This document shows positions 1 to 64,000 of a DNA stretch of 64,000 bases, in pieces. Position numbers and translations under genes: made by a program. The first letter of the stretch is position 1, and each line of letters starts with the position of its first letter. The DNA is from Escallonia rubra (lineage: Eukaryota; Streptophyta; Magnoliopsida; Escalloniales; Escalloniaceae), in assembly GCA_033065855.1 (NCBI GenBank), contig JAVXUO010000089.1, positions 1 to 64,000 of the forward strand. Direction: 5' to 3'. Under the pieces are notes generated by a model that was not told the DNA's origin, searched no databases, and saw only the letters and a list, made by a program, of their open reading frames with translations.

Positions 1-156
1 CAGTATAGCGGACAGTATTGCCCATCCCCTTTCTTTCAGCACAATTTTCTTCTACTCAATTCTTTCAGCACAATTTTCTTCTCCTTCAGACTCGCTTCCA
101 TTTTCAGCTGCCTTCAAGCTTCGAGTAACACTTGCTTCAAGCTTCGCTCAAGCAAG

Positions 157-461
157 GTAAGTTTGCTTCAAGTTTTCTTGATGTTCTAGAAATTTGTCAC
201 TGTATTCATCAATTTGTGATTTTATACTCTAGATTTTTTGTGATGTTCTAGACATGATGTTCATCAAAAAGGTATAATTTGTTAACTTTATATTTAATTC
301 ATTATAGTTTAATTCGATTTTTTGGCATGATGAATTCGTCTATTTATCTTACTAATTTAAATTTGTTATGTTCAATAAATTAGTAATTGTTAATTTGGAG
401 ACACTTTTGAGATTATGCATACCGTATGTTTGCCATCCTAATTTTTAGGTAATATTTTCAG
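157..461 (+). other. Probable 5' UTR intron of the transposase gene
   Basis: A strong donor (CAAG|GTAAGT at 153-162) and an acceptor (TATTTTCAG ending at 461) flank an AT-rich stretch. The first ATG of the long ORF follows at 520. An intron in the leader would join the pyrimidine-rich exon at about 60-156 to the coding exon. This is inferred from splice signals only. Confidence 0.5.
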
Positions 462-519
462 TTAGAAATGCCATTTGATTGTTAAGCGTAGTCTATTTCT
501 ACACAGCTCTTGTTTCACA

Positions 520-2817
520 ATGTCTGATTTCGTGTCGAGCTCCAACGTCCCCGTAGATGCTAGTGATCCGTATCTAGGACGAACATTTGCTACGTTGGAA
601 GAAGCTGAAGCATGTTTTCGAGCGTATTCATTGAGGGTTGGTTTTGGCATTAGAATAAAGACTTCAAGAACGAGCACCATAACGAGAAAGATATGCTCTC
701 GCTTATACGAGTGCCATAGGAGCAGAAACCCAGTGCAAAATGAGACATGTGTAGGCAATGATGACAGTGAGGACGAAATAGGATATCCGCGTAGAAGACG
801 GGACTGCTTTGAGCGCACAAATTGCCAGGTCAAGATGTTCGTAAGCTACAAACCCAAACAAGACCATTGGCTTATTACCAGCCTGGAACTGGCACACAAT
901 CACCCGTTAGTAACCCCTTCTAAGGTGAGTGAGATGCATCAACACAAGAAGATGGGTAAGGTCGCAAGGAGCCTGATTCAGACAATGAGCAATGCGCGAC
1001 TAGGACCTACCGACATGATTAATGTTCTTGCTGAACAGGCTGGGGGAATTCAAAATTTGACCTTTAACACGACAGACGTTCGTAACGCGGTCCGAACCCA
1101 TAGACGAGCCGCGTATGACCTCAATGATGCTCAAGCCACAATGAGCCTATTGAAACGGATGCAGATGGAGGACCCGCAGTTGACCTTCGATTATAAACTT
1201 GACGACGAGCATCGAGTTAGCACAATTTTTTGGGTCGACGGTCGTTCGAGGCTTGCTTATAAGCATTTTGGGGATGTCGTGACGTTCGACACCACATACC
1301 GTACCAACAAGTACTCGATGCCGTTCGCCCCTTTCACGGGGGTCAATCATCATTATCACTCCATCCTGTTCGGGTTCGCCTTGTTAAGGGACGAGACCGA
1401 GAGTTCTTTTGAATGGTTGTTTAGGACGTGGCTGGAAGCAATGAACTTCAAAGCACCCAAAGTGATCATCACCGATCAAGATTTGGCAATGAAGAAGGCT
1501 ATTGCGACCGTCTTCCCAGACACTCGGCACAACTTGTGCACCTGGCACATAAGCAACAAATACCCGGAACGGCTGCATCACGTGTACGCAAAGTATCAAG
1601 ACTTTAAACAGGATTTTGACAAGTGCGTCCTCAAGTCGTTAACGATTGAGGAATTCGAGGAGAGGTGGGAAAAGCTTGTTCGGGATTACTCATTGCAAGA
1701 CAACGAGTGGCTCCAGCACTTGTACGAGCGCAAAGAGCAATGGATTGGCGTTTACACGAGGAGGTATTTTTCAGCGGGCATGAAAACGACGGGCAGGAGT
1801 GAATCCATGAATGCCACGTTCGATAGTTATGTGGGTACAGCTACCAATTTGAAGACTTTCGTTGCATCCGCACAAAAAGCGGTAGCTTCGTTGTTCGTAA
1901 AAGAAAGGGCTGCCGACTTTGCAACAACGTACAAACAAAGGAGAACGTTGCTCGAGACCCCGCTGGAGATGAACGGTGCCAAAGTCTATACGAAGGAGAT
2001 CTTCTTGCTATACCAAGTAGAGCTGCGAAAATCCGGACGATACAGTATAAACAAGGTGGCAGAAATGTCTACGCGTGAGTACAAGGTTTATTCGCTCGTG
2101 AATGACCTAGTCCCTGAGAAGCTGCGCAGAATGTATACGGTGAGCCACGACACATTGACGGACTCGGTGACATGTGTTTGCAAGAAGTTTGAGTTCCATG
2201 GCATCCTGTGTAGACACGTTCTGCGGTTTTTCACCCAGAAGAATATCAGGACAATCCCCGATAAATACGTCTTGCCACGGTGGACAAAAGGTGCAAACAG
2301 GTTGCACGGTACCATTTCCTTTCCGGAGCACCCGTATACTGACTTTGAAGAATCAGAGACGTTGCGGTATAATCATCTGGTGACGATGTTCACCCGTTTG
2401 TCCGTAAAAGGTGCTGCTACAATGGTCGGTTATAAACATCTCCTCGAGGTAGCTCAGCAACAAGAGCCCATCGTCGACCAGTTGGAAGCAGCTTCAGTCA
2501 CCAATGCGATTGACACCGAGCCTACGACGGGGGTATCAGAAGATGACGAGCCGGAGGAGGAAGACGACAATGATATCCGTTTGTTGGATCCAATTATATC
2601 GCAAACGAAAGGCCGCAAGAGATCTACGCGGATGAAAAGCTCTATTGAAACGGCAACTCAACCTAAAAAGCTGCGAAGGTGTGCATTGTGCAACAAAATG
2701 ACCGACCACGACAAGCGGAACCATTACAAGGCACTGGGGATAAGTTCAAGGGGTTTGCAAGACGGGGAAGAAGGTGACGCCGAAGATGAGGACGAACAAG
2801 CTGCAGTGGACCTTTAA
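520..2817 (+). CDS. FAR1-domain MULE transposase (MURA-like), 765 aa
   Basis: A single uninterrupted exon. The N-terminal FAR1-type zinc-binding DNA-binding domain spans roughly residues 15-130 (RTFATLEEAEACF..., ending in AHNHPL). The MULE DDE domain follows: first Asp in VVTFDTTY, second Asp in IITDQD, then the HNLCTWHI C-x2-H motif typical of MURA proteins. A SWIM zinc finger (CVCKKFEFHGILCRH) lies near residue 550. The tail is acidic, with a second Cys/His cluster (RRCALCNKM...). ATG at 520 is chosen because it opens the conserved region; the frame upstream has only a TTG. Length fits an intact MULE transposase or FRS protein. Lying beside shared TIR palindromes and other element genes, it is better called a transposase than a domesticated FRS regulator. 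It would bind the termini, cut and reinsert the element in the nucleus. Confidence 0.9.
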   Translation: MSDFVSSSNVPVDASDPYLGRTFATLEEAEACFRAYSLRVGFGIRIKTSRTSTITRKICSRLYECHRSRNPVQNETCVGNDDSEDEIGYPRRRRDCFERTNCQVKMFVSYKPKQDHWLITSLELAHNHPLVTPSKVSEMHQHKKMGKVARSLIQTMSNARLGPTDMINVLAEQAGGIQNLTFNTTDVRNAVRTHRRAAYDLNDAQATMSLLKRMQMEDPQLTFDYKLDDEHRVSTIFWVDGRSRLAYKHFGDVVTFDTTYRTNKYSMPFAPFTGVNHHYHSILFGFALLRDETESSFEWLFRTWLEAMNFKAPKVIITDQDLAMKKAIATVFPDTRHNLCTWHISNKYPERLHHVYAKYQDFKQDFDKCVLKSLTIEEFEERWEKLVRDYSLQDNEWLQHLYERKEQWIGVYTRRYFSAGMKTTGRSESMNATFDSYVGTATNLKTFVASAQKAVASLFVKERAADFATTYKQRRTLLETPLEMNGAKVYTKEIFLLYQVELRKSGRYSINKVAEMSTREYKVYSLVNDLVPEKLRRMYTVSHDTLTDSVTCVCKKFEFHGILCRHVLRFFTQKNIRTIPDKYVLPRWTKGANRLHGTISFPEHPYTDFEESETLRYNHLVTMFTRLSVKGAATMVGYKHLLEVAQQQEPIVDQLEAASVTNAIDTEPTTGVSEDDEPEEEDDNDIRLLDPIISQTKGRKRSTRMKSSIETATQPKKLRRCALCNKMTDHDKRNHYKALGISSRGLQDGEEGDAEDEDEQAAVDL

Positions 2818-2967
2818 TTTTTTGTACAACTTTATGACATTTGTAATAATATTCGAGGGATAATTTTTCGACCGGGTACTGGAATTTTTTTAAAATGGAC
2901 CTATGAGAGGCCATCGAATCAAATCTAAAGTCTTTATTACGAGTTTTTTTTTATTTTGTAATTCCCC

Positions 2968-3194
2968 GTCCGCTATACAATGTAGCGGACATCATTGACT
3001 TTGGTCTTTTACGTCCGCTATATTGTATAGCGGAGGGGTGGCATCGAAGTAAAACTTTTGGTCTTTGTACGTCCGCTATACAATGTAGCGGACGTTAGAG
3101 CACAAACTTTTGGTCTTCTTTAATGTCCGCTATATAATATAGCGGACGTCATAACTTTTGGTCTTCTTTTATGTCCGCTATACAATGTAGCGGA
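2968..3194. repeat. Cluster of five 23-bp palindromes downstream of the transposase
   Basis: Copies at 2968-2990, 3012-3034, 3071-3093, 3125-3147 and 3172-3194. Each reads GTCCGCTA, seven variable bases, then TAGCGGAC or a one-base variant. They are separated by diverged spacers containing ACTTTTGGTCTT. Spacing is about 44-59 bp. They sit between the transposase stop and the B3 promoter region. Confidence 0.9.
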
Positions 3195-3234
3195 TAAGTC
3201 TATATGATATATATTAATCATATCGGGCAATCGG

Positions 3235-3260
3235 CTGTTATCAGTCCAATCTGATAACAG
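3235..3260. promoter_or_regulatory. Perfect 10-bp inverted repeat upstream of the B3 gene
   Basis: CTGTTATCAG (3235-3244), a 6-bp loop TCCAAT, then CTGATAACAG (3251-3260). It lies about 100 bp upstream of the B3 start codon, close to the AT-rich TATA-like stretch at about 3204-3218. It could be a dimeric protein-binding site in the B3 promoter or leader. The symmetry is seen; the role is inferred. Confidence 0.5.
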
Positions 3261-3362
3261 TCTCTCTGTCTGGAACATCTAGCCCAGGCCCTCCATCTCC
3301 GGCGACCCACAGGTGATCCACAACTCCGGCGATAAACCGTCCCCCCCTCAACGCCGACCTCG

Positions 3363-3826
3363 ATGGCTTCTGGATCGGAGACCACCTACGATTTTATTGG
3401 CAACTTGCACCTGGCAGGCAAACACTTTTTCAAAGTCATGATGCCGGGGTTTGAGAATGAACTTGTACGCCATCCCTCTATCTCTGTATTTTCGTGTGTT
3501 AAATCTTTTGGTTAAAAACTAACCTATTTTTTGTGTATTGTGTTTGTTAGGACATACCGGAAGCCTTCACCAATCAATTTACAACAATTCATGACAGTGC
3601 AAGATTATATAGCCGCAAGGGGGCATGGCAGGTTGAAATCAAGCTGAAGCCCGGCCGACCCCAAAAAAAGCAATTCGCAGAGGGTTGGAACGTCTTCGTG
3701 CGCCAGCATGGCCTCGAACTCGGGGACTTTGTAGTGTTTGAACACCTTGGGTGGTGGGATTTTGAAGTTGTAATCTTTGATCGGAGCACTTGTGAAAAAA
3801 TTTCTTTCCCCCAATGTGAACCCTAA
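3363..3826 (+). CDS. Small B3-domain protein, 125 aa, two exons (3363-3464, 3551-3826)
   Basis: Exon 1 has 34 codons (MASGSETTYDF...). The phase-0 intron 3465-3550 has GT...TTAG ends, and exon 2 has 91 codons plus a stop at 3824-3826. The product is almost wholly one plant B3 DNA-binding domain of the REM type: HFFKVMMPGF, then IPEAFTNQF, a W-x-V-x-L-like strand (GAWQVEIKL), FAEGWNVFVRQHGLELGDFVVF, and FEVVIFDRSTCEK at the end. All the usual B3 strand signatures are present without a stop or frameshift. No activation domain or extra region is visible, so it would act as a bare DNA-binding protein in the nucleus. The retained intron points to capture as DNA rather than by reverse transcription. 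It lies inside the MULE between two palindrome clusters. The palindrome is an attractive but untested target. Confidence 0.82.
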
Positions 3827-3900
3827 TTTATGATTAATAAAATAATTTGAGTTCTTGTTGATTGTGTTTCGAAATTTTTCCTCGCTTAATTGTGTCAACT

Positions 3901-3990
3901 GAAATAGCCTCGATATATTGAGATACCCTCGATAGTGAATGGTAGGTTGAAATAGCCTCGATATATTGAGATACACTCGATAGTGAATGG
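3901..3990. repeat. 48-bp direct tandem duplication
   Basis: Two copies starting at 3901 and 3949 (GAAATAGCCTCGATATATTG...), nearly identical, each with CGATATATTGAGATAC and CTCGATAGTGAATGG. They sit between the B3 stop and the palindrome array. Confidence 0.85.
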
Positions 3991-4009
3991 TTAATTGCAG
4001 GGATTTTAC

Positions 4010-4875
4010 GTCCGCGATACAATGTAGCGGACGGCGCAGCAGAAACTTTTGTTATCAACACTTAGAAAAATTTGGTCTTCATTTTACGTCCGCGATACAA
4101 TGTAGCGGACGGCGCAGCAGAAACTTTTGGTATCAACACTTAGAAAAATTTGGTCTTCATTTTACGTCCGCGATACAATATAGCGGACGGCGCAGCAGAA
4201 ACATTTGGTCTTCATTTTACGTCCGCGAGACAATGTAGCGGACGGCGCAGCAGAAACTTTTGGTATCAACACTTAGAAAAATTTGGTCTTCATTTTACGT
4301 CCGCGATACAATGTAGCGGACGGCGCAGCAGAAACTTTTGGTCTTCATTTTACGTCCGCGATACAATGTAGCAGACGTTGCAGATGCAACTTTTGGTATC
4401 AACACTTAGAAAAATTTGGTCTTCATTTTACGTCCGCGATACAATGTAGCGGACGGCGCAGCAGAAACTTTTGGTCTTCATTTTACGTCCGCGATACAAT
4501 GTAGCGGACGGCGCAGCAGAAACTTTTGGTATCAACACTTAGAAAAATTTGGTCTTCATTTTACGTCCGCGATACAATGTAGCGGACGGCGCAGCAGAAA
4601 CTTTTGGTATCAACACTTAGAAAAATTTGGTCTTCATTTTACGTCCGCGATACAATGTAGCGGACGGCGCAGCAGAAACTTTTGGTATCAACACTTAGAA
4701 AAATTTGGTCTTCATTTTACGTCCGCGATACAATATAGCGGACAAGAAACTTTTGGTCTTCAGTCCGCGATACAATGTAGCGGACGGCGCAGCAGAAACT
4801 TTTGGTATCAACACTTAGAAAAATTTGGTCTTCATTTTACGTCCGCGATACAATGTAGCGGACGGCGCAGCAGAG
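4010..4875. repeat. Thirteen-copy palindrome array with 78-bp and 55-bp units
   Basis: Palindromes start at 4010, 4088, 4166, 4221, 4299, 4354, 4432, 4487, 4565, 4643, 4721, 4763 and 4841. Each is GTCCGCGATAC-AATGTAGCGGAC or a 1-3 base variant, followed by GGCGCAGCAGAAACTTTTGG. The 78-bp units add a 23-bp insert (TATCAACACTTAGAAAAATT plus three bases) that the 55-bp units lack. One 42-bp unit is further shortened. The ORFs that run through the array are by-products of its periodicity. The array fills the space between the convergent B3 and PMD-Ulp1 genes. Confidence 0.95.
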
Positions 4876-5063
4876 AAACTTCCAAAAATTTTGCACCATT
4901 TCGTTTTCCACATTTCAATCATTCCCAATGAGGCCAAAAAACCAACAACGTTCATCAGAAAAATAACACAAATCAAATCACACCAACGACAACAGAAATC
5001 AACACAAATCAAATCACACCAATGGCGTACGGTTTATGTAAAAAATACTGTTATGATACAATT

Positions 5064-8000
5064 TCAACTGGGGTCCGCATGTTGGGCCGGATTCTCGTCA
5101 TTAGCCGGATTTTCTATAAACCTAACCGCTCTAGGCCGGCCTTTCATAATTTGCCAAGCCATTCTATATCTATAGCCTTCAACTTCTGCTTGGCTCCAGA
5201 CGGCCGCCTTGAGGCTCTCAGAGCGACAAATGAAATCCATGTACATGCAAAGGAAGACGCCGCAGTCCGAAGTGTTACGTTGCTTGGGCCTCCTCTTCTT
5301 CAATCGCCTATTGAGATTTGGCCGCGCCGGTACGGGGACATCACGGACACGATTGACCATTGCACAAAAAATATTCTGCGAGAAACAGAAAATGGCGTAA
5401 GACACGAGTTAAAATTTATGGCAAGATAGAATCAGAGAATTATACAGCGATCGTAATATTACCAACGCGTCCAATTGGGCTTTGTACATGTGCAGCACAG
5501 GCATCTGATGAGTATCGTCGTGGAGACTGTCGATCACCGATACGACTTTAGTTGTTGGGGAGTAGCAAACCAAGTACCAGTGGCTGTGCCCTAGAAATGG
5601 GATTAGAAACACATCGGCAACACTTGCGCTCACCGGACTATCCCTATTAAGATACGCTCGTAGGTTAAAGGACGGTCTCCACTGGGCCAACTTTTTCTTC
5701 CCCCTATTTTCGACCCACTCATGCCATTCAGACACTAGCATCTGATGAAAAAAGGCATCGAACAGAAAAACGGCCGGATAGCTCGGCTGCTGCCGACACC
5801 TTTCCTTCAGAATCTCCACGTAGGTGGAGACGACACCGGTGTCTAACCAACTCCCCGGAGCCAGCGAGGCCAGTTCTCCCCACGAGCAACTGTAATCCAT
5901 GCCCTCCGGATGATCCACACTATACAACGCTTGGTCATGGGGGACGCCGCTAAAATAACGCTCTCTGATTATCTGGCATTTCTGCGGCTTTAGGGGCTTC
6001 AACGGATGCCCTTTGCGATATTGCCCTCGGGGGTCGACCGGGGGGTATTGCACTCCTTCGGGGGGGTCGACGGGGGGATATTGCACTCCTTCGGGGGGGT
6101 CGACGGGGGGATATTGCACTCCTTCAGGGGGGTCAACGGGGGGGTATTGCCCGCCTTCGGCAATAGATGGTCCTGCCCACGGGACAATGGGCAGACTGAT
6201 GTTTCCGAAAATCCAGTCTTGCGTGACTTGACTCTGGGAGAGGGGTTGGGGTTCCGAATCCAATCGTAAAGAGAAGGAGGGCGCACTGTAATAATCCCAC
6301 GGCGCTTGAGCCTGGCCCATGGTGCTTGGCGGTCCCCAATCACCAGCCATCTCTGGTACAGAGGGAAAACCATATCCCTGGCTCACTCCCGAAGTCTGTC
6401 CCGAGGGATCGGTGCATCCCTCGGGAACAAACGGCCGCTGCCACCCCGGATAACCCATTCCCGGGTTTGGCTGTCCCGATGCTTGCAGCAAAAAATTCCC
6501 GCAGCCAACCGCCAACGCTTCAGCCTGTTGGCGAAGCTCCTCGCCCATGGCATCCACCAAATCCTTCCGCTCGCTCAACTTCTGGAAGAAGGCGAACGAG
6601 GCATTAACCTACATCCAGAGAGATAATAAATAAGTAACTTCGTACACACTTAGAATGATCAAGTTCAATTAGAAGCACTGGTTGGGCAACTTACCAGATT
6701 GTATGCCATGTGCTCATCGATCTGACCCCTAGGGTGGTACTTCTCCCCGCGTTCAAACCTTACTGGAGCTACTCTCCTCCGGGTGATGCGGTAGTACCAC
6801 TCGTTGTACTGTTCGATACTGATGACGGGGTCAGGCTCCGACACAATGGCCGCCAGCGTGTCCTGCCAAGAATTCCAGACCTCAATTTCACGCGCGCACA
6901 ACTCGTGCGCATTCGCCCTGCCAAACAGTCCGACACCCGGTGGGTTCCTGTTAAGCCTCATATCTGGCGCGCCGGCTGGCAACCCCTGCAGGCAGTCAAA
7001 ATGGCGCATAGCGCGATCCGGCAGCTGCCACTCTGCGACCTCGAAGTGGATCAGGGGTGTGCGTTGCAACCCGGAGAGCGTGAAGACGAACGACTCTCCC
7101 ACCCGTCGCGCCAAACGTTTGTACGGTGCCCATCGCATCTGGCCAGGAGATAACGAGTCGAGCTCCCCCCGATAGTATGAAATGTTGTGATGGGGATCGT
7201 CTCTCCTCTCGTAGTGGGTTTCCTTCCGGCTGTACTCCCAGGCGCACAACCGAGGCCACACATTATCTGTTCCGTCCCTACGCCTGGGTGCGCCGGTAGC
7301 AAGGTGTTCATAAGACCACACCTGAGAGCAAAGACATTGAAAAAAGTATCGTCAACATTTATTGTCCATTCAACAAAAAAAAAACAACAAAGAGCACGTA
7401 ATGAAGAATTGTATGATATACCTGCAATAGCGAGAGACATGCACATATCGCTTTGGAGTCGGGCCTCGTTGCCTTGTGCAATGCTCGGTACAGGTATGCA
7501 AGAGTTGCTGCACCCCAGGCATAATCCCCAACCTCAGCCAGGTTACGCAAAAACGGTATATATTTGACGCTGACCGTGTTCTTCGACGTCGTTGGGAATA
7601 ATATTGCCCCCATCACCCACAAGAGGAAGGCTTGTGTGTACAGCACAAGGTCATGGCCCGTATAGTTTTCCGGCAAAACCCCGTAGGTATCTACCAACCA
7701 CTTCAACTTGATACCACCACTGCTAAATCCATCCTGGGGTACCGAAGTAAAGAAGTCCCTAGCGGTCCTCTTATTCGTTGCTTCGGACGGATGAGCTATT
7801 ACCGGCCGCCCCGTCACCGGTAACCCTAAGATGAACCCTACATCTTCTAGGGTAATTGTCATCTCTCCGAGAGGGAAGTGAAACGTATTCGTTTCACTTC
7901 TCCACCTTTCAACAAGGGCACCTATTAAGTGCCGGTCAAGTTGTTGAAAGATCTGCCCATGCGTGAAAATCCCAAACCCAATCCCACGCAGTAATCTTTT

Positions 8001-8259
8001 CTGGGTTCTGTTCAATTTTCAGGCGTTGAAATTATCGCTTACTTCTACCGTGTTGACAAGTGCTCTTTCCTACGAATTAATAAATATTATTTAAGCAAAA
8101 TAAACACTATACAACGTTCGCAACTGAAATACGTAAGCAAAATAAACGATATAAACGATAAAATAAGTATCTTACTCCACCATCCCATATGAGCGTACTG
8201 ATATGGGATGCTTGGTCGTATAATACGGACGAATCTTCTGGTCCAGGGTTGAAATCCAT
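5064..8259 (-). CDS. Plant mobile domain-Ulp1 (C48) cysteine protease fusion, 915 aa, five exons
   Basis: Exons on the minus strand: 8259-8176, 8000-7422, 7321-6695, 6608-5463 and 5375-5064. All four introns (175, 100, 86 and 87 bp) have GT-AG ends and phase 0, and the joined frame is open for 916 codons including the stop. Residues 1-28 are the usual PMD opening (MDFNPGPEDSSVLY...HISTLIWDGG). Exons 2-3 carry the PMD (ALVERW, FHFPLGEMTITLEDVGFILGLPVTG, then VWSYEHL). A linker has PPVDPPEGVQY repeats. The C-terminal Ulp1 fold shows HW (GHSHWYLVCY), D (VIDS), Q (PKQRN) and C (TSDCGVF), so the protease triad and oxyanion Gln look intact. Ulp1 enzymes cleave SUMO-like conjugates. PMD proteins such as MAIN/MAIL1 act in silencing and genome stability. 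Such fusions are known passengers of plant MULEs (for example Kaonashi-type). Its job here is unknown. Confidence 0.85.
6025..6165 (-). repeat. 33-bp coding minisatellite (PPVDPPEGVQY) in the PMD-Ulp1 linker
   Basis: About four and a half near-identical 33-bp units encode PPVDPPEGVQY in tandem, with edge copies ending GGQY and RGQY. They lie in exon 4 between the PMD and the Ulp1 domain, a flexible acidic/proline linker. Unit number probably varies between copies of the element. Confidence 0.9.
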
Positions 8260-8663
8260 TTTTTGCAACTGAAATAATGGAAAGAGGGCAAGGTTGGAAG
8301 CGTAAACATTCCCAAACATACAACGCTAGCATATTCAGCGCTAGCATGTGATCAGATAATACGCAATACACATATATAATATATATGTATATACATTGAC
8401 AAACGCTAGCATAGTGCCTATCTACTTGCCAACGCCGCAAGATGAACTCTAGATTATGAACAAAGTAAGGATTAGTTTGTGAACTTACGTGATTGATGAG
8501 ACGATTAAAGGATTTCTTGCAAAGAAATTGCGCCGATCTACTTGCCAACGCCGCTGGTTTGATCGTGAGAAGAAGGAATAGTTTGATTGTGAGAAGAAGG
8601 AATAGTTTGATTGTGAGAAGAAGGAATGAATAGACGTTTTGAAGGATTCGAAGTCGTGCCAAC
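8260..8663 (-). promoter_or_regulatory. Leader and promoter region of PMD-Ulp1 with 25-bp repeats
   Basis: This is the stretch between the PMD-Ulp1 ATG and the terminal palindromes. It contains three tandem copies of a 25-bp unit (TTTGATTGTGAGAAGAAGGA...) at about 8556-8630. It also has two copies of CTACTTGCCAACGCCGC (about 8420 and 8538) and an alternating TATATA segment near 8375-8392. No ORF in it resembles a protein. Confidence 0.5.
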
Positions 8664-9003
8664 GTCCGCTACACTGTGTTGCGGACGCTGGGATAACGAC
8701 AAAGTAACAGACGTGCATCGACTGATGTGACAACTGTCAGGGGGAAGTGGGTGGTTTGACGGAAACAGTCGTCCGCTAGACAGTGTAGCGGACTACTTTT
8801 TGTTGGCCCAAGAATGTCGTCCGCTAGACTGTGTAGCGGACGGGTGAGCGAGGGCAAGATGGTAAAAAGATCCGTCCGCGAGACTGTGTAGCGGACGACT
8901 GACAGCGCCGCAAAAAAAAGTGATCTGGACCGTCCATCCCTTCGGGATGGACGGCCAGACGCTGGCAAGATATCCTATTTTGCCTACGCGGTCAAGGGAT
9001 CAG
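8664..9003. repeat. Right terminal region of the gene-bearing MULE
   Basis: Four palindromes (8664-8686, 8771-8793, 8819-8841, 8874-8896) are followed by GACTGACAG, an inverted-repeat box (CCGTCCATCCC/GGGATGGACGG, 8930-8954), CTATTTTGCC and the end GGATCAGCTCCCC. The same order of boxes forms the TIRs of the elements at 18429-20297 and 36707-42674. Confidence 0.85.
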
Positions 9004-9006
9004 CTC

Positions 9007-9009
<3 letters not shown>

Positions 9010-9077
<68 letters not shown>

Positions 9078-9078
9078 A
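9010..9078. repeat. (TA)n tract between two MULE ends
   Basis: A nearly pure TA dinucleotide run with a few CATATA interruptions. It directly abuts the MULE terminus on the left and a second, related MULE end on the right. Confidence 0.95.
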
Positions 9079-9764
9079 CATGTCCGCTACACAGTGTAGC
9101 GGATAAGGGAGGAGGGGTAATATGGTAAAGAAAAAGATCGTCCGTTACACTATGTAGCTGTAACATCCCCGGAAATCCGAAAATCCGGAGCTTCGCCGCC
9201 CCGAACTCCCGAGTCGTTAACCTACCGGATCATATCAAACCTGTCAGATTTGTTCACTAACACATACTTCAAATCATCTAATTCCGCATCAACTCAGATT
9301 TCTCAAAATACTAGATCACAATTTCTTAGCTTAAACTATTACAGCTTAGGTTCTTCGCAATTCAAATTCTCTAAGATCAAATAATAGTACCGACCCACGC
9401 AGGGGTCTCCCTACACAGTAGTGATGGGCTCATCGGAATCTCACACAGACTCTAACCCATTCCCGAACCTGCTACAGCTTATCCTCACCTGCAAAAGGGA
9501 GCCAAACGAAGGGTGAGCTTTTGAGAGCCCAGTAAGGTCGTACAAGGACTACCAAAAGAGATTATAACACGACTCTGAAAAATCCAACCGGCGATGATTT
9601 TCAAAATATTTTGAACGACCAAAACTCAATGATTACCTAAAATGATCAAAGTTCATCAGAAATAGATGCCAAAATAAACATTAACAATCAGAACAAAATC
9701 CTAAACAATTAGTAAAAGATCCTTTTCAAGTCATCATTTCCAAAATATAGCAGATTTTTCGAGG

Positions 9765-10012
9765 GATTCAACCCAAGCACAAATCATTTCAAATAATACA
9801 ATAAAGGCTTGTCAGGGGATTTTAACCCAAGTACAAATCCTTCTAACTAAATACGATGAATATTTGTCAAGGGCTTTCAACCCAAGCACAAATCATTTCA
9901 AATAATACAATAAAGGCTTGTCAGGGGATTTCAACCCAAGTACAAATCCTTCTAACTAAATACGATGAATGTTTGTCAAGGGCTTTCAACCCAAGCACAA
10001 ATCATTCTAGCT
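9765..10012. repeat. ~109-bp tandem repeat inside the solo LTR
   Basis: The sequence ACCCAAGCACAAATCATT recurs at about 9771, 9880 and 9989. Between copies lies the related ACCCAAGTACAAATCCTTCT, so each ~109-bp unit is itself a diverged pair. About 2.3 copies are present. Confidence 0.85.
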
Positions 10013-12001
10013 AATAAAATCAAAACTCAATGGTGATCCAGGGCGATTGTAATGCCATTATGGCAAGCTAATATAGTGTACTCATGCATGATGTACTAAA
10101 ATACTAGTCCACTTGGGTACTAGCCTGCTTTTCCTGCAGGATTCAAACCAGCCTTATTACGCCCTCCCACAAAACAAAAACCCAGGTCAACAGAAGAATC
10201 AGCAATATCAGTGAGCGTTAACATAAGCTCATATCTCCGAAATCAATTCGAATTCCAATAACAATAATCATAATGACATAAGTTAGCATTCGGAATTTTC
10301 AGAAGAAATCGGAATTTTCAGCAGAAAAATCATGAATAAACAACAAAAACGATTGCGAATAATTATCGAATTTAAGCACAACAATTCAGAAGAACGGATA
10401 CAAACAATTGTCAAATTTGCTCAACATGCAATAACGGGAGAGCATCACAGGATTTTCAATAATCGATTGAGGTTCAATATTGGAATTTTCTTGCAATAAC
10501 ATGCTGATATCGATACATAATTCAGAATTTGACATTAGTCATAAATATATCAAAGGAATACGTATGAGTACAAGTTATCAAAATGAGGGTTCGGACGAAA
10601 GTCCTTACCCAGGGTTCAGATAGAATCCCTTTCCTGGATCCGCAGCTAAACTATCTAACCGGAAGTCTTTAACGTTAACCTAAACGGAATAATCGAACCA
10701 TTAGAACACAGACTATAGCAAAATATTATAACTTAATACAGACTCACGCATACTCCCAAAATGAACCTCCCCTCACCGGGTATGTAAAATTACCGAAACA
10801 CCCCTAGGGTGTAAAATTACCAAAATGGTTTTCCCATAAGTAGAATCACTGAAATAATCTTCCCATATGTAAATTTATGCAAAAATACCTTTCTTAGGTC
10901 AAATTACCAAAATACCCCTTCGGGGTGGCAAATTACCAAAATGCCCCTGGGGGTTTCCGGTACCGGAAAAATCTCAAAAATATCTTAAAACGCTATTTTA
11001 AACATCATGATATTATTTCTGGCCCAAAAAGTACTTTAAAGAATTTTTGCCTGAAAATCTCGAACCGGTGTTAAGACCGAGCGCTAAAAGGCCAGTTTCG
11101 CGATAAATATCTGTCGGCCTCAGAATGGCACGAAATTTTATAATATAAATCATATCAGTAAAATAGGGTTTCCATAAAATTTTTAGAATAAAATAACTAG
11201 GTTTACTATGAAAAATAATTTGATAAATGTCTTTAATCGATACCCCAATTTAACGCTCCTCACGGACCCCAAAAATTCCCAGAAAATTCCAGAGCGTAGG
11301 TCTCGTAAATATATCAGGGGTTACAGTTTTGCACTTTGTCAAAATAAAATTTTAAACATGTTTTAAAAATTCGTAAAAAACTGTTGGGATAAAGTTATCT
11401 TTAGCGACCAAAAACAGGTACTATTCACATCATGGCACACACTAATGCACCTTAGTTGCACACACTTCATCTTCTACCTTTCTTCTCTTCCAACCGAAAC
11501 ACAACTCCTGCACTCACACTACACAGTTTACACACACACTCTCCACCCCTCTTCCAAACACCTAAATCTCTTCTAATTACATTCTAACATACAATTAACC
11601 CATGTCTAACCCACATAAATCTCACATATATACACTCTTAATCATGAACACACTCACCCCCGAAATACACACACTGTCATTATGAACCCAGCTGAAAACT
11701 CCCTTTACCCTTCACCATTTCAAGCACACTTATTAGCTTTCGACACCAATATGCACTAAATTCGCAGACCCACACTCACTACACCCGTGTGCTTACCTGT
11801 TGATACACAATCTTCACTCAACCATGAACACACCCAGTGTTTCACACACCTCTTAAACCCACTGCACACAACCATAATCCCTCATCTTTGTTTCTTTTAA
11901 TTCCGAAACCAATTAAACCTTAGTATATATTCCAAAATCACGCTAAATCGTGATCAAAATCATCACCCATAAGTCTGAAAATCCCAGAAATTACCCCCTC
12001 T

Positions 12002-12434
12002 TGTTGACAATCAAAAATAAATTGTCCGAGAACAAACGGGTTTTAACAACCCAAAACAAACACTCAATATATATTTGTTAACACACAAAGTACAAACACT
12101 CTTCTCTAACTCAGCTCGTAGGAGCTTTTCATTCAAGTTTTTACACACCTTACAAATAAGTGAGACCATGTCTCTTTATATAGAAATGGAGAGGCGGTGT
12201 CAAGCTATCCAAGATAGCTAGAAGCTGCCCAAGATAGCTAGAAGCTGCATGAAGTCCAAACAGCTAAGAAACAGCTGAGAGGCGGTGGAGACCATTTCTC
12301 CAGCTGTTCTTAGTTGGCTTTCTTCTCCATGAATCTGAACTCTTCACAATGAAGAAACAAAGGAGTAAAGGATTTGCCAAGCCTACAATTGTTGACTTAT
12401 TCAACAATTCAAAACCAAGTTTACTTTCTCAACA
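12002..12434 (-). repeat. 3' LTR of the copia element
   Basis: 433 bp. A TATA-like box on the minus strand (CTATATAAAGAG, 12172-12183) sits after a U3 that carries two copies of an AAGATAGCTAGAAGCTG-like motif (about 12209-12248) and several AGCTG/CAGCTAAG motifs. The end of the pol ORF runs into this LTR, with its stop at 12401-12403. Confidence 0.95.
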
Positions 12435-15400
12435 TCCTCCCTTAAACTTGGTTTGATCACTCCGAGCATCTTTTTAAACTTGAAAAATAAATCAGCTTTA
12501 AGCGGCTTCGTAAAGATATCTGCAATTTGATTTTCTGATGCACAATACTCAATCACGATCTCTTTGTCTTTCACCAAGTCTCGGATGTAGTGATGTTTAA
12601 TATCAATATGCTTGCTGCGACCATGAAACACCGGGTTCTTTGTTAAAGCAATTGCTGACTTGTTATCACAAAAAATTGTCGTAGGACAATCTTGTTGATG
12701 TTGTAATTCATTAAGCATTCTCCGCAACCAAACTGCTTGAGTAGCGCAACTTGTTGCTGCTATGTACTCCGCTTCCGTTGTTGAAAGAGCTACTACTTGT
12801 TGTTTCTTTGACGACCAAGAAATTGCTCCCGAACCAAGATAAAATACATTACCTGAAGTGCTCTTTCGTTTTTCAGTGTCACCACCCCAATCACTATCTG
12901 TATATCCAACTAACTCAATGTTATTAGAACTAGAATAAAATATGCCATCATCAAGTGTACCTTTAATGTATCTCAAAATTCGTTTTGCAGCTTGCCAATG
13001 AGACTGCTGTGGTGAATTCATAAATCTGCTTACAATCCCAACTCCATAGACAATGTCAGGTCTAGTTGCTGTTAAGTACCTTAAGCTTCCAACAAGTCTC
13101 CGAAAATTTGTTGCATTAACAAAATCACCGCTTCCATCTTTCACGAGCTTAGACCTTTCTTCAACTGGTATTAGAATTGGATTGCAAGCTTCCATCTTAA
13201 ATTTCTTCAAGATATCTCCTGCATATTTCTTTTGTGAAAGAAATATGCCTCTGTTTGTCTGCTTCACCTCTATGCCAAGAAAGTAAGACATTAACCCTAT
13301 ATCTGTCATCTCAAATTGAGCAATCATATCCTCCCTGAATTCTGACAAAAACTTTAAATTGTTGCCGGTGAAGATTAAATCATCCACATAAAGGCAAACA
13401 ATGACAATGTCTCCATCCTTGTTGGTTTTGACATACAAAGTATGCTCATATGGACACTTATGAAAACCATGATCAAGAAAATAAGTGTCAATACGAGTAT
13501 ACCACGCCCTTGGTGCTTGCTTTAGACCATATAAAGCCCTTTTTAACCAATAAACTTTATCTTCCTCTCCTTTCTTCTCATAACCCGGTGGTTGCTCAAC
13601 ATAAACTTCTTCTTCAAGTATACCATTTAAGAATGCAGACTTGACATCCATTTGATATATTTTCCAGTGATTTTGAGCAGCTAGAGAAATGATTATACGA
13701 ACCGTATCCAACCTAACAACAGGAGCAAATACTTCAAAGTAATCAATACCTGGCTTTTGCTTGTATCCTTTTGCCACTAACCTCGCTTTATAGCGTTCCA
13801 CTTCACCATTGGGCTTGTACTTTGTTTTGTACACCCACTTGACTCCAATTGGCTTCTTTCCTTTTGGTAGAGTTGTTAACTCCCATGTATTGTTCTTCTC
13901 AATGGCATGAATTTCTTCATTCATTGCTTTAATCCAACGATCATCATTAGCTGCTTCCTCGAACGTTACTGGATCACAATCTGCAAACAAAGCATAATGG
14001 GCAACTTCTTCTTCATTATCATCATCAGGATCATGATCATCACCGACTTCATAATCTTGTAAATAAGCAGGTGGATGACGATCACGTTGCGAGCGTCTAA
14101 GTAAAGGCGATACATGTGGAGATGACTCTTCGGGAACTGGAGGAGAAGACGGCTCACCTATTTGATTAATTGCTTCTACTTCGTTGTTTATGAATACCGG
14201 TACTGACAACGATCTCTTTTCTTCTTCTGACCAATCCCATACTCCATCTTCGTCAAAAGTAACATCCCGACTGATAATCACCTTTTTTGTCTTTGGATTA
14301 TATAACTTGTAACCCTTTGTTTCCAAACTATAACCAATAAAGATGCATTTTTCAGCCTTGCCATCAAGTTTCTTTCTCAGCTGATCAGGTACATGTGAAT
14401 AGGCAATACAACCAAACACCCTCAGATGACTAATATTAGGCTTTTGTCCGCTCCATGCTTCTTGTGGAGTTTTGTCGCGCATACTTCTAACAGGGCACCT
14501 ATTCAAAATATAAACCGCACAAGCCACGGCTTCCGCCCAAAAACTTTTAGGTAATTTCTTACAATGCATCATGCTTCTCACCATATCCATAATAGTTCTG
14601 TTTTTCCTTTCTGCCACTCCATTTTGTTGAGGAGTATACCTGGCCGTCAACTGATGCTTAATTCCACGCTTTCTTAAGTAATCATCACAAACAATATATT
14701 CAGTTCCTCTATCAGTTCTCAAAGTTTTGAGTGAATAACCGCTTCGCTTTTCAACATATGCCACAAAATTCTTAAGTACTTCACATGCATCAGATTTTTG
14801 CTTCAAGAAATAGACCCATGCCTTTCTACTGAAATCATCAATGAAAGTAATAAAGTATTTGCTACCTCCATTAGATGGAACTTCCACATAGCATAAGTCT
14901 GAATGCACAAGCTCAAGTGGACTTTTGGCTCTCCATGGTTGTCTTATAGGAAATGGATCTCTATGCTTCTTTCCCATAACACAGGGCTCACAAACTTGAT
15001 CAGGAACTTGAATAGTTGGCAGGCCTAAAACCCATTTTTTGTTTGCAAGAAACTTAATGCTTCCAAAATTCAAATGCCCAAGGCGCATATGCCACAACCA
15101 ATTATCATCGATAATCACAGAATTACAGTAAGAAGGATTACTATAATTAATATTCGTCGGAAATAAACGGTTGGTTGACATCTTTGTCTTCAATATCGTG
15201 CCCTTCTTTGCATCACTCAAAATGCATCCGTGTTTGTTAAAACACAAATCATAGCCTTTTTCTGCTAGCTGTCCCACACTTAACAAATTTTGACAAATAC
15301 TAGGAGCATAGTATACTTCAGAAATATAATTTGAAGACCCATCATTCACTTTAATAGCAATCCTCCCTTTCCCTAGAACTGGAATTTTGTAGTTATCACC

Positions 15401-16525
15401 AAGTTTTACAGAAGAACGAAATGACTCATCTAGATCAGAAAAAACTTCCTTGTTTCCACTTAGGTGATTACTGCAACCCGAGTCTAACAACCACTGACCA
15501 TTATTAGAACTAGTTTCATGACTAGCCAGTAATAAGGTTTCTGGATTATCATTCTGTGCTACTCCAGCGTGATTTTCTTTATTTTCTAATCTTCTAGCAC
15601 GACACTCTCTACTATAATGGCCATACTTTTTACAGTTATGACACTGAACATGCGACTTGCATTCAGATTTATAATGACCATGCTTTTTGCATTTATAACA
15701 CTGAATATTTGATTTATCTTGAGAAGATTCATTACCTCGTTCTCCTTGTCTGGCAACGCTTCTGAAATTCCTGCCTCCTCTACCTCTGAAGTTTTGTCCT
15801 CTTTGATTTTGCTCTGTTCGACTTGTAGTATTCTCCTTCTCATTTTTCAAATTTACTTGGGCTTTTAATGCTTGCTCCATTGAGCTTTGTGACCTTTCAT
15901 TCATCCACATCTCACGTGACTCTAATGAAGCTTGTAAATCATTGAGAGTCATAGTGGTAAGGTCTTTAGATTCTTCAATCGCTGTCACTACATAATCGAA
16001 CCGACTTGATAGCGTACGCATAATCTTCTCTAAAACATCTTTCTCAGTTATTTCATCACCATTATTTTTCATCTCGTTGACTAGTTTTTCTATTCGAGAA
16101 AAATAATCACGAATATTTTCTTCTTTGCCTTGCTCCATTAGTTCGAACTGTCTTTTTAACCCCTGCAGTCTTGTTCGTTTAACTAGATCTGCACCTTCAT
16201 ATGTTTTCAATAGAATACTCCAAGCGTCTTTTGCGGTTTTAGCATGAAATATTTTTTCAAGAACTGACAACTCAACTGACTGACATATCAAGAATAAGGC
16301 CTTTTCATTAACGGAACGGTCACGTACCTGTTGTTGTTTTTCTTCATCTGACAGATTGTCTTTTTCAACAAAGCCTTTCTCCAGAATTTCTCCATAACCA
16401 CCACTTCTCAAACATAACTCCATCAAATGCTTCCACATCGCGAAATTATTTTTTCCATCAAACTTGAAGATTGTTGATTGCACCTGTTGAATTTGTTGAA
16501 CTCCAGTTGTTGAACTTGACGCCAT
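12401..16525 (-). CDS. Copia gag-pol polyprotein, 1374 aa, uninterrupted
   Basis: ATG at 16523-16525 ([11 protein letters not shown]) is the first in frame; the stop is at 12401-12403. Order of domains: UBN2-type Gag (residues 1-250); two CCHC zinc knuckles near 275 and 295 ([28 protein letters not shown]); aspartic protease near 345 ([10 protein letters not shown]); pre-integrase HHCC region near 480; integrase core with D (HSDLC), D (RTDRG) and E (GVAERKN); reverse transcriptase with YVDD near 1045; RNase H with D (YTDSDW), E (TTEAEY) and D (FCDNKSA). All catalytic residues are present. The order PR-IN-RT-RH defines Ty1/copia. The clade within copia (Tork/Tnt1-like or other) is not settled by eye. 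Confidence 0.95.
12435..12444 (-). other. Copia polypurine tract
   Basis: On the minus strand AAGGGAGGA ends exactly at the 3' LTR boundary, the usual position for plus-strand priming. Confidence 0.85.
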
Positions 16526-16536
16526 CTTGTAGAATC

Positions 16537-16551
16537 TGGCTCTTGATACCA
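16537..16551 (-). other. Copia primer binding site
   Basis: On the minus strand, TGGTATCAAGAGCC lies two to three bases inside the 5' LTR. It resembles the complement of the 3' end of initiator tRNA-Met (TGGTATCAGAGC) with one extra A. Confidence 0.75.
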
Positions 16552-16553
16552 AT

Positions 16554-16986
16554 TGTTGACAATAAAAAATAAATTGCCCGAGAACAAACGGGTTTTAACA
16601 ACCCAAAACAAACACTCAATATATATTTGTTAACACACAAAGTACAAACACTCTTCTCTAACTCAGCTCGTAGGAGCTTTTCATTCAAGTTTCTACACAC
16701 CTTACAAATAAGTGAGACCATGTCTCTTTATATAGAAATGGAGAGGCGGTGTCAAGCTATCCAAGATAGCTAGAAGCTGCCCAAGATAGCTAGAAGCTGC
16801 ATGAAGTCCAAACAGCTAAGAAACAGCTGAGAGGCGGTGGAGACCATTTCTCCAGCTGTTCTTAGTTGGCTTTCTTCTCCATGAATCTGAACTCTTCACA
16901 ATGAAGAAACAAAGGAGTAAAGGATTTGCCAAGCCTACAATTGTTGACTTATTCAACAATTCAAAACCAAGTTTACTTTCTCAACA
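16554..16986 (-). repeat. 5' LTR of the copia element
   Basis: 433 bp, three mismatches to the other LTR. The TATA-like box lies at 16724-16735 on the minus strand and would drive the genomic transcript. Confidence 0.95.
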
Positions 16987-17304
16987 CAACTCCACACTTG
17001 GCCGCACAGTCATGTTCATGACTAAATTATACGCTCCACAATGATAGGGAACACACATGAATTCCATTTACACATACTAGAACATAGCTACTTGAAATTG
17101 GGTAACCCACCTCTCGGATTTGGGATTGACATCTTCTTCTTCTTCCTTTTTTCCTTGATTTTCCCCTTCGCCGAGCTACCCTGTTCCTCTCTCTGTTTTG
17201 TTCTTCTTGTTCTTGTTCTCTCTTTTTTTTTCTTCTTTACCCGAAGTCCCTCCTTATCTATCTATCTAACACAATTAAATAATAGAATAGCTTAGTCATG
17301 TTAA

Positions 17305-17872
17305 GGCTGACAAAGTTTTTTTCCTCTTTTTTTTTCCAATTTTTAAAAACTGAAAAAAAAGGAGCGTTTGGTAACCATTTTTTTTTCAATTTTAAAAATC
17401 AGTTTTTAAACTGAAGAGTAAAAAAAGAAACTCCAGAAACTGGTTTTTTTTTTCACTTTTGGTTTTTTTTTCTTAGACCACCACCCTCCCACCGCCGGCA
17501 GCCACCTCAGGCGACCACCGCCGGCCGCCGGCGACCACCGCCGGAGACTGCCGGCTGCCACCTCCGGCCACCGGCGACCACCGCCGGAGACTGCCGGCTG
17601 CCACCTCCGGCCGCCGGCGACCACCGCCGGAGACTGCCGGCTGCCACCACCTGCCGCCGGCGACTGCCGGCAGCCACCTCCGGCCACCACCACCACCACC
17701 GGCCACCACCGCTACACCCCACCGGGTTACCAAACACAAAAAAAAAAACCTCAAAAAAAAAAGGGGTTATCAAACACCCACTTGTTTTTATAAAAAAAAA
17801 AATTAAGCTGCTCTTTAAAAAACTGCTCTTTAAAAACTGAAAACCAAAAAAAAAATTTTGTCAAACGAACCC
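17305..17872. mobile_element. Small TIR element with GC-rich core
   Basis: TAA flanks both ends (17302-17304 and 17873-17875). The ends are diverged inverted repeats (GGCTGACAAAGTTTTTTT, and the complement of ...TTTTGTCAAACGAACCC). A 3-bp TAA duplication and a GGGTTCGTTTG-like end suggest PIF/Harbinger (Tourist). Within it CGTTTGGTAACC (about 17364) and GGTTACCAAAC (about 17724) form a second inverted pair, so it may itself be composite. The core is extremely GC-rich. Confidence 0.55.
17530..17700. repeat. 43-bp CCGCCGG minisatellite
   Basis: GCGACCACCGCCGGAGACTG recurs at 17531, 17574 and 17617, followed by a degenerate fourth unit. It is open in several minus-strand frames only because of its composition. 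Confidence 0.9.
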
Positions 17873-18403
17873 TAAGTAGGAGGTGGCCAACTTAAATAAA
17901 AATTTCCTAAATTACTTTTATAAAATTGCACAAATGCCCCCCAAAACTTTACATATTTTCAAAAAGACCCCCTAAACTTTCTATAATCACATTTAAGCCC
18001 TAAAAATTGTCTAATCCTTGTTAATTAAATCAAATGTCACTAAACACACAATATCACTCATATTATTACCTTTCATCACCAAAAATAAATTTATAATTAT
18101 ACCCCCAAAGTTTTCTGAAATTACAAAAATGCCCCCAAGATTTCAAAATTTACGTTTTTGCCCCAAATTTCTTTTAAGCTTCAATACGCTAGTAATACCC
18201 GGGCATTGCCCAAAATTAACGCCCGTCTATTTTTCGGAGCACCAATGGTTATTTTAACCGGCTCCTGAAGTTCGGGATATTAGAGTAGCGGACGACTGAC
18301 AGCTTTTGAAAAAACAAAGATTTGGTCCGTCCATCCTCAAAGGATGGACGGCTAGATCGAGCTAGCAAAATCTCATATTTTACTAGTGCTCTCAACGGAT
18401 CAA

Positions 18404-18426
18404 CTATATATATATATATATATATT
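18404..18426. repeat. (TA)n tract between adjacent MULE ends
   Basis: A TA run separates the second MULE end (to 18403) from the next element (from 18429). Confidence 0.9.
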
Positions 18427-18428
18427 TC

Positions 18429-19852
18429 GGAGCTGATCCGTTGAGAGCGCGAGCAAAATAGGAGATCTTGCAAACGCGATCTGGCCGTTCATCCTGAAAG
18501 ATGGATGGCCCAGATCGCGCCTTTTTCGAATACTGTCAGTCGTCCGCGACACTATCTCGAGGACGGACTTTTTTACCTTTTTGCCCCTCCGCCCCGTCCG
18601 CTACACTGTATTGCGGACGGTCCAAATTTTTTTTTTACGTTTTTTTTAAGTTCGTCCGCTACATAATGTAGCAGATGATTTTTTGATAAAAATACTCTCC
18701 TGTTCCATCCGCTACATTATGTAGCGGACGAGTAGAGAGACATTATTATTTTTTCTCTTTCTATGTCCTTTCTCTCATTGTCCTTCTGACATCTCTCTCT
18801 ATCTCTCTCATTTCTCTCACTGTCCTCTCTCTCTCTCTTTCTCTCTCTCGTTTCTCTCACTGTCCTCATTTTCCTGTTCTTCCTCAACCACTACACTACA
18901 AAATTAGAAACTACAACCGATTGCAAGTAGGAGATAAGACAATCCATAAAGCCTCTTTCGTGCTCCATCCCATCATCAAGTGCAAGGCCAAAAATGCCAG
19001 CAGGTGATATTGACAATGTAGACAAATTAGAAGACGGAATGCATTGTCGAGGTCCCTTGTCTACTTTGATCTTTGTCTCATCTTTCTGAATGCCTGTTCT
19101 TCGAGCCTGAACGCGAAGTCGCCAATGTCAGCGCAGAAGACCTCTGGATCTGATCCTTCTACCAGATCTGCCGGCTTCCTCGTCGGAGAAGACGAAGATT
19201 TGACTGCTCCGGCGCTGCTCTTCGACGTCTCTTCTAAAAATTTGCCTGTCACTTGATGCTTGTCATGGTATTACTGCTTGCTAATTGTGTTCTTGCGCTG
19301 CCTGATGGTGGAAAACAATTTTGAGTTGGGGCTGTATAAGAATATCCTAATTGCATGTTACGCTAACAAGATGTGTCCCCGAGATATCTGTTAGTACTTT
19401 CTGGGTTACAATACATGAACATATGTCTGTTCATTAACAGACTGGCCATCTCTTGAATCTTCTTGAGGAAGGCAGTGGGCACAATCTACAAGAATGTTGT
19501 TTGCCCCTAAATTGGTGGTCTTTGATGGCATAATCACTCTGCCAGTGGGGAACTTTGGCTATTGTTGGGCTGTATGAGAATACTTTAATTCTATGTAAGG
19601 ATGTTTACTAATGAGAAGTTCCTCGCTTCACTAACAAGCTCCTTCCGTGAGATATATAGACACAGATGCATGGCACTTTTTTTTAGCTCCAAGGACCCTT
19701 TGACACTTTCTGGGAGACATGAATCTCACTTGATTTGTATCTCCGAGCTACAATGAACAAGATCCATGCTATGAAAATTTGTGTTACATCCAGAACCCAT
19801 AAAAGAAATCACGGTGAGAGAAAAGAGAGAGAAAGTGTCATAAATTGATGAG

Positions 19853-19884
<32 letters not shown>

Positions 19885-20295
19885 GAAAGAGAGTGTGTCA
19901 GAAATTGACGAGAGAAATGAGAGAGAGAGAGAGAGAGAAACATGTCAGAATTTTAATGAGAGGAAGGATAGAAAAAAAAGTAGTGTATGTCTACTCGTCC
20001 GCTACATAATGTAGCGGATGGAACATGAGGGTATTTTTGTCAAAAAATCGTCCGCTACATTATGTAGTGGACGAACTTAAAAAAAACGTAAAAAAAAAAT
20101 TTGGACCGTCCGCGATACAGTGTAGCGGACGGGGCGGAGGGGCAAAAAGGTAAAAAAGTCCGTCCGCGACATAGTGTCGCGGACGACTGACAGTATTCGA
20201 AAAAGGCGCGATCTGGGCCGTCCATCTTTCAGGATGGACGGCCAGATCGCGTTTGCAAGATCTCCTATTTTGCCCGCGCTCTCAACGGATCAGCT

Positions 20296-20297
<2 letters not shown>
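18429..20297. mobile_element. Non-autonomous MULE, 1.87 kb, ~300-bp TIRs
   Basis: The left TIR starts GGAGCTGATCCGTTGAGAGC and the right TIR ends with its complement, ...CAACGGATCAGCTCC. Each TIR has four palindromes: left at 18542, 18596, 18654 and 18707; right at 19997, 20050, 20108 and 20162. Conserved CCGCCCC/GGGGCGG and GGATGGAC boxes occur between them. Both outer ends touch (TA)n. There is no transposase, so it must be moved in trans, plausibly by the product at 520-2817. Subterminal CT/AG microsatellites lie inside each TIR. Confidence 0.9.
18890..19800. other. Non-coding or captured filler inside the 1.87-kb MULE
   Basis: About 0.9 kb without repeats, including short frames open on both strands at about 19044-19256 (plus frame ending VSSKNLPVT). 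I recognise no domain. It could be captured host sequence, as in Pack-MULEs, but no exon or splice structure is clear. Confidence 0.35.

Positions 20298-20338
<41 letters not shown>
20298..20338. repeat. (TA)n tract
   Basis: A pure TA run between the 1.87-kb MULE and the following TIR element. Confidence 0.95.
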
Positions 20339-20340
<2 letters not shown>

Positions 20341-20341
<1 letters not shown>

Positions 20342-21551
20342 GCAAATTACACTTATATCCCTGAGGTTAGGGTATAATTACAGTCAAGGACAACGAGTTT
20401 CAAAATATAACATTCCGTGACCAAACACTTTTAAAATGTATCAGCCGTGTCCATCCGTTAGGGTTCCATCCAAAAATTGTACTTTTTGTATGATGTCATC
20501 AATATGTATTTTTAAAATGACGATACTATCCCTTGTACTGTATATGTTTATTATTATATATGATTTATTTATCAATTTTAGTTTTAGGATATTCTTGAAA
20601 CCCTAATTTGCAAATTAGGATATTCTTGAAACCCTAATTTACAAATTAGGATTTTCTTGAAACCCAAATTTGCAAATTAGGATTTTCTGGAAACCCTAAT
20701 TTGCAAATTAGGATTTTCCTGAAACTTTAATTTGCAAATTAGGGTTTTCTTTTTGCTTGAAACCCTAATTTGCAAATTAGGGTTTTATGTTCTCTATCCC
20801 ATTGCCTATGAATCTGAAGTCCCCGCCGGCCGTCGCCTCCCTCCCTCGCCCTCGCCGTCGGCAGTCCCTCCTTCCCCGGCCCCTCGCCGCCGGCAGCCCC
20901 TGTCCACACCACCCCACCACGCCAGCAGCCTCTCCCCGCACCACCCATCATGTCGGCAGCCTCTCCCCGTAGCACCCCACCACGCCGGCAAGCCCCTCCC
21001 CGCACCACGTTGCCGACAATCCCTTCACAAACCCACACAACCGGCATCTCTCTCTCTCTAAAACCCTATTTCGAAAACCCACGATCCCACCAATCCCGTC
21101 AATCCCTTCGCAAACCCACGATCTCGCCGATCCCGGCAATCCCTTCGCAAACCCACAATCCCGCCGATCTCGCCGCCACCACTGGTTGCTGCCTCGCCGT
21201 GGCTGGTTGGCCGCGGTGGGGAATGGGAGGCGCAACAACGGGATGGGTGGAGGGAAGGTGGTAGCAGCAGTGGAGTGGTGTGTGGGGTGGTGGGGGAAGA
21301 GAGAGAGAGAATTAATTTAAGAGAGAGAGAATTTAATAGAGAGAGAGAATTAAGAGAATTTAAGAGAGAAAAATTTAAGATAATGGCATTTGAATAAATA
21401 GATTTATAACTTGAGGGCAATATAGTCTTTTTATCAAAACTGTTATGTATTTTTGTATTCCGCCTGGTCAAAGGACATAAGTGTAATTATACCAAACTAT
21501 TGTCATTGGCTGTAATTATACCCAAACCTCAGGGATATAAGTGTAATTTGC

Positions 21552-21552
<1 letters not shown>
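20341..21552. mobile_element. 1.2-kb TIR element (GGCAAATTACAC type)
   Basis: The left end GGCAAATTACACTTATATCC and following CTGAGGTT-A-GGGTATAATTAC are matched as an inverted copy at the right end (GTAATTATACCCAAACCTCA... to GTAATTTGCC at 21552), about 40 bp. The interior holds a palindromic array (20590-20785), a GC-rich stretch with repeats of CCTTCGCAAACCCACGATC, and an AG-rich tract. No transposase and no target duplication are seen. MULE-like non-autonomous status is a guess from the ends. Confidence 0.75.
20590..20785. repeat. Array of perfect 18-bp palindromes, ~32-bp period
   Basis: CCTAATTTGCAAATTAGG, a perfect palindrome, recurs about six times (some copies one base off), separated by TTTTCTTGAAA or TATTCTTGAAA spacers. 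The array is AT-rich and lies beside the left TIR. Confidence 0.9.

Positions 21553-21613
<61 letters not shown>
21553..21613. repeat. (CA)n(TA)n microsatellite
   Basis: ACACAC followed by TATATA, directly at the right end of the TIR element. Confidence 0.95.
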
Positions 21614-21617
<4 letters not shown>

Positions 21618-22799
21618 TGAACTCGGTGGATGTGCTTCACTAACGTTGTTACATACGTATAGTAAATCATATTTAATAATTTTGAGCATCAATGGATTTG
21701 TAAATCAATTTTTTTTTTTCAAAACCTAGTTTAAAATCCAAACTTTTTTTGTCCAAAATCTGTTTTTGCTCAATCTAATATACAAATGTTTCGCTCTTTG
21801 AAATGTAAAATATTTGAGCCTAGTTTGCTTACAAGAACACCAGAAACTCATAATTGGAGTAAAGCAAATTTCTCAGACAAAAGAAAAGCTGTGTGAAAAT
21901 ATTTTCAAAGGCAAAATAGTGCGACTGTCCTCGGATATAGTTCGACTGTTCTCGTTAGTAGCTTCTCAAAAGGTTACTGAAAGAAACAGTAGTACTGAAA
22001 GAGAAATAAGTTTGACTCCAACCAGTCGAACAATTTTAAAAACAGTATGACTGTTTTCGTCAGTGCTTCTGCCTTTGACAAATTGACAAAAAACAATTAA
22101 ATCCTTTTCAAAACTGTTCAACCGTTTCCAAAACATTCCGACTAATCTACTATCAGTTCTATTGAGTTTACAAAATACAGATCTTCGGGAGGTGGAACTG
22201 CCAAGGGGAGGTCATGGCGACTCCATATAGTCTCTTTCTTTAAAGGAGTTTCTTTCGAGGTGGTCCACCACAATAGTGACTCTGTTGGGGACTAAAAAAT
22301 ACTAAAAGGATTAGACTTAAAAAGTTTTCTTGATTTTTGGCCTTGTAGTATTTTCTTTCTATTTCGTGGCATGTATTATATGACATAATTGTGGTATTTG
22401 TGCTTTTATTTTCAAACCTCACACGCGAGCGTTTCACTCTCACCTACCCATTCGAGAGCGACAGTTGAAGCCCTTGGTCCTCCTGGACTCAAAGCGATCT
22501 TTCGATTGAGCTCTTAATTACATGGTCTCGTACTAAAGATTCCTCCTATATTAAACGATTGTATAGGCACTAGTGATTGCCCATTATTAATTTCCTAGTT
22601 ATGGGCAGGAGGTATATGGTACAGTCGAGCAGATATGAGTGACCTTTACACTGATGTTATAAGGAGAAACCTCACACCCGAACAATTCAGTGTTTTGCCG
22701 TTTGTTGGGAGAATACATGTATTGGCCTATGGCATGTTGGCAGGAAAACCACAAACATCATGTACGTTGAAACCGGTAATTTCGCAAAAAGGGGGAGAC

Positions 22800-23260
22800 T
22801 CTGACTAACCGGTCAGTTATGTGCATGACTTGAAAAAAATTCAAAACTGGCTAGTTCAAACTCTGATCCAACCCACTGACAAACTGGTTGGTTATCCATC
22901 AGGATGACCGGTCGCTTAGTTAGAACCCTCATCCTCTAGAAATTCCCAGGAAATTCGTAGAAACAAACAGTAACCTGACTGACCAACTGGCAAGTTATCC
23001 ACAAGGATGACAGGATGGTTAGTCAGAACCCTCACCCTCCAAAAAAATTTCCAGACAAATCCTTAGAAAGATACCCTAACCTTACTGACCAACCGGTCGG
23101 TTATCCACTAGGATGACCGAACGGTTAGTTAGAACCCTTATCATCCAGAAAAATTTCAGAAAAATCCTCTAAAAGATACCCTAACCTTACTGACCAACCG
23201 GACGGTTTCCTACTGGATAATCAGACAGTTAGTCAGTCCTCCTTTCAAAAATCTAAAAAA
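22800..23260. repeat. ~107-bp tandem repeat rich in ACCGGTCGGTT motifs
   Basis: Units begin CTGACAAACTGG (about 22872), CTGACCAACTGG (about 22977), CTGACCAACCGGTCGG (about 23085) and CTGACCAACCGGACGG (about 23190). Each carries an AACCGGTCGGTT-like inverted motif, GGATGACCG and TTAGTTAGAACCCT. They lie in the leader between the putative primer site and gag. Related motifs recur at 30350-30600. Confidence 0.85.
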
Positions 23261-23414
23261 CTCCAGAAAAATTCCATATACCCTTATTAGGGAATGAGCT
23301 AGCCAGCTTGATATCTTTGGTATGTATAATTAAATTTTTGATGACTTTCCCAATATAGTTAAGGCTAAGTGTTGTTAGTATCGAGACTCGTCCGGAAAGC
23401 TCTCACGAACTCCA

Positions 23415-24885
23415 ATGGCTAAGGAATTCTCCCAGATCTCTGATTTGGTTCGTCTTATCAGTGAACTTTAGAAGGATCTTCACAATGGTTTCACTACCCT
23501 ATCCGAGCAATAATCCCGAACCACCGAGGAATTAGATAACCTCAAGAGAAGAGGTAGCAGAAAATCCAAAGAAGAAGGGAAAAGGATGATAAGAAGAAAG
23601 GTCCAGTTTTTTATTGGATGTATGCGTCCAAGGAAGAAAGGACTAAACCCCATGCCATACTGGAATAGAAGGACAAGTTAGCCGCACTCTAGTCCCACAT
23701 TCATAGAATGAAGGGAGCTGATGACCCTCTAGTCCTCAGCGCTCTATCTATGAACCCCGAGGATAGACTATCCCCCAAGTTCAAGATGCTGAAGATGGAT
23801 AAGTTTGACGGGACCATGGATCCCAAAATCCATGTAAAGATGTACATGCAAGCATTGACCCCATACAGGGTAAAACAGAACCAGTTGATACAGTTATTTC
23901 ACCGTACTCTTATGGGAGCCGCCTTCCGTTGGTTCCCTACTTTGGATGAGACTCGAGTCCCTACTTGGGAAGATGTTGTGAAAGAATTTATCAAGTAGTA
24001 CCAGTACATGCCAACCTAAATATCACCCGAAGAGATTTGGAAACCATAAAGCAAAATCCGAAAGAGTCAGTTTTAGCCTTCATTATGAGGTAGAGGAATA
24101 AAGCAGCTTAAATGGTGAATCATCCAACCGAGGAAAAGCAAGTGAACATTGTCAGAAGCAGCATGCTTCCAGTCTATCACAATTATATCTTTAGCCATCA
24201 TCACACGTCATTCAAAGCTCTCATGAGATCCTTCATATTGATAAAAGATGCCATCAATAAGGGAACCATCTATCGTGAGTCAAAGCCGCCAGAGGTATAC
24301 TAAGCCAGCCCAAGGAGTTGTAATGTCCAGCCCAAACCAGTAGCAGTCAACAAATGTCAACACTGTGCAAGCACCTCGAGTAGTGACATGGGAAGTCACT
24401 ACGTAGCCTAAGAGGAAATTCACACCAGTGAATGCACCACTTCCCAAAGTTTTTGAACAGTTGCTAAGAAGGGAATGATATCTAAGCTGCCGCCTACCCC
24501 TATACCAGAAGTGATACTAGAGGGATATGATGCGCAAGCCTTTTGCGATTATCACCAAGGACATGGTCACACCACGGATAGATGCATCTCTCTTCGACAC
24601 GCCATAAAAGACCTTATTGACAAGGGCGAAGTCTCCCAACCTGTTAGGCTGAATGTTCGAAGAGAGCCCTTGCCACCTCAAAGGCTTAACTGCGTTGATG
24701 ATAGTCAATCAATCATGGATCCAACCACTCTTATTTTTCCATCAAGCCAGCCAATTTGGAAGCCTGCATCAACTTACGATTCTCTGCTGCAGTTTTGCGA
24801 TGTGATTACTTGGGAAAAGTTGATGGAAAGCGAGACCTTCACTAATCAAGAAGAATATGATGAAGAAACTGGGTTTCTCTTATGA
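23415..24885 (+). pseudogene. Tat-lineage gag remnant
   Basis: It opens at ATG 23415 (MAKEFSQIS...) but soon meets stops. The segment 23708-24000 reads KFKMLKMDKFDGTMDPKIHV...FRWFPTL, the retrotransposon Gag core. 24475-24885 holds a CxxH/HxxxxC knuckle-like motif (FCDYHQGHGHTTDRC) usual in Tat Gag. At least five stops interrupt it. The capsid/nucleocapsid function is lost. Confidence 0.8.
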
Positions 24886-25255
24886 CCTAGTGCCGGGGTA
24901 TCCCACCAAACCCAATCCGGCCGAGTGTACCAGACCCCACCCCAGTTAGCCACTTCTGACCCATTATTTTTCCAAGAGCCTCCTGATGACGAAGTCCTTA
25001 GACAGTTAAAGAAAACCTTCATATGGGAACTACTGTTAGCTTCATACTCCCACTGTTAATCCCTCATCAAACTCCTTAGCAAAGCCCAAATACCGATCTA
25101 GACCCACCCAAAGATCTCCAAGTGCTAGGGGCTATATATTACGATAGACTATCCTTCTATCCGGATAGATAACCAATAGTTCATTATCTAATGGATATTT
25201 CCGTTTGTCCTCACTTTTTTCGAGTCTGATTTGCCCAAATTAGGACCGAGCCCCA

Positions 25256-25618
25256 ATGACTCGCTCCAAATCACTATGCGAGCACTTGAGTCTAGGGTTC
25301 TATGCTATAAATGTTTGTCCCCTACGCATCGTCCAAGCCCTCGCCATTGACCCATCAGAATTCACCTCTTCCAACCAAGCCGTTAGAGCCTACGACAACA
25401 CCCGAATGGAGGTGATTGGTACAGTAAAGTTCCCCATGACTGTGGGTACTATTGGCTTTTATGTTGAATTTCAAGCGTTGTATATACCTGTCGCCTTCAA
25501 CCTTCTGTTCGGAAGATCTTGGATACATTATGTGAGTGCAATCCCTTCTACATTACACCAGAAAGTCAAGTATGTGTTGAATGATGATGTCTTCACCATA
25601 ATGGCGTATTTGCCTTAG
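25256..25618 (+). pseudogene. Retropepsin domain remnant of the Tat-like element
   Basis: The frame contains CPLRIVQALAID, AVRAYDNTRMEVIGTV and AFNLLFGRSWIHYVSAIPSTLHQKVKY. These are hallmark segments of the protease region of Tat/Ogre gypsy elements. The catalytic Asp-Thr/Ser-Gly segment would be upstream and is not in this open frame. Confidence 0.8.
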
Positions 25619-26679
25619 ATTGGACAAGTTAAGAAGGACAGTGTTCAGGTATCGCATGACCCTTTGGATATTCGTGCTCAGTGGATTCAAGATGGACCAC
25701 CTGGTTCAGTATCTCGAAATAATGAGGAATTTTTTCATGGTGGAAGTTTTCTCACCTTTTCACCCTACATCAATATGACCATGCTCCTCATTTTGAGGAA
25801 GTTCTACTACTTTCCCAAAAAACGCTTCGGCCAAAATTGTCAAGGAATTCTCAGTTTCTTATACATGGAGAACAAATATGACCAGTTTAGTATATGATAT
25901 AAGCCGACCATAAAGGAAAATAAGGAATCTAGCTGAAAGCTCGCCCAAGCCAAGAAGGATAAGGGAAGCGAGAAGCAGAAGAGCATGACCAAGATCCCTA
26001 CTATGAAAGGATGGTTATCAAATAAGGAGAGAGCTTCTATGGATTTTCGGAGCCAATTTACAGTGTTGAGATTGGGAAACAGGTAAGAGGTCGGCATATA
26101 TTCTATGAGTGCTAGTGGGTCGAAGACAACGAACTGCTAGTACAACCTAAGCCGTCTACCAAAGAAGTCCCAGATTCGATGGATTCGATGGAGCTGGAAG
26201 CAATGACAACATGATTCTCTAATATGCTTATCTCAGTGCTTGTCTGTGAAGTGGATGACCAAATCGTGGATCCACATGTCGACTCACTCCAGAACAGGGC
26301 GACATGCAGAATTTGAGGATTGAGTACGGAGCGCTGACTGTAGGAAAGGTTGACGAAAGAAGTCTTGCTGCCAAAGATGCTCCGAAACCGGAAGACTTGG
26401 ATGCTTATGTCACCTTTGCTAATCTAAATTTGCTTACCTACTATATTTTTTCAGACTACTTGATTGATAATATGATGCTTGATTTTGTTTATCCCTTGGT
26501 TGCTGATAAATGTTATGATGAATTAGTCAACTCGGTTAATGGTGAGTCATGCCTAATGGACTTAGAAGAGAAAAACTATTCAAAAGAAATGATGAAAGAA
26601 ATTAAAAATTAGGAATCTAGTCGTGTCAAGCCAGTGGCCGAGGAAATAGTCAAAGTTAACATGCTTCCCCAAAGATATA
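25619..26679 (+). pseudogene. Decayed protease-RT linker
   Basis: Short open pieces (25664-25897, 26304-26612) lie in the pol direction but have no recognisable catalytic motif. The position between retropepsin and RT suggests the poorly conserved pol linker with insertions and stops. Confidence 0.45.
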
Positions 26680-27990
26680 GGAGAAATCAGAATAGGGGCT
26701 AGTTTAGATGAGAGGGAAAGAGAAGAGATCACCACACTCCTCAAGGAATTTATTGATGTATTTGCTTGGTCATATTATGACATGTCTGGTATAGACCCAA
26801 CCATCGTGGAACACCACCTACCTATCCTACTCGAAGCTAAACCTGTCAAGTAAAAACTTCTCAAGTTGACCGGACTGGTCTCTCAAAGTTAAAGAGGAGG
26901 TGATAAAGTTACTCCATATTGGATCCATCTGAGTGATTGAGTACCATACCTGGCTAGCTAACATAATACCCATTCCCAAACCTTCCGGTTAAGTCAAGAC
27001 GTGTATTGAGTACTGAGACCTAAACCGAGCTTTTCCCAAAGATGACTTCTCTTTGCCCATTATAGACTTAATCATTGACAACACAACCAAGCATGAGTTG
27101 GTATCCTTTGTAGATTTCTTAGCGGGGTATAACCAGATAAAAATGGCTCATAAGGACCATAAGAAGATAGCCTTCACAACCCCTACGGTACCTTTTGTTA
27201 TATAGTGATGCCTTTCAGTTTGAAGAATGTCGGGGCTACCTACTAGCAAGCCGCTATACTTTGTTCCATGACATGATCCATAAGGAAGTGGAAGTGTATG
27301 TAGACGATATGATCATCAAGTCAAGGAAGCGGGATGACCATTGTACAGTGCTGAGAAAGTACTTCAAGAGGTTGAGGTAATACAATGTGAGGTTGAACCC
27401 GCAGAATTGTGTTTGTGGTTACAGCAGAAAAGTTGCTAGGTTTTATGGTGAGAAAACGAGGGATAGAGATGGATCCAGTCATAGTTGAGATGCCTCCACC
27501 CAAGACTGAGAAGGAAATCAAAGGATTCTTGGGTATAATCTAATACATTAGCCAATTCATATCCCAGTTGACCATGATCCGTGAGCCTGTATGTAAATTG
27601 TTGAAGAAGGATTTGACTAAAGAGTTGAACTTTTTGTGCTAGAAAGCTTTCGATAAAATCAAACAGTACCTTAACGACCCCCCAGTCTTAAGCCTGCCAA
27701 TACCCGGTAACCCTTTGTTACTATACCTGACCGTAATTGATACTGCAGTCAAAGCCATGTTAGCCCAACATTTGGTGAATACCTTGGTTGAGAGGGCCAT
27801 ATACTATGTCAGTAAGAAGTTAACCCAAAAGGAGGTGAATTATTCTGCCCTAGAGAAGACATGTGTATCTTTGATTTGAGGAACGCAAAGATTGAGACAC
27901 TACGTGTTGGCGTACCCCATCAGATTGTTGGCAAGAATGGATCCTATGAAGTACTTGTTTGAGAGGCCAGTCCTATCTATTCGAGGAATT
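26680..27990 (+). pseudogene. Reverse transcriptase/RNase H remnant
   Basis: Reading across frames gives LLKEFIDVFAWSYYDM, then FHDMIHKEVEVYVDDMIIKS (the YVDD active site), then FLGIIQYISQFISQLT and AIYYVSKKLTQKEVNYSALEKTC. Several frameshifts and stops are present. Homology stops soon after RLRHYVLAYP/MDPMKYLFE, where the RNase H-integrase region should continue. Confidence 0.85.
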
Positions 27991-28019
27991 GGCTCTAGTA
28001 GATGTCAAAGATTGAAGGC

Positions 28020-28287
28020 GCTATATCACATTTAGGGTTACCAGAAATGGATTTCCAGAACCTTTAACAAGCGACTAAAAGGTCGCGGTCTGAAAAAAGG
28101 AGATCTAATGTTAAAGGAGAACATTGGACAAATTTGGATGCCGCGAGGCAAGTTTGAACCCAACTGGTCAGGTCCCTATATGATCAAGCAAATCATGACT
28201 AGGGGTGCAGCATTGTTAGTCAATTTAGACGGAATTGATTTGTCACAATTAATCAATCTAGACCGACTAAAGAAATATTATGCTTGA
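28020..28287 (+). pseudogene. Integrase C-terminal remnant
   Basis: FNKRLKGRGLKKGDLMLKEN...PRGKFEPNWSGPYMIKQI...LINLDRLKKYYA and a stop at 28285-28287 match the end of Tat-type pol. It directly follows the truncated RNase H start, so the integrase zinc finger and DDE core are missing. Confidence 0.85.
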
Positions 28288-28933
28288 GCGACTTTTGTAA
28301 TCGAACTACGAATAGCCTGATCCTCCTTAAGAACATTTTTTGACACACAAATTGATGTAACACATAGATAGATGTACATACGCAGCCTACGAAAACCCTG
28401 TAAAGGGTGGCTTAGGCAAAAGTTAGGGCAAAAGAAAAAAAATAGAAAAATAAAAATGCCCACTATGACGAAAATCCTGCAAAGGGCGGCCTAGGCAAAA
28501 GTTATAGCTAAAAGAAAATTCAAGGTCTTATCAGCAACCTATGGGATGTCAGTCAAAATCTATTTCATTTTCTTTATAGCCGGATTGTCTTCATCATTTA
28601 TAATTGACGTCCATGTCTTCATATCCCTTTTATAATCCAACCTCTGAGGCACTAGAATCACATCCTCCAATTCTTCTACCTGAAAAATATGTCCCTGATT
28701 CCCGGTTCTAAATAGCTTTACTAGCCGGATTCCTTTTTTTTTTTGTTAGGGGGGGGGGGGGGTTCTCCTTAAACAGCACAGAAGGGTGTCGCCGGGGCTC
28801 ATCCATGTGTAAAGACCGTATTGGATTCTCGTTAGCATCAAAATTTTCCTCGAACATTTGGAGCGGATCCAAGACCGTTGATCCAAGTGACTGAAACTTC
28901 GCTTTCAGTCGGACGAAAACTTTGTTCTATACT
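28288..28933 (+). other. Post-pol spacer of the Tat-like element
   Basis: No gene. It contains two imperfect copies of the ACGAAAACCCTG...AAAGGGTGGC...AGGCAAAAG motif (28388-28435 and 28462-28515) and a 15-18 base G homopolymer near 28748. Confidence 0.6.
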
Positions 28934-30250
28934 CTAAGAAGACTTGCTAGACTTAGACACCTCCAGGCCTAATCCGATAGTAGCATGAGCTTCTTCGTTG
29001 GCTTGCTCCAATGACCTTACCTTACAAGCACTTGGGAAGTCCCAATTCTGCTTCACCCTCAGTTTGCTTTTCAAAGCAAGCACCCTTTCCTGAACAAAGG
29101 TCCAAAGCCAAAACATGAATGCATTATACAGTAAGGGAATGACAAACTCTATACCGGTAAGGAAAAGTCTAACTTCAATGGAACTGCTGGTATAAGGCAG
29201 AGACCCCTAACCTCGCAAAATAACCTCGGTTATGGAAGGGCTAAGGGCTTGTTCCCCTACAAACTCACCATAGACTTTTGGGATTACTTGCTCATAATCG
29301 AACTACCTCAGGATCCGGTAACGCAATCCCAGAAGATAAAGCTAAGGATATTCAGTTGTTCTTAGAATAGGCTCGTGAGCCCTCCACAATTTGTAATATC
29401 AATGGATATCTTTGGACTCTCGCACATAGAAGAATCGAGTCCAATTGTCTATACCGGATCAACCTTCGAAGAGTTAAGGCTGAGAACAGAAAGCATAGGG
29501 GCTATACCCAACCGCAGCATGTTTGGCTTTCAGGCGCATATGGTCCAGTAGCCACATGTACAACAACAAAGAACTACTCCTGAACTGAACGCTAGGATCT
29601 TTATGCACATCCGTGATGCCAAGCAAAGTTCCAACTACCACTAAGGGGATTAGGGTTTACCTCTGGTAGACACCTGGAGCAATATGTTAGCTAGTCTCAC
29701 ATTAGCAACACCATGACGAAAAAATGTGAGATATTTGGCTAACAAGCATAGTGCCTGGGCGGCCACCCGACTATGGGTATACTGTTGATCACAATCAGTT
29801 GGTTTGGCATAAAAGTATTCTATCAAGGAAGAGAGCTGAATACCATCACTCTGGATGAAAGATTTGGCACACTTTTTTTTTTTATAAATCTTTAATAGGG
29901 TCTTGAGGGCATTGGCATAACCATCTTGAATGACTGGAATAACGCTCGGCAAGTTAATCGGGATATCTACCAAGGCCAAGAATTCTTCGAAGGTAGGGCA
30001 GAATTCATTCAGGTCAAAGCGGAAGACATGATCATCTACATCCTAAAATTTTCATGTGCCATGGAGAATGTCTTCGTGAACCACCATGCTTCTCAGGCTC
30101 ATGATGGATTTTCAGCTTGAATTTCCTATCTAGGTGAAATCAACTTGATCTTGTTGAAGGAGTCCATGAATGCACTGAATTAGAGCTTAGAGATTGTGGG
30201 ATCGTCTTCGAAAGCCATTGGGAGTGGGTTTGATATCGTTCTAAAGGGAT
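28934..30250 (-). pseudogene. Antisense DUF7745-like remnant
   Basis: Reading the minus strand from about 30030 gives FRFDLNEFCPTFEEFLALVDIPI, then SRVAAQALCLLAKYLTF...ANVRLANILL. Below 29650 come LLLYMWLLDHM and WYYKLWRAHEPILRTTEYP-like segments, and a charged ALKSKLR tail lies at 28934-29116. This is the pattern I associate with the plant DUF7745/PMD-related family. Stops and frameshifts are frequent. It is antisense to gag-pol, the position of extra ORFs in some Tat elements. Confidence 0.6.
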
Positions 30251-30329
30251 GGGTCCTGAATATATGGCCAGATAGCCCTCAGTTGTACTGGGTTAGGAAT
30301 CAAAAAAAATTTAATACAAAAAAATATTA

Positions 30330-30610
30330 TTGGACAATTTGGACAATTTTCGACTAACCAACCGGTTTTTCCCTCTGATTTGCATATTTGATGGTTCATC
30401 TTCCTGACGAATCGTCCGATTTCCCTAAGAAAAATTGATTTTCTTTTGACTAACCGACCGATTTTAGTTGAAAAATCGATCTTGTCTCTGACCAACCGAC
30501 CGGTTTGCCTTAAAGTTAGATTTAGGTTCTGACCAACCGGTCGGTTCTCTGCAAAATTGTTTTTGGTCTCTGACTAACTAGTTGTTTAGTCAGTCCCTAT
30601 GAAAGTTTGA
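30330..30610. repeat. Dispersed ACCAACCGACCGGTT motifs
   Basis: At least five copies of CTGACCAACCGACCGGTTT or a variant in 280 bp, related to the leader repeats at 22800-23260 of the same element. Confidence 0.75.
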
Positions 30611-30799
30611 AGAGTTTGCCTACTTTGATGCCAAACCCTGTACTTGTCAATCAACAAACTCAAGCTTAAACTTTCAGTTTAATCCCATCCTACTTTCTTT
30701 ATGTGCATATGTGTGAGCATATGAATAAAAATACGTATTAACATAGAAATTAATTAAATAGTCACTAACTAAAAACACAGAAAATAATTGTTTAGTTAC

Positions 30800-33080
30800 A
30801 TCTCATGAAATGTTTAAAATCTGGGACTCTAACTTCTCTGACTATAACCCGAGGCCTAACTTTGGACCTAAGCAGCATCATTCTTCAAAGTCTCCTCTAT
30901 GACCTTCTGGGGCTGGGCTACTTCTCTGGCTGGACGCCAAAGCCTCTTCGGCTTCCTCCTCGGCCTCATCACTTCATCCCTCAACCTTTTCAGGGGTGGC
31001 TTCGGTAGTTGCCTCATCCTTACTCTATTGATCATTTATCTCATCTTTAGATTCAGGAGAGGACTCCACTATCACTGTCTCGTTAGATTGAGGCTTCTTG
31101 TACGTGTGTCGTAAGACCGCAAAAATCCTGAATGATTTTTCGTCGCCGCTTCAATGGAGAAGATTGAGCCTTTCTCTTGCTCCCGGTGACCACTTCTTTG
31201 CCTTTGGACAAGGTCGGCACTGATGTAGTCTATTTCTCCCATTTTACGGTCATAACGATACTCTTCACACGTTTGCCCTTTGGAATGACGGGAGTTGCCA
31301 TAGGGGTGGCAATAACAGCAGCAGCAGGGCTAGGGGCTCAGCGGAGTTCGGCCTACCACGCGATCCACCTCCTGAAGGTCGCATCGAGGGTGTAGAGTAA
31401 GCGCCCCCGTTGCCTCCTCCAAGGATCCATACATGGACATCAAATCCCAGTAGCCGGACACCATGCCCTTTAGGCTATGGATCATCCTATAGGCATCTCT
31501 AAGCAGTGAACTCGAGACTTACATCAAGAAAAAACATAGAATTAAGATCTAGTCAAGATAGATGTGTGTGGATCCTAGCCAGCTCCTCAAGCCCGAATAC
31601 CTCAGAGTCCTTCTCCGGCCAAGGAATCGGCTCTTGGTCCTTGGTCTTCCCCCTCAAGAAGACTAGTATTGTCCATGGAGGGAAGGGAATGCCCTCAGCC
31701 ACATCAGTTTCCTTCTTGCCTTTCCCCTTCTTCTCCCAGGCCGTCTCCTCTATCTGAATCTTCTTTAACCATTCCGAGGATACGGGAGGCCCCAGATCTT
31801 CTCTCGCGAATGCCTTATAGGTACGAGGGTCGCTTGGCCATTAAATGGAAGACACCGGAATCCCCCTAAGCAGACTCTGCTTCAGCTCTCTGTCCAACTC
31901 CTCTACGTGTGCTACATCTCCTCAGGAAGGACAGTTGGAATCCTAAAACTAACAGCATCATGATAGAGCGAGGGTCCCACCAACAAAAGTTGGCACTAGG
32001 TGTGGGCCAATTCCTTGGCATAGTCTCCTACCTTCCCCACCACAGAGATAGGGATTCCTTAAATAAAAGAAAAAAATTGTGAGATGTGACAAGTATGCAT
32101 AGGGGAAAATTGACAAAACTTAGAAAATTGCTTACAGGTGCTCTCTCAAACTATTGAAGCTGTCTCGATGCAAAAACTCTGAAACCCCGGCCTTCTCATC
32201 CTTAAAGTTTTACCGAGTCATCGTCGGTGTAGTCTCGTCAGCATGCGCCTCCCCCTGGAAGGGAACACGAGAGCCGAGAATCTCAAAGGCCCAAATCTGT
32301 GAGAGCACAAAGCTAGATGTGAGAAATATGTCTAGAATATGCTTAGGATAATTAGACAATAACCAGATAGCATTAACATACCTCCCAGACATTGCACAAG
32401 CCCATGAAGTTGAGGGATTGCTTTCGGGACACAGCACCCATAGACTGATAAAGATAAGCAAGATCAGAGTACCCCAGTCGTATTCCCTGACCTCCTTAAG
32501 AGTCTCCAAGTCCGAAAGCACCAAAGCTGGACAGAGTCATCCCTATTGCTAGAAAGGGTCTCCCCCAGAGTGTATAGGGAAAATCCCCGAACAAACTGAT
32601 CCACCACCATAGGCTCCACCCCCTCCAAGTTTATGTTCTTGTAGTGAGTGCGAAGGGTACCCAAGAGTATCGAACCACCCTTCTTGTAGGATGGTTCGTA
32701 GCCGAGCAGACGACCACGAGGTCCTGGTCTTTATTAAGGTTCTGGGCCCAAGGTACAGGCCTTCCTCGGGAACGACTACCCGCGATGTTTGTAAAGTCGA
32801 ATGGGTGACCGTGGCCTCCCCTAACGGCATGTGAAAGGTGTTGGTGGTGTCTTACCAACACTCAGCAAGACACATGAGGTGTCTTTTCCTCCAGGTTGAG
32901 CGTGCAACCCATCCAAAAAGGGTGGAAACCCATGACGACTATTCTATCCTTAACGGGGGCGGAGATTTTTCCCCACCACTCTCTCACAAGATTTGGAGAT
33001 CCCCTACATCACATATTCGTGGGGAGGGGATGTAAAATTGCAAAGCAAACAAAAAAATTTAAGGAATCGTCCGAATCATA
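30800..33080 (-). pseudogene. Antisense plant mobile domain gene remnant
   Basis: Minus-strand segments in order: MPLGEATVTH...FDFTNIAGSR (32861-32760, the PMD core), EGVEPMVVDQFVRGFSLYTLGETL (about 32600), LKEVREYDWGTLIL (about 32480) and QIWAFEILGSRVPF (about 32270). A basic/acidic C-terminal part follows down to about 30800. It is broken by stops. It is the second PMD in this window but sits in a retrotransposon, not the MULE, and is antisense to gag-pol. Confidence 0.7.
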
Positions 33081-33522
33081 AGGGAATTGTATGAGAACCT
33101 AATATGTGGGTTTTATTGTGCATGGGCATAGGGTGTGTGTGTGAAGCAAGGTGAAAAATTGTGTGTGAGGAGGAAAGATTCAAGCAAAACTTACCTCTTC
33201 ATGAAAAATAGATTGTTGAGATGCATGCCTTGCTCTTGAGTAAGCTAAGGACGATCGTCAGACCGATTCGTCAACTGGAATCGGGTTATCTTCCCGATTT
33301 GAGGTCCCCCTTTATGAGTTTGCACATACTCGTTCATAATTCGGCTTGATTGAGAGAAATCAAGGGAGGATTGATTGTATTATAGGCTAGGGGTGTGATT
33401 AGGGCAAGGTTACACGATCTATGGCTCCTAGAGAGAAGAAATGTGTGAGAGAGTAAGGTTGATTTGAATTAAAAGTGTTTGACAAAAACCCTAAATTCGT
33501 GCACAAAACTAGGGGGTAAACC
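33081..33522. other. Spacer before the next gypsy LTR
   Basis: No protein match. It is probably leader sequence of the antisense PMD gene or 3' sequence of the Tat-like element, ending where the TGTCACGACC LTR begins. Confidence 0.4.
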
Positions 33523-36500
33523 TGTCACGACCAGAACCCACAGGCGAGCGAGCCCATGAGCTAGGTCTGTGACCGGCCGCAGACCCACTGGACTCCAACC
33601 AAGGGCTCTGCAGGCCTTACTTGCTAAAACCAATATAGCTGCATCGGAACAAGAAAAGACGTTAACAACTACAATACATTTTCTATCTAATTTCAGTATA
33701 GTAATTCTTACGATAATACTTATTTCCAACAATACTTATCATCTAATGTGGTCTCCAGAACTTCACTCTATATTTTAATCACTCGTTTGTCTCCATCATC
33801 TTGATTCTCAAACCTGAAATGATAAGTAAGGAGTGAGCTTTCACACGCTCAGTAAGTAACCAATGATTCAACTAGGTGGATCATAGCATGCCAGAAAATA
33901 ACTCACTTTATACTTTAGCCACATAAGAGATCTAAAATCATAGAGTTGGTAATCATCTGGTGAATGAAATAGAGTACATGGAACAAAACTGAGGCATGAA
34001 ATCATTAGTAATTAATCTCACAACAAACAGTTCCATCCCAACATTAGCTCAAACGATATGTTGCGGTCAGCGTACAAGCCCCCCTGACTAGGACCCAAAA
34101 TCCCTCCTACACTTGGGATAAATAATTATGTGGATGCAAGGGTGAACCACAAGCAACAATATTGTGCATCAATGTACAAGCCCCATTGACCCGGACCCGG
34201 AATCCAACTTTCTCCTGTTGGATATGGGGCACAACAACCGAATAAACAAAAATCACATTTTGGTTCATCGTAAACACAATCATTCATCAATTGATGGTCG
34301 AACCATCCTCATACCCCTTTTGATAGTTTTCAAGCTATTCAATATTCACAATAACGTCAAATTCCAAAAAATCTCACTTGCACCAAACATTTCAAATCTG
34401 AGTTCCATTAAAATTTCTAAGCAAAATATCATTTACATGCTGGTCCGATTTTTAACAAGAAATAAACCACTAAAAGCTTTCTGGCAAATGAAGTTAGAGT
34501 AGTTAAACGTAATTAAAATAATCAATGCTGATAAACACCATGTTTTAACAGAAGATAAACATATACGTTATATATAAAAACACTAGTTGAATCAAATGGT
34601 CACTTACCTGATGCTACGCATTTTCCTGCATCAAAATCTCCAGAGTGACGATCATGCTGCTACACCTGGCTCAAAGAACCGTCAACGCCATTCTGATCCT
34701 CTCTATATCCCTATATGTGCTTTAACCCGAAAGCATGTTTTGATAACCCATAAATCAGTGTATTCCCCGAAATAATGTCTATCCTCTCAATCACTATAAA
34801 CATTCTCTTGGCCTCATTCTCACCTAACCAACCCCGTTTCGAGTGACTATCAATTAATGATTTTGGGTACAATGAATTATATCAAGAAAACTATATTTCT
34901 CGTTTCTTAAGCCTGAAGCCTTGAACTACCAGCAACGCCATGAACCCATTCACACTTCTGCCTTCATTTCCCTATCAACCCACAGCACACATTTGTCCCT
35001 GCTGACTACACACACACACGTTGTTTACACTCATACACTGTATACACACACATAAACATTTACAACACACTATTTGCGCGTGCGCGCGTACACACACAGC
35101 CATACATACACACATTAACCATGCACATACCACCCTGTATATATGCACACTCTTTATACGCGCACCACAGACTACACATCGCACATACTCAGACACATAC
35201 AAACATGCACACCCCACACCCTAGAGCACACTGTCACGCACGCACGGTACTCTTTATGCACAGTGTACACAACCATTATACACATACACGCACTATTACA
35301 CCTCTTCTACACACATTGTTTGTACAACCATATACACTCCACCTGCACATACTCACCCATACCTCCAAACATACACAACTGCACTCCTCATGCAAAATAC
35401 ACATACATAACAATGCCCTACAAGCACCCATGTTACCCACTATCGTCCAATAATAACCACACGACACACACCTTCTATGCAAAACAAACACATAACACCA
35501 TCATTAAACCACAACTGGAACCACACCAATATCGCAATTGTACCACCTCATTTCATAGTCAATACCACCAAAATACAACACATCGGCTGTTAGCTTCCAC
35601 AACCAACCTACCATTACAAGTGTCGCCCTCCAACAATTCACAACCAGTCCACCACCATTTTCACAATTGTTTTACACCTAAAAACCAACTATGCCACATT
35701 ACACAGACAACATGTTGCTCACTGTTACACACATAGTGCCCACTCGGAGTTTCATATACTCACACATATCCACTGCATACGCTCACAGAAACATACCATC
35801 ACATAACACCGCCAACCCCCAGTCCAATCCAATGTGCACGCATTACACCACCAATAACTACCCTATGAGACCCACAAGAGTAGTGGCTCAAACCATCCCA
35901 AACTCCCACAAACTCAGAAATTTGATAATGGTATAACAAAGATTGTATTTCCTTTTTTTTTCTTTTGGCAGATTCCGGCTATGAAGGCTGAAGATCAGCG
36001 ATTGCCATTTTGGCTCACCGTGACACTGCAGCGGCGACGCCGATCAAGAGTCGATGTGGTTACGGCGCATTGATAGCAGCGGCGCCCGGTGGTCCATGGC
36101 TGTCGTGTGACCATTGTGTGATGGCAAATTATTGCACGACGTTTGACAGGTGGTTGTCTTTGGTGTCGATATGAATTGTTGTTGGTCGATGGTGAAACTG
36201 TGCATGGTTGGTAGCAGTGGTTGGTCGGTGAACGGAAGGAGCGTGCGAAAGACTGGTTGATGGCGATAGTCACTCCTGTTGGCTGATCACTAGCCATTTT
36301 ACGAGGATGGGTGCGGCGATTCAAACAGCAATTCGAACAGCGATCAGTCAACGATTGGATGGGAAAAACCAACAATTAGCCGGTGGTGGTTTGTGGTCAG
36401 CTGTACACGCAGATCTGGTGCTAATGGGTAGAGGATTAGCGACGGCAGCCGTTGGATGGAGGAATCGAGTAGTGGGTGGACTAGTGGCTACTCGGACGCC

Positions 36501-36706
36501 TTCCCCGGTGGCCCTGCTGTTGTCGTTGGCTCTGTTGCTCAGAGATGGAGGCACCGCTCACTCTAAGGCCGGCTGCCTTGCCTCTCTTTCTCTCTCGTTT
36601 TCTCTCAGTTACCTATCCACTCTTTCTCTCTCTGCCGTTTTCTTTTTTTTCAATTCATTTCTTTTGACTCTTTTATCTTAATTCCCCTATATAAATATAT
36701 ATATAT
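33523..36706 (-). repeat. 3' LTR, first part
   Basis: It begins TGTCACGACCAGAACCC with GACCGGCCGCAGACCCACTG next. The block 34990-35490 is almost entirely CA/TG-rich low complexity, which creates long spurious ORFs. It ends in a short (TA)n where the Pack-MULE-like element sits. Confidence 0.8.
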
Positions 36707-37091
36707 GAGCTGATCCGTTGAGAGCGCGGGCAAAATAGGAGAACTTGCAAGCGCGATCTGGCCGTCCATCCTGAAAGATGGATGGCCCAGATCGCGCCTT
36801 TTTCGAATACTGACAGTCGTCCGTGACACTATGTCGCGGACAGACTTTACCTTTTTGCCCCGTCCGCTACACTGTATCGCGAACGGTCCAAATATTTTTT
36901 TTACGTTTTTTTTTAGTTCGTCCGCTACATAATGTAGCGGATGTTTTTTTGACAAAAATACCCTATTGTTCCATCCGCTACATTATGTAGCGGAGGAGTA
37001 GGCAGACACTATTTTTTTTCCTGTCCTTTCTCTCATTCAAATTCTGACATGTTTCTCTCTCTCTCTCTCTCTCTCTCGTCAATTGTTGTAA

Positions 37092-40000
37092 TGTAATACC
37101 CCGAATCCTAGAGTGCTCTTCATAAATTAAAGTATCATTTTAGCGACAAATTTAAATTCATCTTATTGATGATATAATTTGTCTTGGCGACGATATATTT
37201 TTAATTTTTTTAACGTCAACGTATACTTTTAACGATAAATTTATCTTCAGCATTTGTATATATTTCTAAAGCGACAGTTAAACTTTTTGATAACGGTGTA
37301 TTTACTAGCGACTATTTGTCCAACGAGATGACGTAGCAAAACATGTATCAATTTTCCTAACACATCACGTATCCTAAATATTTTAATATGGACCATAGTT
37401 TTTATAAGTATTGGGTTAGAAGCTTTAGCGACAAATGAGGAGTAGGGTTATTTTTCTGTCAGACTAGGGTTTTAATTTACACATTGTATATACACTTTTC
37501 ATGAGAACGCAGCCAGCAAAGTATCTCTGGCCGCCTACCACATTCACCCACGCGTAGAGAGAGAAGGATTATCAGAGAGAGGGATCGACTCTCTCCGGCG
37601 AAGCTTTCCGGTAAGATTTCAATAACCTACGTTCTTTTTCAGTGCACATACAGGTACATATAGTGGGTTCAGGGAATTGATCGTATACGGGTTTGTGGTT
37701 TCGGTAATATTGTAGCGGTAATGTATTTCTGTGTATTGTGTAAGTGAGCGGGTTGCGTGGTTTATATACGTAGGTAGCTGTGTGAATCTATGCCTAAGTG
37801 TACGGGTGTTTGAGAGTGCGGTGAGTGTGTTTGGTGTTTACATGTGACTGTGTTGTGGTTGCAAAATGTGGAAAAGTGCAGGGAAAAGGGAAGCTGTGAG
37901 GTGCTGGTGTTCATTGTCCGTGGAACTGGTGCAAAAGAAAGGGACTGTATGGAAACTTCCACTTCTGATCTGGGCTGAGCGACTGGGAGTGTACGCATGC
38001 CGTGGTGTGTGGATTGCTAGGCACAGCCGTGTATATGCTCATGTATGAATTGTGGTGAGCTGTGCATCTGTGGCGTATTTGCGTGTGTTGCGTGAGTGAA
38101 TTTATGTGTGCCTTTTGGTATGGTGAACTGGTTTAGTGTAGGGTGCTTAATGGGTTTAATTCTTGAATGTGTGAGATGTGTACATATGTGGAATATACAG
38201 TGAGTGAGATGGGAATTTTACCTGGGTAGTGCAGGCATGATGTGAGTGTGTGCTTGAGGTTAGATGGCAGAAAATGCAGAAGAAAAAGGGGCTGGCTCTG
38301 TGCCTTGCGAGTGGTGTGACCGTGTGTATATATGGGTATATCTATATGTGTTAGTGGTGTTAAAAGAGAGAGGAGAGGAACCTGTGATGTGTATGGGGGG
38401 TAAGCAGATGAATGAGCCAGGAGACGGCAGTGGGTGTGAGAAGCAGGGTGTTTTGAGGTTCAAATGTGAACCTGATTGTGTGAAGATCTTGAGTGCAAGT
38501 GGGTGAGTGAAATGAAAAGAAGGGGAGAGAGAGAGAGAGAGAGAGCACTGCAGTGTGAGATGAAGAATGCTGCGTGAGGTGTGCATGAGTGCAAACCGTG
38601 TGGGTAGATTTTCATCTTAGTGTGCCTGTGTGATGTGTGTGAAAGGGTATGTGCTGTGTACATATATGTGGGTGAGTGTGTGCAGTGGTTATGAAGAGGT
38701 GAAGAAGAAGATGGAGTTGATGGGTTTGTTGCTGTGTCTTGGATGTGTGAATGGAGGGTGTACTGAGTGCATGTGTGTGCTGGGTGCGTGTGTTAGTGAG
38801 CTGTGTACTCATGTGTGTGCAATACGGATAATGTTAGGCTCGTTACGCACTTTGGATAGCGTATAGTGAATATTAAAACGTGAAAATTTATGGTACAGTA
38901 CCTGAGATTATGCTAGAATTACTGGTAAAATTTCATAATTTTCTGAGATCATATGTATTTGTAATATTTTCTGTAAGCTTAAAATGGTAAAACTCTTTTG
39001 AAGCCTTTAAACCCTGAAAATGTTCTGGGGAAAATTATAGTAACACTATTATAATATAATAAAGGCTCAGTGTAAATTTGGTGATTTTTAGAGTTCATTT
39101 GCTATCATTTCTCTATCGCATTGAATTTAACAAAAATGAAGCTTTTTAAAATATTTTAACGCCTTTTTATTTCTAATTTCAATTTCAGAAATTTTTATAA
39201 GTCTTCTAAAGCTGTTACAAAAATTATGAGCCTTTATTTCCAGCTAGAAGAAATTATGGCAATTTATTGGTTTTAGTGTATTTAAGGAAATTATTTTTTA
39301 TTCGAAAATATTCAAAAATTATATTTTTATCCCATATGCTATATTAAGCTATAAATAATGTTAAATGAATGATTAGAGCATTTTTGGGATATTTCTGAGT
39401 CTCGGGACGTGTGACGAACTTCGGGGTAGGTTGGCCGTGTGAGAAATCGCTCCGAGTTTCATCATATCCGGGTAGAGAAATGGGTACCCTATGGATAATT
39501 ATATTAAGATTTTAATGTAGTGGCATGAATAAGTGTTCTGATAAATGACTTTGCCAACCTAGGTTAACTTCGAGGATTTGTTCGAAAGCGTTTTAGCTTC
39601 AGCGCTTGGATCGAGGTAAGGGATTTTCATCCGAACCTAACTCCTCTATTTGATTCATATGTTATTCTGATTTGCTATCGTTATTTCTTTGGACTCAATT
39701 ATAATTGTGATGAAATTGTATCGATTTGTCATTAATAACCTTTGTTTGAGCCTGACACGTTCATTGAAAATCTCATTCGATGCTCAGTACTTATTTCTCT
39801 TTGAGTGTTGATTTGTTCATTGTAATATCGCTTATTGCATTCTGTATATTGGCATGAGGTAGTGTATTGAGCAGTTATAAGGATGGTCTGTATCGAGGGT
39901 GATATAAGGATGGTTTGTTATTGTCGGGAGATGCTAGTACCTTGAGGGTCTAGCTAGTGTTCATATGCATATGTAACCATATTGTTATTAAGCACTGCCT

Positions 40001-40535
40001 GTGTGCCTTTGCTAAGTGTTACCCTGCACAGCCTGTTTGGCTTTGCAATATACTCATATCCCATATCATCTGCATTGCTTCAGTGAAAATCGAAAGTGCA
40101 TTTATTGAATCTTGAATTGAGAAATTTGAGAATATTGTTTCTCCATTGTCATTGACATAATTTTCTGACCAATTTGTTTGTAATCCCTACTAAATGTTGA
40201 GCGACCTTACGGAGCTATCGAAAGTTCACTCCCTTTTTCTGTTCCCTTCTGCAGGAAATTACTGTCAGTAAGATTCCAGGACGGACGAGCTTGAACTTCA
40301 AAGTATTTTATGTTTTTACATGATTATTTATTTAAGCCTTGTTAGAGAACCGTTATGTAATTTAATAATTTCAGTACTTTACTATTGTTTTGGGACGGTT
40401 TGTTAAGACAGTTGATGGATTGTAGTGCTCTAACATGGATGTTGTTGGGTTATCATCATTGGAAATGAATAAATTGGACAATTGGGGATTTGATTGATTG
40501 ATCAGTAAATGCTCCGGAAAGTCCGGGGTGTTACA
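37092..40535 (+). mobile_element. Solo LTR, 3.44 kb
   Basis: TGTAATACCCCGAATCC at the start and GTCCGGGGTGTTACA at the end form imperfect inverted ends. The flanks GTAA/ATAA look like a decayed target duplication. The uninterrupted site is visible nearby at about 40765 (TTGTTGTAACACTC). GT-rich low complexity (about 38040-38820) is the reverse of the CA-rich blocks in the minus-strand LTRs. No coding region. Confidence 0.8.
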
Positions 40536-40541
40536 ATAACA

Positions 40542-40572
<31 letters not shown>

Positions 40573-40787
40573 ATCAATTTATGACATGTCCCTTCACCTT
40601 TGCTATCACATCCGCTACATAATATAGCGGACGTTTTTTTGACAAAAATACTCTCATGTTCCATCCGCTACATTATGTATCGGAGGAGTAGGCAGGCACT
40701 ATTTTTTTTTCTGTCCTTTCTCTCATTAAAATTCTGACATGTTTTTCTCTCTCTCTCATTTCTCTCGTCAATTGTTGTAACACTCTC

Positions 40788-40826
<39 letters not shown>

Positions 40827-40860
40827 ATTTATGACATGTCCCTTCACCTTTGCTATCACA
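40536..40860. repeat. Tandem duplicate of inner TIR sequence
   Basis: The run from a TCCGCTACAT palindrome through GACAAAAATA, ATCCGCTACATTATGTA and TCTCTC to TATGACATGTCCC occurs twice: at 36920-37091 plus 40536-40608, and again at about 40610-40858. Confidence 0.85.
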
Positions 40861-41652
40861 GGAGTGTGCAGTGCCTATATATGTGTCCTTTTATGCAAAC
40901 CTTTTAAAACCGAGGAATCCATTGTTGGCCTTCCATGGCGCAAGCCGTTTCAATGGAGAACAAGAAATTGTCCAGAAAACTAGTAACCGGACGCGTTACT
41001 CGCTCCCGATTGCAACCGACTTTTTATGTGTTGTCATTATATTTTTCCAAAATTTTCTTGGGCCTTTCTTTGTACATTATAATCCATAGTAAAAATGTGA
41101 CTCGTACTTCAACCTACGCTTTATTATTGCTAATGAAAGCCCTAGACCAAGTGCCTCGTTAGTGCCGATCAACTAGCCTCTACTCAGTTGAGTTTCAACA
41201 CGTCTTAACTTCAGCTGTAACAAACCAGCCACTATTTGCCATTATCCCATGGACTTTCTACATTGTGTTGTAAATGTACTGCTATAGCTTTGATCATCCA
41301 AGACCTAAACAAAGTCAAGGTCATTCATGTTTAAATCTACAAGCAATTACTGTGCTTGCTAAAGGCCGCCGGGCTGCTGAATCCTTGATGGGTTTTGCTA
41401 GTGACAGAGCAGACAAAACCAGTAAGATTTGCCGTCAAGGGGTAGAAATATGTCCCAAGGACAAGGCCAATCCATGCCTCAACTCACCACCGTGAGGTTT
41501 GAAAAGTCATAATGGTTTTACAATATGTGTAGCAATTTCATTAGAAAAGTGAATTGCTCTGGCACGTGGGCCGGCATTGTACAGACAAGGCAAATCATTC
41601 ACAGGCTACTGCATTAATTCCCGTGCCACACATATTGTCAAAACGAGTCCAC
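40861..41652. other. Unassigned captured sequence in the Pack-MULE-like element
   Basis: A TATA-like GCCTATATATG (about 40869) precedes an ATG at 40935 that opens a 75-codon frame (MAQAVSMENKKLSRK...). A second frame at 41274-41495 has no recognised domain. It could be the captured promoter and first exon of a host gene. I cannot name it. Confidence 0.35.
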
Positions 41653-42060
41653 TCAATTCGGATCCGGCAAGCTATCGCCGGCGCGTGGAGCATACCGGTC
41701 GCTCTTCCTCCCCTTCGCCAGCCTCTTCTTCGAGTCGATCTTGGTCCCCAAGTACATGGACCGGTACTCCTCGTTGGTCAGATCGGCGAAGCGGTTCAGA
41801 CCCAGCTTGAAGCTCCGGTTGGCTGCGTTCTGCTCGTCAATGAAGTGGAAGTTGTCCTTAAAAATCTGGAACCTCTTCTCCTTCTCGCCTAGCCCGTTGT
41901 ACGACTTCCCGTGCTCGACAAGCCACGACTCGTAAACGGCCATAACCTCGTCGTCCGGTCTCCAGCTAGACTTGGTGTCATGGGTTTCATCGAACTTGAT
42001 GATCGACATGTCCGAGGCGAACGCCGAGACGAAGAGGAAGAAGAGCAAGAGGGCTGCCAT
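41653..42060 (-). pseudogene. Captured 5' exon of a papain-like (RD21-type) cysteine protease
   Basis: From ATG 42058-42060: a hydrophobic signal peptide ([15 protein letters not shown]), then an I29 inhibitor prodomain with the ERFNIN pattern (E..RF.IF..NF.FI.E.N) and the [12 protein letters not shown] segment. It ends at SLPDPN, just where the mature enzyme (normally ...VDWR) would begin. The catalytic Cys, His and Asn are absent. The parent family consists of vacuolar/secreted C1A proteases. Here only the signal and propeptide remain, so it cannot be an active protease. If expressed it would make a free propeptide-like fragment. Confidence 0.85.
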
Positions 42061-42360
42061 GGGAGGAAGAAGAGTAAGAGGGCTGTCAAGGTTTTAAACA
42101 ACAAATTATGCTCGCGAGAGAGAGAGAGAGAGGAGAGAGAGAGAAATTGAACCCTCCACTTCTTCTTCATCCTCTGTTGATGTGGTTGAGGAAGAACAAG
42201 AAAATGAGGACAGTGAGAGAAACGAGATAGAGAGAGAGAGAGAGAAAGAGAGAGAGGGGAGAGAAAGAGAAAGAACAGTGAGAGAAACGAGAGAGAGAGA
42301 GAGAGAGAGATGTCAGAAGGACAATGAGAGAAAGGACAGAGAAAGAGAAAAAAAAAGTAG
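42061..42360. repeat. AG/GAGA-rich microsatellite tracts
   Basis: Repeated GAGAGA and AGAAAGAGAG runs inside the right half of the Pack-MULE-like element, mirroring the CT-rich runs of its left half. Confidence 0.8.
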
Positions 42361-42672
42361 TGTCTGTCTACTCGTCCGCTACATAATGTAGCGGATGGAA
42401 CATGAGGGTATTTTTGTCAAAAAAACGTCCGCTACATTATGTAGCGGACGAACTTAAAAAAAACGTAAAAAAAATATTTGGACCGTCCGCGATACAGTGT
42501 AGCAGACGGGGCGGAGGGGCAAAAAGGTAAAAAAGTCCGTCCGCGATAGAGTGTCGCGGACGACTGACAGTATTCAAAAAAGGCGCGATCTGGGCCGTCC
42601 ATCTTTTAGGATGGACGGCCAGATCGCGCTTGTAAGATCTCCTATTTTGCCCGCGCTCTCAACGGATCAGCT

Positions 42673-42674
<2 letters not shown>

Positions 42675-42724
<50 letters not shown>

Positions 42725-43091
42725 GCTTTTTTATTTTATATTTTCAATTGCCTCCAAACTCTCTTCCTTTTTCTTCACATATCTCTATATTTCATTTTAA
42801 AATCCCGCATTTTTCCCCTAGGTCTCCCTCTGCCATATTAAAATAACTAAGATGAGAGATCAGATATTTACATAATAAATCCCAATTTAATTATAACTTC
42901 TCGAGAGTCACTGGCTAAGTTTCATTTATTTCTCTATTGCACCCATTTTTTATATGTAGCTACTGGTATTATAAATTGTCTCTGATAATATCGCTCAAGC
43001 CAATCGTCGCTAAGAACTCAAAAGAACATCACTCATAGAAATTGTTGCTAAACTAATAATAATCGGTTAACCCTAGGTTCGGGGCATTACA
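42675..43091 (-). repeat. 3' LTR, second part
   Basis: A (TA)n run (42675-42721) is followed by LTR sequence to GGGGCATTACA at 43091. The end motif matches those at 51774 and 60878 (GGGTATTACA). Confidence 0.8.
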
Positions 43092-43502
43092 TTTTCTTCC
43101 CCTTAAAGAAATTTTGTCCTCAAAATTTTATGTTCACTAGATTGCTGCTCTCAATCATGTCTGATCTTATCCCTCGTCACAAACACTTCACTTTTAACTC
43201 ACTTTAATCCACCAATGAAAAATACCTCTAACATTAATACTCTTAAATCACAAGCTCTGCCAAACTGTAAATGTTATCTCTACATTTCTCCATTTATACA
43301 GCTAATCATCGCTAAACTGTGAAGTCTCACAAAGTGAACAACTTTCTGGAGTGTCGAGTATATTCATCAAAATCAACCATAAGACCAATTTGAGACCACG
43401 ATATTACATCATAATACTTACAACGTCCGGATACTAGGTCTTGCTACGTAACTCGATATATATCAACCAGCATATTAGCTGAGCAGTGCCTAATACCATT
43501 TA
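43092..43502 (-). other. Residual gypsy interior with purine tract and primer site
   Basis: A minus-strand purine tract (AAGGGGAAGAAAA) abuts the LTR end at 43092. A minus-strand TGGTATTAGGCACTGC, possibly a decayed tRNA-Met primer site, lies next to the second LTR at about 43485-43500. The roughly 5 kb of gag-pol expected between them is missing. Confidence 0.65.
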
Positions 43503-44507
43503 TGTCACGACTCGAGCCCATTAGTGAACCCGTGAGCTGGGTCTGTGACCGGCCGTAGATACACTGGACTCCAACCAAGGGCTCTGCCAGGCCTTACCCG
43601 CTAAAACCAATACAACTGCAACGGAACAAGAAAAGACATTGACAACTAGAATACATTTTCTTTCTAATTTCAGTATAATAATTCTTACAACAATACTTAT
43701 TTCTAACAATACTTATCATCTAATATAGCCTTCAGAACATCACTTTGTATTTCCAATCACTCGCTTGTCTCCATCATCTTGATTCTCAAACCTAAAATGA
43801 TAAGTAAGGAGTGATCTTTCATGCACTCATTAAGTAACCAATGATTCAACTAGGTGGACCATAGCATGCCAGAAATTAACTCACTTTATATTATAACCAC
43901 ATTAAGAAATCTAAAATCATAGAGTTGCTAATCATCCGGTAAAAAGAAATAGAGTATGGAACAAAACCGAGGCATAAAATCATTAGTAAAAAACCTCACG
44001 ACTAACATTTCCATCCCAACATCAGCTCAAATATACGTTGCGGTCGTACAAGCCCCCCTAACTAGGGCCCAAAATCCCTCCTACACCCGGGATAAATAAT
44101 GCTATGGGTGCAATGGCGAACCACAAGTAGCAATACTGTACATCATCGTACAAGCCCCGTTGACTAGAACCCGAAATCCAACTTTCCCCCGCTGGATATG
44201 GGGCACAACGACCGAATAAACAAAAATCACCTTTTGGTTCATCGTAAACACAATCACTCATCAAATGATGGTCGAACCATCCTCACACTCCTTTTGATAG
44301 TTTTCAAGCTGTTCAATATTCATAATAACGTCAAATTTTAAAACATCTCACTTGCCCCAAACATTTCAAATCTGAGCTCCATTAATATTTCAAAGAAAAA
44401 TATCATTTACATGCTGGTCTGGTTTTTAACAAGAAATAAACCACTAAAAGTTTTCTGGCAAATCAAGCGAGAGCATCTAAACGTAATTAAAACAATCAAT
44501 GCTGATA
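43503..44507 (-). repeat. 5' LTR, truncated
   Basis: Begins TGTCACGACTCGAGCCC and aligns with 33523-34530 over about 1 kb. It breaks at about 44507, where unrelated sequence (GGTTCTAACCAACAGACC) starts. Confidence 0.8.
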
Positions 44508-44919
44508 GGTTCTAACCAACAGACCAATTTTCGAACCTTTTTTAGAAGAATTTTTTTTTTATGCTTGTGTGCTTCAACTGTCTGTACCATCAATATAACT
44601 TTACGTTTGCCTATCTACACATTCCGCATGATGCATATTCATTCGCCTGAGGGCGTCATTAGCCCGTATTTGTATGCTTGCATACTTGCTTGTGCATGTC
44701 CGACATCCCATCCCTGGGTTGGTTCATGACCCATATTTTTTCAAATCTTTTGCCCTGTTCAATGATTTTTGTATGGTGTAAGGCCAATGCAAGATTCTTC
44801 GGTTGTCGCCAATTGCAATAGCACCATCATGTCAAGTGAATTGATTGATTCACACCCAACAACCAAATGCTTTAGAGCGTTATTGGCTCCTGCTATTAGT
44901 CAAGATTTTACTTTATCCG

Positions 44920-45320
44920 TTGACCCTCTCAAATCAATTTGAGGGCTCCGGTAATGGTCAAAGTTATGTTCTTCTTGTCTGTCGACCATTCAAATCGATT
45001 TAGTGGCTCCGACAATATGTTATTTCTTTTACATGTCTAGACTACCCTTTCAAATTGATTTGGGGGCTCCGGCATCTAGACATGAGTTTTGTCACCCGAC
45101 CATTCAAATCAATTTGGTGGCTCTGACAACAGACAAAAAATGTTTTTGGTATATCATACGTCGACCCTTTCAAATTGATTTGAGGGCTTCAGTAACGGAC
45201 AAAGTGGCTATTTCTTTTACAGGTCTAGACGACCCTTTCAAATCGATTTGGAGGCTCTGACATCTAAACATGAGTTATGCCTTTCGACCATTCAAATTGA
45301 TTTGATGGCTCCGGCAACAT
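44920..45320. repeat. Minisatellite with CAAATCGATTTG cores
   Basis: Seven units of roughly 40-65 bp, each with CGACC(C)(A)TTCAAATyGATTTG followed by rGGCTCyGrC. The core alternates among CAAATCGATTTG (palindromic), CAAATTGATTTG and CAAATCAATTTG. Confidence 0.85.
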
Positions 45321-45694
45321 GCAAAATTTTCTTTGATATTCGACGACCAATTGTTGTTACTGTTGCTTCCGGCTTCGAACAATATTTATATTTCATCAAA
45401 TTACGTTGGTCTGATTCCTTCTGGAAGGATACGTAGGAAGCCTGTCTAGGTCTAACCTCATATCTGTATGAGTCTTTAAGTTTATCTTTGAGTCACATGA
45501 TTTTTTGCCGTGTTTTTATTAAAAAAAATGTGTTGTCTTTCTTCCAGTGATGTTCGCCCCACAAGCGCACTCCATCCAGAAGGGCTCTATAGACACCCCA
45601 TTTTTGTATGTATATCTAATTAAATAAATAATGGCTTTATTATTAATTATGGTGCATTATTGAGTCTAGGCTCAAAGTTATGGTGTAGTTAATT

Positions 45695-45840
45695 AATTTA
45701 GTCTAGTCTAGTCTAGTCTAAGTCCAAGTCGAGTCCAGTCCAGTTGCATGTCAGTCCAAGTCTAGTCCAGTTCGTCAATACAGTCCAATTGCATTAGTCT
45801 AGTCCACTCGTGTCAAGTCTAGTCCACGTTCTAGATTATT
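45695..45840. repeat. Degenerate GTCTA/GTCCA pentamer repeat
   Basis: A run of AGTCTAGTCTAGTC grading into AAGTCCAGTC variants, about 140 bp. Confidence 0.85.
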
Positions 45841-48800
45841 CTAATTGATATAGTTGGTCTAGATCACTTGGGAAAGTAATCTATGATTTATCCTTGATAT
45901 AGAGATAAAATCATTTTTTTTGTTAGGAAATGACTTATCCGAATATGATACATCCCATTTACGATCTCAGAGATAATTACCGAATATAGGGGCAGATAAT
46001 GCATCAAAATTCAAGAAAATCATTTTTTATTATTGGGGGGAACAGGCCGATTTTTTACTAAATGGCCAGTTAGTTAACTTTTGTCAGTCTGAGATTTTAT
46101 CACTTATTTTGACTTATCTCCAGCCTTGCTGATTGGTATTCTTATCAGATTCTGCGACCCTGAGTAGTATAAAAAGGGTCTTTGCCTTTTTTTTAGGGTC
46201 CATAAGCTAATTCTTTTTAGAGCTTGTGTGACATTTCTTTGTGAAGTGACATACTATCTCTCTCGAGAAGTCTAGCCATTCAAATTCATCTTAAAACGTC
46301 TCTTTTCTCTTTGAATTGTGGAGAATATCCTCGAGTCATCAAGGCAAGCTACATCGTGAGGTAATCCTTACTAGCTTTCCTATGGGGGAAAATCATATAG
46401 ATTGTATCCATTCCCTGTGATTGCATTTCATTTAAAAAACAACCAAAATAATCTTTTCAAATTTTCTTTGTCTAAAATCTAGGTTCAAAATGTAGGTTAC
46501 CTCCCGTAGGACCAGAGTCAAACTACGGCGGTTTTTATTCATATTAGTCTGATCGGATACGTAGGCAATTCGATCGACTCCTGTTGTTGAGTTCAAGCCA
46601 AAAATCTAAAAATTTACTTAGGGTGAATCTTCTCATAGTATATATGCTATGTGTTCTTAAGGTCAAAATTCATTAAAAGCGAAATAGAGACCGAGAGGGC
46701 GCAGCGGGTTCATAACAACTTCACGTTGCATAACTTAGTTCCCAGACCTCTTTCTTAGTTTCGGAAGATTAGTTATTCTTCTTGGAGACCTTAGAGTCAT
46801 TTAGGTTTTTCTTATTTTTCTTTGATTAAGTTAAGATGGAGACTTTACAAAAACTATTGTTTTAAACAGTAAAAAACTATTGTTTTAAACAGTTCAACTT
46901 ATTCATCAGTTGTCTTAACTTGATCATGAAAAATAATTGAACCACTCCGACTTTTGTTGTCCAATTGTTTTAAGGAAAGACCGATTAAAATGTTTCGGGA
47001 AGACATTTCGACTAAGTTCTACCTTGTCAAAACCGTTCAACTGATTCCATAATAGTTCAACTAATTTTTTCAAGGGTGATACAGTGTGAAAAAATCCTAT
47101 TATATTTCAACTGTTTCTTAAATCACTTTGACTGGTTGTCCTTATCAGTTTAGCCGACTATGGAAGAGTATAATTGACTATTAAGTTGGTTTTATTCCTT
47201 TCAAGGCCTTAATGGCTATCCTTCCTAACAATCTTACTTGGATAAACTCTCTCGCTCTTTCTCTGTGTGTGTGTGTGTGTGTGTGTGTGTTATCAAAGTT
47301 GAAAACAGTCATCAGGTTGAGAAATTCTGGAAAAGGTAATTTGAGCTAATTTCTTCGTCAAGTCCTTTATTGATTTAAATCTGTCAACCTAAGAAAACTT
47401 AGCTCATCTGGTCATCAAGGAGTGTAATTTGCTTATTTTAGTTGTAATCAAATCTTAAAGTTGTAATATGTTGCAAGCCTTGGTTAGGCTATACTTTTTA
47501 CTGAGATTTGTGCTAAAACCCGAAGCTAGTCGTATAATGAAAAGCACGAGTAGGTCTACCTTGTGTCGAATGCTTGGGGTCTGGACGTAGTATAAATATT
47601 CTTGTGTTCTTAATCTTGTTTATTTTTCATTTGTAAATTACACTTTGTTCTTTGCAAAACATCTATTTTCCGCCCCTCTAGGTGTAAGTAGGGACTTATA
47701 GAATCGAGATCAGCATGTAAGTTTTTGACTCCAAAGATCATATTTTGCCATTTAGCCTTGACGTATTTTGCCCTACATATCCAGAATTCAACGCCTTGAT
47801 GGACCTTCAAACCGAACTCTCGATTGCAGCTTCAACAATCTAGGATGGATATTATAATCCCTCAATGTGACTCCTCAAAGTTACGATTGAGCGTGCCAAA
47901 TCTTTCATAAGTGGTAAAAAATATCATTTTTCCTTTGATGTGGAACATTTCGACTATGCCTGATAATCATGATAAAGATTTGCTAACGGTCGGATTACAG
48001 GTTTTGCATTATGCCTTGCGGCAAATTCTCTTACCATTATGGGTACCAGGATTGTTGATGTCAGGTTGTAAGCAATCTTGTCTCAAGTAAACTTTCCAGA
48101 AATATAGTTTAGCTCATGTTGTCACGACCCGAACCCAGAGGTGAGCCCATGAGTCAGGCCCGTGACCGGCCGCAGACCTACTAAGCCTTCACCAGGGCTC
48201 TGCCAGGCCTACTACAATCTGTACTCAAATTCCAATCCAGCTTACTAAATTCAAAAATAACTAAATTAGACATTAAGAGCCTCACTTAGAAATTCAATAG
48301 TACTTCACTTAACACTCTCACTTACATGTCACTGACATTTACGAAGGAATTTGAGGAGACCTAAGCTCATTACAATAGTTCATCCATAATAGCTACCAGA
48401 AAACTAAATATTCTCAAATCAATAAAACTTATTATTCTAATAGTTCTCATCTGGCGCCCCTTTCTCGTGTTGGTCATAAGGATCCACCTTTCCTAGACCA
48501 TCACCTGAAAAATACGGAATGAGCAAAAACCGAGTAAGTACACACACCATGTTCCGAAAATAGGTTTGAGGATTTAACAAAAATGCCATGGTTTTTTTTT
48601 TTCAACTCAGAAATCAATATTTCTATCATTAAAAATGTTCTTCATTATGTATATACATATATATACACTTGCACAAACGATTCTCAAACCAAAGTATAAC
48701 ATCAAGAATTTCATTTGCATATGTCACAAATAAGATGATTTAGGTGTGCTGCGGTCAGCATACAACCCCTTCCCCCTAACTAGAGCCCGAAATCCCTCCT

Positions 48801-51380
48801 ACACCCGGGATAAATGATTATGTGGACACAAGGGCGAACCACAAGCAACAGTATTGTACATCAACGTACAAGTCTCGTTGTCTAGGACCCAAAATCTAAC
48901 TTTTTCCCGTTTGATACGGGGCACAGCAACCAAGTCAAGTTTACCATCTCATTCAACATGTATTGAATTTAAATCAACTACTCACACAATAGTCCATGGC
49001 ATTTTTTTAACTTAAATTTCTCATCAAACGATTTAATAAGAAAACATATGCAATACAGGAACTTCAAAACTTTCATTTGATTAAATAATGTATAGGTTTA
49101 TATATTTTGCAAAGAGAGTGTACGAAGAAACATAGTAGGAGTACTTACTTGACTCGACAACTGGTTCTGGTACTTGCTCAAAAGCCGGTCCTAGGTCTTG
49201 TCTATCGAAACCTAAATAACAAACCACGCGTATATATCATTTATTGCCGCTCAAGCATGCTTAGGTGTTAAATTCTCCCAAGTGAGAGAAATTACCAAAA
49301 CACTCCTAGACTTGTGTAAATAACCAAATTACCCTGGCACTTAACATACCATAACACACCCAAAACTAACTCAAAACATTTAATATAAATCAAAACGAAT
49401 CTGATCCCTCGGACGGTCAAACTTAAACGATTATCTTGCGCACTCTATAACGCATTAACATACCATGAAATTCATAATAAATCCTTATCAAATGCTTTTA
49501 TAGCTTAAAACAGCATAATAAGTAAAAATATAATTTTTTTGAATTAAAATAATTTCTTTAAATACAAGAAAAACCCATAAATAGTCATAATTGTTTCTGG
49601 CTGAAAATAAAGTCCCATAATTTTTGGAAGAATTTTAAAATATCTATAAAAATTATAGAAATTAAAATTAGAATTTAAAAGGCATTAAAACTATTTTTAA
49701 AATTTTCTATTTTGCTAAATACAATGCGATACGGTAACGATACCAAATCTACTCTAAAAATCATCAAACTTAAAATAGGATTTATTTATACTATAAAAAC
49801 ATTTCTCTAATTTTTTCAATACTTTTTCATGAGTTTTAAAGACTCCAAAATATTTTACAAATCTGAATTTGCACAAAATATTAAAAATACATACGCACTA
49901 TCCAACTCACGTGGCAAAATAATTTCTTTAAATACAAGAAAAACCCATAAATTATAAAATTTTGCCAAAAATTCTAATATAGCCTAAGGTGCTATACTTT
50001 AAAATTTTACATGCTAATGATCACTATGCACTATCCAACTCATGTGGCAAACATTGCGAACTTGTGGTACACCTATGCAAGCACAGGGTACTACTGTACA
50101 ATACTGAACTTAAACCCATTTCACTCTCTCTTTTATTCTCTGCAGCCAATCTCTAACTCCCTCACAGACCACTCATAACCTTACAAAGTTATTCACTCAG
50201 CACACACACTTATATACACACACCCATATATACTTCAAACACACAATACACACACACCCCTGAGCACACAACCCACACACACACACACACGCACACGTAC
50301 ACAGCACATACAAACACACACCAATTGTCACGCCCCCAAACCGGGAGGCCGCGACTTCAAAGCAAACCTCATGATATACTATTACCATGTAGATGATGAT
50401 GGTATATACAGAGCAACTAAATACCTCCAAACATAAAGTATTAACATATCTAACAAAAGTCTATTACAACGCATTCTAAAAAATAAAAACACAATACAAA
50501 AGGATTTCTAATCGCAGCGGACAAATAGATATACAAAACAATTCTATCAAATTACCCCACCCAGGTAAAGTTGCCAAAAGAAATAAGCTACAAAGTTTAT
50601 CAAGCCAAAAAGCAAAATCTCATAGCTCCAACGCTGCCATAAGAATCAAGAGTCACTTCCTTCACCTGTGGCAAAGGCAAGGTAAGAAGACAAAGGGGTG
50701 AGCTCAAATAGCCCAGTAGGGTAGACAATGGTAAGATGTCAAGCAATAATGGTATAATCTAATAACAATATGGGATATAAAACGGACCAATCATGTCTCA
50801 CTATCAAATATCAAAGTATCAAAGATTAGCAATTAACCCAAAACTCATTTCAATAACAAGTAGGGTATGCTACAAACATGCGATGACTATGGTGGTCATA
50901 AGACCCAAATGTCGAACCAAATATAAGAATATCAAACGCGTGCTCCGGAGCATACTAGGAGACTTCGGCTCACTAGTATAACAAACATGTGTCCAAAGGA
51001 CCCTCTCAATTCGAGAGTTGTTCAACATAGTCAATGTCAATCTTAAATTGACATTCACAAATGTACAAATTTCAAGTTGAGCATCATTAAGGCACAGATG
51101 AGAAGGGGTGAACAATGTTCTCAAGAAGGCAAAAGTGGAGAAATCAATTACAAACGAGCATAGATGAATCAAAAGTGACGAAAGTATAAGCCTTTGGATT
51201 TTCGAAGATACCTTTCCACAGCAAAAATTGTATAAACCCTTACCTCAAATAAGCTTTTGAACAAAAGAAAACTTTAAAGCACCACTCTAACGCCAAAGAG
51301 CTTTTCAAGCCTCCTATTCTCTCTCTCTGCCGCAAGGAGTAAGAAATCAAGGACAAAAGGGCTAAAAGAAAATAAAGAAA

Positions 51381-51390
51381 CTATTTATAC
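51381..51390 (-). promoter_or_regulatory. LTR TATA box
   Basis: GTATAAATAG on the minus strand, immediately downstream of the U3 repeat array. The equivalent in LTR C is ATATAAATAG at about 59381-59390. Confidence 0.7.
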
Positions 51391-51430
51391 GAAGGTAAAA
51401 TTACACTATTCCTTCGGAGCAAACATAAGT

Positions 51431-51710
51431 TTTAGTCGACTAAAAAGGTTAAATTCGACTAAAAGGTTTACATTCGACTAAAAGTGCTATTCAGTCGACT
51501 AAAAGAGTTTTGATTCGACTAAAAGGTTTAAATTCGACTAAAAGTGTTTTGATTCGACTAAAAAGTACATTTCAGTCGACTAAAAGAGTTTTAATTCGAC
51601 TAAAAGGTTTAAATTCGACTAAAAACCTTAAATTCGACTAAAAAGTACCTTTCAGTCGACTAAAACTACCTTTTAGTCGACTAAAACTACTATTCATTCG
51701 ACTGAAAGTA
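51431..51710. repeat. U3 array of fourteen TCGACTAAAA motifs
   Basis: Fourteen TCGACT cores in 280 bp with about 20-bp spacing. Five are AGTCGACT palindromes (often TTTTAGTCGACTAAAA or CAGTCGACTAAAA), the rest TTCGACTAAAA. LTR C (59431-59590) has only about five intact cores. Confidence 0.9.
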
Positions 51711-51774
51711 CTATTCATAAAAAAAAAAATTTAACTTAACTTAACACAAGAAAGGAAATTTTTGGGGTATTACA

Positions 51775-51791
51775 TTCTCCCCCCCTTAAAA
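51775..51791 (-). other. Chromovirus polypurine tract
   Basis: Minus-strand TTTTAAGGGGGGGAGAA ends at the LTR A boundary. Confidence 0.85.
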
Positions 51792-51820
51792 TAATTCCGT
51801 CCGCGGAATTAAAACATACC

Positions 51821-52716
51821 TTAAACATCAAAGAGCTGAGGGTGTTTTTCGCGCATAGCATCCTCGAGTTCCCACTTCGCTTCTTCCATTGAATGGTTAC
51901 GCCAAAACACTTTAACCAACTTAATGGTTTTTGTGCGCAAAATTTGATCCTTGCAGTCCAAGATTTTCACTGGGCGTTCCTCGTACGATAGGTCCTCCCG
52001 AATTTCCACTGGTTCGAAATGTATGACATGTGAAGGATCTGGCACGTATTTCCTCAAGGTTGATACATGAAACACATCATGTATTTGCGACAACCTGGGA
52101 GGTAAGGCAACTTGGTAAACGACCGGTCCAACCCTCCGCAAGGTCTCAAATGGTCCGATAAATCTAGGGCTAAGCTTGCCCTTCTTCCCAAAACGCATTA
52201 CTCCCCTCCAAGGCGATACTTTGAGAAATACATGATCTCCCACTTCGAAATTTAGCTCACGTCTTCTATTATCCGCATAACTCTTTTGATGACTTTGAGC
52301 CACTAGCAAATTATCCTTGATCAAACGAACTTTCTCCAAGGTAGCTTGTACTATCTCGGGCCCTAAGGCACCCAAAAGTTTCTCCTCTCCAACTTCGAGC
52401 CAACAAATTGGCGTTCTACATCTCCGCCCATACAAGGCCTCAAATGGTGCCATACCAATACTAGCCTGAAAGCTATTGTTGTAAGCAAACTCCACAAGCG
52501 GCAATTGATCAGCCCAACTATTCTTGAAGTTTAACGAGCAAGCCCTAAGCATGTCTTCTAAAATCTGAACTGTTCTCTCTGACTGTCCATCACTTTGAGG
52601 ATGATAAGCCGTACTAAGGTCAAGTTGAGTACCCAATGCTTTTTGCAAACCGTGCCAAAATTTTGACGTAAAACGTGCATCTCTATCCGAAACGATTGAA
52701 ACAGGTACACCATGGA
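51821..52716 (-). pseudogene. Integrase C-terminus and chromodomain (chromovirus)
   Basis: The frame 52648-51821 runs from the integrase end (MAPFEALYGRRCRTPICW, VGDHVFLKVSPWRG) to a C-terminal chromodomain (ILDCKDQILRTKTIKLVKVFW...EEAKWELEDAM...FDV). A stop near 52715 separates it from the upstream integrase. The chromodomain is what classes the element as a chromovirus; it steers insertion by binding modified histone H3. Confidence 0.85.
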
Positions 52717-52717
52717 G

Positions 52718-53914
52718 TCAAACAATCTCTTGAATGTAAAGTTTGGCTAACCTCCCCAAGCTATAGGTAACCTTAACCGAAACAAAATGTGCTGACTTGG
52801 TCAAACGATCAATTATTACCCAAACCGAATCGTGTCCTTGCCTTGTCCTAGGCAACCCTGACACAAAGTCCATGGCAATACGTTCCCACTTCCACTGAGG
52901 GATAGTAAGAGGTTGCAAAGGTCCTGCAGGTCGTTGATGTTCCGCTTTAACTTGCTGATAAGTAAGGCATCGAGCGACAAAATCCGTTATCTCCATTTTC
53001 ATATCGTTCCACCAAAACACGTCTCGTAGATCCCGATACATCTTAATACTACGTGGATGAACTGTGAAGCTGGAATTATGCGCGTCTCGCGAAATTTCCT
53101 CCTTTAATCCCATATCAGAAGGAACACATAATCTGTCTCCAAAATGTAATGCCCCCTCGACGTCAATTCTAAACTTTGGCTGTTTACCTTCTCCAACTTG
53201 TTCTTTAATCTTAACAAATTTTGAATCCAAAATCTGAGCTTGCCTCATTCTTTCCATCAAGGTAGGTCGCGCCATTAAATTCCCCAAATAGTTTCCCATC
53301 CCGGAAACCAAAACATCCACACCCAAACTTTCAAGATCCGCAAGAATTTCCTTACGTGAAGTTAAAAGAGCTGCACACGTACATGTGTTCTTTCGGCTAA
53401 GAGCATCGGCGACCACATTAGCCTTCCCCGGATGATACAAGATCTTGCAATCATAGTCCTTAATCAATTCAGACCATCGACGTTGTCGCATATTCAATTC
53501 TTTCTACGTGAATAAAAACTTAAGACTCTTGTGATCTGTGTATATCTCACATGTCTCACCATAGAGATAGTGCCTCCAAATTTTCAAAGCGAAAACCACT
53601 GCAGCTAATTCCAAGTCATGTGTTGGGTAGCTCACTTCATACATTTTGAGTTGTCGCGAGCCATAAGCAATAACTCGCCTATGTTGCATCAATACACATC
53701 CCAAAACCTCTTGATAAGCATCGCTATAAACCACAAATCCTCCTGTCCCCGAAGGTAGAGAAAGGACCGGAGCTGAAACCAATCTTTTCTTTAATTCTAG
53801 AAAACTGCGATCACACTCTTTCGACCACTCAAACCTAACCGTCTTTCGAGTCAATGGAATAGCGAATTTTGAAAAACCCCTCAATAAACGTGCGATAATA
53901 GCCAGCCAAACCAA
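52718..53914 (-). pseudogene. RNase H and integrase core (chromovirus)
   Basis: 53914-53504 holds RNase H ([29 protein letters not shown]). 53497-52718 continues with NMRQRRWSELIKDYD, the H2C2-type pre-integrase and the core (WKWERIAMDFVSGLP, VWVIIDRLTKSAHF). One stop separates them at about 53500, where a single substitution interrupts an otherwise continuous frame. Confidence 0.85.
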
Positions 53915-54944
53915 GGAAACTACAAACTTTACTGACCGTTCTCGGTCTTTCCCAATTCCACACTGCTTCTACCTTGGATGGATCCACCGAGATCCCATCT
54001 TTAGATACCACATGCCCTAAAAACACAACTTTTTCAAGCCAAAACTCACATTTATCAAACTTGGCATAAAGCTTCTCTTCCCTCAAAATCTGTAGCACCA
54101 TACGTAAATGCTCTTCATGTTCTTCCTCGCTTCTAGAGTAGATCAATATGTCATCAATAAAGACTATTACGAATTGGTCCAAATATCGCTTGAATACCCG
54201 ATTCATTAAGTCCATAAACGCTGCAGGTGCGTTAGTTAACCCAAACGGCATTACAACAAACTCATAGTGTCCATACCTCGTGCGAAAAGCAGTCTTGGAT
54301 ATATCATCCTTTCGAATCGTCAATTGATGGTAACCCGATCTCAAATTAATATTGGAAAAGTATTATGCACCTTATAGTTGATCAAACAAATCGTCAATCC
54401 GTGGCAAAGGATACTTGTTGCGAACTGTAATATGGTTCAACTCCCTATAGTCAATACACAATCTCAACGTTCCGTCCTTCTTCTTTACAAATAAAACAGG
54501 AGCACCCCAAGGAGAGACACTTGGGCGAATGAAGCCTTTCTCGAGCAATTCTTGAAGTTGCACCTTAAGTTCTTTTAGCTCAGCCGGGGCCATACGATAA
54601 GGAACCTTAGAAATTGGAGCAGCTCCTGGTATAAGATCTATAACAAACTCGATCTCACGTTCTGGAGGAAGACCAGGGAGTTCCTCCGGAAACACATCCG
54701 AAAATTCGTCAACGACAGGAATAGCGGATAAATTTTGGACAGCTATTCGAGTATCCACAATGTGAGCTAAATATCCTTGACATCCCTTCCGAAGCAAACG
54801 CCTAGCCTGCAAGGCAGATACAAGGCAAGACGAAGTAATGGGAGTAGAACCCTTAAACTTGAACTTGGATTGACCGGGAATCCGAAAATGCACTTCTTTT
54901 GCATAGCAAACCAACGAGGCATGGTAGTAAGACAACCAGTCCAT
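53835..54944 (-). pseudogene. Reverse transcriptase (chromovirus)
   Basis: 54944-54372 carries the RT start ([31 protein letters not shown]). 54344-53835 carries [27 protein letters not shown] and the active site [11 protein letters not shown] break near 54350-54370 and another near 53880 shift the frame. Confidence 0.9.
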
Positions 54945-55044
54945 ACCGAGAATACGTCAAAATCCCGAATGTCCATAGCTATAAGGTCAGCGGGTAATAC
55001 TCTACCCTCGATGCGTACCAAGCAAGGCTTGTACACGGTAGATA

Positions 55045-56156
55045 CTAATACAGATTTCCCCACCGGGTATCAATCATTAAATCAAACTCTAAAAGTTGTG
55101 GGTCAGAACCCAACTTACACGCAATAGAAGGGGTTATAAATGAATGCGTGGATCCAGGGTCAAACAATGCATGAAAAGAATGAGAACCAATCTGAACTGT
55201 ACCTGCCACTACATCATTAGAAGTTGTGGCATCCTTGGCAGTCAAAGCATAAACACGGCCTTGTACTCTCGGCCTCTGGTCCCCCGTGGACAGTTTAGCT
55301 CCACCCTGAGCCTGAACGTTGTAAGTCTTCTCCTTCTTCGGATACGGGCATTCCATAGCATAATGCCCCACTTTCCCACAGTTCAAACATGAATTTGTCA
55401 AACGATGGCAAGGCTTATCCCCATGGTTTTTGCCACAAGTAGCGCAAACTTTCGTACCCCCTTGAGTCGATTTCATACCTTCTCGTAAAGTTGCTTTCAT
55501 CTTGTTCTGACCACCGCTCTTGTTCTTGTCCGAAGTTTCTGCACGGCTTCTTTTGTGCCTCAATTCCTCTTGCTCCTTCAAAAATTCCCCATAGTCCGTC
55601 TCTAGGATTTCGGCCCGTTCAACCACTTCGGCATAAGTCGGAAGCTTTAGAGCCAACAATATGTTCTTGATGTCGCGCTTCAATCCCTTCTCAACTCTTC
55701 TTGCCAAACGAATTTCAGTGTCAACCAAATGCGGAGCGTGCCTTGACAGTGAGGTGAACTTCCCCTCATATTCTACTACCGTCATATCATTCTGTACTAA
55801 CTTCAAGAATTCTTCCTCCTTCTGATCTCTTACATTTTGAGGAAAGTACTTCTTGAAGAAAATGTTCTTGAACCGTTCCTAAGTCATGGGATGATCAGCA
55901 TTGATCCTCTGTGTGCGCTTGACCATCTTCCACCAATGGTCGGCTTCATCTTCCAACATGAATACTGCATACGCCACCTTTTGCTCATCACTGGTATCCG
56001 AAAGGTCGAACACCTTCTCACTTTGGTTCACCCACGCTTCAGCCTTCTTCTGATCGGGTTCTCCTCTAAAGCGGGCACTAACTTTGTGAATTTCTCCACC
56101 TATCCAGGCTTAACGCCATCATTCGGCCCATTGTTCGGATTTTGGTGTAGCAGTAC
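55045..56156 (-). pseudogene. Gag and protease (chromovirus), 5' end missing
   Basis: Contains the Gag core (EGKFTSLSRHAPHLVDTEIRLARRVEKGLKRDI in pieces, upstream WWKMVK-like), one classic CCHC knuckle (CLNCGKVGHYAMEC), one diverged Cys cluster, and the protease loop FDPGSTHSFI. The frame is lost above 55806. At 56156 gag meets LTR-flank sequence, so the start codon region is gone. Confidence 0.8.
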
Positions 56157-57203
56157 CCCATTTCACTCTCTCTTTTATTCTCTGCAGCCAATCTTTAACT
56201 CCCTCACAGACCACTCATAACCTTACAAAGTTATTCACTCAGCACACACACTTATATACACACACCCATATATACTTCAAACACACAATACACACACACA
56301 CACACCTGAGCACACAACCCATACACACACACACTGACACACGCACACCAATTGTCACGCCCCCAAACCGGGAGGCCGCGACTTCAAAGCAAACCTCATG
56401 ATATACTATTACCATATAGATGATGATGGTATACACAGAGCACTAAAAACCTCTAAACATAAAGTATTACCATATCTAACAAAAGTCTATTACAACGCGT
56501 TCCAAAAAAATATGACAATACAAAAGGATTTCTAATCGCAGCGGACAAATAGATATACAAAACAATTCTATCAAATTACCCCACCTGGGTAAAATTGCCA
56601 AAAGAAATAAGCTACAAAGTTTATCAAGCCAAAAAGAAAAATCTCATAGCTCCAACGCTGCCATAAGAATCAAGAGTCACTTCCTTCACCTGTGGCAAAG
56701 GCAAGGTAAGAAGACAAAAAGGTGAGCTCAAATAGCCCAGTAGGGTAGACAATGGTAAGATGTCAAGCAATAATGGTATAATCTAATAACAATATGGGAT
56801 ATGAAACGGACCAATCATGTCTCACTATCAAATATCGAAGTATCAAAGATTATCAATTAACCCAAAACACATTTCAATAATATGTAGGGTATGCTACAAA
56901 CATGCGATGAGTATGGTGGTCATAAGACCCAAATGTCGAACCAAACATACAAATATCAAACGCGTGCTCCGAAGCATACTAGGAGACTTCGGTTCTCTAG
57001 TATAACAAACATGTGTCCAAAGGACCCTCTCAATTTGAGAGTTGTTCAACATAGTCAATGTCAATCTTAAATTGACGGTCACAAATGTACAAATTCAAAG
57101 TTGTGCATCAATAAGGAACAAATAAGAAGGGGTAAACAATGTTCTCAAGAAGGAAAAAGTGGAGCAATCAATTACAAACGAGCATACATGAATCAAGGGT
57201 TAA
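56157..57203 (-). repeat. Duplicate of 50115-51180: host LTR flank plus partial LTR B
   Basis: 56157-56352 repeats the outer-LTR sequence at 50115-50335, including CCAAT. 56353 onward repeats LTR A from its TGTCACGCCCCC end and stops near the position equivalent to 51172 of LTR A. Confidence 0.9.
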
Positions 57204-58406
57204 TTACTCACGGCACCCCCGAGGTTTACCCTAAATTACACCGGACCCCCCTATCTTTTGAAAATTACACTAAGCTACACATTTTTATTTTTCCGTTAAC
57301 AGAGTTAACAAAATTAATGAAAGGACGGTCATACCCCTGATAAACAAGTCAATTTACCCACTCTCTCTCTCACACACACACACAGGGATCAAATTAATGC
57401 CAAGGAAAGGTGGAGGCTGGAACTCTGATCTTTCGGAATGGATCCAAAATTCGGATTTGATCCTTTCGTCCCTGCCCTAACCCTAGCGGCTTTAGAATTG
57501 AGATCGGAGCCGAGGCAGGTGTTTGGGAGGAAGATGCGGATGGAGAGGGAGGTGAGGGGATCGATGTGGATGTCTTTGGTGGTGGCACCGCCGTCGCCGA
57601 TCGAACGGCGGGTTTTCGGCGACGATCGACTCCGCCGGTCGCAACGAGATGCCGTTATTATCCAGGCGATAATGGAATCCTCCGACAGCGACAAGACGCC
57701 AAACGAGGAGCCATCGTCATCCAACGTGTTCTGGATTCGACTCTATAAACGGTGCCTTCCCGATGAATATTGCTATTTTTCTTAGGTTGTGTACTTGTGG
57801 CATTGATTTGTGAGGAGATGGCATCAAAAATCGGGTTTCTTAAGTTCCTGATGAAGCTCTCAGTCAAGTGAGATGTAGATCAATTCAATCAGGTAGATGT
57901 AGATGGAAAGAGAGGTGAGGTCCTATGGATGTCCTTGGTGGCGACGCTGCCGTCGCCGAACGACGGGTTCGCGGCGGTGATCGACTCATCCGGCTGTGAC
58001 GAGACGCCAAATGAGGAGTTGTCGTCATCCAGCGGATTCTGGATTCGTCTCGATTCAATCCAATGTTACTATCTATTGTGATGAGAGAGAGAGAGAGAGA
58101 GAGAGGCGTCTGTGATGCAGCGTGTTCTCCCTTCCCCTGCTCTCTCCGTGAGGCAGCGTCACCAGTGATAGCGGGCAGAAGTGGCGGCGGTAACTTGCCT
58201 TTTTTGGGTGAGAGGAAGGAGGAACACATAAGGGTATTTTCGGTATATCGTAATAAACCAATGTTGCCCTAATTTTTTCTCACGGTGCCCTAACTGAAAT
58301 TAGTTTTATGTAATAAAATGAAAAACTACAGGGGGCTTAGTGTACTAAAAATTCTTAGGACGAGCCGTGTGTAATTTAGGGCAAACCTTAGGGGTGCCGT
58401 GTGTAA
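57204..58406. mobile_element. 1.2-kb TIR element (TTACNCACGGCACCCC ends)
   Basis: About 70-bp diverged TIRs: TTACTCACGGCACCCCC on the left, and on the right the complement of TTACACACGGCACCCC, both followed by CTAAATTACAC and ACACTAAGC. The interior has a GC-rich coding-like segment present twice (57540-57740 and 57905-58050). No transposase and no matching target duplication are seen, because the left and right flanks belong to different LTR positions. Confidence 0.8.
57540..58055. repeat. Internal duplication inside the TIR element
   Basis: GAGGTGAGG...GTGGATGTCTTTGGTGG...GCCGTCGCCGA...GACGCCAAA(C/T)GAGGAG...TTCTGGATTCG recurs with a deletion of about 50 bp in the second copy. It may be a duplicated captured fragment. 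Long frames exist on both strands but no domain is recognised. Confidence 0.7.
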
Positions 58407-59662
58407 ACAGAGCACTAAAAGCCTCCAAACATAAAGTATTACCATATCTAACAAAAGTCTATTACAACGCGTTCCAAAAAATAAAAAGACAATGCAAAAG
58501 GATTTCTAATCGCAGCGGACAAATAGATATACAAAAAAATTCTATCAAATTACCCCACCTGGGTAAAGTTGCCAAAAAAAATAAGCTACAAAGTTTATCA
58601 AAACAAAAAGCAAAATCTCATAGCTCCAACGCTGCCATAAGAATCAAGAGTCACTTCCTTCACCTGTGGCAAAGGCAAGGTAAGAAGACAAAAGGGTGAG
58701 CTCAAATAGCCCAGTAGGGTAGACAATGGTAAGATGTCAAGCAATAATGGTATAATCTAATAACAATATGGGATATGAAATGGACCAATCATGTCTCACT
58801 ATCAACTATCGAAGTATCAAAGATTAACATTTAACCCAAAACTCATTTCAATAACAAGTAGGGTATGCTACAAACATGCGATGACTATGGTGGTCATAAG
58901 ACCCAAATGTCGAACCAAATATAAGAATATCAAACGCGTACTCCGGAGCATACTAGGAGGCTTCGGCTCTCTAGTCTAACAAACATGTGTCCAAAGGACC
59001 CTCTCAATTTGAGAGTTGTTCAACATAGTCAATGTCAATCTTAAATTGACGGTCACAAATGTACAAATTCAAAGTTGTGCATCAATAAGGAACAAATAAG
59101 AAGGGGTAAACAATGTTCTCAAGAAGGCAAAAGTGGAGCAACCAATTACAAAAGAGCATAGATGAATCAAAAGTGACAAAAGTATAAGCCTTAGAATTTT
59201 CGAAGATACCTTTCCACAACAAAAATCGTATAAACCCTTACCTCAAACAAGCTTTTGAACCAAAGAAAACCTTAAAGCACCACTCCAGCGTCAATGAGCT
59301 TCCCAAGCCTCTTATTCTCTCTCTCTACCGCAAAAGAGCAAGAAATCGAGAACAAAAGGGCTAGAAAGAAAATAAAGAAACTATTTATATAAAGGTAAAA
59401 TTACACTATTCATTCGAAGCAACACAAGTTTTAGTCGACTAAAAATTTTAAATTCGACTAAAAGGTTAAAATTTGACTAAAAAGTAAGTTTCATTCGACT
59501 AAAAAAGTTTTAATTCGACTAAAAACTTTAAATTTGACTAAAAGGTACATTTCAGTCGACAAAAGTACTGTTCATCGACTAAAAGTACTATTCATCCATT
59601 TTTATTTTTTATTTTTTTAAAACTTAACTTAACACAAGAAAGGAAAATTTTGGGGTATAACA
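58407..59662 (-). repeat. LTR C (5' LTR side), truncated at its inner end
   Basis: Matches LTR A from about 50408 to the end and terminates at GGGTATAACA followed by CCAAT. The TCGACTAAAA array is shorter than in LTR A. Confidence 0.9.
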
Positions 59663-60035
59663 CCAATCACACTCACACACACAATACATACAACTGCAAC
59701 TACAACCTCTCTCCCTCTCTCATACACACACGTGAACTCACACAATCACACACTCACGCACACATCACTCACACCCACACAGAGAGGTTCATAACCCCAC
59801 CCTTTGTACATACATACACACTCATTCACACACATTACACACACACCCGAGCACCCAACTCACACCCAACTCACAACTACCATCTTGGCAGCCACATTAT
59901 GCACACAGTTCACACAACGCACGCACACATCACACACATGCATCCCTCTTCTACATGTTCACCCACTGACTGCCTTCATGGCAGTCCATACACATACACA
60001 CACCATTTTTCTTACACACTATGTTCAGTCCACCA

Positions 60036-60117
<82 letters not shown>

Positions 60118-60540
60118 TTACACACACCTTCACTCCCAACACACACAACACACAACACAAAACAAACCTTGCACCACTCACATAGACCCATATACACACA
60201 TATATTCTCACAAACACGCAACCGTAACCCACGATGGATACACCATACCCTACAACTCACGACAGCCATGCCACACCCATTTGCATCCTTGTAAAATTTC
60301 ACCTCCCATATACGTATGCAGCCAACCCACTAGCCCACGGCTATCCTTTGTTTCCCTTAATCTGTAAACCATCAATAAACAAGAGAGAAAATATTAGAAC
60401 ATATCGAAAAAACTCGCTGAAAAATCTATTCGATCCCTTCCCCTCTTTACTCTCTCTCTCTCTCTCAACCGTGTCTAAAAAAAACAGGGATGAACAACTA
60501 GGGTCGACTGCTCTCTCTCTCTTAGGAATATATATATATA
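59663..60540. repeat. CA-rich low complexity, including (CA)n(TA)n
   Basis: CA-rich part of the outer LTR, with CACACACA at about 60035-60078 followed by TATATA to about 60112. Two long plus frames run through it but reflect only composition. Confidence 0.85.
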
Positions 60541-60878
60541 TATAAAATCCTAGGTTAGAAAATTACCAAAAACTCCTTAAATTTTTTACAGTTACTCGAA
60601 GTTTACCCAAAACTTCCTATTATTACGGAAAGGCCCAAGGTAATTATTTACGATAATTTTATGTGCTGAGAAAATTTAATGGGTTGTTACATAACCCCGT
60701 TCCACTAATCGTCGCTAAAGTTTCTCTAATGAAAATGTCGATGCTAATTATAAAAATCGTTGCTAATTGTTGTCGATAAAATCATAATTATGCACATCAA
60801 CGCTAAATGTTACGTTTATAATAATCACTAAATATAAACTAATCGGCTAGGCATAAAATCAAGGTTCTGGGTATTACA

Positions 60879-63800
60879 TTCGCCCCTCCTTTAAAAGAAT
60901 TTGGTCCTCCAATTTTTTTTTTTGTACCTCAGGGTTGAAACAGGTGAGGATATTTGCTTCTGACTTCGTCTTCACGTTCCCATGTTGCCGACTCAACCGC
61001 ATGGTTCTTCCGCAGGAATTTTACCAAGGAATCTTTTTAGTTTGGAGTGTTTTCTCCTTGTGATCCAGGATCCGAACCGGGTGTTCAATGTAAGTGAAGT
61101 CTTCTCTAATCTACAAAGGCTCCGGTTGTAATACATGCATGGGGTCCGGGATGTACTTCCTTAGCATAGACACGTATAATACATTATGGACGCTGGCTAA
61201 TTTTGGCGGCAAGGCTACTTGGTTGACGAGGGAACCAACTTTGTCCAGTATCTTAAAGGGTCCCACATACCTGGGCTCAATTTTCCCTTCTTCCCAAATC
61301 GTAGTACTCCTTTCATCGATGACACCCTTAAAAATACCCGGTCACCCACTTGGAATTCCAATTCCCGTCTGCGTAAGTCCACAAAACATTTTTGTCTGCT
61401 TTGAGCATCCCGTAATCTCTTTTTAATTACTTTGACCTTCTTCAATGTCAGTTGCACCAATTCTGGTCCCAATAGTTTCCTTTCCCCCACCTCGTCCCAA
61501 CATAGTGGTGATCTGCACTTCCTACCATATAAGGCTTCAAAAGGAGCCATCCCAATGCTATTCTAATAACTGTTGTTCTAAGAAAACTCTATCAACAGCA
61601 GATGATCATCCCAGCTACCCTTGAAATCAAGTACGCAAGTCGGCAATAGATCTTTTAGTGTCTGGATAGTCCGTTCTGACTGACCGTCAGTTTAAGGGTG
61701 GAAAGGTACTAAATTGTAGTCGAGTACCGAATGCATTTTTTAAACTTCCTCAAAATTTTGACACAAAGCGAGGATCCAAATCCGAAATAATTGAGACTAG
61801 AATGCCATCCAGACGTACTATCTCTTCCATGTATGTGGTAGCCAACTTTTCCATCGAATAGGTCATCCAGACGAGCAAGAAGTGCTCAAACTTTGTCAGT
61901 CGGTCCACTATCACCCAAATGGCGTCATGTCCAGAATAAGTGTTAGGTAGTCCAGAAACAAAATCCATAGTTATGTGTTCCCATTTCCATTCCGGTATCG
62001 GTAAAGGCTGTAATGACACTGTAGGTCTCTGATGCTCTGCTTTCACCTGCTGGCATACTAGGCATTTGGATACAAACTCTGCAATCTCCCTCTTCATGTT
62101 ACTCCACCAAAAAGTCTCCTGAAGATCCCTATACCTTTTTGTGCTCCCTTGATGGATCGAGTAACCTGATCTGTGAGCTTCTTCTAAGATCTTCTTTTTT
62201 AAGCTAGGGTTACCAGGCATGCAGATTCTATTGCCAAAACGAAGTACCCCATCTTGCAATGTGTACTCAGGTTTATCTCCATTCTTTCCCTCTCCCATTA
62301 TCTTAAGTAGGTGTTCATCGGCCTTCAGAGCTGTTTTAATTCTATCGTTCAAAATGGGTCGCATCACAAGGATGTTAAATGAATTGTCCTTGTTTGAGCC
62401 TCAAACCTTGACATCCAAGTCCAGTTTCCTCATATCTTCTAATAGATGTCTCTGCCTTGTGATTAGGGTAGACATTGATGAAGACGACTTCTTGCTAAGT
62501 GCAATGCCTTCCCTGGATGGTACTGGATATTGAGGTCATAATCTTTCAGTAGTTCTAACCATCGCTTATGTCTCAGGTTTAACTCCTTCTGGGTGAATAT
62601 GTATTTCATGCTTTTATGGTCGGTGAATATCTCACAGGGTTCTCCATATAGGTCGTGTCTCTAAATCTTTAAGGCAAAAATCACTTCCGTAAGCTCTAGG
62701 TCATGGGTTGGGTAATTCTTCTCATATGGTTTTAACTGTCTAGAGGCATATGCAATCACCTTACCATTCTACATGAGTACGCACCCCCAGACTCTTATGG
62801 GGGGCATCGCTATAAATCGTGAAACCACCTAACCCACTTGGAAGTGTAAGTATAGGAGTTGTGACCAGCCTCTTCTTCAACTCTTGAAATCTATTCTCAT
62901 AATCTTCGTTCCATTCGAACTTGAATCCTTTTTGGGTTAGGCGGGTTAAAGGTGTTGCTACCCGTGAAAACCATCCACAAATCTCATGTATATTCGGCTA
63001 ATCCTAAGAAGCTCTAAACCTCCGTCACCGTAGTGGGTCTGTCCCAATCAACGACAGCCTCTATCTTTTTTAGGCGACCGATATCCCTTCTTCCTACACC
63101 ACATACCCCAATAAGGCAACTCTATCCAACCAAAACTCGCACTTATTAAGTTTGGCATACAATTTCTTTTCTCTTATAATCTTTAATAGCATTCTCAAGT
63201 GTTGTTCATGTTCTTCCCTCCTCTTAGAATATATCAGTATATCATCGATGAACACAACTACAAATTGATCCAAGAAGAGTTTGAATATTCGATTCATTAA
63301 ATCCATAAATATTGCTGGAGCGTAGTCAACCCAAAAGGCATAACCGAAAATTCGTAGTGCCCATATCTTGTGCGAAAGGCTGTCTTAGGCACATCTTCTT
63401 GCTTGATCTTTAGCTGGTGATACCCCGAACGAAGGTCAATCTTTGAAAACCACTTTGCCCCCTGTAACTGATCAAACAGATCGTCTGTGTGGGGCAAAGG
63501 GTAACGATCTTCTATTGTTACCTTGTTTAACTCTCGGTAGTCGATGCACAACCTCATCGTCTCATCCTTCTTCTTTACAAATAAAATCGATGCGCCATAA
63601 GGCGGCGTACTAGGGCGAATAAACCCTTTGTCTAGAAGATCTTTTAGTTGCATCTTTAGTTCTCTTAACTCCAAGGGTGCCATATGATATGGTGCTTTAG
63701 AGATGGGGACAGTTCCAGGACTCAAATCAATATTAAATTCAACTTTCCTATCGGGCGGTATCCCCAAAAAATCCTCCAGAAACACCTCAGGGAACTCCCT

Positions 63801-64000
63801 TATCATGGAAATATCTTCTAACTTCAACTCCTTTTGTTAGGTGTCTATTACATAAGCCAAGTACCCTAATTTCCTCCTTCAACCATTGTATCTTTTTCTC
63901 TAATAGAATCACCCTCTCTCCCGAATCTACCATCTCCTCTCTGGGACGCTTTCCTAGTTTCTTGCTTTCATTGTAGGATGCCTGGTTGGAATCTCTGGAT
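60879..64000 (-). pseudogene. pol of the third gypsy (chromovirus-like), truncated by the window end
   Basis: A minus-strand purine tract (TTTAAAGGAGGGGCGAA) abuts the LTR at 60879. Going up: a decayed chromodomain region (60920-61210), integrase C-terminus (61550-61215, MAPFEALYGRKCRSPLCW), integrase zinc finger and core (62367-61750, CLVCQQVKAEHQRP, ITMDFVSGLP), RNase H remains (62500-63090) and RT (63827-63094, [18 protein letters not shown]). Frames are broken in at least five places. Protease and gag lie beyond 64000. Confidence 0.85.

Follow-up and report, generated by a model that had tools for sequence, protein, structure and literature searches.

The first 9,007 or so nucleotides of the window (the whole 64,000-nucleotide stretch of Escallonia rubra contig JAVXUO010000089.1 analyzed here) are read as nearly all of one Jittery/FAR1-type Escallonia MULE that targets TA microsatellites and whose left end is missing; this reading, together with the roles proposed below for the palindromes and PMD-Ulp1, has a probability of roughly 0.55. 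The evidence supports a MULE that has genes for a transposase, a B3 protein, and a PMD-Ulp1 protein, although the last of these genes is interrupted by one in-frame stop codon. The copy occupies approximately positions 1 to 9007, the window beginning inside its left terminus, and its features are as follows:

1 to 13, plus strand: inner half of the left-terminus palindrome, read from the sequence, with the half-site TAGCGGA at position 6
520 to 2817, plus strand: transposase, 765 codons, with FAR1 DNA-binding, MULE catalytic (DDE), and SWIM zinc finger domains (open reading frame, Pfam, alignment)
2969 to 3194, unstranded: array 1, five palindromes, lying after the transposase stop and ahead of the B3 start
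3363 to 3464, plus strand: B3 exon 1, 34 codons
3465 to 3550, plus strand: B3 intron, 86 nt, GT-AG, phase 0
3551 to 3826, plus strand: B3 exon 2, 91 codons plus stop, 91% identity to E. herrerae P0122
4011 to 4862, unstranded: array 2, thirteen palindromes, mostly in 55/78-bp tandem units
5064 to 5375, minus strand: PMD-Ulp1 exon 5 plus stop, with the Ulp1 Gln and Cys
5463 to 6608, minus strand: PMD-Ulp1 exon 4, linker and the Ulp1 His and Asp
6695 to 7321, minus strand: PMD-Ulp1 exon 3, the PMD (Pfam)
7422 to 8069, minus strand: PMD-Ulp1 exon 2, following the E. rubra relative
8019 to 8021, minus strand: in-frame TGA, codon 45 of PMD-Ulp1
8176 to 8259, minus strand: PMD-Ulp1 exon 1, 28 codons, donor GT at 8175
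8661 to 9007, unstranded: right terminus (TIR arm), its inner boundary at about 8661 being uncertain
9010 to 9076, unstranded: TA microsatellite, the target site, abutting the right terminus

MULEs as a superfamily are marked by long terminal inverted repeats and by a target-site duplication of 8 to 11 bp. A sequence-only reading had placed the present element at 1 to 9003; its right end lies instead at 9007, and its left end falls outside the window. The right terminus, the sole arm of the element within the window, holds four palindromes (8665, 8772, 8820, and 8875), a short hairpin at about 8930 to 8954, and the end GGATCAGCTCC, and it aligns with both arms of two neighboring non-autonomous elements, E2 and E3. 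The window shows six outer termini of the element's family, and each has a TA repeat no more than 5 bp away, a pure run for five of them and an imperfect one for the sixth (36706). Between 1 and 8900, searches for GGATCAGCTCC (at most one mismatch) and for the other end motifs returned nothing, and no pure TA run of at least 16 bp was found. Once three mismatches are allowed, the end motif in a 13-base form does turn up at two places within the element, 1965 and 7787, both in coding sequence and without other end motifs, and these are taken as chance matches. Because the left terminus lies outside the window, whether the three genes sit in a single element can only be reasoned from the interior: given that 1 to 8900 lacks an end motif at up to one mismatch and that the same palindrome recurs from base 1 to 8895, we infer that a single element very probably carries the transposase, B3, and PMD-Ulp1 genes.

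The transposase, claimed to be intact over 765 codons, proved to be so: its frame is open, and the FAR1, MULE, and SWIM architecture of Jittery/FAR1-type MULEs is present (PF03101, 1.2e-12; PF10551, 3.7e-33; PF04434, 5.3e-5). When the query is aligned with 46 hits (47 rows), residues of the FAR1, DDE, and SWIM domains are seen to be conserved, as are D257, D319/D321, and E428, which we take to be the catalytic residues of the MULE transposase. Protein searches scored only the ~8000 candidates with the most shared words; among these, the closest transposase match is P0002 (46%). Viral contigs scanned with the transposase gave no match. A Pack-MULE, made of gene fragments without a transposase, was rejected, since a transposase is present and, one stop aside, the remaining genes are complete.

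The 125-codon B3 gene with a clean intron also stands as first described, with no internal stop. Pfam assigns a B3 match (1.5e-10) and no other domain to its protein. The homolog search was weak, yielding two candidates; a B3 is annotated as a protein in E. herrerae, where the gene model (P0122) is without 15 residues of the window's B3. The structure model has a mean pLDDT of 44.9, the folded row being P0122 and thus missing those 15 residues.

For PMD-Ulp1, the claim of an intact gene of 915 codons fails at the TGA of codon 45, which lies in the frame kept by relatives. The 915-codon model (28+193+209+382+103) starts exon 2 at 8000, 69 nt further in, and is free of stops because its acceptor at 8001 skips 23 codons; the acceptor at 8070 yields 938 codons with one in-frame TGA. 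E. rubra P0123 matches the 8070 frame over 493 residues at 98.4% without a gap, the stop position being among the eight mismatches. Of 69 homolog hits, 65 cover the stretch, and 49 of those 65, both E. rubra copies included, have Trp at the TGA codon. The same stretch is ordered in the model of E. rubra P0124 (pLDDT 78 and 91 in blocks 31 to 40 and 41 to 50, with a helix at 39 to 44). The acceptor at 8001 is a formal GT-AG option but was rejected, as it drops 23 codons that 65 of the 69 homologs cover. Four phase-0 GT-AG introns had been proposed; three stand as described, whereas the first has its acceptor at 8070, not 8001, in the homolog-matched frame. The claim of three intact genes was thereby rejected for this copy, although a sequencing or assembly error at the TGA base, instead of a true stop, may be responsible: according to the available part of PMC10759652, both Escallonia assemblies, GCA_033065855.1 of E. 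rubra and GCA_033070095.1 of E. herrerae, derive from nanopore reads, with short-read polishing described for E. rubra only.

The Ulp1 part does retain the catalytic residues attributed to it: its His, Asp, Gln, and Cys line up with those of SENP2 (1tgz; E 5.3e-14), and these are presumably the catalytic residues of Ulp1/SENP proteases (C48). The exon 4 linker contains four copies of an 11-residue repeat (6029 to 6160). Since a PDB search with the PMD model gave no match at E ≤ 0.001, the PMD fold offers no hint of function. After the two E. rubra proteins, the best PMD match among the ~8000 candidates scored is P0125 (40%). A tree of the PMDs unites the window copy with the two E. rubra copies and P0125 (on a long branch) in a clade with 100/99 support, which stands beside a 32-row clade with proteins named MAIN-LIKE 2 and separate from the five MULE-fused PMDs kept in the tree, none of which is by name a grass or Amborella fusion.

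In E. rubra, the PMD may occur in another setting as well: the gene model of P0123 opens with a different FAR1-type tail, only 27% identical to the window transposase. Such a find, taken with the position of the left end outside the window and with the family's habit of inserting beside its own termini in TA repeats, leaves some room for a composite origin, in which a transposase-B3 part and a PMD-Ulp1 part from two elements were joined by nesting, recombination, or deletion. We regard this as very unlikely, as 1 to 8900 holds neither an end motif nor a pure TA run at the thresholds above, and as the single ENA contig that holds P0002 (transposase) and the one that holds P0125 (PMD) both have a length of 7311; from that equal length only, the two probably share one contig. 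On the same ground, the pairing of transposase and PMD may be old.

The 21-bp palindrome itself has 82 matches in the window (both strands, at most three mismatches), versus 0.06 expected, at 42 places, all within the element or in whole or fragmentary termini of its relatives. Twenty-two palindromes belong to the element and none falls in coding sequence, which makes up 5493 of its 9007 bases; they are confined to two intergenic stretches (array 2 lying in the one toward which B3 and PMD-Ulp1 converge with their 3′ ends) and the right end. Three clusters placed at random missed the coding sequence in 71 of 20,000 trials. The palindromes are probably bound by a protein of the element, and they would be sites for a two-fold-symmetric or dimeric DNA-binding protein. 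Those in the termini would serve synapsis and cutting by the transposase, whereas the intergenic and promoter-side ones would gather a protein of the element, be it the transposase, B3, or PMD-Ulp1, which protects the element against silencing or regulates its genes. The arrays went unmentioned in the sequence-only reading, and they bear most directly on its idea of a regulator.

E2 and E3 keep palindrome arrays in their termini, and tblastn of the three proteins against both gave no match. Their arms are 62 to 66% identical to the element's right arm versus 90 to 97% among themselves, and on this ground they were rejected as direct deletion derivatives. Where an element has neither B3 nor PMD, the transposase alone can account for terminal palindromes; MULE TIRs hold transposase sites and promoters, and MULEs with tandem terminal repeats are known (PMC3310237). 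All palindromes could accordingly be transposase sites spread inward by tandem duplication, with B3 and PMD-Ulp1 as roleless passengers, and the broken PMD-Ulp1 gene of this copy would fit. We nevertheless hold this to be unlikely: 938 PMD-Ulp1 codons with a single stop suggest persistence rather than recent random capture, as do a B3 gene open in the window and annotated in E. herrerae and a PMD clade that includes P0125.

The placement of the arrays would also suit a B3 that regulates its own element, binding the palindromes to repress or time the element's promoters (copy-number control) instead of fighting silencing: array 1 ends ~170 bp before the B3 start, the right-end array lies ~400 bp upstream of the PMD-Ulp1 start, and B3 is the sole Pfam domain in its protein. 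This we judge quite unlikely. The palindrome bears no likeness to familiar B3 sites, RY (CATGCA) and ARF (TGTCNN), and VRN1 and At1g16640, which by sequence come closest among solved B3 chains (E values of 0.01 to 0.04), say little about the target site. The reading that the element possesses its own regulator and its own conjugate-removing enzyme remains what we infer, and an anti-silencing role for PMD-Ulp1, B3, or both is a tentative possibility. PMD-Ulp1 at the palindromes would act as a de-SUMOylase of silencing proteins and, the gene being broken in this copy, would be supplied in trans by other copies.

TAFT of maize is said, in a paper that cites it, to be a MULE targeting TA microsatellites. 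The available text of PMC4486113 and PMC5907723 describes such a target for MuTAnT/AutoMuTAnT, TAFT, and SaTar (guayule, rice), as seen here, and this kind of MULE further resembles the window element in its long terminal arms, non-autonomous relatives, and clustered elements. AutoMuTAnT of Medicago truncatula, according to the same text, encodes a Jittery-type transposase in a single open reading frame within 4.9 kb, whereas the window element has two more genes and internal palindrome arrays.

A melon MULE-Ulp1 was reportedly described by van Leeuwen in 2007. That PMD or Ulp1 passengers are established in plant MULEs is correct for each separately. MULEs with a C48/Ulp1 region are described in the accessible parts of PMC13317346 and PMC2528002 from Arabidopsis, melon, rice, and grapevine, where in grapevine it lies in either orientation relative to the transposase. 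Likewise, PMC5418596, as far as its available text goes, proposes an anti-silencing role for MULE-borne PMD; like the PMD-C of grasses and Amborella treated there, the PMD of the window is MULE-carried and close to the MAIN-LIKE type, but theirs is fused to the transposase, whereas that of the window is a separate, opposite-strand, Ulp1-fused gene in a eudicot. Within the limits of our library and phrasing, the literature search returned no description of B3 in any MULE, nor of PMD-Ulp1 plus B3 in a MULE; among the papers listed, the one to mention a B3 domain dealt with drought in groundnut.

A suggested kinship with Kaonashi or VANDAL elements is not borne out by the features compared. Kaonashi, like other Ulp1 MULEs, shares a MULE-carried C48/Ulp1 region with the window element, but a review presents its genes as Ulp1-carrying VANC genes of non-TIR MULEs, while the Ulp1 of the window element forms the C-terminal region of a PMD protein. 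Pfam finds PMD, Peptidase_C48, DUF7745, and B3 in the scanned proteins and no DUF1985. VANDALs, as portrayed in the available text, are non-TIR elements whose VANC has DUF1985, whereas the window element combines a TIR-type end with a 21-bp palindrome and with PMD, C48, and B3 proteins; with domains and ends so different, kinship by descent was rejected.

The likeness lies elsewhere: VANDAL21/Hiun of Arabidopsis also has three genes and a short noncoding motif spread by tandem duplication, and VANC targets are noncoding motif arrays that grow as tandem repeats (available part of PMC5735166); the VANDAL/VANC system is one in which a protein of the element binds its motif and takes away methylation. 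This is resemblance without homology, the binding of the motif by an element protein being putative here. VANDALs are the only transposons shown, in the literature found and in the parts of it available, to encode a protein that reverses silencing where their own motif arrays lie. As a long shot, the window element would hold a second, independently evolved, sequence-specific anti-silencing system, in which B3 reads the palindrome array marking the element and its relatives and PMD-Ulp1, brought there, removes SUMO or similar conjugates from silencing factors; a task that VANC performs alone would then be divided between two proteins. If so, a FAR1-type TIR MULE with motif arrays and two unrelated accessory proteins would be an independent case and would let the function of PMD and Ulp1 domains carried by transposons be tested directly; were the accessory genes mere passengers, the element would still put on record a eudicot MULE that has a PMD-Ulp1 gene.

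The surroundings of the element, described as badly decayed, are so only in part: a Copia element at 12401 to 16552 has one open frame of 1383 codons.

The PMD-Ulp1 gene of the studied element is broken. The sequence-only reading had reported three intact proteins with no stop, and its 915 codons for PMD-Ulp1 are obtained only when the first-intron acceptor is placed at 8001. Splicing to 8070 instead keeps the phase and yields a segment (ER...KLN) that is also present in the homologous E. rubra protein P0123; the gene then runs to 938 codons with a single internal stop, a TGA at 8019–8021 (codon 45). The stretch skipped by acceptor 8001 is covered by 65 of 69 PMD hits, the residue at the stop position is Trp in 49 of these 65 (otherwise P in 5, L in 3, S in 3, a gap in 3, and T and F in 1 each), and the stretch is ordered in the predicted structure of the E. 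rubra relative P0124; on these grounds, we reject the 8001 model, which steers round the stop. As a single codon, the stop may be young, or else a sequencing error. The best PMD match, an E. rubra protein, is 98.4% identical over 493 residues, with no gap; this match and that of the B3 protein (below) make Escallonia the most likely source of this plant DNA. Apart from the first-intron acceptor, the earlier account of introns and protease residues stands: each of the remaining three introns has GT-AG borders and keeps the phase, and an alignment with SENP2 matches the His, Asp, Gln, and Cys of Ulp1.

Features of the studied element
520–2817, plus strand: transposase, 765 codons, open frame
3363–3464 and 3551–3826, plus strand: B3 gene, 125 codons, open, with one 86-nt GT-AG phase-0 intron
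6029–6160: four tandem copies of a 33-bp repeat within PMD-Ulp1 exon 4, each specifying an 11-residue unit of the linker that joins PMD to Ulp1

The transposase carries FAR1, MULE, and SWIM domains (Pfam), and its Cys/His, Asp, and Glu positions are conserved in an alignment of 47 rows (kept from 49, the query plus the best 48 of 1,838 hits); this FAR1-type transposase fits Jittery-like MULEs. The B3 gene bears out the 125 codons and clean intron first proposed. In the protein search, its sole match, among only two candidates scored, came from E. herrerae (P0122), with 91% identity to exon 2. Differences affect 8 of 91 exon 2 residues, 4 of 78 inside the Pfam B3 match (residues 22–112 of the protein) and 4 of 13 beyond it, a pattern suggestive, though no proof, of constraint on the B3 domain. 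Residues coded by the end of exon 1 in the window are absent from P0122; the two differ there either in gene model or in gene.

The pairing of transposase and PMD genes may be old. The best transposase match, P0002 (46%), and P0125 (40%), the top PMD match once two E. rubra proteins are set aside, each come from an ENA contig 7311 long, probably the same one. A PMD tree that retained 64 of 70 rows groups P0125 in one clade with the window copy and both E. rubra copies (support, 100/99), adjoining a clade of 32 rows, among them proteins named MAIN-LIKE 2. P0125 is a long branch, however, and its placement is less sure than that support says. Five of six hits with both PMD and PF10551 were kept in the tree (three from Aristolochia and one each from Apium and Rhodiola; P0191 from Linum was lost), and all five are placed elsewhere, apart from the window clade. 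Counting against a simple pairing story is P0123: because its gene model opens with a different FAR1-type tail (27% to the studied transposase) and has PPR domains too, it represents either the same PMD in another neighbourhood or a merged gene model.

Neighbouring features in the window
9010–9077, 18405–18424, 20299–20338, and 42675–42720: TA runs directly at family termini
9080–9165 and 18281–18405: probably remnants of an older right end of the element family
12401–16552, minus strand: Copia-type element, one open gag-pol frame of 1,383 codons
18429–20297: E2, a non-autonomous relative; two 328-bp arms, 95% identical, with TA repeats on both sides
36706–42674: E3, a larger non-autonomous relative; arms ~92% identical
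40611–40710: further arm fragment inside E3, with two palindromes at 40611–40684
51821–55806 and 61753–63827, minus strand: broken retroelement pieces (RVT_1, integrase H2C2, Tf2-1-like SH3, aspartyl protease)

At 9007 the right terminus finishes in GGATCAGCTCC, and a TA repeat follows immediately. No end motif occurs in 1–8900 at up to 1 mismatch; 13-base forms at 1965 and 7787 (3 mismatches), both within coding sequence and without other end motifs, we take for chance. The window begins with half a palindrome. The transposase, B3, and PMD-Ulp1 genes thus very likely lie in one element, as the sequence-only reading had it, but since the window does not reach the left end, the right end alone is seen. 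The pieces of the older terminus are separated by ~9.1 kb containing the Copia frame, and their junctions show no clean target-site duplication. The description of the neighbours as badly decayed is only partly right, as the Copia frame is open. We take the broken retroelement pieces to be Gypsy-like. A weak PMD-like remnant lies at 32393–32887 (minus strand; 27% identity, E 1.6e-4).

A 21-bp palindrome, TCCGC-NANACNNTGTA-GCGGA, unmentioned in the sequence-only reading, has 82 matches in the window (up to 3 mismatches, both strands) versus 0.06 expected. These correspond to 42 places: the studied element has 22, E2 and the E3 arms have 8 each, and the older right end and the arm fragment have 2 each. 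Within the studied element they cluster in the transposase–B3 gap (5), between the 3′ ends of B3 and PMD-Ulp1 (13, largely in 55- and 78-bp tandem units), and in the right arm (4). None of the 22 falls in coding sequence, though this makes up 5,493 of 9,007 bases; when the three clusters are placed at random, they avoid coding sequence in 71 of 20,000 trials, a modest test given that there are only three. Each terminal arm of E2 and E3 holds four palindromes at intervals of 53 to 58 bp, except for a single 43-bp step in E3. The right arm of the studied element (~8661–9007) aligns at 71% with the older right end and at 62 to 66% with both arms of E2 and of E3; the latter still hold the arrays, which are thus retained despite the divergence.

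All six outer termini of the family in the window lie ≤5 bp from TA repeats, an insertion preference that groups the element with MuTAnT, TAFT, and SaTar as portrayed in PMC4486113 and PMC5907723; family members also adjoin each other's ends, as is described for SaTar arrays. On the features tested, the element is neither a VANDAL nor a Kaonashi, the kinds that the sequence-only reading had named for PMD or Ulp1 passengers. MULE-PMD (PMC5418596) and MULE-Ulp1 (PMC13317346, PMC2528002) are each described in published work, and a limited literature search found no single MULE that combines a PMD-Ulp1 fusion with a B3 gene.

The plain part of our proposal is that the terminal-arm palindromes would bind transposase; MULE arms hold transposase sites and promoters, according to PMC3310237. 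Cutting has no obvious need of the thirteen palindromes that lie between two gene ends. VANC of VANDAL elements, according to PMC5735166 and PMC10398659, binds short motifs, packed into noncoding stretches of the element and multiplied by tandem duplication, whereupon methylation is removed from its own element family, and PMC5418596 proposes anti-silencing action for MULE-borne PMD. Given these precedents and the middle array, we favour action of an element-encoded protein at the palindrome arrays, with B3, PMD-Ulp1, and transposase as candidates; because its PMD-Ulp1 gene is broken, the studied copy would rely on other copies for that protein. The arrays thus pose a testable question. In resemblance only, the fourfold 11-residue repeat of the PMD-Ulp1 linker recalls VANC variable regions, which often contain tandem peptide motifs (PMC5735166).
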